Positions 1-64,000 of a stretch of DNA of 64,000 nucleotides are shown one piece after another. The stretch covers positions 25,648,365 to 25,712,364 of the forward strand of contig NC_092678.1 of NCBI RefSeq assembly GCF_964355755.1, given 5' to 3'. Position numbers and translations under genes: made by a program. The number at the start of each line of letters is the position of its first letter. The first letter of the stretch is position 1. The notes beneath the pieces were generated by a model. It was not told where the DNA came from, did not search any database, and saw only the letters and a program-made list of their open reading frames with translations. This DNA is from Antedon mediterranea. Its lineage: Eukaryota > Echinodermata > Crinoidea > Comatulida > Antedonidae.

Positions 1-2867
1 AATACTAAAAAATATTTTAGAAGTGATTATATCGAATTACAGTACTTAAAAATGCTTATATATTAAAATGCTTATAGGCCTATATTATGCGTGGTGCGTG
101 TGAGTGTTAGGCTACTATTATGTAGTTTCTTTTATATTATATGTAGGAATACTTTAACTTTCCAACTTGTATCTTTAAAACCTTATTTCATGTTTTTTTC
201 TTTATGATAATGTTTTATTTTTCAAAGGGTCTTACGACTACAGACAATTCCTTGTCTCTGTAAGATTCATGTAACATATATATTAAATATCTAACATATT
301 GTAGATTCTGTAAGTAAATGCACGGTGTTATCATTGAGTTTGTACGATATTGAGTTACATTTTGTGCACACTTCCATTTCGTATGGTCTCTATCTCCTTG
401 GCTTTGCGCGCGCGGTCTTGTTGGCTTTAGAAACACCTATCAATAGAGGGCGACATTAAAAAAATATACTGTAGAAATTTGTTTGGCGTGCGAGGTCAAT
501 ATAGTAGCTGCATCAAATTTGTTTTCGGTATTTAGATATTGTTATTTTGTTTTCGGTTTGTTTTCGGTTGTTTTTGGTTGTTTATGGTTGTTTTCAGTTG
601 TTTATGGTTGTTTTCGGTTGTTTTCGGTTGTTTTCGGTTGTTTTCGGTAATTAGACTGACCGGCCTACTACTACTAGTATTATGATCTAGTAGTATCTGA
701 TTATGATTAAGCAATTTATAGAACCGACACACTCCATTGTGTTTTATGGATTTATAATTTAATAGCACAATCCACAGCTATTGATACAATAAGGTACTCT
801 GAATCTGACTCAGAGAGCAACACTTATAGCGCGACCGAATTTTAGTTAACGCCGTTTTGTACAACAATGAGCCATGTGTACTTCGGCACCAAAATACTGT
901 ATATCCAACCGAAACAAAGAATCCACAATAAAATAATAGTCTACACTACAGTATTATCAATTATATATTACCTCGTACACTACGGTATAATTAAGGCCTG
1001 TCTGGCCTATATACCACCATAGAGAGATATTATAATATTCACTATATATAATATCTCTGTATGAATACCACCACACCACTAACTTAGTCCTATTCGTCGT
1101 TCTTACCTGATTTCCTGCTTTCTATAAGTAGGATCGGATCGTACTTAGTACTTAGTAGTTGTTTAATGTCTACTGTCTGCCTGTACGTTATCTGAACACT
1201 AACCGATTGTTTATAACACTGTAATACCAGTACTGTAGTACGTCGTCTAAACATTGGAGTTACACATTTTGAATACAGTAACTGACTGATACCCTTTACA
1301 ACCTGGTGGTATAAATGAAACCGGACACAGTTCACAGATTTTGAATAGCGACACTCTATAGGCCTAATAGTCGATCTTTTGTTTGTTGACATGCTGTTCG
1401 TACCGCTTGATAGGTTCACGGAAATATAATATTTTCCCCCTTTGTGCTGATATAGGAACCTTATCGGATATTATGACGTCACATTCGTGGTCCGGTAGAA
1501 ATTGGAAATTGAGTAGTACTGTAATAATATATTATAATTAAATAATTATTTGTTGACTTTTCCATGACCTAGGCCTATGTTGATAACATTATATTGTTCA
1601 CCAGTACCAATAAGAAGTCTGGTCACAGAAATTTAACTCATCACCATGGTTTTTCACTATAGTATTAATTATCGTCGGCCTTACATTTTACGCGTTCCGA
1701 TTGCGCGTATCCCTTACGCGCGTAAGCGTGCCGCAAGTAATTCACCAATCACGACGCGATGGATCAAACTGTCCTTGTGATTGGTCAACTCACTTTCAAG
1801 TTAAACGCGCACGTAGATCAATGGGCTAAATAATCACCGAGTGACAGTAAATTGTCAACAACCGGCGCTTAGTCTGTTTAGTTTGGATTTTTAACTTAAC
1901 CCGTACCGTATGTCTAGTCAAGTGTTTATTTATTTATGATGGTTTGTTTTGGGTAAACAAAGAAACCCGGCACTGATCAAGTTGTTTGATATAAGTCAAG
2001 TATAAGGGGAAAACCACAGATTTACAACAACTATACTATTCAGCTGAAGATAAGCGAAGCATTGGTAGGGTGGCATTATATTATCTAGTTTGTAGATCTA
2101 GAAAACTATATTATCTTATTCCCACATTTATGTTCCGCATCAACCTGTTGTTGCCACATCCCATAAACGCACTGAGTACGCCCCAGTTTGATTAAGTAAG
2201 TAACCACTAGAGATTTAGTACGTACCTACTGTCAATGCTCACGGGAATGTCAGTTCCATATTATTAAAACCTTCGAAAATAACTATGATCCATTCATATG
2301 TTACGCTTTCCTTCGAAGTTAAGTATGGTCCACACATGTAAGATCAACGCCTATAGAACGCGCTGTATGATATCAACTCCTAATAACAGGAGAAGCCTAC
2401 GCGCACATCAGACGGAAATCCATCAATAAACCGTACTTGTAGACTATGAGCGTAACCATTGAATCAGCAACCACAGAAATGAATTTAGAAGTTCGATATT
2501 AGCGTCTTAGAATTATTAGAATATTATGTATGATATCAGAGAGGCGCATAATGAACGTTAAAATATCGTTCAATATAAGATTCGATTTGCCACGCATGAT
2601 TAATGCACATAGCACGCGAGATAATCGCGTGTTTTTAGAGTAAAATTCGTGGCTTAAATTGCTGGGCAGTGCTTAAATCATGAAAGGTCTTAAGAACTAA
2701 CTTGTTAATTAGCATGACTCTAATAGGTGATCGATTTCAATGAATATAATACGCAACTTATCGGAATATGTCAGACAATAAATAGGTGGCGCTCTAATAA
2801 CAATTGATTGTATCACGACATAGGCCCCTGCAGATATCGTTTGTGTTTTGTCACCAAAAATCATGTA
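1..2867. other. Region without recognisable gene
   Basis: No ORF here resembles a protein family I know; the longest, on the minus strand near 1090-1419, has low-complexity composition and no domain. The stretch holds a 10-mer repeat at 541-648. A degenerate copy of the MITE family 1 core lies near 1715-1810: a CCAAT box (accaatcacgacgcgatgg), then the inverted counterpart (gtgattggtcaac). Otherwise it is AT-rich non-coding DNA. A distal promoter or leader exon of the EGF-like gene at 4.5 kb could lie here, but I see nothing that decides it. Confidence 0.6.
541..648. repeat. Short tandem repeat, unit near TTGTTTTCGG
   Basis: About ten imperfect copies of a 10-base unit (TTGTTTTCGG and variants such as TTGTTTATGG). 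The minus-strand ORF that crosses it reads as an Asn/Lys/Gln-rich low-complexity peptide and is a by-product of the repeat. Confidence 0.85.
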
Positions 2868-3523
2868 ATATCAGGGAAGAGTGAATACGCGAGTGTAATT
2901 TCACTTTTTCATTGCAGTATCAATCATCCTTAATATCAGGGAAGAGTGAATACGCGAGTGTAATTTCACTTTTCCATTGCAGTATCAATCATCCTTAATA
3001 TCATCAGGGAAGAGTGAATACGCGAGTGTAATTTCACTTTTCCATTGCAGTATCAATCATCCTTAATATCAGGGAAGAGTGAATACGCGAGTGTAATTTC
3101 ACTTTTCCATTGCAGTATCAATCATCCTTAATATCAGGGAAGAGTGAATACGCGAGTGTAATTTCACTTTTCCATTGCAGTATCAATCATCCTTAATATC
3201 AGGGAAGAGTGAATACGCGAGTGTAATTTCACTTTTCCATTGCAGTATCAATCATCCTTTATATCAGGGAAGAGTGAATACGCGAGTGTAATTTCACTTT
3301 TCCATTGCAGTATCAATCATCCTTAATATCATCAGGGAAGAGTGAATACGCGAGTGTAATTTCACTTTTCCATTGCAGTATCAATCATCCTTAATATCAG
3401 GGAAGAGTGAATACGCGAGTGTAATTTCACTTTTCCATTGCAGTATCAATCATCCTTAATATCAGGGAAGAGTGAATACGCGAGTGTAATTTCACTTTTC
3501 CATTGCAGTATCAATCATCCTTA
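2868..3523. repeat. 65-bp minisatellite, 10 copies
   Basis: Exactly ten head-to-tail copies of a 65-bp unit, two of which carry an extra ATC (10 x 65 + 2 x 3 = 656 bp). Copies are almost identical. Each unit contains TTTCACTTTTCCATTGCAG, a pyrimidine-rich stretch ending in CAG that looks like a 3' splice site on the + strand, about 1.0-1.6 kb upstream of the first EGF-gene coding exon. The units have no period divisible by three and no long ORF. Confidence 0.95.
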
Positions 3524-4519
3524 CTAATTGAATTAGAAGAATACAAACATTATGAGAAAACAAACTAACGAACGAAATATTTTAAATCGTCATACTTTGC
3601 TTTAGAGTGTTTGTAAGACGTTTACGTTTTACGGTCATAACTTTAAATTGGTGACAATTGAAAATCACAGAATGTAACTGAATTTTGGGAAAATTTTAAA
3701 TTAAAAATACAAATTTGAATATACAAATTAATATTCCGTACTTTTAAACCTCATTTCAAAATTTACAAAAACCAAGACAGTTCTATTAATACATTTTACA
3801 AACCCACGTAGACCGACCATAACAAGAAAACTTTTTATAGAAACACACTCACTAATGACAGAAAACTTCCGGCTTTGAAGGATTTAAAAAGTATCGTACA
3901 GTAGTCAGATAAGTAACCGTATTTTAAACGTCATTACAGGAGGAAGCAGCCTTCCTTTATTCGTTAAACGAGTTCTTTTTCTAGCAATGACAACATTGCA
4001 TTGCACAACGTGTATCGACTAGTCTCAAATCAATTTAAATAACTTCAGACGAGGTTCACTGCTACAACTACCTTCCAATTTATTTTAGCTGGTTTTCGTT
4101 TTTTCCAGAGATAGTAAATTTATTCCTCTTTTGGTAAGTACAATTTTATTTATTCCAAATATATTTATAAAATCGAATGATTTTACAAACTTTTCTGGAG
4201 CTCGTCTATAAATTTCGATGTTTCGTGATTTAGACGTTCATAAACTTCTAGCGAGTAAATTTATTATTTCGTTTGTACGTAATTCAAAACGATTGCTATA
4301 AATTCAAATATTATTTTCTAAATTTTACCAGAGCCCGCCTAAATGTTCATATTTTGTGATTAGACGTAAAATTATACACGATAGGTTATAGGCTACATGG
4401 CCTACTTTTGCATTATAAGTTTTAATTTTAATCCGTTTTTACGACAGTTTAAGTCGCATATAGTAGTTGTGTTGTGGCTTAATGTATTTTTATTTATAAT
4501 ATTTAAAATTTGTTTCTAG
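3524..4519. other. Region upstream of EGF-like gene; possible leader exon
   Basis: No coding sequence is recognised. At 4109-4133 a 25-base segment is bounded by ttttttccag and gtaagta and could be an untranslated leader exon spliced to 4520; it contains in-frame stops, so it is not coding. This is inference from splice consensus only. Confidence 0.35.
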
Positions 4520-4534
4520 GAGGATTTCCAAAAG

Positions 4535-6965
4535 ATGGGTGATAGGGAATGTTTTTGTGAGAATGGGGGTACATGTACGTCGTCTGGGTTGTGCTTTTGT
4601 GCCTCAGGGTTCAAAGGGAGCACATGCCAATACGCTGGTAAGTCGTCGCTGTTATTTTATTCCAAGCCACACAACCTCCAAATTATATTCGGGAACAAAT
4701 CGTGATCGATCATGTTTGTGTATTTTCCAATACAAATTTCCAACGAATTGTCATGGCCTCGGTTACACACAGTGGAAAGGAAATGACAGTCCAAACCTGC
4801 AGGAAATAATACATAAACTATTTGTTCACATTTCGAATGCGATTATCTTTCCTTATTTTATGGTCGGAATTTAATATTTACTTTCAACATTAATTAGTCT
4901 TTTGTTCTCACACACAAAAAAAGACATACGTTTCACGCGTGATTTGCACGCGGTACGCATCAAAACGCAGCAATCTAAACGAACGCGTAATTTTTAGATA
5001 CGACGATCGCCACAAACCGACACATTACGCCTCATATGCAAAACCAAAATAATTACGCAATTAAAATATTTTTTATGAGTCCAAAGTATTTAACGGTGGT
5101 CTATACGCGATTTGTCATCAACTTATTTTATTGGTAACGTTATAGCGCCCCCTAATGGTTGGTTGTGTTTTAAAGAGTATTTATAGTCCCTCTATTGTTT
5201 GGTCACAACTTCAACTTGAAAAAAGTTTGAAGACGCGAAATTGCTCAGGTTAGGCATGGACCTAATTAATATGTTTGGGATAAAAAAAAGGATGATAAAA
5301 AAAAGGGGAACAAAGGGGGAAAAAGAGGTTTTTTTTGTTAAAAAAAAAAAAAAAAAAATAATGTTTAGATTGCTGAAACATGTGTTGTAATGTAGTATAT
5401 AATAGAGATTACTAGAGAAACTTAACTTTTGTTTTTCTCTCATCAGATGATAATATCTCGCACTTTCTTTTTCAGATGAAGTTTCTGAAAACACAGCATC
5501 TAAAACACTGGAGATAATTATCGTAATTGGTGCTATAATTTTCTTCATGATCAATGGTCTGTGTTGGCTATTTATTTGGTATAAACGTAAACAACAAATT
5601 GAAAATGAGGGCATTTCACTTGATGTGCTTAACCGATGGGTCAGTGTTCGTAAGTACACATTAATTAAGTTCATTCTAGATAAAAACTTTGCTTTTAAAT
5701 AGATCCATTTAACTCCTAACTTAGTTTACCCTCCTTCTGCACACTTTCCGATGGGTCAGTGTTCGTAAGTACACATTAATTAAGTTCATTCTAGATAAAA
5801 ACTTTGCTTTTAAATAGATCCATTTAACTCCTAACTTAGTTTACCCTCCTTCTGCACACTTTCTTTCATTGTAAATGTTATGTGTATGCAGAGAAACATT
5901 AAAAACAAAGATCGAAACAAACTAGATACAAAAAATTTCCCTGAAGAAAAAAAAGAATACTTTTATTAAATTTTTATTTACGTAACAGACTTTCTTTATT
6001 GTATATAATTTAAAAATTCAATTTCTCCGACAGATGCAAACCGACAACAGTCATTGGACCAGAATTCACGTATAATGGCCGATCTCGACATTCCACCAAA
6101 TTACGAAGATTGGCAGAATGGTTCACCAGGCACGCCTGTTGTCTTACCCGGTTACTTAGTATCACATGTGCAACACAAAGACAAGCGTTCCTACTCTTTA
6201 CCAAACACCACAATATTTGTACCGGGATACTACCAACCACCGACAGGCACCAGTGACCAAACTCCAGGATTCTCAACGCCTTCAACCCCAGTGATTTTAC
6301 CTGGTTGGTGCAGCACACCGAACAGCTCAACGTCATCACCCTCGACTCCGGTTATTGTACCTGGAGTTATGGCGCCTGTCAAGTTGTCAACAGACTCGCG
6401 ACAAAGCTCCTCGCAAAGTACTCCAGATTCGTCAGGTGTTCCTAACGGTGTTCTGTCACCTTTAGCTCGATTCTGGAAGAAGACGTCTCCAAATAACCGA
6501 TCAATGGATGCAGCATCGCCAAATTCACCAGTTTTTCCGGTAACAATATCTCCGCTTGTAACATCCGGGGTTAAAGTTGATACGCAGCAACAAAACTACA
6601 TCACAACTCCGACAAAGTCTTCACGATTGTTTAAAAAAAAATCTAGCGTTTTAAAATTATTTATACCGCCCCATGATGCAAGTTGTTCAGTGGTGGACGA
6701 ATGTGAAACTGCTCCGGCATCCTTTGGCAAATCAAAAGGAAAAAGTCGTGGAAAGAAAATGTTAAAAAAGACTAAACATGTAGATGAAAGTGGAATTGGA
6801 ATTACATTATTGGTAGATCCTAAAAAGGAGGAAACAAAAAAGGAGGAAACAAAAAAGAAAGAAATTAAAAATGAAGACACAACAAACAAACAAGAAACAA
6901 ATGAAGACACAAATTGTGAAGAAAAAAAATGTGAGGGAACAAATTGTGAGGACACAGGACTTTAA
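4535..6965 (+). CDS. EGF-like single-pass membrane protein with repetitive cytoplasmic tail
   Basis: Three coding exons, 4535-4637, 5476-5649 and 6034-6965, join in phase 1 and give 402 residues. Residues 8-33 form one compact EGF-like module with six cysteines (C-x-C-E-N-G-G-T-C...G-L-C-F-C...T-C). A short stalk follows, then a hydrophobic segment at about 48-70 ending in W-Y-K-R-K, which fits a transmembrane helix with cytoplasmic C-terminus. The tail (93-402) carries four variants of a T-P-V-x-x-P-G motif, Ser/Pro-rich sequence, a basic stretch, and a Lys/Glu/Thr-rich end with paired cysteines. I chose the ATG at 4535 (AAGATGG, good context). There is no cleavable signal peptide, so either an upstream phase-0 exon supplies one or the protein is a reverse signal-anchor. 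I do not recognise the family. The first exon starts after a plausible acceptor (tttctag at 4519). Confidence 0.7.
5634..5863 (+). repeat. Direct tandem duplication (115 bp x 2) spanning a splice donor
   Basis: The segment starting cgatgggtcagtgttcgtaa at 5634 is repeated, apparently without change, from 5749. The first copy includes the last 16 bases of exon 2 and the donor gtaagt at 5650; the second copy carries the same exon end and donor at 5765. Only the first donor keeps the frame; reading to the second meets a stop. Confidence 0.95.
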
Positions 6966-7715
6966 AGAAAATGTACATATGTTTCCTCCTCAACATATTT
7001 TCTGAAGAAACATAAAACTACAAAAAACTATATGTCTAAATGTCAATTTATTATCAGCTGTTTCCATGATTTACAATTTTTATGGAAAATAATAAATAAT
7101 ACTTACTTGAGTTGACATCCTTAGCAAGGATCCTAACCAACAAAAACTAATAATAGGCCTACATTTAATAAGTAATAACTTTAATAAACAAGTACTGTAC
7201 TTTTAATAAAATTCCCCTCATATCATTATGAGAAAATCAAGTTTTTAAATTCAAACTGAACTAAACATTAATCTTATACCATAAATGTATATAATGTAAA
7301 GTAATACAAAAAAAGATGAATACTTCAATGTTTGTTTAATTATACAATTTTTATAATTTGTAAATTGTTATGTAAAATAAATGGAGTTTAAGTACATGAT
7401 GTCTTTATTCTAAATTTTTGTGAACAGTAATAGTGTAATTGTCAGTAATCTTGTACAATGAATGCTGTTTTTCAAATCGAAATCTGCAATAATACCATGA
7501 AATAAAAAAGTAAACAAGTATGCTTTATATAATGTTTACAGGGAATATTTTGGAATATATATGATACTTGGGATTATAACTTGAGTCTGTTCTGATTTTA
7601 TTTTATTTATTTTATTGTTTCATATGTTTTTATCGTATGTATCTGTGTGACTCTAGTTTTAATCAAGTAAATCAATCAATCGATATAATTTATAAAAATA
7701 TTAGTATTAATAATC
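6966..7715. other. Intergenic, convergent 3' ends
   Basis: AT-rich DNA between the stop of the EGF-like gene and the stop of ALDH5A1 on the other strand. It holds several AATAAA-type signals in both directions, as expected for two facing 3' UTRs. No other gene seen. Confidence 0.7.
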
Positions 7716-10700
7716 TTAATGTAACCCTCCAAAGCAAGCATACTTAATGTTAAGATATTCATCTATACCATATTTTGATCCCTCCCTACCCAAGCCAGAC
7801 TCCTTAATTCCCCCGAAGGCAATGTTCATAGCGGATAGCACCGATTCGTTGATGCCGACCATTCCAACCTCTAGGTCCTCAGCCACACGCCAAATCTGTT
7901 GGATGTCTTGTGAGTAGAAATAACCTGCAAGACCCATCCTGGTAGAGTTGGCAATTAATAGTGCTTCTTTTTCTTCCTTAAATCTTTGAAGAAATAAAAG
8001 AACAAAAGTTAATGTTTCATCTCTAAAGCTCTGTCTACACTTTCAAACTAGTGTGATATGCCCAAATATGTTAGTGATATGACATCATCATGTCCATATA
8101 TGGGCACATCATATTTTTCAAATAAAGTTTGATAGTGTAGATTCAATGCAATAATCCATTAACCGATTTGTTGTTTTTAATTTATAATGTTTTGTTTATT
8201 ATAATATCCATTATATTTTATACCTTGCAGCCCAGCCATTCTTTAAATGAACTGTAAGACTGTCTCAACAAACAATTGCATCTTGAGGTATGTGTCCTTT
8301 TTTAATTCATAATTCCATACAAGAAATGTCAATACATTTGTTTACAGTGTCTTACTTTATTACTGGGGCTAGAGGTCCAAATGTCTCTTCTCTGCAAACC
8401 GCCATTTCTTGATTAATGTCACGTATTACTGTTGGACTGTAGAAAGCCGGCCCTTTAGCGAGCCGTTCTCCACCAATCAGAACCTTCCCTCCTTTTTCTA
8501 CCGCATCTTTCACATGTTTATCCACCTAAAAACAAATATTGTTTTAGTATTATAACTTTAAACTTAAATTAGGATAATAATATATAAGATTTGTAAAGAG
8601 CACATATCCACTAAAATGCTCAAGGCGCTGTGGACTAGATGTTACACTTTCAATAACATGCTTCTTCCCTAAGGGTCTCTTCATGTCCTGCAGCTACTTA
8701 CGGCGCTTTATCTTCTGTCCACGACACAGTGGCTGAGTGTAAACTAGTACACCGGGGTAACCCCCCTACTTGTCTTTGAAAGATGTACTAGGTTCTTTAA
8801 GTGTGTGTACACTGGACCTATGTTTTATAGTCCTTATCTGAGAAGACTCGTTCTACCACCAGAACAATGGAGCGAGAGAGCCGTGAACCCTTGCCGATAT
8901 TTGACTATGGATTACGGTTCCATTGTCTTAATTGCTCGGCCATACACCTCACTAGTGATGTTGCCATTGTCATAACTGTAGCTCCATCAATGGTACCTAA
9001 CCTTATCTACTGCCTTTTCATTGATCAAAGGTCCATGTGTAGTACCATCTTCCAAACCATCGCCTACAACAAATTTCTCGACAGCTTTTGTCAGCTTCTC
9101 ACAGAACTCGTCATAGACTTGGTCTTGAACTAATAAACGGTTCGCGCTTATGCACGTCTGTTAAATTAAAAATGAATATTTGGTTTAATTATAATATTGA
9201 TATTTTTTTTAATTGTTTATCTTTATTTAAATTCAAAATTAAGAATTGTTTGTAATTGATTCTTGTGGACCTTGTCGATGTTCTTTTGTCTTGTCTTGTT
9301 TATGTATGTTGATTGCGAAAAAAAAAATTACGGCAAACCCAACAATTATGATCAGTAGTAAGAACACTATTTATTGTGCTTTTAATTTTGTTATCTGTTC
9401 AAATATACAACTATGATTTGGTTAGTAAGCTGAATCTAGGCGTTTAAATTAAAAGGTAAATCTAGGTGTTCAAATACCTGGCCTGATCCTCTAAACTTTG
9501 AGGAAACTGCACCCGCTACGGCAGCATTCACATCGGCTGAATTAAACACGATGAACGCCGCATTCCCACCTAGCTCCATTGAAACACGCTTCATTGTGTC
9601 CACAGACTGCTTCATCAAGATCTGAATAAAAATATACTAAATATGGTAGTGATATGCCCAAATATGGGCACATCACACTTTTTTGTCACATAAAGTTTGA
9701 TAGTGTAGACAGAGCTTTAGAAATTGACATAAACAAGCATAATCTACAACACAACTTGTGAAGATTCAGCATATTGTGGTAACTTACCTTCCCTGTCTCA
9801 GTTGACCCTGTAAATGATATTTTAGAAACTTTAGGATTTCCACAAAGAACTTTGCCAACCTCTGCTGCATGCTTATGAGAGCAAGTCACTACATTGAGTA
9901 CACCAGCAGGAATACCAGCTTGTTCCGCATACTGTAGCAAAATCACAATGAAATTAATAAGATGTATGCATTGATATTCCGCATACTGTATCAAAAGCAC
10001 AATGAAGTTAATAAGATGTATGCATTGATATTCCACATACTGTATCAAAAGCACAAGGAAATTAATAAGATGTATGCATTGATATTGATAATTTATTGGT
10101 TACTCTCCTTTGAAATGGAAGAACACGCTTGTAACAAAAGGTTCGAAGTCATACAGTAGTTTGTAATGGCCAAATGATACTGATAGTGTGTTTTAAATGT
10201 TCTGATATAAGTAGGCATCATTATGTGGTATATGTTTTAATCTACCATATCCAATGGTTGTTAAGTAAAGGAATGATTTGAATTTTTTTTTTCATATCAA
10301 TTTCAGCTTGTAAATATGTATATGTTTGTATGATGTCGTATGTTTAAGCGGATATTAGCATTGATGGCATTTGCAGCAATAAAGAAATTGAATTAAATTG
10401 AAATTACATGACAGGTAGCAAGAGCCGACAGTGGCGTGTCTTCAGCTGGTTTGACAACTACCGTGCATCCAGCGGCCAATGCTGCTCCTACTTTCCTTAG
10501 AATCATTGCATTTGGGAAATTCCACTACAATCAATAATAACACATAGATTTAGAGTTATAGAGTTATGATACATGATTTTGTCTATAGGGCTGCCCATTA
10601 AAAATCACTATATTCTGTAAATTTGATGAAAATAGGGACCCGGCAAATAGGGACCCGGCAAATAGGGGACCAATAAAATCCAGGGACCAATAAAATCCAG

Positions 10701-13700
10701 GGACCAATAAAATCCAGGGACCAATAAAAATCTAGGGACTAATAAAATCCGGGTACCAAAAGTCTGTAATTGGGGTTAAGACATATTGAGTGATTACTTA
10801 ATATATAGAATTGTTAAGTTTCAACATACTGGTGTAATTATACCACAAACGCCAACTGGTTGTTTGAGATGTAGTTGCCTCTTGGATTTGAACCCAGAGG
10901 GCAGCACATCACCATACACTCTCTTGGCCTCTTCTGCAAACCACTCCACAAATGATGTTCCATACATTATTTCTCCTCTAGCCTCTGTAATTGTTTTCCC
11001 CTATAATTAAAATAGGAAATATAAATAAGTATTTACTATTCATACTGTAGCTCATAAGAAGCTCTGTCTAAACTCTCAAACTTTATTTGACAAACAAATG
11101 TGATGTGCCCATATATGGAAATGATGTCGTCATATTACTATCATATTTTAGCACATCACTTCCCTATTTAGGCATATCACACTTTTTTTGTCAAACTAGT
11201 TTGATAGTGTAGTTTAGCAGTTAAAAAAAGAAATGGTAAAAGAAAATATTGATTATAAATGGATACTTACATTTTCAGCTGTCAATATTTGAGCCAGTTC
11301 TTCTTGGTTGTTTGTCATTATTGTGTACCATTTCTTTAATAGTTTACTCCTATCCTGAAATCAAATATATTTATATTCATAATATGATGCAATTTATCTC
11401 TGTACAGTCTCAGGGCCATAGCTCGCCTCGTCCGAAATTTTCAGTTTTCAAAACCCACCCCATTCCCCAAACACAGCTTGTCGTATTTTATATTAATAAT
11501 TATATTTAATTTAAAGCATCTCTGCCTTTTTGTCTGTTTTTAAACTCTCGCTACTGCCTTCAATATTTTTATATTTAAAAACTTAAACAACATACAAAGG
11601 CTGTGTAGTCTTTCCATTGTTTGAATGCTTTAGCTGCATGGTTAACTGCTGCTTCTGTTTCGTTCGCTGTCATGTCAGCTACTTCTGAAATCAGTTTCCC
11701 ATTTGCCGGATTCTTAACTGGAAATGTGCTGCCATCTTCTGCGGGGACCCATTTACCGTTGATGTAGGCGTTGCTGAGGGCAAGTGTCATGGCCGATCGT
11801 GATGACTTGCATATTGACGTCATAGACCTAATTGTCAATATGTTGTTGAAAAGTTTGTGTGACATTTTTCCGATCATTTTTACATCTGAAAATAATAACT
11901 ATATTGTTTGTGAACTTGGTTACATATTTCAAAAAACGTCTTAAAAAAAACAAATAATAAATTTATAGATCATCGATTTCTTTCTTGTAATTGTATGGTC
12001 TTTAGCCTTCCTTCTTGCACACATCGAGTGTTAGAAGTTATGTGCTAGGCCTAGAATAACATGATTCACTCTCATCATCTAGGATGAGAGTAACTACGTA
12101 CTACTCTCTAGTGGAGTTTAAGTTTACCAAATGGGTGGAGTAGGAAATGGATTCTAATAAAGTCCCTAGCCTTTACACTAATATTGGATCAAATCTAGAT
12201 CTTGAAATTGATCATAATACTAAAACTTCATCTATCTCAGTGAGTAAATGTTGAAATTACCAAAAGCCCTGTTAGTGTTATGTTGCAAACTTTCACCACA
12301 CACCATCTACAAACCTCTGCACATTTAGGCCATAAGCAGTAGCTCAAAAGATGCCTAGAACATGGATTTCGTTCCCACCTCTTGGATCTACATTTTGAAA
12401 GTTGATATTGTGAAATGAATATGTTACACATACTATATCAAAAGTTCTCCATGAAATACTTGTACACTTTTGAGCAATGGCCTCTCAAAGGTACCCCACT
12501 ACTGCAAAAAAGGCACTTTTTGAGGTCTGGAGGTACTTTTATGGGCCAATATCTTTAAAAGTCTTTGTCCAAATGCAATTGTCTTTTCTCTGTGAGTAGT
12601 CCAGTATATTGTGAACACTTATCCAAAATTTAAAATTTAAAAAATAAGTATTTTGTATTTGAGGAAAACTGAAAAATTACAATTATTTAGTTGTAATTGC
12701 ACTTTTCAAGATGTTTAAGACACAATATCTTCGTAACTAATTGACATACCATATTTATATTTTTTTCCCAACTATTTGAGAGGGTTGTTAAACAAGATTC
12801 AAAGTTTCAGCTTGTCAGCTTCAGGGAGGTTTTATTTATGAAGATGCAAAAACTGAGATTTGGCCAATTTTATAGATAATTTTAATATCTTTTAGTCGTT
12901 TTTTGAGCAGTTATATTTTAATAATCAACTCTCACTATGTATTTATATTCATGCAATGGGTATCCTAGTGAGTTAGTGACACACAAGTGAAGTTTCAACG
13001 CAAAAGAAATTATTATGCAATAATATGATAGTAACTTACATTGCATTTTTTTTGTTTTTAGTGCCAATTTTGTGTGAACTCGACTCAAACCGTAAAAGGC
13101 GCCTGAATAAATACTATGCCTTTTCTGTACAACTACCCGAGAGGGTTGATAAACAACCTTTTCAAACCAGCTTGATGATTTTTTTTATATAGGATGATTT
13201 TTTTTATATAGGAAGATGCACTGCACCAGCTGAGAATTTGCAAATTTTATAGATAATTTTGATGTTTTATTTGTTTTTGAGGAGTACGTAAGCCTACATG
13301 ATTTCTTAGAAAATGACTTGCCATAATAATATTTATATTCATGCAATGGGTATGCTAATAGGTTAGTGACATCTGAGTAAATTTTCAACACAAACAATAA
13401 ATGATTATGCAATAACTTATTTATTGTAACTTAAATATTGCATTTTTTAGGAGTTTTTAGTGCCAATTTAGGCCAGGAGCTTCCATAAAAACAACCCATT
13501 TTTTTCTGTGAAACACCAGATAAGTAGGCCTGCCAGCCCATTTTTACTGTTTTTATATTGATAACATGAATGTAAGTCTTGTGGAGAGAACTATTATTAT
13601 TGATAATGATATGAGATGGACATATATACACACAATATACAACAAATACCTTGTAATGTATTTTCATTTATTTTTTTTTGTTTCTTTTGGATTTGTGTTT

Positions 13701-14469
13701 TTTTACAACCCTACATGTTGCCCAATATACAATGTATATAATCCTACTCTTCTCTAGATACGTTGTACCAGCATAACTAGTAGTCAAGTAGAAAAGTTGT
13801 CAATTTCAGGTGCGGCATGGCCAGTGTACAATGGAAATAGCAAATATACTTTAACTAATTAATAAGTAATAATTACTATGTGGAATATCCTTCATATACA
13901 GTATGTACATACTACGTGGTAGGTAGGTACAATTAAACATAGATTCAGCAACATTTGCAGTAAGTATTTTACATTCAGCCAGTTGATGGTTTTGAAGTTT
14001 ATGAAAAATTCAAGATGATGACAATTGTTTTGAAGTTGGTATCATTTCTGTAACAAATAATCAAGAATAGATTATCTAATTTATATTGATTACTTAATAT
14101 TTTAGTTAAACTGAATATTATTAAATTACAATGAATCTTTTTGGTTTTATATTTAAAAATTAGTTCAGATTTGTGGTAAACCATACACAGAAATGTTGAA
14201 ACATTTTCAACTTTACTTATTCTACCACACACTTTCCATTACTATATATAGTGTTTATTGACAATGCAACCTGGTATATAAAACATTTTTAAAGTAATGG
14301 ATGTTTTTCAGCTATTTCTTGCATTCATTACTACTGTATTTTTAACTTTCATTACTAATTTTACTACTATTGTATATAATTATAACAAAACATAAATCAT
14401 TTGGCATTTCTCATCTCTACATTAAAAAAGGATCCAAAACTTACCAGAATCAGTGAACGTGTTCAGCAT
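7716..14469 (-). CDS. ALDH5A1: Succinate-semialdehyde dehydrogenase, mitochondrial
   Basis: Oxidises succinate semialdehyde to succinate with NAD in the mitochondrial end of GABA breakdown. Main coding exons on the minus strand: 11596-11877, 11271-11354, 10830-11000, 10408-10524, 9788-9931, 9478-9621, 9002-9157, 8356-8525, 7716-7983; all join in frame (511 residues from the ATG at 11877). Residues are typical of the aldehyde dehydrogenase fold: E-L-G-G with general-base Glu about 282, G-Q-T-C with nucleophile Cys about 316, E-E-T-F-G-P-L-A-P, and the C-terminal [13 protein letters not shown] of SSADH. The exon at 11596 extends to an acceptor at 11885 and can splice in frame to a leader exon 14445-14469 with its own ATG, adding 11 residues. 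Starting at 11877 gives the better mitochondrial presequence (Lys/Arg/Ser-rich, no acid). The second cysteine of the vertebrate redox switch is Ser here. The exon 9788 acceptor is triplicated. Confidence 0.95.
8025..8142. mobile_element. MITE family 2 copy (AGCTCTGTCTACAC type), right end worn
   Basis: Starts TAAAGCTCTGTCTACACT and ends AAAGTTTGATAGTGTAGA, an inverted-repeat pair shared by at least six other copies in this window. The inside carries repeats of gcccaaatatg and gtccatatatgggcacatc. It lies in an ALDH5A1 intron. Confidence 0.8.
9643..9719. mobile_element. MITE family 2, right-hand fragment
   Basis: Retains the inner phrase gcccaaatatgggcacatca and the right terminus AGTGTAGACAGAGCTTTA; the left half is missing. 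It lies in an ALDH5A1 intron. Confidence 0.8.
9924..10085 (-). repeat. 54-bp x 3 duplication of an ALDH5A1 splice acceptor
   Basis: Read on the minus strand, three successive 54-bp units each contain ttttgatacag (or ttttgctacag) followed by TATGCGGAA or TATGTGGAA. The last unit is the true acceptor of the exon ending at 9931. Because 54 is 18 codons and the units have no stop, splicing to an upstream copy would add 18 or 36 residues in frame. Confidence 0.9.
10674..10755. repeat. Short tandem repeat, unit near GGGACCAATAAAATCCA
   Basis: About five imperfect copies of a 19-base unit in an ALDH5A1 intron. Confidence 0.85.
11059..11213. mobile_element. MITE family 2 copy, near full length
   Basis: Left end AGCTCTGTCTAAACTCTCAA and right end CAAACTAGTTTGATAGTGTA are inverted copies of each other. 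The inside has paired gtgcccatatatgg and tatttaggcatatcac phrases. It lies in an ALDH5A1 intron. Confidence 0.85.
12730..13473. repeat. Diverged tandem duplication of about 350 bp in ALDH5A1 leader intron
   Basis: 12730-13074 and 13115-13473 share long phrases in the same order: gagagggttg, attttatagataattttga/a, atttatattcatgcaatggg, gttagtgac, attatgcaataa and tttttagtgccaattt. They are diverged by substitutions and small indels. I see no coding sequence here. The rest of the 11.9-14.44 kb intron is plain AT-rich DNA. Confidence 0.75.
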
Positions 14470-15890
14470 TTTGGTGCCTCCTTTCCACTAGACAACCTAG
14501 ACATAAATAATTGAATATAAATTGAATTGAAATGATACAGTTGAAATGAAATAAATTATTTTAAATTAAAATTAAGCATTTATAAATAAAAATAATACCG
14601 GGCTGATGTATGAATACTAGGCCTAGCTAGCTAGGCCTAGTCTTCGGACCAGGCCATCAAAATGAATGCATAATACTAAATAGGATAGCGCCTAGGTACA
14701 GTATAGGGAAAGCCTGCTTACTCTAGGCCAGACCAAATTAATTATTTCAAACAATTGTAATTATTAATAATAATAAATAATAATATATTAATTTTAATGT
14801 GTATTTATTATGTTTGCTCAAAATGTACTAAAATTATGCTATCCTCACCTGTGTCTTTGTATTCCGTTTGTCGCCGTTTTAACTTAATAACAGCCCATTA
14901 AGTTATAGTTTAGTAGCAGGCCTAACTGTACTGTGCTGCTGCTGCTGGGCCTACCTAGCCTATGCCATCTTGAGAGTAGCCTAGTATACACCTCCAGACC
15001 TAGGCCAGTGTGCTACCTTAAGCCTTTAAGTTTAGGCTAGAGCCTAAAGACGTAGCTAGCTAGCCTAGCCTTTCTGTACGAATATTATTAATATAGCACA
15101 CTGGTTTAAGTGGTAACATTCTAAAAATCCCATTTCTTATATGAGCAGGAGACTATTTCAATACAATAGGATGATCATAAGATGCATCATTTCTTCGTTT
15201 ACAGTAGCATTTGTTCGGTGGGGAATCAAACAAATTTTCCTCCACGTCTAGCTCCATTCATCATTGAATATTTTTGTCCACGTGTGACGTTGCCGTGTGT
15301 GAGTTTTGGGGATTCCCCTCATCTGTAAACAGAGCATGATTGGTGAAATACGATCACGTGGTACAGTTTTTAAGACGTTGCGGATAATTTGAACGTGTAA
15401 CGTTCGGCCCGACCAAATCACTCACGCGGTGTATATTAAAATAAAGTACCAAAATAAAACAGTAATTTCTCAAAATTGTCTAACACGATTATGGAGAACT
15501 TTTGATATGTTGTTATTTATAAAATTATTATTCTAAATATGTAAAGAAATTGTAGATCCATGACATCGGAACGAGATGAAACGTTAGAATTTACTGCTTA
15601 TGGCCTAATTGTCATTGACGTTTTGTTTATCAAATCTGACCTTTGACACATCCAGGGCAGTACTAATAAAATCTTTAGATAGTACTCAAACAAACGTATT
15701 TAAGTCTATAAATTCTAAAATAAAAAATAACAGAATTTCAAATTAATAACTGAAAATACGTATTAATTATCCAAATAACGTGGTATAGACGGTTACTAAT
15801 TGAAAACGAAAGAATGATTTCCAAAATATATTCTCGTAATTGAATTCGTAAAAAGAGCAGACAGCAATACAGAGTAGCAGTAGAAACACA
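14470..15890. promoter_or_regulatory. Divergent promoter region ALDH5A1 / GTF3C6
   Basis: Lies between the ALDH5A1 leader exon (minus) and the GTF3C6 ATG (plus), so it should hold both promoters. A minus-strand donor (CACAG|gtgagga, about 14849) and an acceptor just upstream of the leader exon suggest an extra untranslated ALDH5A1 exon near 14850-14900. Short GC-richer stretches occur at 15240-15420. I cannot place transcription starts; no clear TATA box is seen. Confidence 0.4.
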
Positions 15891-17445
15891 ATGGCGACAG
15901 CCAAAGATAATGTCATGCCTGATGAAGATTCGGATGAATGGGAGGAGGAGGTAGGAAAAGAATATTACTTTATTCAAAATATAATAGTTAAATATAATGT
16001 TTCAATATAATGGTGTAAGGTTAGATGTAAGGCTATAGAGCTAGGCCCGCTAGGGCTAGGCCTGGGCTCTCTCTACTATCTACCTACCTAGTAACCTAGC
16101 TAGCACACCACGCCACGCCACAGTACTAAGATAGGCCTATGCAACCAAGTAGGTAAAGGTTGCCGCTTTGAAAGTAGCAAATTCACCCAATTAATGTGAT
16201 TAATTTACAATTACAGGAGTACTATGTTTTAGTGGAACTGTCTGGAATATCACATGATGAATTCAAAAATAGTAAAAATTGTGAAGTCATTGTAAGTATT
16301 ATTATTAAATCTTATTGATATGAGAAACTCAATAGTTCTTTTCAGAATTAATAATGTGGTGTACGGCAAACTTTATATCAACATTTGATTTCTCCATGAA
16401 AACCTTCAAACAATATATCATTAAATCATTCATTTTAATAATGCACCTTTTTAAAAACAAGTACTTTAATATAACTTTATTTAAGTCCTTGTTTAAAATT
16501 ACTACTGTATGCGTTCATGGAGGTATACCTCCATGATGTGTTTAAGTCAAGCATGTTTTACAGTTTACATGATTGGAACCATAATGTTGTTAATGTTTAA
16601 TAATGTTGTCTTTTCTACAGGATATAGATTCTCCCAGTCCACATCTTAAACTGGACAACTGTATATTTAAGGGACAGTACAAGCACACAGTGGGAACAGC
16701 GGTCATTTTTGAGGAGGGAAAGGAAAGTAAGACAAATGGACAGACAGACAAACTTGCTATTTATAGATTTGTAATTATTTACAAATAACACCAGGAGAAC
16801 ACCAGGAGACTGTATTGTCATTCACTCACATACACAGGCCTTGTCTTTGAGTCATGTGATCACTTTCTAAACACACTCCTAAAATGCCTCCAAGGTGCAT
16901 GGTTGTATAGTAAGCTTAAACACCTACACACCTGAGTTCAATTTGTAGCGCAACTGTAATTTTCAAAAGTTTGCACATACTTAGTTTTGGGTTTTTTTTA
17001 AACAGAAACTGAAGATGATGTACCAATGATGAATTACTTGTGTAAAACTGTCCAAAAACTTGAAATGGAAAGAGTTTTCTTGAAACCAAAGACGTCTGCA
17101 TCAACAACAGGTACGAATATTTGTGGGTTTCACTTTCCATGCTGTTGAAACGTGTATGAATAAATGGTAATATAGTGAGAGCCTATCTCTAGTTTCATTA
17201 TTCACTACATCAACACCCTCACGACTCTCATCGATCGATCGGTTGATTGATTCTCATCGATCGATTGATTGTTTGATTTGTTAGCTTAATTTACCTGTCT
17301 TCCTCTATTATTGCTCTTTTTCTAATGTCACAAATTAATCAAAATACTGCTTTATTCTAAAGATACTCCCAGTGAAAAGTTAGAAACTACAGATGAATTG
17401 GATGAAGGAACATCATCTGAAGACAAAGCTATGGACACAGGCTGA
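15891..17445 (+). CDS. GTF3C6: General transcription factor IIIC subunit 6
   Basis: Small subunit of TFIIIC, which binds internal promoters of tRNA and 5S genes for RNA polymerase III in the nucleus. Exons 15891-15950, 16217-16291, 16621-16726, 17006-17110 and 17363-17445 join in frame to 142 residues. An acidic N-terminus (E-D-S-D-E-W-E-E-E) is followed by Y-Y-V-L-V-E-L-S-G-I, L-D-N-C-I-F-K-G-Q-Y-K-H-T-V-G-T-A-V-I-F-E-E and L-C-K-T-V-Q-K-L-E-M-E-R-V-F-L. These match the order and spacing of the TFIIIC sub6 domain. The Ser/Thr/Glu-rich tail is much shorter than the vertebrate one (human is about 213 residues). The start is the first ATG in the exon and gives M-A-T-A like other animal copies. 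The gene is divergent from ALDH5A1. Confidence 0.9.
16515..16536. repeat. 22-bp perfect palindrome in GTF3C6 intron 2
   Basis: The half-site TCATGGAGGTA is followed directly by its reverse complement. The same GGAGGTA / TACCTCC arms recur with a 5-base spacer in the 54-bp minisatellite at 28.4-29.1 kb. Confidence 0.9.
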
Positions 17446-19622
17446 TGACTATCTACAAATGCTAAGAGATGTACATACGGTTTTTATCAGAAGATGCAAA
17501 AGTTGCAGCCTATATCCAGCATCATTAAAATATAAGTGCTTTGTGAAATGCTACAGTAGACACATAATGTACTAATATAGGAGAGTTGCATGCCTATATA
17601 AATCATTTATGAATAAAAAGCTCTTTTTAAAGATAGCAGTTTGTATCAATGGGAAATGCTAGAGGTGTCATTCTTTGACACACAAACATTAAACTTATTA
17701 TTATCTTGAAATATAAGGGCTTTACTAAGTACATATACATAGATGTACATACAATTCCCAGAATTCTAAATGCCAATTCATCTATGAATAAAAGGCTCTG
17801 TTTCAAGATGTGTATTTCAATGTGTATCAATGTGAAATCCTAGGACACTACAGAGGAAAATTAAACTCATTATTAACTTGAAATATAAGGGCTTTGCTAC
17901 AGTCAGTAGACACATAGTGTACTGATGCACCACCAGAGATGTAGACTGGTTTGTTAGAATCTACAGTGTGTACATATATACCTTGTAGGTTAAAGTATTT
18001 AATTTAATCCAGTACTGTATTAATGGTATTTAAATAAGTGTTCTTGTTCACCAAGTTCGAAGGAAAAGTATATATTTTTGTTTAAGTACAGTACTTACAT
18101 TTTTAATTTAACACGATTTACATGGTTCTATTTGATTTTTATTTGATATCCTGGATTTGTTTCCTTTTATTGACATATCCTTGTGTGGCCTATCATGAAG
18201 TAAGCTTCATAAAATAGTGATGTTCCAAGAAATTATAAGAATAAGAAATTGTTAGCCAATAATTGTCAGGGGCTATTCGTCACATATCAACAAGAGCCGT
18301 TCACGCAATGTTGGTGTTCTGGTTCCCTAGGTGATCATAAACTCGTGTGACCACAAACCGCTGACCATAAATATGTGGGTGGCTGGAAACGATCGTGTTA
18401 AACTTTAATTGACCCTTAGGAGACAAAATATAGTCATTAAAAGTATCAATGAAGTTGTTATGCAACTTTAATGGTGATGATGGTGATAACAATACATTGT
18501 ATTCAATTTAATTTTTCTTGAAATATTCAACAAAATTTAGTCTACATTTCATTTATGTTCATTGGTTTTAAAGTTGACGGTCAGCCAACGAGTTTCCCGC
18601 GCAATTCGAGAACTTACGCGTTTCCCGCGCAATACGAGAACTTACGAGTTTCCCGCGCAATACGAGAATTTACAAGTTTCCCGCACAATACGAGAACTTA
18701 CGAGTTTCCCGCGCAAAATTGTATTGTGTTCTTTTGTACATAAAAACAAAGGCACGTCTAATTTTCGTTAAAGCAGCTGCTTAGTTCGGATTATTTGTGA
18801 CAATAGTAGCAAACCTACAAAATAAAAGACGATCAAGTTTATAAAAAAAAACCAACAATAAATTATGTAGAAAATTAAAATTTATAATTCCCCTGTTTAA
18901 GTTTTCTCCAACTTCCGTAGGCCTAATAAACATAACGATAAAATTACTGTGACTAATTTTCTACGTAATTGCAAGAAATTCGGCGTCATGTTCCGATGGG
19001 AAAATAGTATCATGGGCGTATATTCGGGTGTTTTATGCACATGTGTATGATAACACCATAGAGATATTATAGTATAATATCTCTATGATAACACCGATCG
19101 CGATTGAGGTTTTTTTTTTCAATTTATACATTGTACTAATTACTTAATAAATACGAGGTCAGTGATTTAATCGTTGACTTATAAGATGATGCAAATTGGC
19201 CGCATGTAAGCTTGCTAAATAAATCATTAAAATAGCAAAAAATGTAACAAAAATGTGTATACAAAAAGGACGCTACATTGGTCACATGACCACGTCTAAT
19301 ACACACGCACTCTTCACTAGCCTATTGTTGTTTTGCTTAGTGAGAAAGCGTGGATACTACCCGTGCTTCCCGATGTGAGCTGCTGGAGGCGTCCGTAGTC
19401 CAATATACGCTAAACCTTACTTGCTCACAAATCAACATAATTTCCTCTATTTAATTGCACTGCTGTCCTGTATATATCTGGTAGTAATTAAATAAATTGT
19501 GGACATTTTATTTATTTTTTTCTGCGGCTCTCGGCGGGCGTAAAACGTTGGTTGCTTAGCTAAGCGAACGCAGACGATACGCGAAGAATAGATCAAGGAA
19601 AGCAGACGACATTTCACAAAGA
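17446..19622. other. Intergenic GTF3C6 to HMGA-like gene
   Basis: 17527-17935 holds two or three diverged copies of a segment of about 190 bp (shared phrases aaatataagggctttgct, tgaataaaaggctct, gtatcaatgtgaaat), probably in the GTF3C6 3' UTR or just beyond. 18589-18716 is a 28-bp repeat, listed separately. From 19.3 kb the sequence becomes GC-richer with CpGs, consistent with the promoter and leader of the next gene. No other gene recognised. Confidence 0.6.
18589..18716. repeat. 28-bp tandem repeat, about 4.5 copies
   Basis: Unit near GAGTTTCCCGCGCAATACGA plus GAACTTAC. The period is not a multiple of three, so the two overlapping ORFs across it show the same peptides in rotated frames and are not genes. 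Confidence 0.9.
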
Positions 19623-22600
19623 ATGAGTTCAAAAAAGGGAGAAGATTCCGCCATTGAAGAACCAACAAGAAGAGGCAGAGGACGGCCTCGAAAATATCCG
19701 AAACCAGACCCTGTAAGTAGTATGCTTTTTTCTATAAATATTAGCATTTTTTTCATTTATTAAACGTCTGGTGTATTGTTGACAATTTTGATGATTTTTT
19801 TTACATTTTAGTCAGAGGAGCCAAAAGAAAAGCGACCTAGAGGAAGGCCAAAGGGTAGCACAAAAGCAACGACTGTAGCGAAAAAGGTAAAAAATAATAC
19901 CATTACTTCTCACTGTTAAATATGCTATTATATTACTCTGATATTATATGCCAAGTGGGCGCCATGACACCAAAGTACATGCTTATTATTTGTGTACTAA
20001 TAATATTCGCGATTAAAAATACGCGATGTTGCGTTGCGTTGGTGAAGGGTGTGAGATCGGGCGCATTTGAATTCTTTTGTTTAAAAAAAATCGTGATTTA
20101 TAAAGTTTTTGTTTAGAATTGAGTATAATTTTATTTTTTTGTTTAGGCCTATGTCTATAATGTGTTAATATATTTATATTTAGAAAACAGTAGTGGCCAC
20201 CTCTTCAAGTGGAAAAAAACGAGGTCGAGGTAGACCACGAAAAACGGCGGTAAGCAATATTTAATTTGTATGCATAAAATATTAAATAGAGTAGTTTATT
20301 AGGTCATTTATTTGATATGTACTTTTTATAATTGCTTTAAATAATATGCTACACAAAGTTTCCTGATGACTCAACTAGAACATATTTACAATATTTACAT
20401 GAAATAAAGTAATACACATACCAAATTAATAGAAAGAGAAAATGAAAGTGTCTAAAGCCTTGTATACTATAAAACAAATATGATGTGCCCATATATGGAC
20501 ATGATCACGTATCACTACCATATGTGGGCATATCACTACCATATTTGGGAACATCACACTTTTTTTTGTCAAACTAGTTTGATAGTGTAGATAGAGCTTT
20601 ATGTTTTTTATGCTACTATGCGTTTAAATTGGTTTACTCAAAGTGTACACTGCTAAATTTTCTAGTTTTGTGTCAATATTTTGATGTAGTGTTCTTTATG
20701 CTGTAGATTGTGTCAATATTTTGATATATTGATAGATACAATAGGGTCAAAATGCAGTACTGTACTAAGTTAGATTTGAGTGTTTTTGGGTAAAATGTTG
20801 AATGAGAAGAGCTTAATTTTTATTTTATGGAAGGATTTCTCAAAAACTACTCTTTTTTGTTGTCAAATATATTGTTTTTGTAAAAAGAAAATTAGGAAAA
20901 TTTTTTGTAGCAATAAATTGTAAATTTAACAGCTTGTATGGCCACTTTCACACGCTATTTGGCCTTCTTGTATAAAAACATAAAAACAAAACTGGCTTGA
21001 CCCCTACATGACCTCTATCATGTGAGGAGTAATGTCAACATTACCTGGAATGTGACCCTATTATTTCTGCTGCTTCCCTCCTCTATTAAATCAGTGATTC
21101 TCTCATCATAATTGATAGATATATTTGAAATAATATTTATAACATTTCAGACAAATTTTAGCCAAAAAAGTGACTCAATTGGAAATATTATTACAATTCC
21201 TATATCATTTTAATTATTTTTCCTAAATAAATTAAAAATATCAAGTATTTAATTTATTTTATTCATTTCAAGTTTGAAATATTATTTATAACAATGTTGC
21301 AAGCTCAATTCAGCATTTCAGACTGCCAACCAAAAAAGTGATTCAATCAAAAATTATAATTATTATGGTACACATTTTTAAACTATATCATTTATAGTTT
21401 AATATTATTATTATCCTATATTAAAAATATAATTTTATTTATTCATTTGAAGTTAAGATTGAATGTAAAATTAGAAATATTAAATTATTAAAATTATATT
21501 TTCCTAAATTAAAAAGATAGATTATTTAATTTATTTTGTTCATTTGAAGTTTAGTGACAATCTTATCAAAATGACAACATCAATTGAATGTGTACAATAT
21601 CTTGTACTTTTTTATATATTGTTGTCTGTAACCCAGAAACCAAATTCTTAAATCTAATTTAAAATGTTAAGTATGTTGAACCCACTACTACCTCATGCAG
21701 ATCATTACCAGGAGGAGTTCACATTTAGTAACAACATACTTTTATACTTGACATTCTCTAATACAGTAACATTGATATCGTCAACATTTAGGTAACCAGT
21801 ATATATTTTGAAAATGTTTTATGTTTTATTTATTTATTCAAATTTCTGCCAATAACAAACAAATTTTAACAACATTGTCATAAATTGAAAATTGAATTGA
21901 AAGTATAAAGTATAGAAATTATTGCAAAAAATAATGGAAAGATTGGTAAAATGGAATTAAAATTATCTTGATACTAAAATAAATAAAATTATGAATTAAA
22001 TAAATTATAATAAATAAATGAAGGACTATTAAACATAGATGCCTCAGATAGATCAAAGGACTCTTTGAATTAAAATGATCTTGATACTAAAATAAATTAT
22101 GAATTAAATATATTTATTAAATATATTATTAATTAATAAATACATGAAGGTTTATGATATAGTATTAAACACAGATGCCTCAGGTAGATCATAAGACCTC
22201 TATGATCAATATGCTTATTACATTTACCAGGCTGCAGCAGCAGCCATCCTTTGGTCCTTCTTTGTTCTCTGTCTTTTCTTTGTTAACATCATTCCTGCCT
22301 TCTGCTCAATTACTAAATGTCTGTACAGTACTTAAGCATCATAATGTATTTTGGTATGTTGTATCATTTGCTTTTCTAAAATGTTAATGTTCCCAAATTG
22401 TTCATGGTCTATTCAAATTCTCTCAAAATAATTATTAATATTATATTTAAAATTATAGTAAATTTACTTAAATCATATTAATTATTAGAAAAATAATTTA
22501 AATGAAATTTATATAAAATTTGTTTCAATTATGTGTTTTTTCTGAAATATAGATAATATTGAACATTCCAATTAAATGTACTACCATTATTTTTTGAGAA

Positions 22601-23452
22601 AATAAATTATAATTTAAATGAAACTCCGACTGGATAAAATATGTACAGCAAAATTGTATCCAAGCTGATGGAAGCGTGACCTGTTTAGGGATCTTCTTAG
22701 AAAAGCTATTTATTTGAATCTGAGCTTGTCCCTGACTACATAAAACCTTTACTACTTATTTCACTCTCTTGGCATTTTCCGTTTATTATTGTTAATGTTT
22801 CGTTTTGTCGTAAGAAGATTAATTATTTAAATCTAGGTTGAGGTCAAATCATAACCGATAGCTGATTACTCAGGCGTGACAAATTTTTAATTAAAATGCC
22901 ACAATACTGTCTATAGAATTTTTGATTTAAAAACATATCAATGTTTAATATGAATTTTGAGTATTAATGAAAGTTGGACAAATAATAATATAGTAATATA
23001 AAACAGTATCAGCAGAAACACAAAATATCCTAAAATTCAAACTGGAATTAAAAATTACAAAAGGTTTCTAAAAGAAGAGGCACGATTGGTGCATGGGGAG
23101 GGAAATGGTCTTTGAAATATCCCCCGAGTTACAGCAACATTGGCAAATTTAATATTCACAGAGGGAGACAAACATATTAATCAAATCTTATTCAATAATG
23201 TGAAAGACTGTAGATATAAAATATTTTATTTTCTTTCTTGTTTGTTTTGTAGTCTGAAGACACAAAGGTAAGGATACATTGAGACATAATGATATGTTGA
23301 ATGTACAAATACAACTTAATGATTTGGATGATAATGATTGATGAAACTTGATTTAGATAATGACATCTTGTTTTCCTTTTCAGACTCCAAAGAAAAATAA
23401 AAATGCAGAGGCAACATCGGAAGAAGAGGAGGAGGAAGAAGAAGAGCAGTAG
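19623..23452 (+). CDS. HMGA-like AT-hook chromatin protein
   Basis: Exons 19623-19712, 19812-19886, 20184-20249, 23253-23267 and 23384-23452 join in frame to 104 residues, close to vertebrate HMGA1/HMGA2 (107-109). Three AT-hooks sit one per exon: G-R-G-R-P-R-K (about 18-24), P-R-G-R-P-K-G (about 39-45) and R-G-R-G-R-P-R-K (about 68-75). The C-terminus is an acidic tail of nine Glu plus Gln. This is the HMGA plan: hooks enter the minor groove of AT-rich DNA and the tail modulates binding. Exon 4 is a 15-base microexon (S-E-D-T-K) after a 3-kb intron. Orthology to HMGA, rather than convergence of AT-hooks, is inferred from hook number, size and tail. The start is the first ATG after an upstream in-frame stop. 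Confidence 0.85.
20453..20601. mobile_element. MITE family 2 copy
   Basis: Ends TAAAGCCTTGTATACTAT and GATAGTGTAGATAGAGCTTT, with internal gatgtgcccatatatgg and repeated tatttgggaacatcac phrases. It lies in the 3-kb intron of the HMGA-like gene; the rest of that intron is AT-rich with no gene seen. Confidence 0.85.
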
Positions 23453-23563
23453 TTAGAAATTAAAAGAATGATGGATAAATGTTTAGACAAATTAACAAAT
23501 GAAAGAATTGCTGCAAATGATTACTCTGTGATCAGGGTAATCCTCCCATAGAGTTATTATTAA

Positions 23564-23628
23564 AGCTTGGTTCCCACTACGACGTTACGCAACGCTATTG
23601 CTTGCGTTGCGTCGCTAGTGGAAACCAT
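23564..23628. mobile_element. MITE family 1 remnant
   Basis: Begins AGCTTGGTTCCCACTACGAC and ends TTGCGTTGCGTCGCTAGTGG. It is a short hairpin with both arms but without the CCAAT core. Confidence 0.75.
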
Positions 23629-24387
23629 TTTTTAGGAAGCTTTCCATTTGCCACGATCCAATACTTACCGTATGTAAATTATCTCATTTCTCCAAGTCGG
23701 ATATAAAAATCTAAACATCGATTGAAGTAAATACTGCTAGGCGAATTTATTCGCGCGAATGGAAAACGTTGACTAGTACGCACGCGTATTATTATTTTCA
23801 CCTACTTTTTGTGACGTGAAAATTGTGCAACCAATCATAACTCAGGATTGTCGCGCCTCGTGGAAAATATGCTTTATGACGTCGGGAAATTGAAAGCTCC
23901 CTGTTATATATAATAACTCTTGGGTAATCTCTCTGCTAGTTTCCAATGCGTGTGTCTAAAACATCAGATGTACAGACAGTAGGCCTATGTATGATTTTAG
24001 GAAACCAGTCTTTAACCAGAGAAATACTAAAAGATTTAAGATCAATGTGAAAAATGATTTTAAAACTTGTAATATAATCCAATGAACAAAGTCAAATTTA
24101 GATCGAAATTTATAATAATGTATGTGTTTGGACAATTATTACTTGCACTGAAAGAAAGTAGATTTTTAAACCAAAGAATTCTTGTACAGAGTGGTTACAA
24201 AGTATTGTGATAAAAAAATGAAGTAACCAATAATGTTGTATTCGGAAATAAATTGTTAAATTAAGACCGTTCTTAAAACATTAAATTTAACCCTCTTGTT
24301 TGCTAGTTGTGTACATAGTGTATGTTTTTAGTACATAGGCTTTTTTTTTAGCGTTTTCAGCATGTTAAATTAGGATGTCCGCGACGA

Positions 24388-24720
24388 ACTTGGTTCCCAT
24401 ACTAATCGTGCGCGCTGCTTTACCAACGCAACGCGCGAAAAGAACGTCGTCAGCGCAACGTAATTAATTTGACCAATCACGACACGATGGATCGTCTCAA
24501 CTACTATATCGCTCGTGTGATTGGTCAAATTAAGCGTGGTTCCCACTAGCGACGCAACACAAGGACGTAACGCAACGCAAGTGAATTGACCAATTACAAG
24601 CGATGGCTTATTCGCTTGTGATTGCTAACTGTCAATTGGTCAATTCACTTTCGTTGCGTTACGTCCTTGCGTTGCGTCGCTAGTGGGAACCACGCTTTAC
24701 GTTCTAGTGGGAACCAAGCT
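24388..24720. mobile_element. MITE family 1, outer copy interrupted by a second copy
   Basis: The left arm begins ACTTGGTTCCCATACTAATC and the right arm ends TAGTGGGAACCAAGCT followed by TTA. The core has GACCAATCACGACACGATGG and its inverted partner. The left arm is worn. A second family member is inserted at 24533-24696. Confidence 0.8.
24533..24696. mobile_element. MITE family 1, intact inner copy (164 bp)
   Basis: Near-perfect inverted repeat: AGCGTGGTTCCCACTAGCGA at the left and the complementary TCGCTAGTGGGAACCACGCT at the right. It is flanked on both sides by TTA (24530-24532 and 24697-24699), a 3-bp target duplication as made by PIF/Harbinger-type transposases. No coding capacity. 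Confidence 0.9.
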
Positions 24721-26807
24721 TTATCGTGTCCTTGCGTTACGTATTGAATTCAAGTCGAAGGACCATTGTCAAACGTAGATTAGATTAGTAATGTTATATC
24801 AAGTTTATTTAATAACCTTTAAATTGTATTTATAGTGTGTGTTTGATTTTTTAAAAGTTGAAAAATTCATTGATTGATTATCTCTTGACGGCCTACTAGG
24901 ATACTTGTAGGTTGTTAAAACCCTGTTCCAGCAGACCACTCAACTGCCTTTATATTTGTTTTCTTTTCTATCACAATTGTTATACAGTATTAAAAGATCT
25001 TTTTGTCAATTTGTTTGTCAGTATTATTAATTAGTTCTCAGTCGCCAATGTTCGGAATCTAAATATTACGATGAACGGCAGACGACAGGAAGGCTACGTA
25101 TAAAATACTGTATCACCACGTGATGCCATATTTATTTATTTAACAACATCTTATACAGGATTACACAATCAGGTAAAAGAAAACCTGTTTTGAATTGTGG
25201 TCATGTCTTAAATACAAAAAAAAATCCGGAATCGAAAATCACGATCTAGCTTTGAATGAAGCAATAATTGTTGGGAAAGTTTAATTTCAGTTGGTAGTTT
25301 ATTGCATATTTTGGCGCCTACAAGTTTGAACGACGAGTTCAACTTACTAATGATTTAGTAGGGTGGCGTTCTACTACGTGTAAAGTGAGTATGAATATCG
25401 CCAACCATAACACAACCTTCTACAGACTTTTGTGATATTGTCGTACAATTTTATTTTATGAAATATTCATGAAATAAAATTAAGTAATATGCGTCCGTGT
25501 TTTTCGGATTAGAGGTGATCGTTGATCCGTGTCAATGAACGCCAAATATGAGGGCACATTCTATCCAATCATTGGTAAATCGATTAATGTGGTTTAATCA
25601 TGTTTTCCACGACGGATTTCCGTCCGACATCATTAATTTGTCGCATTCATTTTGCGTCATATTCCGTGTAAATGTTCACAACGATTTTATTTTTCTCAAT
25701 AAGGTTCAGTAATTTAAATTTCAATGAATGTCGCATGTTTTTTGTATTATTAGTAAATCCATGGAGAATAGATTTTTACTGTGTGCATGCTATCGGCACG
25801 GGGATAGTAATATAGTTCTATGCTATCGGCACGGGGATAGTAATATAGCTCCATGCTATCGGCACGGGGCTATAAGATTAGCTCCGTATCGGGAATGAAA
25901 AAGAAAACCAAAGATGATTGTATCTTTGGTAAAACATAAAGTGCGACCTCAATGTTGTGTTCGTGAAGTTCTTGTTGTTGTCGCGGTTTGTATGTGTGGT
26001 CAGCAACAGTTGATACACTCGTGAGGAGGATACCTCTTCGGTCCTGGCGTACGCCGAGCTTCATAAGGTAATATTCCACTTTTTACTATTAAATTATACA
26101 ATTAAAAAACTATGTGCTTATTTAAGATTAAATGTTTTTGTTTACGACGCGCCTGTTTGTAGTTGTCATGTGTATTTAAGCATGTTTCTGAGGTTCTGTT
26201 CTTTCTTGTGTTGTGTGCGAACTAGCTAGGCAATTCTTGTTACAAAATTCCAAGAAGTGGAAGGCAGTGATGACGTAATATCATACTTTATTAATTCGTT
26301 CTGAATTAAATATTGTTATAACAGGAAGGCGAGCGCTTCCCAAATATTAAACATTAATATTATACATCTACGTACCGTTTGTGCGGTGGACAAAACGGCA
26401 TAATCAATGTGTACAGAAATCCTATATATACTTTATTTAGAGATTAGGTCTACAGGTAAAGGTGTGTGGACAGCATAAAATTAGAAAGTTTGAGATTACA
26501 CAATAAGGGGGTGTAGCCATCATAAAATGCGCGATTAGCAAAGTAAAATCGGGAGAGAGAATCATACATTATTTTTTATTAAAAATAAGGATGGATGGAA
26601 TTAAGATTACACTATTTGAATCAAGATTAAAGAAATTGTATTGGTCCACTAAGATGGAAATTAATTGGCATATTAATTAAGAAAATAAAACTACAAGAAA
26701 ATACATAAAATTGCACAAACGGTATAGGCCAATGTTGAAATACTGTCTCATTTATTTTACCTCGCGGCAGGTAAACCTAGAATTATATATTCTAGGTGAT
26801 CTTTGAG

Positions 26808-29800
26808 ATGTCTATTGGCACCAACATGGAGCTTCATCGACTCATTGCTGAAAGATCTGTGTCAGAACACAGCGCTGAAATGTCATTAAGTTCACTCTCG
26901 TTAAATATTACATCGGATGAGTCTATGAAATCCAGTGATTCACCTGTTGATGTTGCCGTTGAGTTTCCATCATTTCCAAAAAATATTGGAAACAAGTTGC
27001 CTTTAAACATACCAATTGAGAAGAGAAAGAAAATGAATGTTTTAGACATTGTCTTCGAGTTTCCAGATTCCATTACCTGGTCGTCACCAACAAAAACTGT
27101 TGTCGTGGAAAAATCTGAAAATGGCAAACTTGGTATTGCTTTCTATCAAAAACAGGTAAGTTTTACTTTATAGTTATGTTTTCAAGGATAACCCTAAGCA
27201 AATTCATTCACTATCCCTCTTAAAGATCGAAATCCCGTTCACAAGACAACATATACAAAGCCTTATTACAATTCTTTGAGAGTGACATATGACATGGAGT
27301 GGAATTGTGACTTGGGGCGCGTTTATACAACACGCTATTACACGCATATTCTACACGCCTACGAGAAGTGTGTTGTATAACAACAAAGAGATTCCGTGTA
27401 ATGAGATTTTAATTGCAAAAAAGGCTACTTGGCTGAATCCTAAAATTTGGTGGATTCCCGGTTGCCGTTACCGTGTTGGAAGTGTCCTCAGGGTATATTT
27501 TGACCTCTCGTTAAAACAGGTCGTAATATCAATCATGTCATGCAACGTCTAACAAGATTGGGCCCATTTATTGCTGCTTCGCTGCCAGCAATCATCCTCC
27601 TACCACGTCTTACGCCTAGCCTGGTAGGGCCAACTCGTAGTGCTAGTAGGCCTCTATAGACTATCGTTTCCCACTCCAAACAGAATAAAAAATAACATCG
27701 CAAAAATGGCATCTTCTTCCATAGTGTATAGATGAAACAATGAAACCCTTAAAATAACTTTTATTAATTTAAATGAACCGAGAACAAAATAAACAACAAT
27801 GCAAACGTGAACGAATACAATAATGAAAATGGTAAAAACCGCGCGAATACATCGGACAGCGAGGAGGCGACGATGATTTGTTGACAACAACCCAGCCAAC
27901 AATTCAATTCAAGCGATCAACGATTTGACCATCATGATTTGACCTTTTATCCTAGCATGCACTGTGTGTTGATGAAACTTCCGGTACAACACGGTATCGT
28001 GATTTCTAGTATAACAGCAAACGTTAAGGTGGGTTGACCTCGGTCCGAACAACACGCTAAAAATTTAAGCCGTGTTCAAATTTAGGGTGTTGTATAAACA
28101 CGACCTTGGTGACGGTCCTGGCACATGTCAGGATTTTTAATAATTTGTAATAAGTCTGTTTCTTATGATTTAAACAATACTTTTAAAACATTAATGTAGT
28201 AAACTTCAAATCAATGATAATGTACGTTTTTAGGGAAGTTGCCGTTATTATTTCACAATACATAGCATAAAGAGAGATTCGCCAGTTTATGGCAAGTTGA
28301 AGTGTGGAGACTGGATACTCTCTGTTAATGGTAACCCAATGGATTCTGAGAAAAATGTAAGTCTGCACTTTAATTTGTTTTAAGTCCTCAAAAAATTCTA
28401 AATACTTAATAGTTTAATATCAACAAACAATAATTATATAGGTTAGTTTGTGCATGTAGGTATTTTATACCTCCATGGTTTGTGCATGTCTGTGGCGTTG
28501 TTTGTGCATGTAGGTATTTTATACCTCCATGGTTTGTGCATGTCTGTGGCGTTGCTTGTGCATGGAGGTATTTTATACCTCCATGGTTTGTGCATGTCTG
28601 TGGCGTTGCTTGTGCATGTAGGTATTTTATACCTCCATGGTTTGTGCATGTCTGTGGCGTTGCTTGTGCATGTAGGTATTTTATACCTCCATGGTTTGTG
28701 CATGTCTGTGGCGTTGTTTGTGCATGTAGGTATTTTATACCTCCATGGTTTGTGCATGTCTGTGGCGTTGCTTGTGCATGTAGGTATTTTATACCTCCAT
28801 GGTTTGTGCATGTCTGTGGCGTTGCTTGTGCATGTAGGTATTTTAAACCTCCATGGTTTGTGCATGTCTGTGGCGTTGCTTGTGCATGGAGGTATTTTAT
28901 ACCTCCATGGTTTGTGCATGTCTGTGGCGTTGCTTGTGCATGTAGGTATTTTAAACCTCCATGGTTTGTGCATGTCTGTGGCGTTGCTTGTGCATGGAGG
29001 TATTTTATACCTCCATGGTTTGTGCATGTCTGTGGCGTTGCTTGTGCATGTAGGTATTTTTTACCTCCATGGTTTGTGCATGTCTGTGGCGTTGCTGAAT
29101 ATGCCTTTAGTTAGCTTGGACAAAAGACGTTCACAAATTCACTATTAAGTGAAAGTGTGTACCTGTAGATTGGTGAATACATGTTCACTGATGCATGACA
29201 AACTGTGTTTTTGATTGTGAATAGGCCTTTAAAAAAATATTGAATAAAAGGATGATTGAATTACAATACATATTTAGAGGTACTATAAGGTATTTAGTGT
29301 GTCACACATTAGTGGCATAAAGAAAAAATTTAACATACAAAAAGTAATATTTTAATAGAGATTACATTAAAATACATTACTTATGTCAGATTAGTATTTA
29401 ATCTGAAACATTGTAAAATTAATTATATAGTACAGAATTTCAAGTCTATATCTGAAATTAATAAAAGTCACAATTTCTCTCCCATCAAATTTCACGTTTC
29501 CCAGTTTGAAGGAAGTGTATAACCAGGAATACATTCTGGTTTTTTTAACTTTCAATTTTAGAGAGGTTTCTGAGAATTGCAAACTTCTTGAAAAATGAAA
29601 CCATTCTATATTTCGATTGAAATGAATTTCAATATGAATTTCTTAGACTATATTTAACAAAGATGGTCTATTTTATTATTAGACTTATAATATTCTTATG
29701 CTATATTGTTAAAATATTTATAAAAAAAACATTTTTTTTTTATAGGTAAGCAAACTAAGCAGTATTGTGAAAAATACCAGAAATGTAAAATTTATTGTGC

Positions 29801-32800
29801 AAAGTCCTAAAAAATATGATGCATCAAAACTATACCTAGGCGGTACAAATCCTCTTAATCCTCAAAGGCAGAAAAAAGTGGTAAATAAAGAGTCCTGGCT
29901 GGACACCAACATGCCAAATCTTCCTTTCTTGAAACTGTTTGTATTTGGAAAAGAAAGTTCATCCATTACACTATCTCTGATTGGTGCAACAAGCATGTCG
30001 GAGGTAAAACCAACTAATCCTGTAGCAGCTTTGGCATATGCAGATCTGAATCAAGATCATGATTGGTTACGAGTCAAGCATAGTGTTAACTATTTTGCGG
30101 AAGTGTTGGATTCAAGACAAAACTTTGCATTCAGAGGACAATCATTTGGTGGTACATTCCACCAAAATGTTCGTCTAGAAGTCGTTGCGCTTAAGGAAGG
30201 GCACTTAACGGAATCATGTTCCCAAATACTGCTATGTAAACACGCTATTTATGCGATTCAGTTCAGTGTTGAACAGTTTCTTGCGGATTCTGAATCTGTC
30301 CTGGAAACAATCCAAAAACATTTATGTAAAATTAAATGCTATGTATCAACAAAGGTCAGAGTTTATCTGATCGGAACGCAGAATTCTAATATTTCATGCA
30401 ACGTTCACGATATTGGCAGAACGTTACACAACCGATTTTGTGTGTCTTATGGCAATATGTTGCAGTACGATGCGTTGACAAATGCGCCATGTTTCATCGT
30501 GAAGCTCACAAGATATAATCAACGAAAACTGATAAGTGAAAGTTTTGATTCATTCTCTGATAACAATATGTTGTTGGAAATGTATGACGATCATTTTGGC
30601 GAAGACTTTCATCTTTATGACATGCAAGTTGTTAAGAATCATATTTCAAAGGTGGCTCTCAGACAAGGCTTCGTTGATGCTTCGTATCCTTACAGATACC
30701 TACAACTTCATAAGCGTGTTCATGATTTGCGAGATCAAGGATTAAAGTTTCAACTGCAGAACAACTTTATTTTAAATTGCATGGATGTGAATAGTTGCTT
30801 GACGTATCTACATGATTCAGGAGATATCCTTAATACAGGTATTGTTAAATTTAATTTTTTGATGGTCGTAAAAACAATTTTTTTTTTTTTTTTTTTAAGT
30901 TTGTTGGTTAAATTTACAGTATTTTTTTCTTTAAAAAGTATTTTATTTAGTTTCCGATGGCCGTACCTATAAAAATACTGTAAATTTAAACAACAAACTT
31001 TTTTTATTATTTTATTGAATTTCTGATGGCCATACATATAAAAATAGTGTAAATTTAATCAAAGTTTTTAAAGTATTTTATTTAGTTTCCGATGGCCGTA
31101 CATATAAAAATACTGTACATTTTAACCAAACAAAGTTTTTTAAAGTGGAGATTATTTATATCGTGTTACCTGACACAATAGTCATTGTTATGGTGTCTCA
31201 TTGAAGCATGAAAACGTGCCATGCAATGAGTCACTTTATACAGTCTAGTAGTTTTGTAATATTTGTTGAATCTGCTCTCATTTCTATCACAATTTTTAAT
31301 CAATTTCTTGCAGGTAATCTTGTGTTTTCGTCTTCTACTCCAAATGGGTTGATCATGCTTGATCGCCAGCACCTTCTGAGAAACGCTTGCACCATTTCTA
31401 ACGCTCCCCTAGAGTCACTGTGTCATCCGAATTATTACGACGGCTGGCAGAACCTTAAAACGTCCGCTTGTGCTGAAAAGAAATTTCTATCGCAGCTGGT
31501 TGACGGCGTACACAAAGTAGAATTATTAGAATCAATGAATGTAATACATTGCTTGAAAAGAAACGATGTTTGTGGTGCTAATAACAATCATTCTGATGAC
31601 GTTTATTTGGTTCCAATTTATCTCAAACAACATTTCGAGTTGGATCCCTTTCTTAAAAGACAATTCCATCATCAGCTTTGCGTCGACTTCAATGGAATCA
31701 TTCCAGATGGGTTGTTCTTAAGAAGTGCTATTTTAATGATTCAGAAGTTACAACAATCTGATTGGCAATTTCTAAGTCACAATGCACTTCAAGTTAGTAT
31801 GCGAGGGTGTTGTGAGTTTATAATTGAGTCAGACTCTAGGAAAGGAGTTATCAACATCCATGCCACGTAAGTAATAATAATTATAATATTTTTATTCATT
31901 GTTATTTTAATATTGTAAATTCAATCATGGACCTATTTATAAGGTCCATAATTCAACAATGCTTGTTGAAGGTCATATTGTGAGTAATTGTTCTCTGTTT
32001 ACACTATCAAACTGTGCCCAAATATAGTTGTGATATGCCCAAATATGGTAGTGATATGCCCAAATATGGTTGTGATGTGCCCAAATATGGTAGTGATATG
32101 CCCAAATATGGTTTTGATATGCCCAAATATGGTTGTGGTATGCCCAAATATGGTTGTGGTATGCCCAAATATGGTAGTGGTATGCCCAAATATGGTTGTG
32201 ATATGCCCAAATATGGTTGTGGTATGCCCAAATATGGTAGTGACATGGACACATCACATTGGTTTTTTGTTACGACGAACAATAAAACAATAATTTTTGT
32301 TTTATTAGATGGTTTGGAACGTACAGCCCTCTGAATCTCCTAAATCTTGTGACGGAAGTGTTCACTGCCATCTCACCACAACGGACATTGATCGGGCCTC
32401 CGTGCCCGTTGTCATGTGACGAGTGTCACAAAAGGGATGGTGACAACAGGCAAACACATGTCATTGACCTCAGTAAGTACTCAATGTACAATGGTCTGTA
32501 CTGTGGCTCAGAACATATTGACAACGATGAACATGTTGCACCATGGATTCAAAAGAAACCAGCAAACGTGGTAAGTATCATTTATTCAAAAATTTATGTC
32601 TCTGCCACTTATCTTTCCACTGAAAATATTACTATAATCTAATTTTGTTTCAAAGGGTCACAAAACTGACTCACTTTTGATTTGTTTTTAATACTTGTGT
32701 TAAGAATCCAATCTCTTCAATTTTATATTTGTTTGCTTGAATAGATTTGCCAGATTCCTGATAGCACAATGAAATGCCTTAGCTTAAAGACGCGTCTGAT

Positions 32801-33650
32801 GGACCTACCCACAAAGGTTACTAACATCATAGAAGATAACATGAACTATGATGATCCATTGAATCGGAATTGGAAAGGCCTCGCAAGTAAGTACATTATT
32901 TAATTGTTTTAGATATTTGCAATTGTGCTTCTTTTGAATTTTAGTAGGATTATTAAAATCTAATAACAAATATCAGTTTAAAAAAATTTAGATCTGGTTT
33001 GTTTTTGTTGTAAGAAGCCTTTAAGTTGAAATGTAATTACATTGTTTTTATTTTTTACAATTATATTCCATAAACTCTGTCTACACTATCAAATTTTATG
33101 TGACAAAAAATGTGATGTGTCCATATATGGACATGATGATATCACTACCTCATTTGGGCACATCACTACCATATTTGGGCACATCATTACCATACTTGGG
33201 CACATTATACATTTCTAGTTGAATCACAAGACTATTGATTATTATAATGAACTCTGTAACCATAGAATTCCACTCTTGGCATTCTCCCAACAATATGCAA
33301 TGTTATGACCAAATAAAGCCAAAGACAAAAAAAATGGATTTGTATATAAATATAAAAGAAAATAAGGTCATGACAAAAACAGGGAAAATTGTTTAAATAT
33401 ATTTTAAAGTAAATCCAATTAAATCTCTGATCAGAATAATATTGTTGTTTTTACAGGTATACTTGGTTACACTTGCCGAAAAGCAAAAATGCTGGAAAAT
33501 TATCCCAACAAAACGGGTAAATTGTTACAAGACTTCGCCAAACAAGGCGGCGTAACCCTTGGAAAAATGTTTAACCTACTAAAACATGAGGAGCTTCGTA
33601 GGTTTGACATTATTGAGGATATTGAATCATGTTTTGAAATTGTAGATTAA
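26808..33650 (+). CDS. PDZ - degenerate Roc - COR - Death domain protein
   Basis: Seven coding exons, 26808-27155, 28234-28356, 29746-30838, 31314-31866, 32309-32570, 32745-32886 and 33457-33650, close in frame to 904 residues. Residues about 96-180 form a PDZ domain (carboxylate loop N-G-K-L-G-I-A-F-Y; then C-G-D-W-I-L-S-V-N-G). About 217-410 resembles a Roc GTPase fold, but the P-loop is G-K-E-S-S-S-I-T, the DxxG position reads A-L-K-E-G, and the G4 position reads G-T-Q-N. About 411-700 is COR-like (Y-P-Y-R-Y-L-Q-L, then T-Y-L-H-D-S-G-D-I-L and N-G-L-I-M-L-D-R-Q-H-L). Then a Cys-rich stretch (C-P-L-S-C-D-E-C; Y-N-G-L-Y-C-G) and a Death domain at about 826-900 (N-W-K-G-L-A-S-I-L-G-Y, then G-G-V-T-L-G-K-M-F). 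Roc-COR-Death occurs in DAPK1-type proteins; PDZ in front is not an arrangement I know. A signalling scaffold is inferred. The start is the first ATG after the acceptor at 26795. Confidence 0.85.
27312..28108. mobile_element. Candidate non-autonomous DNA transposon (about 800 bp) in intron 1
   Basis: Left end GGCGCGTTTATACAACACGC and right end GTGTTGTATAAACACGACC form an imperfect terminal inverted repeat. GTGAC flanks both sides (27307-27311 and 28109-28113), a possible 5-bp target duplication. The ORFs inside show no transposase features. It lies in intron 1 of the PDZ-Roc-COR-Death gene. Confidence 0.55.
28446..29095. repeat. 54-bp minisatellite, 12 copies, with hairpin unit
   Basis: Unit near GTGCATGTAGGTATTTTATA followed by CCTCCATGGTTTGTGCATGT and CTGTGGCGTTGCTT. 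Some copies read CATGGAGGTA-TTTTA-TACCTCCATG, a perfect hairpin. The period is 18 codons and free of stops in several frames on both strands, which creates three long spurious ORFs. It lies in intron 2 of the PDZ-Roc-COR-Death gene. Confidence 0.95.
30885..31135. repeat. Tandem repeat of about 80 bp, 3 copies
   Basis: Three copies of a segment containing attttatttagtttccgatg, gccgtacatataaaaatact and gtaaattta, in intron 3 of the PDZ-Roc-COR-Death gene. Confidence 0.8.
31991..32252. mobile_element. MITE family 2 copy with internal 21-bp array
   Basis: The left terminus is ctctgtttacactatcaaac. The family's internal phrase gcccaaatatggtagtgata is amplified into about ten 21-bp units, and the right side ends near gacacatcacattgg. 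The long ORFs on both strands are repeat read-through. It lies in intron 4 of the PDZ-Roc-COR-Death gene. Confidence 0.8.
33071..33215. mobile_element. MITE family 2 copy, right end lost
   Basis: Begins TAAACTCTGTCTACACTATC, carries atgtgtccatatatggacat and three ttgggcacatcactacc-like phrases; the right inverted terminus is absent. It lies in the last intron of the PDZ-Roc-COR-Death gene. Confidence 0.8.
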
Positions 33651-36497
33651 TTGTAAATATTAATCGTGTGTGCGCTTGAAATTTGCAATTACGCATGTTG
33701 TGTATTCATGTAAGTGGACAATTACAAACACAATTTTTATGTTTCTCTGTTTTTGTATGTTTTGAAAAACCTTAAACACATTAAGTCGTAACTGGTACAG
33801 TAAGAGTCTGTTTGGATGTAATAATTTACAAAAACCCAACTCATGAGGTGAAATGTCAATTACACCTTAAACAGCAAGTTTATCACCCACAATTACACCT
33901 TAAACAGCAAGTTTATCGCCCACAAGATAAGGAGAAATTTGACCGTACTAGTGTAGAGATGCATGGAATATGACCTTGCTGGGTACATTTTTACAGTAAT
34001 TTACATCATTCGAACATCACTGGTTTAGCTCTCAAGGTATTCCGTAACTGATTTTATGTCTGAACACAGCCTAACTGGTACAGTAACTGTGTTGATTATG
34101 TTTAAACTTACATAATCAACCTTGAAACGTTGACACCTTTGGATTTATTTCACTATATAGCAGTATTTCTATTTGTACAATAATTCTTATGTACAAGAAT
34201 AGTATTGTAAACCACAATCATTCTTATGTACGAGGAGAATAGTATTGTAAACCACTTGAAAACCAGGGCCGTGACCAAATAAATAAAGCTGATTGTGAAA
34301 CACAAAACGTAATATTTTACTAAACCAGGGCATTGAAGAAATGAATAAAGCAGAATACTGTACACAAAACATAGTATTCCACTTCCTCATATTATGGTAA
34401 ATTACTACTGATAAATTAAGATCCAGTGTTCATTTAATATGCATAAAACATAGGCCTATTCCCAAAGAGATTATGGGATACTTGTCTATGCTTCCACCCC
34501 AATGAATCCTTGTGATGACCTTTGAAAAAATATGTAAAAGTTAGCATTTACTCAGTTTGCCTAAGTACACCAACTTAGTTTGTATTTGAGTAATGTTTTT
34601 TATTTGGTGTTATTTGTATAAATCCAGTGTTCATTTACATTACTACATAAAACATAGGCTTTACTTCATATAGAACCAAAGGGATGATGGGATACTTGTC
34701 TATGCTTTCACCCCAAAGAATCCTTGTGATGACATTACAAAAATATGTACATTTGAAAGTTAGCATTTACTCAGTTTGACTAAGTACACCGACTTAGTTT
34801 GTAATTGAGAATGTTTATAATTTGGTATTATTTGTATAAAATCAGTGTTCATTACATAAAACATAGGCTTTACTTTATAAAGAACCAAAGGGATGATGGG
34901 ATACAGATCTTCTACCCCAAAGAATGTGTACATAAAGTTAACATTTACTCAGTTTGACTAAGTACACAAACTTAGTAATAATAATAATATGAACATCACA
35001 GGCACAGAATAAATTCTAAACCACCAGTGATATACTAAAATTTAATTAAGTTGAAACGATAAAGATGAGGAAATCTGTGAGAATGAGAAAAAGTCGCCCA
35101 ATATATATTGACGTTCTATTTCGCATCTGAAGTAAAAATCAGTATTTAAAATGTTGTGGTAGTCGGAAAACATCGTATTGGTAAAATGTTGTGGTAGTCG
35201 GAAAACATCGTATTGGTAAAATGTTGTGGTAGTCGGAAAACATCATATTGGTAAAATGTTGTTTCTAAAAATAGAGCATGTAACTTTGTAATCGGGAGAC
35301 ACTACTGTTGCGGCGCAATTGATTTTATCAATTTCATGAATTTTTTTTTTACCAGAGCATTAGTATTATACTATGAGTGTGTTTTTTTTATATATCTGGT
35401 GCCATTTACATCCATAGAACCAATTCAGTATACAATTCTTTTGTTGTATACAGTGTTATTTGTGGAATAAACTGAAAGTATTGCGCAAGGTGTGCCAGTG
35501 CAGTGTTAGTAGTACTTCCTGAGGAAATTCCAGTTTAAACATTATTACCTTCCTATCCTATAGAAGTTGTGTTGGTTCATTGTTTGCCCAAAACAAAATG
35601 AATGCATGTTTATTCAATGAATGAAATTTTGATGATAAAATATTTACTACTGTAAACTTAACTTATTTTTTTTGAAATGGGGTAAGTTTAATTCACAAAA
35701 TGGGGCGTACTTAATTCGCAAAATTGGGTGGGCTGATTCACAAAATGGGGTAAACTTAAATCTCAAAATGGGGTAAACTTAAATCTGAGTCAAAATGGGA
35801 TAGACTTATTCTCAAAATGGGGTGAAATTGAATCTGAGTCAAAATGGGGTGAAATTGAATCTCAAAACAGGATGGACTTTCCCAAATTCCCTTATTCTCA
35901 AGATGGGGTAGATTATAATTCTCAAAATTGGATATTAATCTCAAAATTGGATGAGCTTAATTCGCAAAATGAGATGGGTTTGAATCATAAAATGGTGTGG
36001 GCTTACTCTAACATCAGTACAGACAAAATATAATAGGCCAACTGCTTTCAAATTTGTTTATTTAAAAAGCTAACATATAACAAAGCCTTGTGCACATAAA
36101 ATATATTGTAAATATTATGTACAGAAATAAATAAATTGTAAAATAAACTAATACTACGCAACTACAACAGAGAAGGTATAATATATACTAATTTTTATTT
36201 GTACACAGTGTGTTATTTATGTGCTGTTTTACTGCATGTTATATGTAAATTCAAGACTTATTGAATATGAAAATAAATTGTGTACATTCTGCATTTAATG
36301 TGCAAACATTTGTCATATAAATTATTCTTTTACTCTTCTATTATATTGGATGTTTAACCGTTGTATTTTTATGCGAAACAAGTTAAACCACAATTTTATT
36401 CTGATAAGCTGCAATGTAACTCCAATAAGCTGCAATGTAACTCCGATAAGCTGCAATGTAACTCCAATAAAGATTTAAAAGCGTGTAAACAAAGCTT
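33651..36497. other. Intergenic with several tandem repeats
   Basis: No gene recognised between two facing 3' ends. Repeats seen: 33859-33922 (two copies of a 33-bp unit with acaccttaaacagcaagttt); 34420-34985 (three imperfect copies of about 210 bp with ccagtgttcatt, acataaaacataggc, gatgatgggatacttgtcta and ctcagtttgactaagtacac); 35145-35265 (three copies of a 35-bp unit with tgttgtggtagtcggaaaac); 35680-36000 (degenerate units near ctcaaaatggggtaaactta); 36405-36475 (three to four copies of aagctgcaatgtaactcc, 22-bp period). Confidence 0.75.
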
Positions 36498-38347
36498 CTA
36501 TTTAGTTTCAATAGGAGCACCTTCTTTCAACTTTGCTCCTAAAAATCCACTAAGGTAAGTCATCATACTCAGTTCGTCAATCTTTGAATCTGTAAGCTCT
36601 TCAGGTGTTAAAACCTATAAAATGAAATAGGAAATTATTAAAGACAATGCAGTTGTCCTTGTGTGTAAACATTGGACATCCTAAATGCTTAGTTATAATC
36701 TACCTGTGTAACACCTAACCAATCATCTGCAAGCTGCATAATCTTTCGTAAATGTTCAACTACCTCGCTGTTCTCATTGTCATCTTTGAGTTTAGGACAC
36801 AAACCTAAAGAAAAATATTAAAAAACAACACTCATTGTCTTTCTTTGTCATCTGCCAATTGGCAGGTCCATGATAGTCTTCTTTCTCCATACTTCTCTAT
36901 TTAGTGATTCTTCTTCTAGTTCCGAATATTTTTAGTTTTTAATCTATCAAGCATAGCTATCCTTATTATACTTAACACTTATTATATAAAAATATTTTAC
37001 TTTTTCTTAAAAGATGCTATTTTTAAATAAAACCTTATTTACAGTAAATTACTATACTAGTTTTTAAATTTGTTTGGGTCTTTAAAAAAGTAAAAATGTA
37101 TAGTTTGGGTGTAGGCCTTACCTGGTGCGTGGGCGTCGACCAACGCATGAACAGCACAGCCATCATTCCAATCTGTCGTCAAGTTGTTGATCGTTGGTTT
37201 TTCTATCTTGTCTTTTACCCAGTTGAGTAATTGCTGATTTCTGGTGCTCTCTTGTTCAGTTATATCTTCCAGTTTTAAGAATGCATACTTAAGTATAAGT
37301 GACCATATCACTCCCCCAATCTGGCTCACATTTCCATTTACAATTTCCCCTGCATCTGTTTTGAATGATAATTATAGAATTTAATATGTAAAGGAAATGT
37401 GATTAGTTTAGTGTGTATATTGGTGCTTTGATATAGCCCTACTCCCCACCCAAATCTTTCCCCCTCTCCAAATGCCATACCCTACAGTATATTCAAACCT
37501 CTTCCTTCTCACCCCCTTTCACACTACAATACCCAGGGTCATTATATTCTAGATGGCAGGCATATGTAGAGGAATGTGATTAGTTTAGTGTGTATATTGG
37601 TGCTTTGAAAAATTGTTCCACCTTGTGCCATGTAAATAGTACTACTACTCCCCCACCTGACTCTTCCCCCACCTGACTCTGCCCCCACCTGACTCTGCCC
37701 CCACCTGACTCTTCCCCCACCTGACTCTTCCCCCTCCTCGCCCTCCAAATGCCCTACCTTATATTTAAACCTCGACTCTTTCCCCATCCCCTTTCATACC
37801 AACACTGTCAAGCAACATTCAGGGCCATTACATTCGAGGTGTATATTATGTGTATATGAAATGTGTACTTTATTCTACCAGTGGCGGATCCAGTATTTTG
37901 AAATGGCAAATTTTAAGTGCCGAACTGAAATTAGTGTCCTATCCTTTGCATTACAATAGCAACATTTAGGTGAGCCTGCTGAGTGCGCCTGCTGAGTGAG
38001 CCTGCTGAGTGCCCCCTTGAATTCGCCTATGTTCGTATTGTCTAAAAATGACCCGAATGATACTTACCAAAGCCAATAAGCTTAAGTCCTTCACTTCTTA
38101 CTAACTCCAGAGCTACCTGTACATTCTCAATCTTTTTTGACTTGAATAACGCCATTTTATTGTAGCGTGGTATTTTCCTGTTTGTTACCTTTTCCACTAA
38201 TGTAATTAGGATGACACCATTGCTGAAATCTTTACCTATACTTTTGACACGTTTACCACTGCCTTCTAATTGTTTGTTACACCAGCGAATAACAACATTT
38301 TGTTGCAATTGTGTCCATTCTGTATCGGGTCCTGGATCTTCTGACAT
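36498..38347 (-). CDS. Filamin-type actin-binding domain protein (two CH domains only)
   Basis: Minus-strand exons 38068-38347, 37122-37355, 36704-36804 and 36498-36614 join in frame to 243 residues. CH1 (about 8-125) starts E-W-T-Q-L-Q-Q-N-V-V-I-R-W-C-N and contains D-F-S-N-G-V-I-L-I-T-L-V-E, then G-G-V-I-W-S-L-I-L-K-Y. CH2 (about 130-235) has L-L-N-W-V-K-D-K-I, D-W-N-D-G-C-A-V-H-A-L-V-D, Q-L-A-D-D-W-L-G-V-T-Q and M-M-T-Y-L-S-G-F. This is the filamin-type tandem CH module that binds F-actin. The frame stops right after CH2 (G-A-P-I-E-T-K), where filamins continue into immunoglobulin-like repeats; none is seen downstream to 33.65 kb. It could be a stand-alone ABD protein or a short filamin relative. 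The start is the ATG at 38347, in the same frame as CH1. A 16-bp C-rich repeat lies in intron 1 (about 37650-37735). Confidence 0.85.
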
Positions 38348-40227
38348 TGTCTTATTCCTCAATGTAGTGCAGTTGATATCAATCTATGGTTTTTGTTCCG
38401 TCAAAATGTCAGTGAGGCTTTGCCAGCTTATGAGTTCTGTGTTGATACAATTCTGTCACTATAAAAAAGTCTTGTAAATAATCGATGTATATGTGCGTGA
38501 ATATGTCAACAATAGTATTGTAATATGTATTTGGGGCGAATCTACATGTAGGTTTAATCCTTAATAAACACAATTACAATTGAACAGTTTAAAAGATCAT
38601 ATTGAGTCAGACTTTGTATTGTTATGTAAAACATGCTTGTCATAAATATCAATTTATAACAACAGTATGAATAATTGGTACAAAAAGCAGGAGGGCTCAG
38701 CCATGTGGAACACGCAAACATACCAGTTTCACCCGTAATGACCATATATGGGCATTAGTGTGGTTAATGTAAAAGAATATAATATACATTTGAATGTAAA
38801 CTAAAAATGAGTGGGTGAGTGCTTACAGGGCAAGGCTATACTGCTGTGTATTATCAAATATCAAATGAGTGGGTGAGTGCTTACAGGGCAAGGCTAATAT
38901 ACTGCTGTGTATTATCAAATATTTAATAATTCTACATTTGTACTGATTTATTAAAGTATACACATTATAATGTAAGAAGCTAAAGTTTATAAAATGTTTA
39001 AAAAAATTAATTCAAAGTTTAATTTCAAATATGTTATTATATTAGTCATAATTATATAGTTTTTAAATAAAAAATGAACAAACCATTCTTAATTAGAAAG
39101 GTTGTATATCAGCTATCTCTATTGAAATATACAGTAGTAGAGTGTCCTATTCATACTATACTATCTCTATTGAAATATACAGTAGTAGAGTGTCCTATTC
39201 ATACTATACTATCTCTATTGAAATATACAGTAGTAGAGTGTCCTATTCATACTATACTATCTCTATTGAAATATACAGTAGTAGAGTGTCCTATTCATAC
39301 TATACTATCTCTATTGAAATATACAGTAGTAGAGTGTCCTATTCATACTATACTATCTCTATTGAAATATACACTAGTAGAGTGTCCTATTCATACTATA
39401 CTATCTCTATTGAAATATACACTAGTAGAGTGTCCTATTCATACTATACTATCTCTATTGAAATATACAGTAGTAGAGTGTCCTATTCATACTATACTAT
39501 CTCTATTGAAATATACAGTAGTAGAGTGTCCTATTCATACTATACTATCTCTATTGAAATATACAGTAGTAGAGTGTCCTATTCATACTATACTATCTCT
39601 ATTGAAATATACAGTAGTAGAGTGTCCTATTCATACTATACTATCTCTATTGAAATATACAGTAGTAGAGTGTCCTATTCATACTATACTATCTCTATTG
39701 AAATATACAGTAGTAGAGTGTCCTATTCATACTATACTATCTCTATTGAAATATACAGTAGTAGAGTGTCCTATTCATACTATACTATCTCTATTGAAAT
39801 ATACAGTAGTAGAGTGTCCTATTCATACTATACTATCTCTATTGAAATATACAGTAGTAGAGTGTCCTATTCATACTATACTATCTCTATTGAAATATAC
39901 ACTAGTAGAGTGTCCTATTCATACTATACTATCTCTATTGAAATATACACTAGTAGAGTGTCCTATTCATACTTTGAAAAAATAATTATATTACTCGATA
40001 TTTATACCATGGAGTAATTAACTATACTATATACTATATATATGCTGATTAAAACCTTCTACAAAGCTGGCTATATGTTATAACCATTCATGGTTTCTGA
40101 GTTGATTAAAAATGTTTCAACTTCAATTTATTTATATATAATGAATTGTGATAAAATGTTCATCTGGTTTTCAATATTAATGAATTTGTAATTCTTTACA
40201 AATTTTGTTTACAAATTTAAGTTGAGT
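38348..40227. other. Intergenic with 48-bp minisatellite
   Basis: Upstream side of the filamin-ABD gene and downstream side of the whirlin-like gene. 38805-38925 holds two copies of a segment of about 64 bp (gagtgggtgagtgcttacag, ggcaaggcta). 39113-39973 is an 18-copy array, listed separately. No gene recognised. Confidence 0.75.
39113..39973. repeat. 48-bp minisatellite, 18 copies
   Basis: Unit CTATCTCTATTGAAATATAC, AGTAGTAGAGTGTCCTATTC, ATACTATA; the last copy lacks its final 3 bases. Copies are identical except for one G/C site (acagtag or acactag). The period is 16 codons and open in two frames, giving two spurious ORFs of about 300 codons. Confidence 0.95.
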
Positions 40228-43200
40228 TTAATACATAAACCAATCCTGCATATTGCTAACAACGTCAAAAGACGGTAAAGTGCGCCCTTCCGTGTCAAGA
40301 CTTTCTGAACTACTGTACGCGGACGTACTGCTACTGATGCTCCCTCTTGCACGCTTCTTACTGAATATCTGCGCTGCGAGAGAAATTCTGTTCTTCTTTT
40401 TAATCTTTGATGACTGCGTGGTGGTAGGGGGCGTTTTCTCACCAGATGACACCCCTATGTTCTGTAATGGTAGTAGTAATGGGGACACTTTCCCAGAGTC
40501 TTGCAGCGAATTATTAGAGTTTGAAATAATGTGAGGAGATCCTAGGAAGTTTTGGTTTTGTAGGTCATAGTTGGATGGTTTTGGACTCCTATTTCTAGTA
40601 ACATCAAATTCCATACTGACATCACCATTATTTTCTTCTCTATGAGAAAGTTGCTCACGAGAATAAAAAACATGCTTTATAGATTCTCGTCTTCTTTTAT
40701 CTTTTTGGTGAGCGACGTTAATATCAACAATCTTTGTGTTTTTTAAACTCAACTTCTCTTTACTGTTCAGATTTAATCGTATCGTTCCATTTTCAAATTC
40801 TTTACCTTTCAGTTCAGGTGCAATATTTTCTACTGAGCTTCCTCCAGATGTATTCGAAGGTTCTTCTAAGTTTAGTTTTGGAATTGGACATTGGTCATGT
40901 GATTTGAGTGACCGGTCATTTGAGAACAACGATTCATTTATGGGCACATTTTGGTTTCTGTATTGTCCATTGGGTATGGGGGTGGACGTACTTCTAGGTG
41001 GAGTAGCTCGCAGTTCCTAAAATATAAATAGAAAGATTAATAGTAGATTTTATTTTATCTCCGTTCATACGTTCACTTTCATGATGGATTACATTACTCT
41101 ATTGATTAGTTCAGACAACATCATTGTACGGATTACAAAATTTAGAAAGAGAGGAGGGGGTGGGGGAGGGCCTAAACAATAATCTTCATCTGGACAGGCC
41201 CTTTTATAAATTGTCATGTTTTTTGTCACTTTTTACAGTAACCTTTACATTTACATACCTGTTCAAAGGCTGAAATATTGCCAGGCCTTCTGCGGACTCT
41301 GATTGGTGTTGTAGGTAAAATACGAGACGAGTTCCGAGCATCCAATGTAGAACTTCTGCCTTGATTCGAGTCTGAAATGTAAAATTCGATCTATGTGTAA
41401 CATTTAATACTAATATAAAAAAAGATCTTCTGACTAACATATTACTCAAGCAGTGTATACTTATAAAGTTTAATCTGTACATAATTAGTTTTTATTGGTT
41501 ATCCGCACTTGGCGGATAACCCCTTGTTATTGTCAGGATCTTTTTTTTTTCTTTTTTTTTTTTCTATGTTCTTCTTTCTTTCCACGAATTTTGTTCGCAG
41601 CGTATCTCTAACTCTGGCAAACATATGATTGTATAACTTTTTCAAAAGATTGCCCTGTAGCTGTAGATGTGCAAGAAACTTTTTTTTATGAATTTTGAGT
41701 TGCGCAGCGTAAGTTACGCGCGGTTTTATGAATTTAAATGATTGATCATAAATTAAAATCCGAAAGTCATTTTGTATTGAAACTTGGTGAACATTTAAGT
41801 CATATCAAGCGCAAACTTTCTATGGATTAAAAATGGCATGTTTCACAGGAAGTTACGCGCGCACGCGCGTTTAAAATTTCTAATCAACTTTCTACGCGTT
41901 TCATGTCATTTTGAGCATTTCAAAAATTCCCAGGCATGCGCAATTTTTTTACGCGCGCATGCGCACGTAGCGCAAAAACATCTTTTTTTTTTTTGATTTT
42001 TGTTTTTCCAGCCTTTTCTAGTAAATTTACCAACTTTCAAACAATTTGGACTTAAAATCACGTCATACGAGCACGTAGAATTGAACAATTTGCGCGTGTT
42101 TTTAATGAAAAAGTTAAAAAATTTGTCAAAATTTTGCCTTTTTTAAAAAGTCATAGATTCTAAACTCCGTGGTGAACATTTTTAAAATTTCAGATTCTGG
42201 AAGTAGATGAGTTGTAGATATCAAATCATGCATCCATATGGCTAACCGGACATTGTGACGTCATCGTATGGCCACTGGAATATAAAATATAGGATTTTTG
42301 TCTCTTTCGCATAGCTCATCACATTTAATAGAGCGCATCTCTACTTATCCGTATTGCATTTCCTCCCATTTTGTTATATTGTCTAGGTCAATCAATTATC
42401 TTTCGCATAATCTACCATTTTTTAAATTGTGATGACGTCATCATGTCGAAAAGCGTCAATAACTTTGGTCCCTTATTTTCACCTATTCTGCACTGTACGT
42501 AGTACGTATACAGAATATAGTGTATAACGTATACAGTTTGACGTGACGCAAAATAGAGAGCGCACTAACATTTTTAAAATGGCATAATCATTTTTCTGCG
42601 CGCAATATTCTAACGTATGACGTGCACGTGGAGTTTGCGCTGCGGATAACCTAACTGTCCGTAGTGACGAGTTCAAATCTAGTTACTTTTGATTTACTTT
42701 TATATAGTTATTATCATTTAAAAGTTGTTTTTGTTCTTCTTGGAGGTAAAAGTAAATTTTGCCTTTTGAAATGTTATACCCACCTTGTTGTAGTCTTGGA
42801 CTTCGTCGTAGTTCCGTTGACGTCTGGCTTGACAAACTCCGTTTAACGCGATTCATGTTAGGCATCACAAGCATCTTCACAACATTTGAGGTTGTCATGA
42901 GGTCAACGACATCTAAATGGTTCATTCCAGATATGTCTTCCCCATTTACCTGGAAATATAGTTTAATTTATAATGATTATAGATTTAGTATTTTTACTGC
43001 CTTTTCCCCTCATTTTGTTATTTTCCCATTCTAGATTCTTCCAGAAAAAAAAAAAAAAGATTTCTCCAATAATATTTGCTTGAGTTTACTGGATACCAGC
43101 AAAACTCTAAACTTGGATACTGAATCTAATTGTCATATCGCCCTCTATACATATATTTTTTTTAACGGACTTAGTAAAAACCGTATGAGGTTATAAAGGT

Positions 43201-46200
43201 GAAATTACCAATAAACTGAATAAACTTTAAGAATGAATAGACAGATGATTTTTGTACTGACATTGACAAAAAAAACCGACCTATATTTGAACATTTAACA
43301 ACTTAATTCAGTGGTAAATAAACTGGAACTGATTTAGGGTGTGGTAGTTAGTCCTTTTGAAAAAAAAACAATGTGTTGGTATACAACAAAAGTACTTAAA
43401 ACAACTAAATGTGTTTAATCATTAATAAGCTTAGAAACTTAATTGATAATAACTTAATTAATATGAAACAACTACAGTTTTCAATCTCTTACAAAATACA
43501 TTATTATGGAGTAATTTTAATGGCTCTATAAGTATTTTAAAATTAAAAAATACAAATTCATAGATAAATATCCTTCTTTATTGTTAGTCAGCACCATACC
43601 TACAGTTTCTTTTGATATGTTTTCAAAAAAACATTTACAGGGCCGTAGCCACGATTATGGTTGGCCTTTGACAATCCACTGGCTTGAACACAGATTGTTC
43701 TCTTTGACAGAAGCCTTTGACAATCCACTGGCTTGAACACAGATTGTTCTCTTTGACAGAAGCCTTTGACAATCCAGTGGCTTGAACACAGATTGTTCTC
43801 TTTGACAGAGGCCTTTGACAATTCAGTGGCTTGAACAGAAACTGTTCTATTTTCTTGCGAAAACCAGACCACTTTATTTGGCTACACCACTGTTTTCTGA
43901 ACTTTTGTAAAAGTATTTAGAAATGTCAATCAGAGATAGATATCCTACATTGGTCGTCAACACCATACGTTGCCTTGGTGATTGTAATTGAATTGGTGTT
44001 ATGACAAAAGAACAATAGATTTGTGAAGGGTGCTTGTCTACCATTATATTGTAATTAAAGGTTTAAGAACACACCTTTAGTACGAGTTCTCCTCGCTTTA
44101 GTCCGGCCTTGTGGGCAGGTGATAGCGGATCTATACTTGCAACGGTCACTGGCAAGCCGTAGTCAATACCACTAAGGGATAAAAAATAAAAAAGCATTGT
44201 ACCATATCAGTTAGAAGTTTTACACCATACCACACCATATTTTCTGTATAGTTATTTTAAAATGGGTGTAACATGTTTTTTGTGTTTTGCTCTGGTAATT
44301 TTCTTTGCAAGTATTTCAAATTTGGGTAATCAATTATATATTGTGAATCTTTACCCTTTAGATCCTATAGTCAATTCATGGTTGGCAAAACAGTATAATT
44401 GTGTTTATATGGGAATGGCTTTATAAAATTATATATATTAGGTTTATAAAAAAACTACAGTTGCAACTTACCCTCGTATACTGCAACCAAGAAAGCCATC
44501 ATCATCTGCAACCAGTAATACAACCCTCATTCTGTCCACGAGTGAGTCATCCTTTCGGTATGATGAACTTTCCCGACTTCTATTTAAAAAAAGATTTAAA
44601 AGTCGGTTAAGAAAGTGTACACTGGAAGTGAATACTGTGTCATATATTTGTACTGTTATGTTATCAAACAGTTTAAACATATTTGAAAGCTGTGATACTT
44701 TTCCATCGTTTGTTCACAGGAGTATCCATTGAATAGGTGTGTCTGTTGAATACGTGTGTCTGTTGAATAGGTGTGTCCATTTAATAGGTGTGTCCATTGA
44801 ATACGTGTGTCCGTAGAATACGTGTGTCCATTTAATAGGTGTGTCGTTGAATAGGTGTGTCCGTTGAATACGTGTGTCCATTTAATAGGTGTGTCTGTTG
44901 AATAGGTGTGTCCATTGAATAGGTGTGTCTGTTGAATAGGTGTGTCCATTGAATAGGTGTGTCTGTTGAATAGGTGTGTCCATTGAATAGGTGTGTCTGT
45001 TGAATAGGTGTGTCTGTTGAATAGGTGTGTCTGTTGAATAGGTGTGTCTGTTGAATAGGTGTGTCTGTTGAATAGGTGTGTCCGTTGAATAGGTGTGTCC
45101 GTTGAATAGGTGTGTCCGTTGAATAGGTGTGTCTGTTGAATAGGTGTGTCTGTTGAATAGGTGTGTCCGTTGAATAGGTGTGTCCGTTGAATAGGTGTGT
45201 CCGTTGAATAGGTGTGTCTGTTGAATAGGTGTGTCTGTTGAATACGTGTGTCTGTTGAATACGTGTGTCTGTTGAATACGTGTGTCTGTTGAATACGTGT
45301 GTCTGTTGAATAGGTGTGTCTGTTGAATAGGTGTGTCTGTTGAATAGGTGTGTCTGTTGAATAGGTGTGTCCATTTAATAGGTGTGTCTGTAGTTAATTA
45401 CCAGTATAACTAAAATTATGCTTAAATTTAACATGAGACTTGGTGTTCAAATCAAGCAAAGTAAAAAGAGTGAATTTCTTAATGAATAAAACAAAAGTAC
45501 AATTGTTCAGGATGAAAAAGAAATACATTTTTCAAATACATTTATATAACATTATGCTCATATTATTAACTTTGGCCATTACTAATGATATATACTATGC
45601 TTTAGAATTACTGCAGTAGTCGAGGCTTAACTGTATTTGACTGCTTCCTTTAGAATTACTGCAGTAGTCGAGGCTTAACTGTATTTGACTGCTTCCTTTA
45701 GAATTACTGCAGTAGTCGAGGCTTAACTGTATTTGACTGCTTCCTTTAGAATTACTGCAGTAGTCGAGGCTTAACTGTATTTGACTGCTTCCTTTAGAAT
45801 TACTGCAGTAGTCGAGGCTTAACTGTATTTGACTGCTTCCTTTAGAATTACTGCAGTAGTCGAGGCTTAACTGTATTTGACTGCTTCCTTTAGAATTACT
45901 GCAGTAGTCGAGGCTTAACTGTATTTGACTGCTTCCTTTAGAATTACTGCAGTAGTCGAGGCTTAACTGTATTTGACTGCTTCCTTTAGAATTACTGCAG
46001 TAGTCGAGGCTTAACTGTATTTGACTGCTTCCTTTAGAATTACTGCAGTAGTCGAGGCTTAACTGTATTTGACTGCTTCCTTTAGAATTACTGCAGTAGT
46101 CGAGGCTTAACTGTATTTGACTGCTTCCTTTAGAATTACTGCAGTAGTCGAGGCTTAACTGTATTTGACTGCTTCCTTTAGAATTACTGCAGTAGTCGAG

Positions 46201-48740
46201 GCTTAACTGTATTTGACTGCTTCCTTTAGAATTACTGCAGTAGTCGAGGCTTAACTGTATTTGACTGCTTCCTTTAGAATTACTGCAGTAGTCGAGGCTT
46301 AACTGTATTTGACTGCTTCCTTTAGAATTACTGCAGTAGTCGAGGCTTAACTGTATTTGACTGCTTCCTTTAGAATTACTGCAGTAGTCGAGGCTTAACT
46401 GTATTTGACTGCTTCCTTTAGAATTACTGCAGTAGTCGAGGCTTAACTGTATTTGACTGCTTCCTTTAGAATTACTGCAGTAGTCGAGGCTTAACTGTAT
46501 TTGACTGCTTCCTTTAGAATTACTGCAGTAGTCGAGGCTTAACTGTATTTGACTGCTTCCTTTAGAATTACTGCAGTAGTCGAGGCTTAACTGTATTTGA
46601 CTGCTTCCTTTAGAATTACTGCAGTAGTCGAGGCTTAACTGTATTTGACTGCTTCCTTTAGAATTACTGCAGTAGTCGAGGCTTAACTGTATTTGACTGC
46701 TTCCTTTAGAGTCACCTGGTTCAACTAAGTACATTCATACAATTTATCAATAGCAGCCATTGTGTACATTTACTTAGGTTTCACCTGTGCTAACAATGTA
46801 TATTGGAATCTTCATGATTTATCACTCAATAATACTAAGTCTGTACTTAGAGCGATAACAGCCATACTGTACAGACGTATACAGTACTGTATGTGTTTTT
46901 TTTTAAATAAAAAACTTATTATTTATTGACCAGAGAAGTAAATCCCAAAAGGATGATAAATAAAATAGAAACATTTGCTTGTCTTAATTAAAATAACACC
47001 TTCTGTAGATACAGTATGTATTGATCCATTAAGTAATAATTACTCCATAATTATCCTAAACCAGAATCCAGTCAGACTTTACAAGTACGTCATGCACTAC
47101 ATTGATCAAATACAAATAGGGAAGTACAGTATCCCAATAGGGTGATAGAAAAATGTTTTTTTTGTTGCGTTAAGTAAAATAAAAAGATTACTCATAATGA
47201 CCTACTGTATTAATATCCTAAATCACAATCAAATAAGCAACGTTGGGCCCGGTTGCGTTCTGGATGGGAGACCATCTAGAAATCGTGGCGGGTGCTGTAT
47301 ATACTGGAGAGTGATGGTGTAATGGTAATATCGGACTAGCATGTGATAGGCATGGGTTCGAGGTTATCATACTAATTGCATCCTTAGGCAAGATGCTTTA
47401 CTCTCATTGCCTAATCTGGTAGGCGCTGCACTGCTGGCTGCCGTGGGTCCGTGGAGGGCCTAATCCTAATTTCCTCACTGAGGACAAATATTAAATAATA
47501 TTAAATACAGTAAGCCTGAACTTAAAGCATAACAGCCATACTGTACAGTACACAATAAAACATTATGTGTTTAAAATTGACCAGAGAAGTAAATCCCAAA
47601 AGGGATACATATGATAGAAAAATGGTTTTTTATGTGTCTTAATTAAAATAACACTTACTTATGATGGCCTTCTGTAGCTATGTATTGATCCATGATTTTT
47701 CTAAACCAGAATCCATTCAGAATTTACAAGAACCAAAATAAATTACCTAGGAGTATCATTTGGCGTACCAGGCATCTGTCCACATTGTGCTAGGTATAGT
47801 GTCAACTTAAAAGCAGATTTTATCGCCACCACGGCCTCCGCATGAGTCACGTTTTTAAGAGATGTGCCGTTCACTTTTAAAATCCGTTCTCCAACTTTTA
47901 AACCCTAAAAATCAGATAAATTGTAGACATTAATTCAAGATAATAAATACTGTAAGTTATTGACAAATAATTACTCTGTTTCAATTTAGGAATACAGAAA
48001 AATTGATTTTTTACCTTCTTTTCGGCTTGGCCACCTGAATCAACAGATGAAATATATATACCAGCATTAAGATCTTTTCCACCACGAATACAAAACCCTA
48101 AGTTTTCTCCATGTCTGTTTTCAAGTTTAACCTTTCGGACAGCGAGATTCTGACCTGACCTACTTGACCTTTGAACCGGTATCTCATCCGAAGTTGACGT
48201 TACTCTTAATAACTCGACATGAGTAGTTTTGCTTCGTTTTCTCTCTGCTTTTCCAGTTCTCTCGTCTCCTTGTTTGTCTTTCTTACCAGGAACTCTTGAT
48301 GTTGATGCCTCCAGATGGATTCTATCAAGGTTCCCCTCCATTGATCTGGTTCTTCTTCTTCTGTCGTTTCTTTCCCTAACTCCTTCCGTTATTCCTTTAG
48401 AAGGTTCTAGTACAGAGCTATGTCTGGCTGGTTTCTTATCTCCTTTATCTGATGGTTTCATCTTTTGATGTTCACTCTGTAGAAGTCTCTCATAATGCTG
48501 AAAATGGACGGAGCATAAACTATTGAAATCTAGAAGAAGATGTTCTGGAACCATAGAGTGAAGCACCACCAAAATCTGCATCTTCTCTTTGGTGTTAAGG
48601 ATGACTTTTAAGGAGCTACAGAAGGAAACTATGGAGTGGTTCTCTCTGAATGACTGTATGGCCGTCTTAAGCTGCTGACACTCTGCTGGCGTGAGCACCT
48701 TGTGCGACAACGATCGAAGCTTGGCGCTTGTAAGCGGCAT
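40228..48740 (-). CDS. Whirlin/PDZD7/harmonin-like scaffold (HN-PDZ-PDZ)
   Basis: Minus-strand exons 48015-48740, 47747-47904, 44472-44579, 44075-44171, 42784-42949, 41259-41371 and 40228-41016 join in frame to 718 residues. Residues about 10-90 resemble the harmonin N-like helical domain (L-T-P-A-E-C-Q-Q-L, L-N-T-K-E-K-M-Q-I-L, M-V-P-E-H-L-L-L-D-F). A basic Ser-rich linker follows. PDZ1 is about 200-290 (N-L-G-F-C-I-R-G-G; T-H-A-E-A-V-V-A-I-K-S). PDZ2 is about 305-400 (F-L-G-C-S-I-R-G-G-I-D-Y-G-L; V-N-G-E-D-I-S-G-M-N-H-L-D-V-V). The last 320 residues are Ser/Arg/Pro-rich with no third PDZ and end D-W-F-M-Y. PDZ1 is closest to whirlin by eye. The vertebrate relatives scaffold Usher complexes in stereocilia and photoreceptors; a role at sensory or microvillar structures here is inference. 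An acceptor at 48767 shows a further leader exon upstream. Confidence 0.85.
41497..42651. mobile_element. Candidate inverted-repeat element of 1155 bp
   Basis: GGTTATCCGCA at 41497 and its complement TGCGGATAACC ending at 42651 frame a block unlike its surroundings: CpG-rich stretches such as acgcgcgcatgcgcacgtag alternate with T-runs. A second ggcggataacc lies just inside the left end. No transposase ORF is visible. It lies in a whirlin-like gene intron. Confidence 0.5.
43660..43850. repeat. 49-bp tandem repeat, about 4 copies
   Basis: Unit near CCTTTGACAATCCACTGGCT, TGAACACAGATTGTTCTCTT, TGACAGAAG, in a whirlin-like gene intron. The minus ORF across it is read-through. Confidence 0.9.
44715..45392. 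repeat. 17-bp minisatellite, about 39 copies
   Basis: Unit TGTCTGTTGAATAGGTG with variants tgtccgttgaatacgtg and tgtccatttaataggtg. Three units make 51 bases (17 codons), which opens long minus-strand ORFs of no biological meaning. It lies in intron 2 of the whirlin-like gene. Confidence 0.95.
45601..46704. repeat. 48-bp minisatellite, 23 copies, identical
   Basis: Unit TTTAGAATTACTGCAGTAGT, CGAGGCTTAACTGTATTTGA, CTGCTTCC; 23 x 48 = 1104 bases exactly, with no difference that I can see between copies. It is open on the minus strand for 379 codons, a by-product of the period. It lies in intron 2 of the whirlin-like gene. Confidence 0.97.
47233..47490 (+). mobile_element. SINE with 5S rRNA-derived head and tRNA-like part
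   Basis: 47233-47298 matches the 3' two-thirds of eukaryotic 5S rRNA in order: TAAGCA, GGGCCCGGTT, TGGATGGGAGACC, GGGTGCTGTA. This spans the internal control region (A-box part, intermediate element, C-box). 47309-47368 looks tRNA-derived: an A-box-like TGGTGTAATGG and a B-box-like GGGTTCGAGGT. The tail has ccttaggcaagatgctttac and actgctggctgccgtgggtc. This architecture is that of 5S-tRNA chimeric SINEs such as AmnSINE1. It lies in intron 2 of the whirlin-like gene, antisense to it. Confidence 0.75.
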
Positions 48741-48766
48741 GTTGATTTTATTCTCAACACTACAGT

Positions 48767-49457
48767 CTGTGGGAAGAAAAATATATGTAAATAAATTCTT
48801 CTAAATCCAAAATGTAATATTCATGATTAATAATTAGCCCTGACAAAGGAATAATTTTTATCTGAGAGCTTGGTACATATTTTTAGCTGTTTTTGCTTTT
48901 TGTTTATTTTATTTGTAGATCCAGTGACTGATTTTTTCAGTAATTTGCTTTGAATTGATGATTAATGATCAAATATTTCTTATGAAAATATCAACAATTG
49001 AAACAGGGTCCCTTGAAACACACTAATGAGAAATGACTACAAAATACAAATTACATTTAATTATATATTTGTTTAATGATTTTAATTTTTTTTTTAATAC
49101 AAAAAGCAAAATATAAATCAATATTATCTAATTAAATTTGAGGATATTGAGAGAGTAAACAAAAGAGATGGAGTAACAAATAGACAGCAAATGATTCAAG
49201 CTGAAAGCACTATTGTTGTGATCCTGTCAGAGATACTCAGTCATGAATTAAAGCTATTGTTAATAATTATATTCAAATAATGAATTTGGCAACAAAAGAT
49301 GGTAACTAGTGAGAGATGAGGGATCATGTACCTTGTTAAGCCATGAATGGTTACTGTAGGTTTTAAATAACAACATTATAGACAGTACAAACAGTTTGGT
49401 AGAGAAACATTGGCTATTAATGTTATTTCTACTGAGTGAGATACATTAACATTTGAT
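48767..49457. other. Between whirlin-like gene and left LamG-gene copy
   Basis: Holds the promoter side of the left LamG-type gene. From about 49085 the sequence is the left arm of the large tandem duplication (counterpart from about 52112). Shared phrases include agacagcaaatgattcaagc and gtcatgaattaaagctattg. A leader exon of the whirlin-like gene is expected upstream of 48767 but I cannot place it. Confidence 0.6.
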
Positions 49458-50463
49458 ATGATGCATGGTAAGTACAGACTTACTGTAGATAAGTTTCCAA
49501 AGTTAGTCGGGGCTCTTTAAATCTTGTGTTTTACAGTTAGAATTATAATTACATTAAAAAATATTGTTTTTATTAATTTATTTGTTAATTTTTTAAATTG
49601 TAAATTAATTTATTTTTATCTTTGTCATAGAATATGAATTATTCACTGTTGTGATGTCATCAATGATGTTGTTTGCATGTGGGCACAATTGCATCGAAAA
49701 TACAAAATCAGTAAATATATTTGGAAAATATAGCTGTGTTTCTATAATTCAAAAGAAATGTTTCAGATATCCAGCAGTTTCAGCCAATGACAACGACTGT
49801 TTGTACACAGGAACAGATCACAAGATGAATGGCTTAAAGTTGCATCATGTTACCCACCGAGTGACCACCCCACACCAAGTGACCACTCTTGATGTTGAAA
49901 CCACTCCTTTGTGGACCACCCCACAGCAACTGACCACCCTTGATGTTAAAACCATATTTTTGTCTACCACCCAGCAAGTAACTACCCTACAACAAGTAAC
50001 CACCCCACAGCAAGTGACCACCCTTGATGTTAAAACCACTTCTTTGTTGACCACCCCACAGCAAGTGACCACCCCGCAGCAACTGACCACCCTTGACGTT
50101 AAAACCACATCTTTGTCTACCACCCAGCAAGTGACCACCCCACAGCAAGTGACCACCCTTGACGTTAAAACCACATTTTTGTCTACCACCCAGCAAGTGA
50201 CCACCACACAGCAAGTGACCACCAAAAAAAAACTGACCACCCTTGACATTAAAACTACTTCTTTGTCTACAACCCAGCAAGTGACCACCCAACAGCAAGT
50301 GACCACCCAACAGCATGTGACCACCCCACAACAACTGACCACCCCACAGCAAGTGACCACTCCACAGCAAGTGACCATAGCCTTGGCAGTGGCAGTGGTG
50401 TTACAATCGGAGCGTTTGGAACTGGTCATCCTGACGGAGATGATGGTTATTTTTATGGAATGA
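49458..50463 (+). pseudogene. Truncated copy of Thr-rich LamG-type secreted protein
   Basis: Exon 1 is 49458-49467 (M-M-H) and exon 2 begins at 49631; the join is in frame and gives the same hydrophobic leader and Cys-rich segment as the right-hand copy. About 25 Thr/Gln repeats follow (Q-Q-V-T-T-P and relatives). At about 50378 the sequence jumps from a repeat directly into the last 50 or so codons of the LamG region (agccttggcagtggcagtgg). Most of the LamG domain is deleted and what remains is out of frame, so the frame ends at a TGA at 50463, 280 residues in all. The old stop survives as TAA at 50526-50528. The deletion could have been mediated by a short atag match. It may be a dead gene, or may still make a mucin-like secreted peptide; expression data would decide. 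Confidence 0.7.
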
Positions 50464-51667
50464 TGGATGAAATAAAGTTATATTCAACTAATTTAACGGC
50501 AGATGACACACTCAAACTTTTTAAGTAATATTCTCCGTTACCACGATAATTGAACTTTTACAGAACACGATAAACGATTTTTAATTACATCAGCGAGCAA
50601 TGGGCGTCACCCATCCATCTACTAGTGACACATTATCTATAGATACTAATGTGTTAGGCCTAGCCTCTGTTCAATATTGAATATCGAAACGTGGCAGGCT
50701 ATGGTGCATGACCTTTGACAAGATCACCAAAAATTATAAACTAACTTACAATACTTATTATTTATATATTCATGAATAGCCGCTCCATAATCTCTTTGCT
50801 ATTTCTTCTTTATATCTATTTTTATTATGAAATCATACTAACAAATATAATTTTTATTAATAATATAATCATAACAATTATTTTAATTATTTTAAATATG
50901 TATAAAATAATATAGGTTTTAACCAAAACAACATGGATTAATCATATTGACTATAACAACGCGGAACATCAATTATATATACATAGACTCTTCTATATAG
51001 ACTCTTCCACACATAATGTAACAAATAAAACACTAATGTAATCAAACACCATATACTCTCTCTCTAACCAATTTGTCAATCTTCTATCGACTAAAGCCAA
51101 AGTATAGTCGTTATCTCGGGACCATCCTATGGTTACCATCAGGTAGGCTTACTTCAATAAGGCTTCTATGAATGGATGACGAGTTGGGAGCAGGAACGCT
51201 AGTAGACCATACCCAGTACTGTTTTGATTAAGATCAATCGGGAAATTACCTCACGACACTACAATGCGGAGCGTTCAACAAAATCACAATTAACTTTGGT
51301 CTAAAGCATTCAAACGTGTACAAATTTGGACACACGATTCCAGACAGATACGGTATCCACCTAACCTATTAATTACAATTATAATAATTATACAGTACTA
51401 TATGACATTAAAATTGATAAAATATTACCGATCGTTTGATGACAATTCACACATAACGTTGATAAAGACGCACTTCTTATCCACTGTAAGCATCAACGTG
51501 TAATTCTGATTGGTTCATTCATCAGACACCTTTTCGTGATTGGATGACTCATCAACCAATCAATTCACAGATGAATTCAATCGGAACAAACTTTTATTAT
51601 GGATTTAAGCTGCTCTGATGACACTCATTATATTAATGTAAATATTAGCTGTGAAACTCTCTTTTAA

Positions 51668-52016
51668 AGATGTATTGTCCCCCTGAAAATTTTGATTTTT
51701 CAATTTTTGTTGTTGAATATGCCATTTTAATGTCACATAATAGTTATTGACTTAGACCAAAAATTGGATCGAAAAAATATTTATTTACCTGAAAAAAAAC
51801 TGGAATTTAAAGCAAAAAATGGTCAAATTGGCTGCCAGCCAATGGATTTTTTGTTGAATTTAACCATTTTTCATGTTATTTTATAAGTGAAAACATTATT
51901 TTTTCCAGTTTTTTTTTCTACGGAAGTAATTCACTTGATTAAAACTACAAAATAACCCATTCAAAGTCTGATTTAATTAATCTTCATTTTTTATGTTTTT
52001 GGGGGACAATACATCT
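51668..52016. mobile_element. MITE family 3, 349 bp, present in one duplicate only
   Basis: Starts AGATGTATTGTCCCCC and ends with the complement GGGGGACAATACATCT. The matching site in the right duplicate (about 57103) reads ctcttttaacagtttc with nothing between, an empty site. Flanks fit a 3-bp target duplication (TAA and a changed TCA). No ORF. Confidence 0.85.
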
Positions 52017-52441
52017 TCAACAGTTTCAAATCAAAGTATTGATTTATATACTGTAGATTAATATGATTGATGAATATTAAAATGTATTTAAACCGAACTG
52101 TTTATTTTTAAAAAGAAGTTAATTTTGTTTTTTTATACCAAAAACAAAATTCAATACTGTCTAATTAAATATGAGAATATTTAGAGAGTACATAAACAAA
52201 AACAGATGGAGTTAGCTGGACTAACAAATACTATACTGTAGACAGCAAATGATTCAAGCTGAAAGCACTATTGTTCTGATCCTGTTCCTCCATGGAAATA
52301 CTCAGTCATGAATTAAAGCTATTGTTAATAATTATATTCAATTGATGAATTTGACAACAAAAGATGGTTAATGAGAGATGAAGGATCATGTACTCTGTTC
52401 AGTCATGAAGCAAAAAATGGTTTAGTTTAGTGTACTAATGA

Positions 52442-52835
52442 TACTGTACTTAAACGACAAATTAAAAACCTCCTTTCTACTCTCACTGAGATGCTAAATG
52501 GATAATTTTAAAGATGTTTACATGTAGTCTACAAAATGATATGTACTTAAATGACAAATTAAAAACCTCCTTTCTACTCTCACTGAGATGCTAAATGATA
52601 TGTACTTAAACGACAAATTAAAAACCTCCTTTCTACTCTCACTGAGATGCTAAATGATATGTACTTAAATGACAAATTAAAAACCTCCTTTCTACTCTCA
52701 CTGAGATGCTAAATGATATGTACTTAAACGACAAATTAAAAACCTCCTTTCTACTCTCACTGAGATGCTAAATGGATAATTTTAAAGATGTTTACATGTA
52801 GTCTACAAAATGATATGTACTTAAATGACAAATTT
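52442..52835. repeat. 59-bp tandem repeat with a longer spacer version
   Basis: Five to six copies of GATATGTACTTAAACGACAA, ATTAAAAACCTCCTTTCTAC, TCTCACTGAGATGCTAAAT. Two copies are followed by an extra segment (ggataattttaaagatgttt, acatgtagtctacaaaat), showing a two-level structure. Confidence 0.9.
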
Positions 52836-54721
52836 AAACCTCCATTTTCATTGTGGTGCTAAATGGATAATTAATATTTCTGTAACATTTCAATATAAGT
52901 CTAAATTTAGTATAATACTAATAATCCTGATGTTTGTATTTTGATCATCTGCTACATGTAAGTACACTACTGCTGCTGTGGTAAGAAAGCTGTTGAAATG
53001 AAATGTACAGTATTTTAACTACAGTACTGTATGATCAGGGAAGAGTAAAATTGACAAACAACAACCCAATTTCTTCTTAAAAATGTCAATATAAGTCTGA
53101 ACTTAATACAATACTTTACTAAATACTAATAATCTTAATGTTGTGTATTGTGATCATCTGTTGCTAAGTACTCTAAGACACACATGTACAGTAAGACCAT
53201 AGCGACAAAAGTAAGACTAAGCTGTTTTAAATGAAATTTAAATACAGTGTGACAAAAAAAAACAATATCTGCAGCACAGCATAGATGATTATACTATAGT
53301 TCATATTATTGTAGTTTTAATTTAAAAAGATGCACATTAGATTAATATTCGGGGAATCTCTATGGGGAGCCAATGCTTTGTACACTCTGGCTATTAAATA
53401 GTAACAATGCTCCACCCAGCACAAATTACTCATCACGCTGAATGTTTGTGTGAAAATTATTATAGAATAAACGTGCAGGGAATTGTACTTACATTACTCT
53501 TTAATCGCATTATGTTATGTATTTAAAATGTAGATTCAGGATAGGAAATATATCAGTATGTAATGAGAAATTATTTTTATAATTTACTGTAGATGTTTTT
53601 GGAAGATTTTTTTTTTACTGTAATACTATATTATATACAGTATATTTAATATAAATTTATATATACTGTATAGAACACCAGATAATTACTGTAATCTAAT
53701 AAAATTGCTCATAGGTGTCAGAGGGATCCAGGATTTTGAAATAGGGGCCATTACAATTTGTGAAATTTAGAGGGGCTGGCTGAACCCCCTTTCCCTGGGT
53801 GCAGTAGTAGTACATTACATATAACAAATACTGCTGGTATTAAACTGATCAAACACAAATGAGGGTGGGGTGAGAGAAAAGGGTAGAAAGAGCATGTGGG
53901 TCTTAAATTGGAATAGATTGTTTTATTTCTACTATAACTTTTTTTGACACTTTGTCCAATTTAAGTTCTTAAATCGATTTAAGTTTGCCACTTTGTATGT
54001 TTCATGTTTTGTAATTTAATGTGCTTTTAATTCTATATTTATATCTGAAGAGTTTTAAGGCATCCTGTAATTGGCGATTTTTCGCTGTCGGATGTGGTGG
54101 AAATAAAATAAAATTCAAGGCACAGTAGTCAATTTGAAGTTGGTAGCAAGGAATCGTCAATTTAATTAAGTCAAATTTGAAGTGTAGATTAATTGTACAT
54201 ATTAATTGTACATATTAGTTACATCTATTGATACATTGAATCACCCTACATATTGTGTACCTGAGTGCTATTGTAGAGTTACTCTAAGTCCCTATTTGAT
54301 CAAGTTTATTACCGGATATTAAAAATAACAATGATTCTCGTATATTTCTGTAATCCGCACTTGTATATTAGAGTCTTTTTGTTAAACAAAATGCTTTTGA
54401 AAAATAATTTAGGCAAAAATCAATGCATGTTGATGTGTATTGATTAATCTTGTTATTGGTTATTTTCGCTTAATCAGAACTAAGTATCACTATCAAAGTT
54501 TGAAAGGAACGATGAATTTGTTCGCAAAACAAATAATCATTTTAGTGTATAATGTTACATGTCTTTATTGGAACATTACGTTCCACCATAGGTTGAATGG
54601 TTACTGTAGGTTTTAAATAACAACATTATAGACAGTACAAACAGTTTGGTTCTAAGAGCAGACTAGAGAAACATTGGCTAATGTTATTACTACTGAGTGA
54701 GATACATTAATAACATTTGAT

Positions 54722-56560
54722 ATGATGCATGGTAAGTACAGACTTACTGTAGAAGTTTCCAAAGTTAGTCAGGGCTCTTTATATCTGGTGTTTTACAATT
54801 AGAATTATAATTACATTAATATTAATTTGTTTGTTAATTTTTTAAACCATAAATTTGTTGTTTTTTTTTTGGTCATAGAATATGAACTATTCACTGTTGT
54901 GATGTCATCAATGATGTTGTTTGCATGTGGGCAAAATTGCAACGAAAATACAAAATTAGTAAATATATTTGGAAAATATAGCTGTGTTTCTATAATTCAA
55001 AAGAAATGTTTCAGATATCCAGCAGTTTCAGCCAACGACAACGACTGTTTGTACACAGAAACAGATCACAAGATGAATAGCTTAATGTTGCATCATGTTA
55101 CCCATCGAGTGACCACCCCACACCAAGTGACCACTCTTGATGTTGAAACCACTCCTCCTTTGTTGACCACCTCACAACAAGTGACCACCTCACAGCAACT
55201 GACCACCTTTGATGTTAAAACTACTTCTTTGTCTACCACCCAGCAAGTGACCACCCTGCAGCAAGTGACCACCCTGCAGCAAGTGACAACCCTGCAGCAA
55301 GTGGCCACCCAACAAAAACGGACCACCCTTGACATTAAAACTACTTCTTTGTCTACCACCCAGCAAGTGACCACCCCACAGCAAGTGACCACCCAACAAA
55401 AACTGACCACCCTTAACATTAAAACTACTTCTTTGTCTACCACCCAGCAAGTGACCATCCCACAGCAAGTGACCACCCCACAGCCACTGACCACTCCACA
55501 GCCACTGACCACTCCACAGCCACTGACTACCCCACAGCCACTGTCTACCCCACAACAAGTGACCACTCCACAGCAAGTGACCACCCCACAGCCACTGACC
55601 ACTCCACAGCCACTGACCACTCCACAGCCACTGACTACCCCACAGCCACTGTCTACCCCACAACAAGTGACCACTCCACAGCAAGTGACCACCCCACAAC
55701 CACTGACCGCCCCACAGCCACTGACCACTCCACAGCCACTGTCTACCCCACAACAAGTGACCACTCAACAGCAAGTGACCACCCCACAACCACTGACCAC
55801 TCCACAGCCACTGACCACTCCACAGCCACTGTCTACCCCACAACAAGTGACCACCCCACAGCAAGTGACCACTCCACAGCCACTGACCACCCCACAGCCA
55901 CTGACCACCCTTGATGTACTGAATTCCAATCTATTGGCACATTATTCATTTGAAGACAATTTAAATGATGTATCTGGTAATGGTTATGATGGCGCTGTCG
56001 TTGGTTCAGGAGTAACATACACTCAAGGACCACAAGGAAAAGCAGTACAATTTAATGGAAACTTTAGACTGTACATGGAAAAGTTTGAAACATACAACTT
56101 TGGTTCTGAATTTTCATTCAGTTTACTTTTAAATTGTGTCCCACCTACCACTGGAGGGATTGGATTTATTAGTAATGGATTCCAGAATTCCGGCACTTGG
56201 GAGGTGAAAATAAAAAGCAACGGCCCGTTTCGAATTTCAGTTTTTGGACCTCCACCGGAATTAACCATTGACATTGCCGATTTTCGCTTTAATGAATGGA
56301 TCCATGTTGTTTTCACATTTGGTGGAAAAACATCAACTGTCTATATAAATGGGGTACTGACCGATAGTGTGTGTTGTGCTGATTTGGATAGCCTTGGCAG
56401 TGGCAGTGGTGTTACAATCGGAGCTTTTGGAACTGGTCATCGCGAAAGCGATGATGGTTATTTTTACGGAATGATGGATGAAATTAAGTTATATTCAACC
56501 CATTTAACGGCAGATGAAGCAGTTAAACTTTTTAATTATTATTCTCCGTTACCACCATAA
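54722..56560 (+). CDS. Secreted Thr-rich repeat protein with C-terminal LamG-like domain
   Basis: Exon 1, 54722-54731 (M-M-H plus one base, donor gtaagt), joins in frame to 54879-56560, giving 563 residues. Residues about 4-22 are hydrophobic (L-F-T-V-V-M-S-S-M-M-L-F-A-C) and fit a signal peptide. A short six-cysteine segment follows to about 70, then about 270 residues of Thr/Pro/Gln repeats (Q-Q-V-T-T-P, Q-P-L-T-T-P, L-D-V-K-T-T-S-L-S-T-T), probably O-glycosylated like a mucin stalk. From about 349 lies a LamG/concanavalin-like jellyroll domain (L-L-A-H-Y-S-F-E-D-N, G-K-A-V-Q-F-N-G, N-E-W-I-H-V-V-F-T-F, G-Y-F-Y-G-M-M-D-E-I-K-L-Y). The ligand is unknown. The start rests on the small first exon, conserved in the left-hand copy; the ORF can be read further upstream without an intron, which I consider less likely. 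Confidence 0.8.
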
Positions 56561-57671
56561 TCGAACTTTTACAGAACACGATAAATGATTTTTAATACAT
56601 CAGCGAGCAATCCGTCCATCTACTATAGTACTAGTGACGCAATTATCTATTTTAGTATCAGTGTAGGCCTAGCCGCCGCTGCAAACTAACCTCGCCGCCT
56701 CGGAGCCTATCACTACAATGCGGAGGGTTCAACAAAATCCAAAATAACTTCTGGCTAAAGCATTCAAACATGTGCAAATTTGGACACACGATTCCCGACA
56801 GATACGGTATCCACCTAACCTATTAATTACATTTATAATATACTATATGACATTAAAATGGATAAAATATTTACCGTTTGTTCGCTGACAATTCACACAT
56901 AACGTTGATAAGGACGCACTTCTTATCGCTGTAAGCATTATCGTGTAATTCTGATTGGTTAATTCATCAGACGCCTTTTTGTGATTGGATGACTCATCAA
57001 CCAATCAATTCACAGATGAATTCAATCGGAACAAACTTTTATTATGGATTTAAGCTTCTCTGACGTCACTCTTAATGTAAATATTAACTGCGAAACTCTC
57101 TTTTAACAGTTTCAAATCATAGTATTGATTTATATAGATTAATATTAATGGATATTACAATGTATTTAAACCGAACTGTTTATTTTCGATTAGTAGATCA
57201 AGTGAAATTACTAAAAAAATATTAATATTAAAAAAAAGCCTCTATGTTAATTGACTATCTCGTTGTATATCGTGAATGTCTGAAAATGATGATTATGATT
57301 AGATAATTTTTGATTAAAGATTAGTGATTTTAATGATGGCCATTGTTTATTATAATGAAATTGGCGTTGTAAACTGTGACGTAGTTCCTAATGTTCTGAT
57401 TTCGATACATACGGTACCATGTCCGTGTTTGTACTTGATAAAAAAAAGTATAGAACATATTTTCATAGACAACACCACCATACGTTTACAAGCGTTCCAT
57501 TGAACGCACCATGCACGCGTAAGTGCCCATGTTACGTAATGACATAATATGTTAACGAAAATAACCAATATGGCATTTTGAATAGATTTCCACACAAAAT
57601 TGGGTATAAAAAGTAGAAAATCGTTATCAATGTATCCTTTTGGTTGTTCGAAGCGAAAGAACGGCTACAAC
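56561..57671. other. Intergenic, promoter side of the VWC/FA-domain gene
   Basis: To about 57190 this is the right end of the large duplication. The remainder is unique and leads into a TATA box at 57605. No other gene seen. Confidence 0.65.
57605..57612 (+). promoter_or_regulatory. TATA box
   Basis: TATAAAAA lies 60 bases before the ATG at 57672, in the context gggtataaaaagtag, at the right distance for a start about 25-30 bases downstream and a leader of about 35 bases. Confidence 0.6.
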
Positions 57672-60600
57672 ATGGAGTTGTTTGTTGTAATGCTAACTAT
57701 AGCAAGCCTTGGCAGCCTGTCTGTTGCTCAATATGCGGGAGGCTATGACGATCCTAAACTCGTGCCAGTAAACGGTTGTTTAAGCGGCAAAAGGTTCTAC
57801 TCTCCTGGTCAGAGAATAAACGACCTAATCTCTTGCGAAGATCAGTGTAGATGTGACTTAATTTCGGAGAATGAATACGAGATTATTTGTCGATCTAGAC
57901 GAGTGTGTCCTTTTGTAGATTCTCGATGTGTACAGCCGATAGTTGACGAGTGTGGCTGCTCACACTGTGACATTAGTAAGTCTCTTTTTTTAATTTATTT
58001 TATTTTTATTTTATTCAATTGAAATCAACAGCGATAATTACCGCCACTCACAGGTTTGATACAAACAAAGCCAGGACTGTTTAAAGCACCTAGATTGGTC
58101 CTAACATTGATCAATACTTCTCTCGAATTCAAAACATTAAAAACAGTACAGTAACGAAATGAATTCAGGGTAGCACAAAATAGTAACCAATTGTCAAACT
58201 GATTTCCATTGTTGCCCTTAAATAGGTATAGAATATTGTTATATAAAATTAGGCAATTACAATTAAATATAAATATAACTTTCTATATCTTTTTCTAGTG
58301 TATTGTACTACTAAGTTAGGTTTGATTCCTTGTAGTGTATTGTATATATACATACCGTAGGCCTACACGAATCGCCTAAGGTTTAAAACAATTGTATAAG
58401 CATGAAGGATTTGAAAGTGTGCTCTAGTGTGATTTTCTTTACCGAATTTGGGTTAGGGTTACGTTAAGTTTATTAGACATACGGTAGGCCTACAAGAATC
58501 GGCTGAGGTTTAAAACATTTTTATGAGCATGACGAATTTGAAAGTACAGTATTCTTATGTGATTTTTTAAAATATTTTTTACAGGATTTGATAGTTACGT
58601 TAACTTTAACACTGATAAATTTTACCAGTTCGTTTACTATCAAAATCAACTCGAAACGGAAGGCGGCATCTTCTTAAACTTTCGCGTGAACACCAAACGA
58701 GATGCGTACATCGCGCTGTCACCAGAGCCCCAGGATTCCACCACGATGTATGTGGTAGGGGTTGGTATTTACGGAAATCGCCTGTCAGTGATTCGACGCT
58801 GTAAGGATTGCACCGCGGTACAATACAGAGTCACTAAAGGTACATTTTAAATCATTTTAACAGTGACTATTTAAAATGAACTAATGCTGTTCAATTCAAT
58901 TACATGATTAACAAGTTTTTTTTTGTAAAGCTTGGTTACTACTAGGACGCAACGCAAGAACGTACGCGCAACGCAAGTATTTGACCAATCACGACACGGT
59001 CATTCAAACTGTTGACATTGGTACGTCAACTCACTTGCGTTGCGCGTACTTCCTTGCATTGTGTCCAAGTGGTAACCAAGAAATACTAAATTACGTAAAT
59101 GCTTAGGCCTATATTTATTATAAATATTCATTTTGTAGGTATTATAAACAGTAGGAAATCGACAGAAATGTGGCTTTCATTCGCGAATGGCCAGCTTGCA
59201 GTAGGCCTAGCAGGAGAGCCTAGCTTTATCAGCTACACAGACTCTGAACCAATTGACGTCAAATATCTTGGTATGGCAACCGGATGGGCCAGTTCCGGAT
59301 TTTGGCAAATTGCTGAACTTGGTAAATATAATATCTTTGTTACCAGAATTTTCTTGTTGGTGTTTGAAGTAAACGTTTCTTCTACACGGGAAATATTAAG
59401 ATTATAATAAAAAAACACACCTATTAATTAACTGACGTTAATATTACTAGGCCACAGAATATAGCAACGGCAGTGCAGTTGTACCCCCACGACAATGCGA
59501 CAATGATGATAGAAATAATGTAGGCTATGATTCTAACAAATAAAACCTTTTTTCTTTTAGATTCCAAAACAATCGGCTCCAACTTCCTTTTGTCTGGTAA
59601 GTACGACTTAGCTAAGTTGCTAAGGTTTTTATTTTCTATTCGGATTTCGTTTGAGTGTCTATGTGTTTCTCATTGAGCAATCGATGGATAGTTTCGCGTA
59701 TATTATGGCCAGTGCAATTGTCTTAATTGTTTGCAGACCTATCCCCGTATATGAGTAGATGTTGAGTAGAATTGATCAACAACGGAACACACATAAGATA
59801 ATAAAGCATTCGGTTTCCTTTTTAGAATGTGCCGAACTGGTTGATATTACACACACTTGGACACGTATTGAAACGAGCGACGTATCCTTATTTGGATTTA
59901 AACTTAAAACTAAAAGTGAAATAATTCTTAAACTTTCATCCAGTGATCAAAAGTATTTCTATGAAATCGAAATTAGAAAACGAAACAAACAATCACGTAT
60001 CCGAAAATGTAATTACGAAGTTGGGTGTCACCTGGAATGCGCTACTGCCAAAACGAACTACTTAAAAAATGATTGTGCGTTCTGCGTCGTCGTCCACGAC
60101 AACGGGTTGATTGAGGTCAGTCGCGAAGGGGATTCCCCGTTTTTGACGTGGATAGATTATGATAACGTGATTGTATCCGAGCTGGAAGTTACAACTTTTG
60201 ATGACGCCGCTACAAATAAGTTTAGTTATTGCCAAATACAAGAACAATTTTACGCGTCAAGAGGTAAATGTCTATCTCGAGTAATAAATGCCTTCTTCTT
60301 AGTTTGTTATTTGTAACATGTTATTAATTAAAATGGGTTTTTTCAGAGTTCACGTCATACGTTTCTCTAACGACTACAACAGATGACTACGTGTATATAG
60401 ACAACAAGCTAGTATCCGAAAGACTTGAATTTTACATCCAAGCGTCCAGTGACGTCATTATACTTTTGTCCCCAACGAAAGACAACAGTGAAGTGTACAA
60501 GATTGTCATCTCGAACAGCGTGTCGTCATTAAGTCACTGCCACAGCAAGGACGATTGTGAGGTTAAGGAAACTGCTTACACACAGAACATCATATCGTCG

Positions 60601-62134
60601 ACGTCACGACGCGGATTTTGGCTGGTTTTCCATCGATCTGGATTGGTGGAGGTTGGCGAGGAAAACAAGATGCCGTTTTTGGAATGGCAAGACCCTTACG
60701 CATTAGCTGTTACTTACTTTGGCTATGCAACGACTGCAGGAGGCTACGCTTCCATCGAATTATCAATTGTAGAATTACCTCAGACTCAACATTTGATAGG
60801 TGGTAAGTTGACATATATAACTTGTTTATGCAAGGGGCATGCATTTCTCTTAGCTGAGTCACCCAGTACTGTACCTATGTATTAGTAGTATGTGGTTTTC
60901 TTGATAGGTGGTGAGTTGACATAAACTAGTTTATACATTAGGGGCCTGTGCATTTTCCCCTAGCTGAGTCACCCAATACTGTATGTATTATAGTAGTTCT
61001 CAAACATTGAATGTTTAGACAGGATGCATACTATGCTAGCAATGCTCAATTATTATTATTATGTGATTTTCTTTTTGTTTCAGAGTTTAAAGCTCCTTTC
61101 GATGTGAAAACAACAACAAACGACTTTGTATATCTTGACTACTCCTTTGGAAGTGACAGACGATTGGAGTTCTACGTCACAGCGTCATCAGATGTCTATA
61201 TTTCTCTATCACCATTCCAAAACGATACTGAATTCTACCAAATAATCCTTGCAACCGGTCCTTCAGGAATCTCGACGCTTAGTCACTGCTTTGACAAATA
61301 CGAATGCCACGTTAAGGCGACCACCATCACTAAGGATGTCCTACCGGGGACAAGGAAAGGTTTCTGGATCGTGTTTGATCCAGCCGGTCAGGTAGATGTG
61401 GGTCGAGATGGGTTAAGTCCGTTCTTATCTTGGGAAGACCCATATCCTTTGGAAGTCAACTACCTTGGCTATGCTACTATTACGAATGGAAATGCTGACA
61501 TTACATTCAATCTTAAAGAAGCAAAATCTAGCAACTATGACATCAAAGGTAATTAAGTTTCGAAATTCGTTGGAATTGAATTGAATTAAAATTGGATTTT
61601 CAATCCATTTAACATACAACATTCATGAATGTGCATTTATTGTATTAAAGTATCATAATTTGTTTTCTTGCAGAATTTCAAAATCCTCTACCCTTCACAT
61701 CAACCTCTGACGACTATACATACCTTGGTTACCAGTTAAAAGACCGAACTGTCGAGTTTTTCATCAAAGCAGGCAATGACGTCAGCATTGCACTCGGACC
61801 AAATCGTAACGATATCGAGTTTTACCGAATAACCTTCGCTTATGGCTCGTACGCAAATTGTACGTTAAGTCACTGCTTCGATAAAAACGACTGTCATGTG
61901 AAAGCTTGGGCGATAACTGATGATATTATATCGAGTACCGAGTCACGTGGCTTCTGGATAAAGTTTAACCCAAGCGGTAAAGTTGACGTAGGGCGAGACG
62001 GTTACACAGCGTTCATGTCTTGGGAGGACCCGTATCCCTTGGATACCAACTACATCGGGTACGCGAGCGTGGACGGTGGTAACTTGGCAATTATCTTTGA
62101 CAAGAGAGATTTTGTTACAGTTTATACAAAGTAG
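57672..62134 (+). CDS. Secreted VWC protein with five Methyltransf_FA-type domains
   Basis: Eight exons, 57672-57975, 58585-58839, 59139-59321, 59561-59596, 59826-60263, 60347-60802, 61084-61548 and 61674-62134, all phase 1, give 865 residues. Residues 1-19 are a signal peptide. About 33-100 is a ten-cysteine VWC-like module (C-E-D-Q-C-R-C; C-G-C-S-H-C). Domain 1 (102-247, two exons) has the farnesoic-acid-O-methyltransferase-type signature: R-D-A-Y-I-A-L-S-P, S-V-I-R-R-C and T-G-W-A-S-S-G-F-W. A 12-residue exon links to domain 2 (260-405), then domains 3-5, one exon each (406-557, 558-712, 713-865), with L-S-H-C, R-G-F-W and V-D-V-G-R-D-G repeated. Despite the family name, no SAM-binding methyltransferase motif is visible; in animals these domains occur in extracellular proteins of unknown role. 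I chose the ATG at 57672 over an upstream in-frame ATG because it opens the signal peptide. Confidence 0.88.
58330..58575. repeat. Tandem duplication of about 130 bp in intron 1
   Basis: Two diverged copies with taccgtaggcctacacgaat / tacggtaggcctacaagaat, gaggtttaaaaca and gagcatgacgaatttgaaag. Confidence 0.8.
58929..59080. mobile_element. MITE family 1 copy in intron 2 of the VWC/FA-domain gene
   Basis: AGCTTGGTTACTACTAGGAC at the left pairs with TCCAAGTGGTAACCAAG at the right; the core has TTGACCAATCACGACACGG. The right terminus is worn. Confidence 0.85.
60789..61000 (+). repeat. 108-bp duplication spanning a splice donor
   Basis: The segment ttgataggtg|gtaagttgac at 60793 recurs at 60901 as ttgataggtg|gtgagttgac, followed in both by gctgagtcacccagtactgt-like sequence. 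The first donor is used in the model; reading on to the second meets an in-frame TAG. Confidence 0.88.
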
Positions 62135-62334
62135 TTTTTATTGGTTAAAAGGGTTTTGTCTGCGTCAGATCGTCTGCGAAAACGGTGTAATTGTAGGGCC
62201 CGTTCAGACCTTGTAATTTACCAGGATAAGTTGACCTCCCACGAAAGTTAGCGATAATTAGTCCATGAAATAACTTAGTGGGTAAATTAATTGAGCCTGA
62301 ACGGCGGGATCATAGTGTGTAGGCGCGTATCACT

Positions 62335-62473
62335 AAAGCTCTGTCTACATTATCAAACTAGTTTGACAAAAAAAGTGTGCCAAAATGTTCGAGTAATTTA
62401 ACATTATCGTGTTCCTGTATGGGCACATCACATTTGTTTTTCACATAAAGTTTGATAGTGTAGACAGAGCTTT
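62335..62473. mobile_element. MITE family 2, full-length copy
   Basis: Both termini intact: TAAAGCTCTGTCTACATTAT and ATAGTGTAGACAGAGCTTTA are reverse complements apart from one or two bases. The inside has AACTAGTTTGACAAAAAAAG and gggcacatcacatttg. No ORF. Confidence 0.9.
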
Positions 62474-63007
62474 ATCTGTGTGTGTATCTATTTCTTTTCC
62501 TTTACCAAATACTAGCCAAAATCGGACTGCTTATTATATCTATCTGGTGCCCCGTCGTGTGATACAAATCTCTGTTAGACACTAGATCTGTTTTTTTCTT
62601 GTTTAATTTACTATTTTTTCAATTTAGTTCCTCTTTGATTGTAGTTTCATTAAATATGTTGTGTTTTAAAATGTGTGATGATGCATTGTATATTTTGAAT
62701 CAGTATTCCAACCTGTTGAATTATTATAGTTTGGCAAGTACGGTATTGGGTACGTGTTGGGTAATTGATTACGTCATAATTTAGTTCGTCTTTGATTGTA
62801 GTTCTTCTTAATTTGTGTTTATTTCATTAAATAAGTTGTGTTTTAAAATGTGTGACGATGTATTGTATATTTTGAATCAATAGTCCAATAGATAGTCCAA
62901 GACATTGAGTTGAGTTATTATAGTTTAGGCAAGAAATGCTGTAAAATGTATGATGGACAAATTGGTACGTGTATGGGTATATGATTACGTCACGAGTTCA
63001 CGTTTTA

Positions 63008-63137
63008 ACTTGGTTCTAGGACGCAACGCAAGGACGTAAACGCAACGCAAGCGTATTGACCAATGGTGACACGTGACGTAATCATTCGCTTGTGATTGGT
63101 CAACTCACTTACGTTGCGTCCTAGTGAGAACCAAGCT
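63008..63137. mobile_element. MITE family 1, intact copy (130 bp)
   Basis: ACTTGGTTCTAGGACGCAAC at the left and TCCTAGTGAGAACCAAGCT at the right, flanked by TTA on both sides (63005-63007, 63138-63140). The core carries ttgaccaatggtgacacg and gtgattggtcaac. Confidence 0.9.
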
Positions 63138-63544
63138 TTAATAACAACTAAAACCAGTTATGTGTTGTGTACTCAACCGTATCGATATTTTTTATTCATA
63201 ACGTAACGTAACGTAATTAATTATAACAATATAATACAATATAAATTGAAAGAAGCTAGTATCATAAACAAATCAATGAACTGATAATTAACGTGCATCG
63301 CAATAACAATTAAACATTGCGTTTAAAATTAGCTTACTCTATGTGTTAAATATTAAAACGGACTAATAAAAATAATGAACAAAATGTGTTAATTCGGTAA
63401 AAATGTTTTATTTAGCGAGAACTTTCAGCTGACTTAATTTCTGCAATCTGCAACTCGTGATTATGATTACAGTCGATTTTTGTTATTTTTTAATTTTTCA
63501 TAAATCACACAAGCCAATGTAAAAAACTATATACGACGTAATAT

Positions 63545-63655
63545 AACGTGGTTCTCATTTTAGAAGTTAACGCAATTAATGTAGGATGATGCGACGCTTG
63601 TGATTGGACAATGCTTGCGTTGCGTGTGTGCTGCGTCCTAGTGAGAGCCAACTTA
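63545..63655. mobile_element. MITE family 1 copy, worn left arm
   Basis: Begins aacgtggttctc and ends tgcgtcctagtgagagccaa. One CCAAT half (gtgattggacaa) remains. Confidence 0.75.
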
Positions 63656-63847
63656 AGTTAATGACGTAAGCTAGCAGATGTTGTAGTCACATGATGCCAA
63701 TCTGTATAAAAAAATAAAAAAATAAGAGAAAAACAAATTTATGTAAAAACCAAAACGTACAAAACAAAACATTATAAGGGGCAGAAATGATATTTATCAG
63801 CGTTTATTTACCATATTTATAGCAGGTCTTTAAAAAGTCTTATTTAC

Positions 63848-64000
63848 CTTTCTGGTAGACGTGGTTTCTGTGCTCCAGACACTCTGTAGTTTTTGAATTC
63901 AGCTTTCACTGTGTCATGTAGACAGCGACATCTGGCGCAATGATCGACTACAACATAACGTCTCTCTTTAATAACGAAACGATCTCCTGATAAACTAACT
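63848..64000 (-). CDS. Partial exon of a cysteine-rich (VWC-like?) gene
   Basis: On the minus strand, an open stretch enters from beyond the window and ends at a good donor (CAGAAAG|gtaaat, exon edge 63848, phase 2). It reads G-D-R-F-V-I-K-E-R-R-Y-V-V-V-D-H-C-A-R-C-R-C. The C-x-x-C-x-C pattern and preceding G-D-R-F resemble the first half of a VWC module, as in the neighbouring gene. No start, stop or second cysteine cluster is visible, so the identity is a guess; it faces the VWC/FA-domain gene tail to tail. Confidence 0.45.

Follow-up and report, generated by a model that had tools for sequence, protein, structure and literature searches.

The window, a 64,000-nucleotide stretch of Antedon mediterranea DNA, contains a gene whose predicted product appears to be a divergent member of a large ROCO–Death family encoded in the same genome; a PDZ domain at its N terminus would serve for recognition. 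According to this reading, the stretch between the PDZ and COR regions derives from Roc and is probably unable to bind GTP, and the protein would work by docking through PDZ, pairing through COR, and clustering of its Death domains. Taken as a whole, we give the reading roughly an even chance of being right.

The gene encodes a protein of 904 residues in seven exons on the plus strand (Table 1). All introns are GT-AG, with phases of 0, 0, 1, 2, 0, and 1 in order, and the frame closes exactly, as had been proposed in the preliminary description. Based on the intronic stop frequency (0.062 per codon), the probability of a 904-codon open frame arising by chance is ~1e-25; for exon 3 alone, which lies inside a single 408-codon open frame, it is ~9e-11. 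GC content by codon position is 0.459/0.333/0.367, compared to 0.327 in introns. Since an acceptor-like tag lies at ~26793, just 5′ of the start codon, extra exons upstream of exon 1 are possible. AATAAA occurs 3′ of the stop codon at 34278 and 34344. Intron 2 contains a long tandem array.

Table 1. Features of the PDZ-bearing gene (positions in the window)
Feature	Position	Strand	Content
Exon 1	26808..27155	+	N-terminal stretch (aa 1-95) without Pfam match; first part of PDZ
Exon 2	28234..28356	+	PDZ core (GKLKCGDWILSVNGNPMD)
Exon 3	29746..30838	+	PDZ end (aa 158-177), linker, Roc-like stretch, COR-A start
Roc-like stretch	29914..30534	+	About aa 214-420; sequence weak, position and order supportive
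Exon 4	31314..31866	+	Remainder of COR-A and most of COR-B (VPIYLK, DFNGIIPDGLF)
Exon 5	32309..32570	+	COR-B end and Cys-rich motif
Cys-rich motif CDEC...H...YCG	32385-32546	+	aa 732-785, in exon 5
Exon 6	32745..32886	+	Linker and Death start (NWKGLAS)
Exon 7	33457..33650	+	Remainder of Death and stop codon

To the PDZ profile PF00595, the sliced sequence matched at aa 98-171 with 25.0 bits (E, 2.5e-5), above the cut-off of 23.2; the whole protein scored 20.1 bits (E, 8.5e-4), below it. The sequence KLGI at aa 107-110 (exon 1) fits the carboxylate-binding loop, such that both the domain sequence and the loop of a PDZ domain are present; the fold is without a confident model. The match spans exons 1 and 2 and ends inside exon 3, and exon 3 goes on to encode the Roc-like stretch and the first part of COR-A. 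With the end of PDZ and the following domain sharing an exon, it is highly improbable that the PDZ exons belong to a transcript of their own, an outcome that the preliminary description had named as refuting. Among the best matches of a phmmer search of the PDB was the X11 PDZ domain, which was not significant (E, 0.7). Read by eye from that nonsignificant alignment, the αB1-like residue is Val rather than His. Class I PDZ domains have His at this place, and the Val would predict ligands of the hydrophobic class II. Tethering of the protein to C-terminal peptides via the PDZ domain can reasonably be predicted. We considered a neighboring minus-strand PDZ gene as the source of the domain: its PDZ exon at 47746-47904 ranked first among 58 open frames, but with only 7.3 bits (E, 0.02), which amounts to one PDZ domain resembling another and speaks neither for nor against such an origin.

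DAPK1, LRRK, and MFHAS1 had been named for comparison with this protein; the nearest relatives we found are instead members of a large ROCO–Death family of its own genome, and those sampled have varied upstream domains. A Pfam COR-A search of the genome produced 188 candidates, of which 150 exon matches were scored (weakest E, 0.15); 7 exceeded the Pfam cut-off. With matches <10 kb apart merged, the 150 correspond to about 147 loci, LRRK-like loci included. The present gene is not among the 150, and a genome-wide search with Pfam COR-B yielded 11 candidates, none reaching E ≤0.01. We fetched 14 COR loci and built a paralog profile from 11. The other three were compared separately: L018, for which few exons were found, and the mutually similar L015 and L024, set apart by a kinase-like open frame that was visible by eye in L015. 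A G1 exon was found in 4 of 6 paralog upstream stretches, with GxxxxGKT in all 4, and WDxxG(Q/H) was present in 7 of the 11 profile loci, i.e., everywhere that exon was seen. Stitched exons of L020 matched Pfam Roc (E, 2e-17), COR-A (E, 7.7e-15), and COR-B (E, 6.1e-5; below cut-off).

Six upstream stretches were examined, and three of them were scanned with Pfam (L013, L020, and L017; L019, L021, and L023 were left out). In the upstream open frames, Pfam matched a DED-like domain at L013 (E, 1.5e-4; below cut-off), Macro twice at L020 (E, 1.6e-4 and 1.1e-6; each above cut-off), and Neuralized at L017 (E, 6.4e-35). Their closeness to the ROCO exons on the same strand suggests that these open frames are part of ROCO genes. 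The sampled members have Roc-COR-Cys in common, and Death where it was found, and their front ends differ. The PDZ domain would be one more front end in this family. Among the best candidates scored in the genome, we found no further copy of the present gene, either whole or as PDZ alone; weak matches can escape this search. Nor did we find another PDZ–ROCO gene: all 77 PDZ exon matches (E ≤0.001) lie >235 kb from the 150 COR-A matches, a weak test that is blind to PDZ domains split over exons, such as the one described here.

Pfam COR did not match the whole protein or its slices, and the assignment of a COR domain comes instead from the paralog profile. Using hhalign, aa 284-871 matched the profile with a probability of 97.85, a score of 108.1, and an E value of 6.7e-13 (for one comparison); the highest score among 30 shuffled sequences was 26.1, and that of the reversed protein was 18.7. 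The match was as strong without aa 184-448, with aa 449-904 alone giving a probability of 97.88 (E, 5.3e-13 for one comparison), and COR-B alone gave 93.4. The homology takes in COR-A, COR-B, the Cys-rich motif, and the start of Death, and it places COR within residues 217-700, so that the lack of any COR or Roc match there, which the preliminary description had named as refuting, does not occur. By blastp, four paralog COR-B exons were matched (E, 3e-4, 1e-3, 1e-3, and 6e-3). Among the 11 paralogs compared singly by hhalign, the best probabilities were 94.9 (L016), 93.2 (L013), 88.5 (L020), and 73.1 (L014), and the other seven gave 0.3 to 15. Identity was 24 to 26% over 212 to 216 columns for L016, L013, and L020 and 24 to 29% over 160 to 216 columns for the four best. 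The kinase-bearing loci L015 and L024, LRRK-like by eye, gave no single match (0.3 and 0.4), and L018 gave 0.1.

Over the Cys-rich stretch, the protein can be aligned with eight paralogs. The present protein and 7 of these 8 share a loose pattern, CxxC...H..L...C; since it was also matched by 243 of 20,000 shuffled sequences, the alignment outweighs the pattern for this stretch. A shared intron at the COR-B/Cys boundary was considered and rejected, the intron being in phase 0 in the paralogs and phase 2 in the present gene, a few residues apart by eye.

A Death domain at the C terminus is supported, but more weakly than the PDZ, COR, and Cys-rich parts. The Pfam Death score in a slice was 19.2 bits (E, 0.0014), below the cut-off of 22.6. 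Against a profile of six paralog Death stretches from four loci, hhalign gave 72.9 over only 33 columns, a value that none of 60 shuffles reached, and other segments of the protein gave at most 0.64. Three paralog Death stretches themselves pass Pfam Death (E, 1e-8 to 5e-10). The best phmmer match to the PDB was the MyD88 Death domain, which was not significant (E, 0.41). We conclude that COR-A, COR-B, the Cys-rich motif, and Death occur in the gene in the family order, with Death the weakest part. The preliminary description had given the order as PDZ, Roc-like, COR, Cys-rich, and Death; the PDZ, COR, and Cys-rich parts hold, Death less firmly, and Roc is the weak link, not significant alone. 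The Pfam check that it proposed for the four domains succeeded for PDZ (a slice above cut-off), fell below cut-off for Death, and gave no match for Roc or COR.

Pfam Roc did not match the whole protein or its slices at E ≤10, and hhalign to the Roc profile gave a probability of 1.2, with 1 of 60 shuffles as good. When aa 184-448 alone were shuffled and COR was kept fixed, the observed score was equaled by 18 of 100 shuffles in local alignment and by 1 of 100 in global alignment. We also scored motif blocks of our own choosing. No shuffle in 2,000 matched four such blocks in order (12.3, against 12.1 for the best shuffle), and 6 of 2,000 matched three. Taken singly, the blocks were equaled in 35 (strand 4), 69 (G3), 319 (G4), and 885 (G1) of 2,000 shuffles, and the best G1 match, at aa 187, is in the wrong place, not where strand 1 belongs. 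The sequences LKLFVFG, HAIYAIQFSV, and VRVYLIGTQ occupy the strand-1, strand-4, and strand-5 places in the correct order. The place directly before COR and the order fit Roc, and the statistics are weak. We infer that aa 214-420 are of Roc origin.

The canonical motifs for nucleotide binding were sought by motif scan. G1 ([AG]x4GK[ST]) and G3 (DxxG[QHK]) are absent, and the sole match to G4 ([NT][KHQ]xD), at aa 613, is inside the COR region, with none near residue 368. A hand alignment puts Ser-Ile where the P-loop Gly-Lys is expected, and there is no Asp between residues 279 and 338. Of nine paralogs with the G4 exon used, 5 also lack the G4 Asp and 4 keep it; because its loss is common in the family, only the loss of G1 and G3 distinguishes the present gene. 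These features suggest that nucleotide binding has been lost and that the stretch is probably a degenerate Roc unable to bind GTP. The term "ROCO module" is therefore an overstatement if it is taken to mean a GTPase switch. The AlphaFold check did not help: two AlphaFold2 single-sequence models had mean pLDDT values of 35 and 39, without a confident fold, and in the second, pLDDT came near 70 only in blocks of the helix after strand 4. Foldseek with this second, low-confidence model says little: of its 304 matches at E ≤10, none reached E ≤0.001, and the 50 listed include no GTPase.

From domain content alone, the simplest reading would be PDZ docking, COR pairing, and Death clustering, with dimerization and a signaling output predicted for the protein. 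Through PDZ, the protein would bind a C-terminal tail belonging to a membrane or junction protein, and its COR domains would either keep it dimeric or join it to ROCO–Death paralogs. As molecules cluster at the ligand, their Death domains would be gathered and would recruit adaptors and caspase- or NF-κB-type signaling; clustering would take the place of a GTP switch.

The main rival explanation, which we regard as unlikely, makes the protein a regulator or decoy that pairs via COR or Death with its ROCO–Death paralogs and places or damps them at PDZ ligand sites. Such a role would suit a protein that has lost its G motifs and kept COR and a Death-like end, and of which no second copy was found among the about 147 loci with COR-A matches, but its COR region is far from those of the paralogs, as the identities of the four best show, and heterodimers may not form. 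In an ordinary switch-type ROCO–Death sensor, a Roc domain with a divergent site would still bind nucleotide, exchange would be governed by the PDZ ligand, and Death would become exposed when Roc-COR is in the GTP-bound state. A review describes Roc and COR as always occurring together and ROCO proteins as functional, GTP-regulated GTPases (PMC6320773). The intact G1 motif of the paralogs, the clear Pfam Roc match of stitched L020, and the beta-alpha order visible in the low-confidence AlphaFold models are also consistent with a switch. However, Ser-Ile at the P-loop position, the lack of Asp at residues 279-338, and the lack of a G4 match near residue 368 argue against it, and we consider it quite unlikely.

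There is a slim chance that Roc was lost and that a different segment now occupies the region separating PDZ from COR. The failure of Pfam, the low Roc profile probability, the local scores of shuffled aa 184-448, and the lack of any single motif block that stands out all point this way, whereas the global alignment, the ordered blocks, and the two sequences at the strand-4 and strand-5 places favor Roc. One might suspect that a model made from sequence alone, with a long tandem array in intron 2, joins two genes wrongly or describes a pseudogene. The PDZ match across exons 1 to 3, the single open frame of exon 3 into Roc/COR, the minute open-frame probability, and the difference in GC content between codon positions and introns make this very improbable.

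If the reading as a divergent ROCO–Death protein with PDZ docking is correct, a ROCO member without canonical nucleotide motifs would indicate that COR and Death are workable under another input, and death-fold signaling would be linked to PDZ ligands such as receptor tails. With about 147 loci that have COR-A matches, and three kinds of upstream domain in three loci scanned, the family resembles a sensor repertoire comparable to that of NLRs, and front-end swapping becomes testable within one genome. We also put forward, as a tentative and on balance doubtful proposal, that peptide docking stands in for the GTP switch: a dimer of nucleotide-free pseudo-Roc–COR, anchored by PDZ, would signal through Death by clustering at receptor or junction tails, within an NLR-like ROCO–Death repertoire with interchangeable front ends.

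In the open-access full-text literature (protein databases being outside this scope), we found no PDZ domain joined to Roc-COR in the text available, and no paper containing both "pseudoGTPase" and "ROCO." The parts seen of eLife papers with matching domain terms have PDZ in other contexts. PDZ, Roc, and COR are not mentioned in the main text of a paper on domain shuffling in amphioxus (PMC2575513). Trichoplax has ROCO proteins with CARD and Death domains, i.e., death-fold domains joined to Roc-COR as here, and PDZ is not mentioned in the main text describing them (PMC4104024). TLR- and MyD88-like proteins with ROCO domains are described in Aplysia (PMC9334734).

DAPK1, of the ROCO group with a Death domain, has Roc-COR and then Death (PMC6337361), like the order here, a likeness drawn by description only; it has a kinase and ankyrin repeats where the present protein has PDZ. 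LRRK1/2 and MFHAS1 (MASL1; by description only) have COR in common with the present protein, which lacks their LRR and kinase. Kinase, ankyrin repeats, and LRR gave no Pfam match at E ≤10 in the 904-residue model, and further 5′ exons are possible. CARMA/CARD-MAGUK scaffolds, which consist of CARD, coiled coil, SH3, GUK, and PDZ, combine a death-fold domain and PDZ in one clustering scaffold, as here, but have no COR. The family in the same genome (L013, L016, L020, and others) is like the present gene in COR-A, COR-B, the Cys-rich stretch, and C-terminal Death where found. It differs in that the present gene has lost canonical G1 and G3 and has its COR-B/Cys intron at another place, and in that DED-like, Macro, or Neuralized domains lie upstream of three paralogs, whereas the present gene has PDZ.

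The genome that carries the PDZ-ROCO-Death gene has a very large ROCO family, of which this gene is probably a divergent member. A Pfam COR-A profile search of the genome gave 188 candidates, and the 150 exon matches scored fall into approximately 147 loci (matches less than 10 kb apart were merged). These lie on contigs C3, C4, C9, C1, C5, C11, and C2, with C3 and C4 together carrying 94 of the 150. For three members that we scanned, L013, L020, and L017, the upstream open frames that we assign to the ROCO genes by strand and closeness are DED-like, double Macro, and Neuralized, respectively. Open frames that by eye resemble reverse transcriptase adjoin ROCO genes at L014 and in the flank of L020 (L028).

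Introns of the PDZ-ROCO-Death gene contain tandem arrays (see the table). The unit of the 54-base minisatellite includes an inverted repeat, and both strands of the array can be read as long open frames. By eye, stretches like the 21-base arrays seem to recur near several other ROCO loci (L017, L018, L019, L020, and L024). The long array outside the gene is probably also a minisatellite.

Features of the window (positions are window coordinates)
Feature	Position	Strand	Details
Aldehyde dehydrogenase exons	7719-11898	minus	Pfam E-values of 1.7e-25 and 4.3e-11 for the two that were scanned
54-base minisatellite	28448-29096		intron 2; 12 copies, 97%
21-base tandem arrays	32015-32247 and 33141-33205		two introns; TGCCCAAATATGGTTGTGATA and its reverse complement
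Small protein with two calponin-homology (CH) domains	36500-38400	minus	E 2e-34 for Pfam CH; exons assembled by eye
Long tandem array	39071-40017		LLKYTVVECPIHTILS units; readable in two frames, about 300 aa
Neighbor gene with PDZ exons and harmonin-homology-like match	42686-48800	minus	
Repeated Methyltransf_FA-like domains	58563-62131	plus	one scanned, E 4.5e-20

Among the other genes, the two-CH protein terminates shortly past its second CH domain, and a secreted-looking, Cys-rich start stands upstream of the Methyltransf_FA-like repeats. A third aldehyde dehydrogenase exon was seen by eye near 11578-11898 on the minus strand. In the PDZ-bearing neighbor, one PDZ exon (47797-47904) scored above the cutoff, and the harmonin-homology-like match (CCM2_C, E 0.0013) fell under it; this gene is possibly a relative of whirlin/harmonin.
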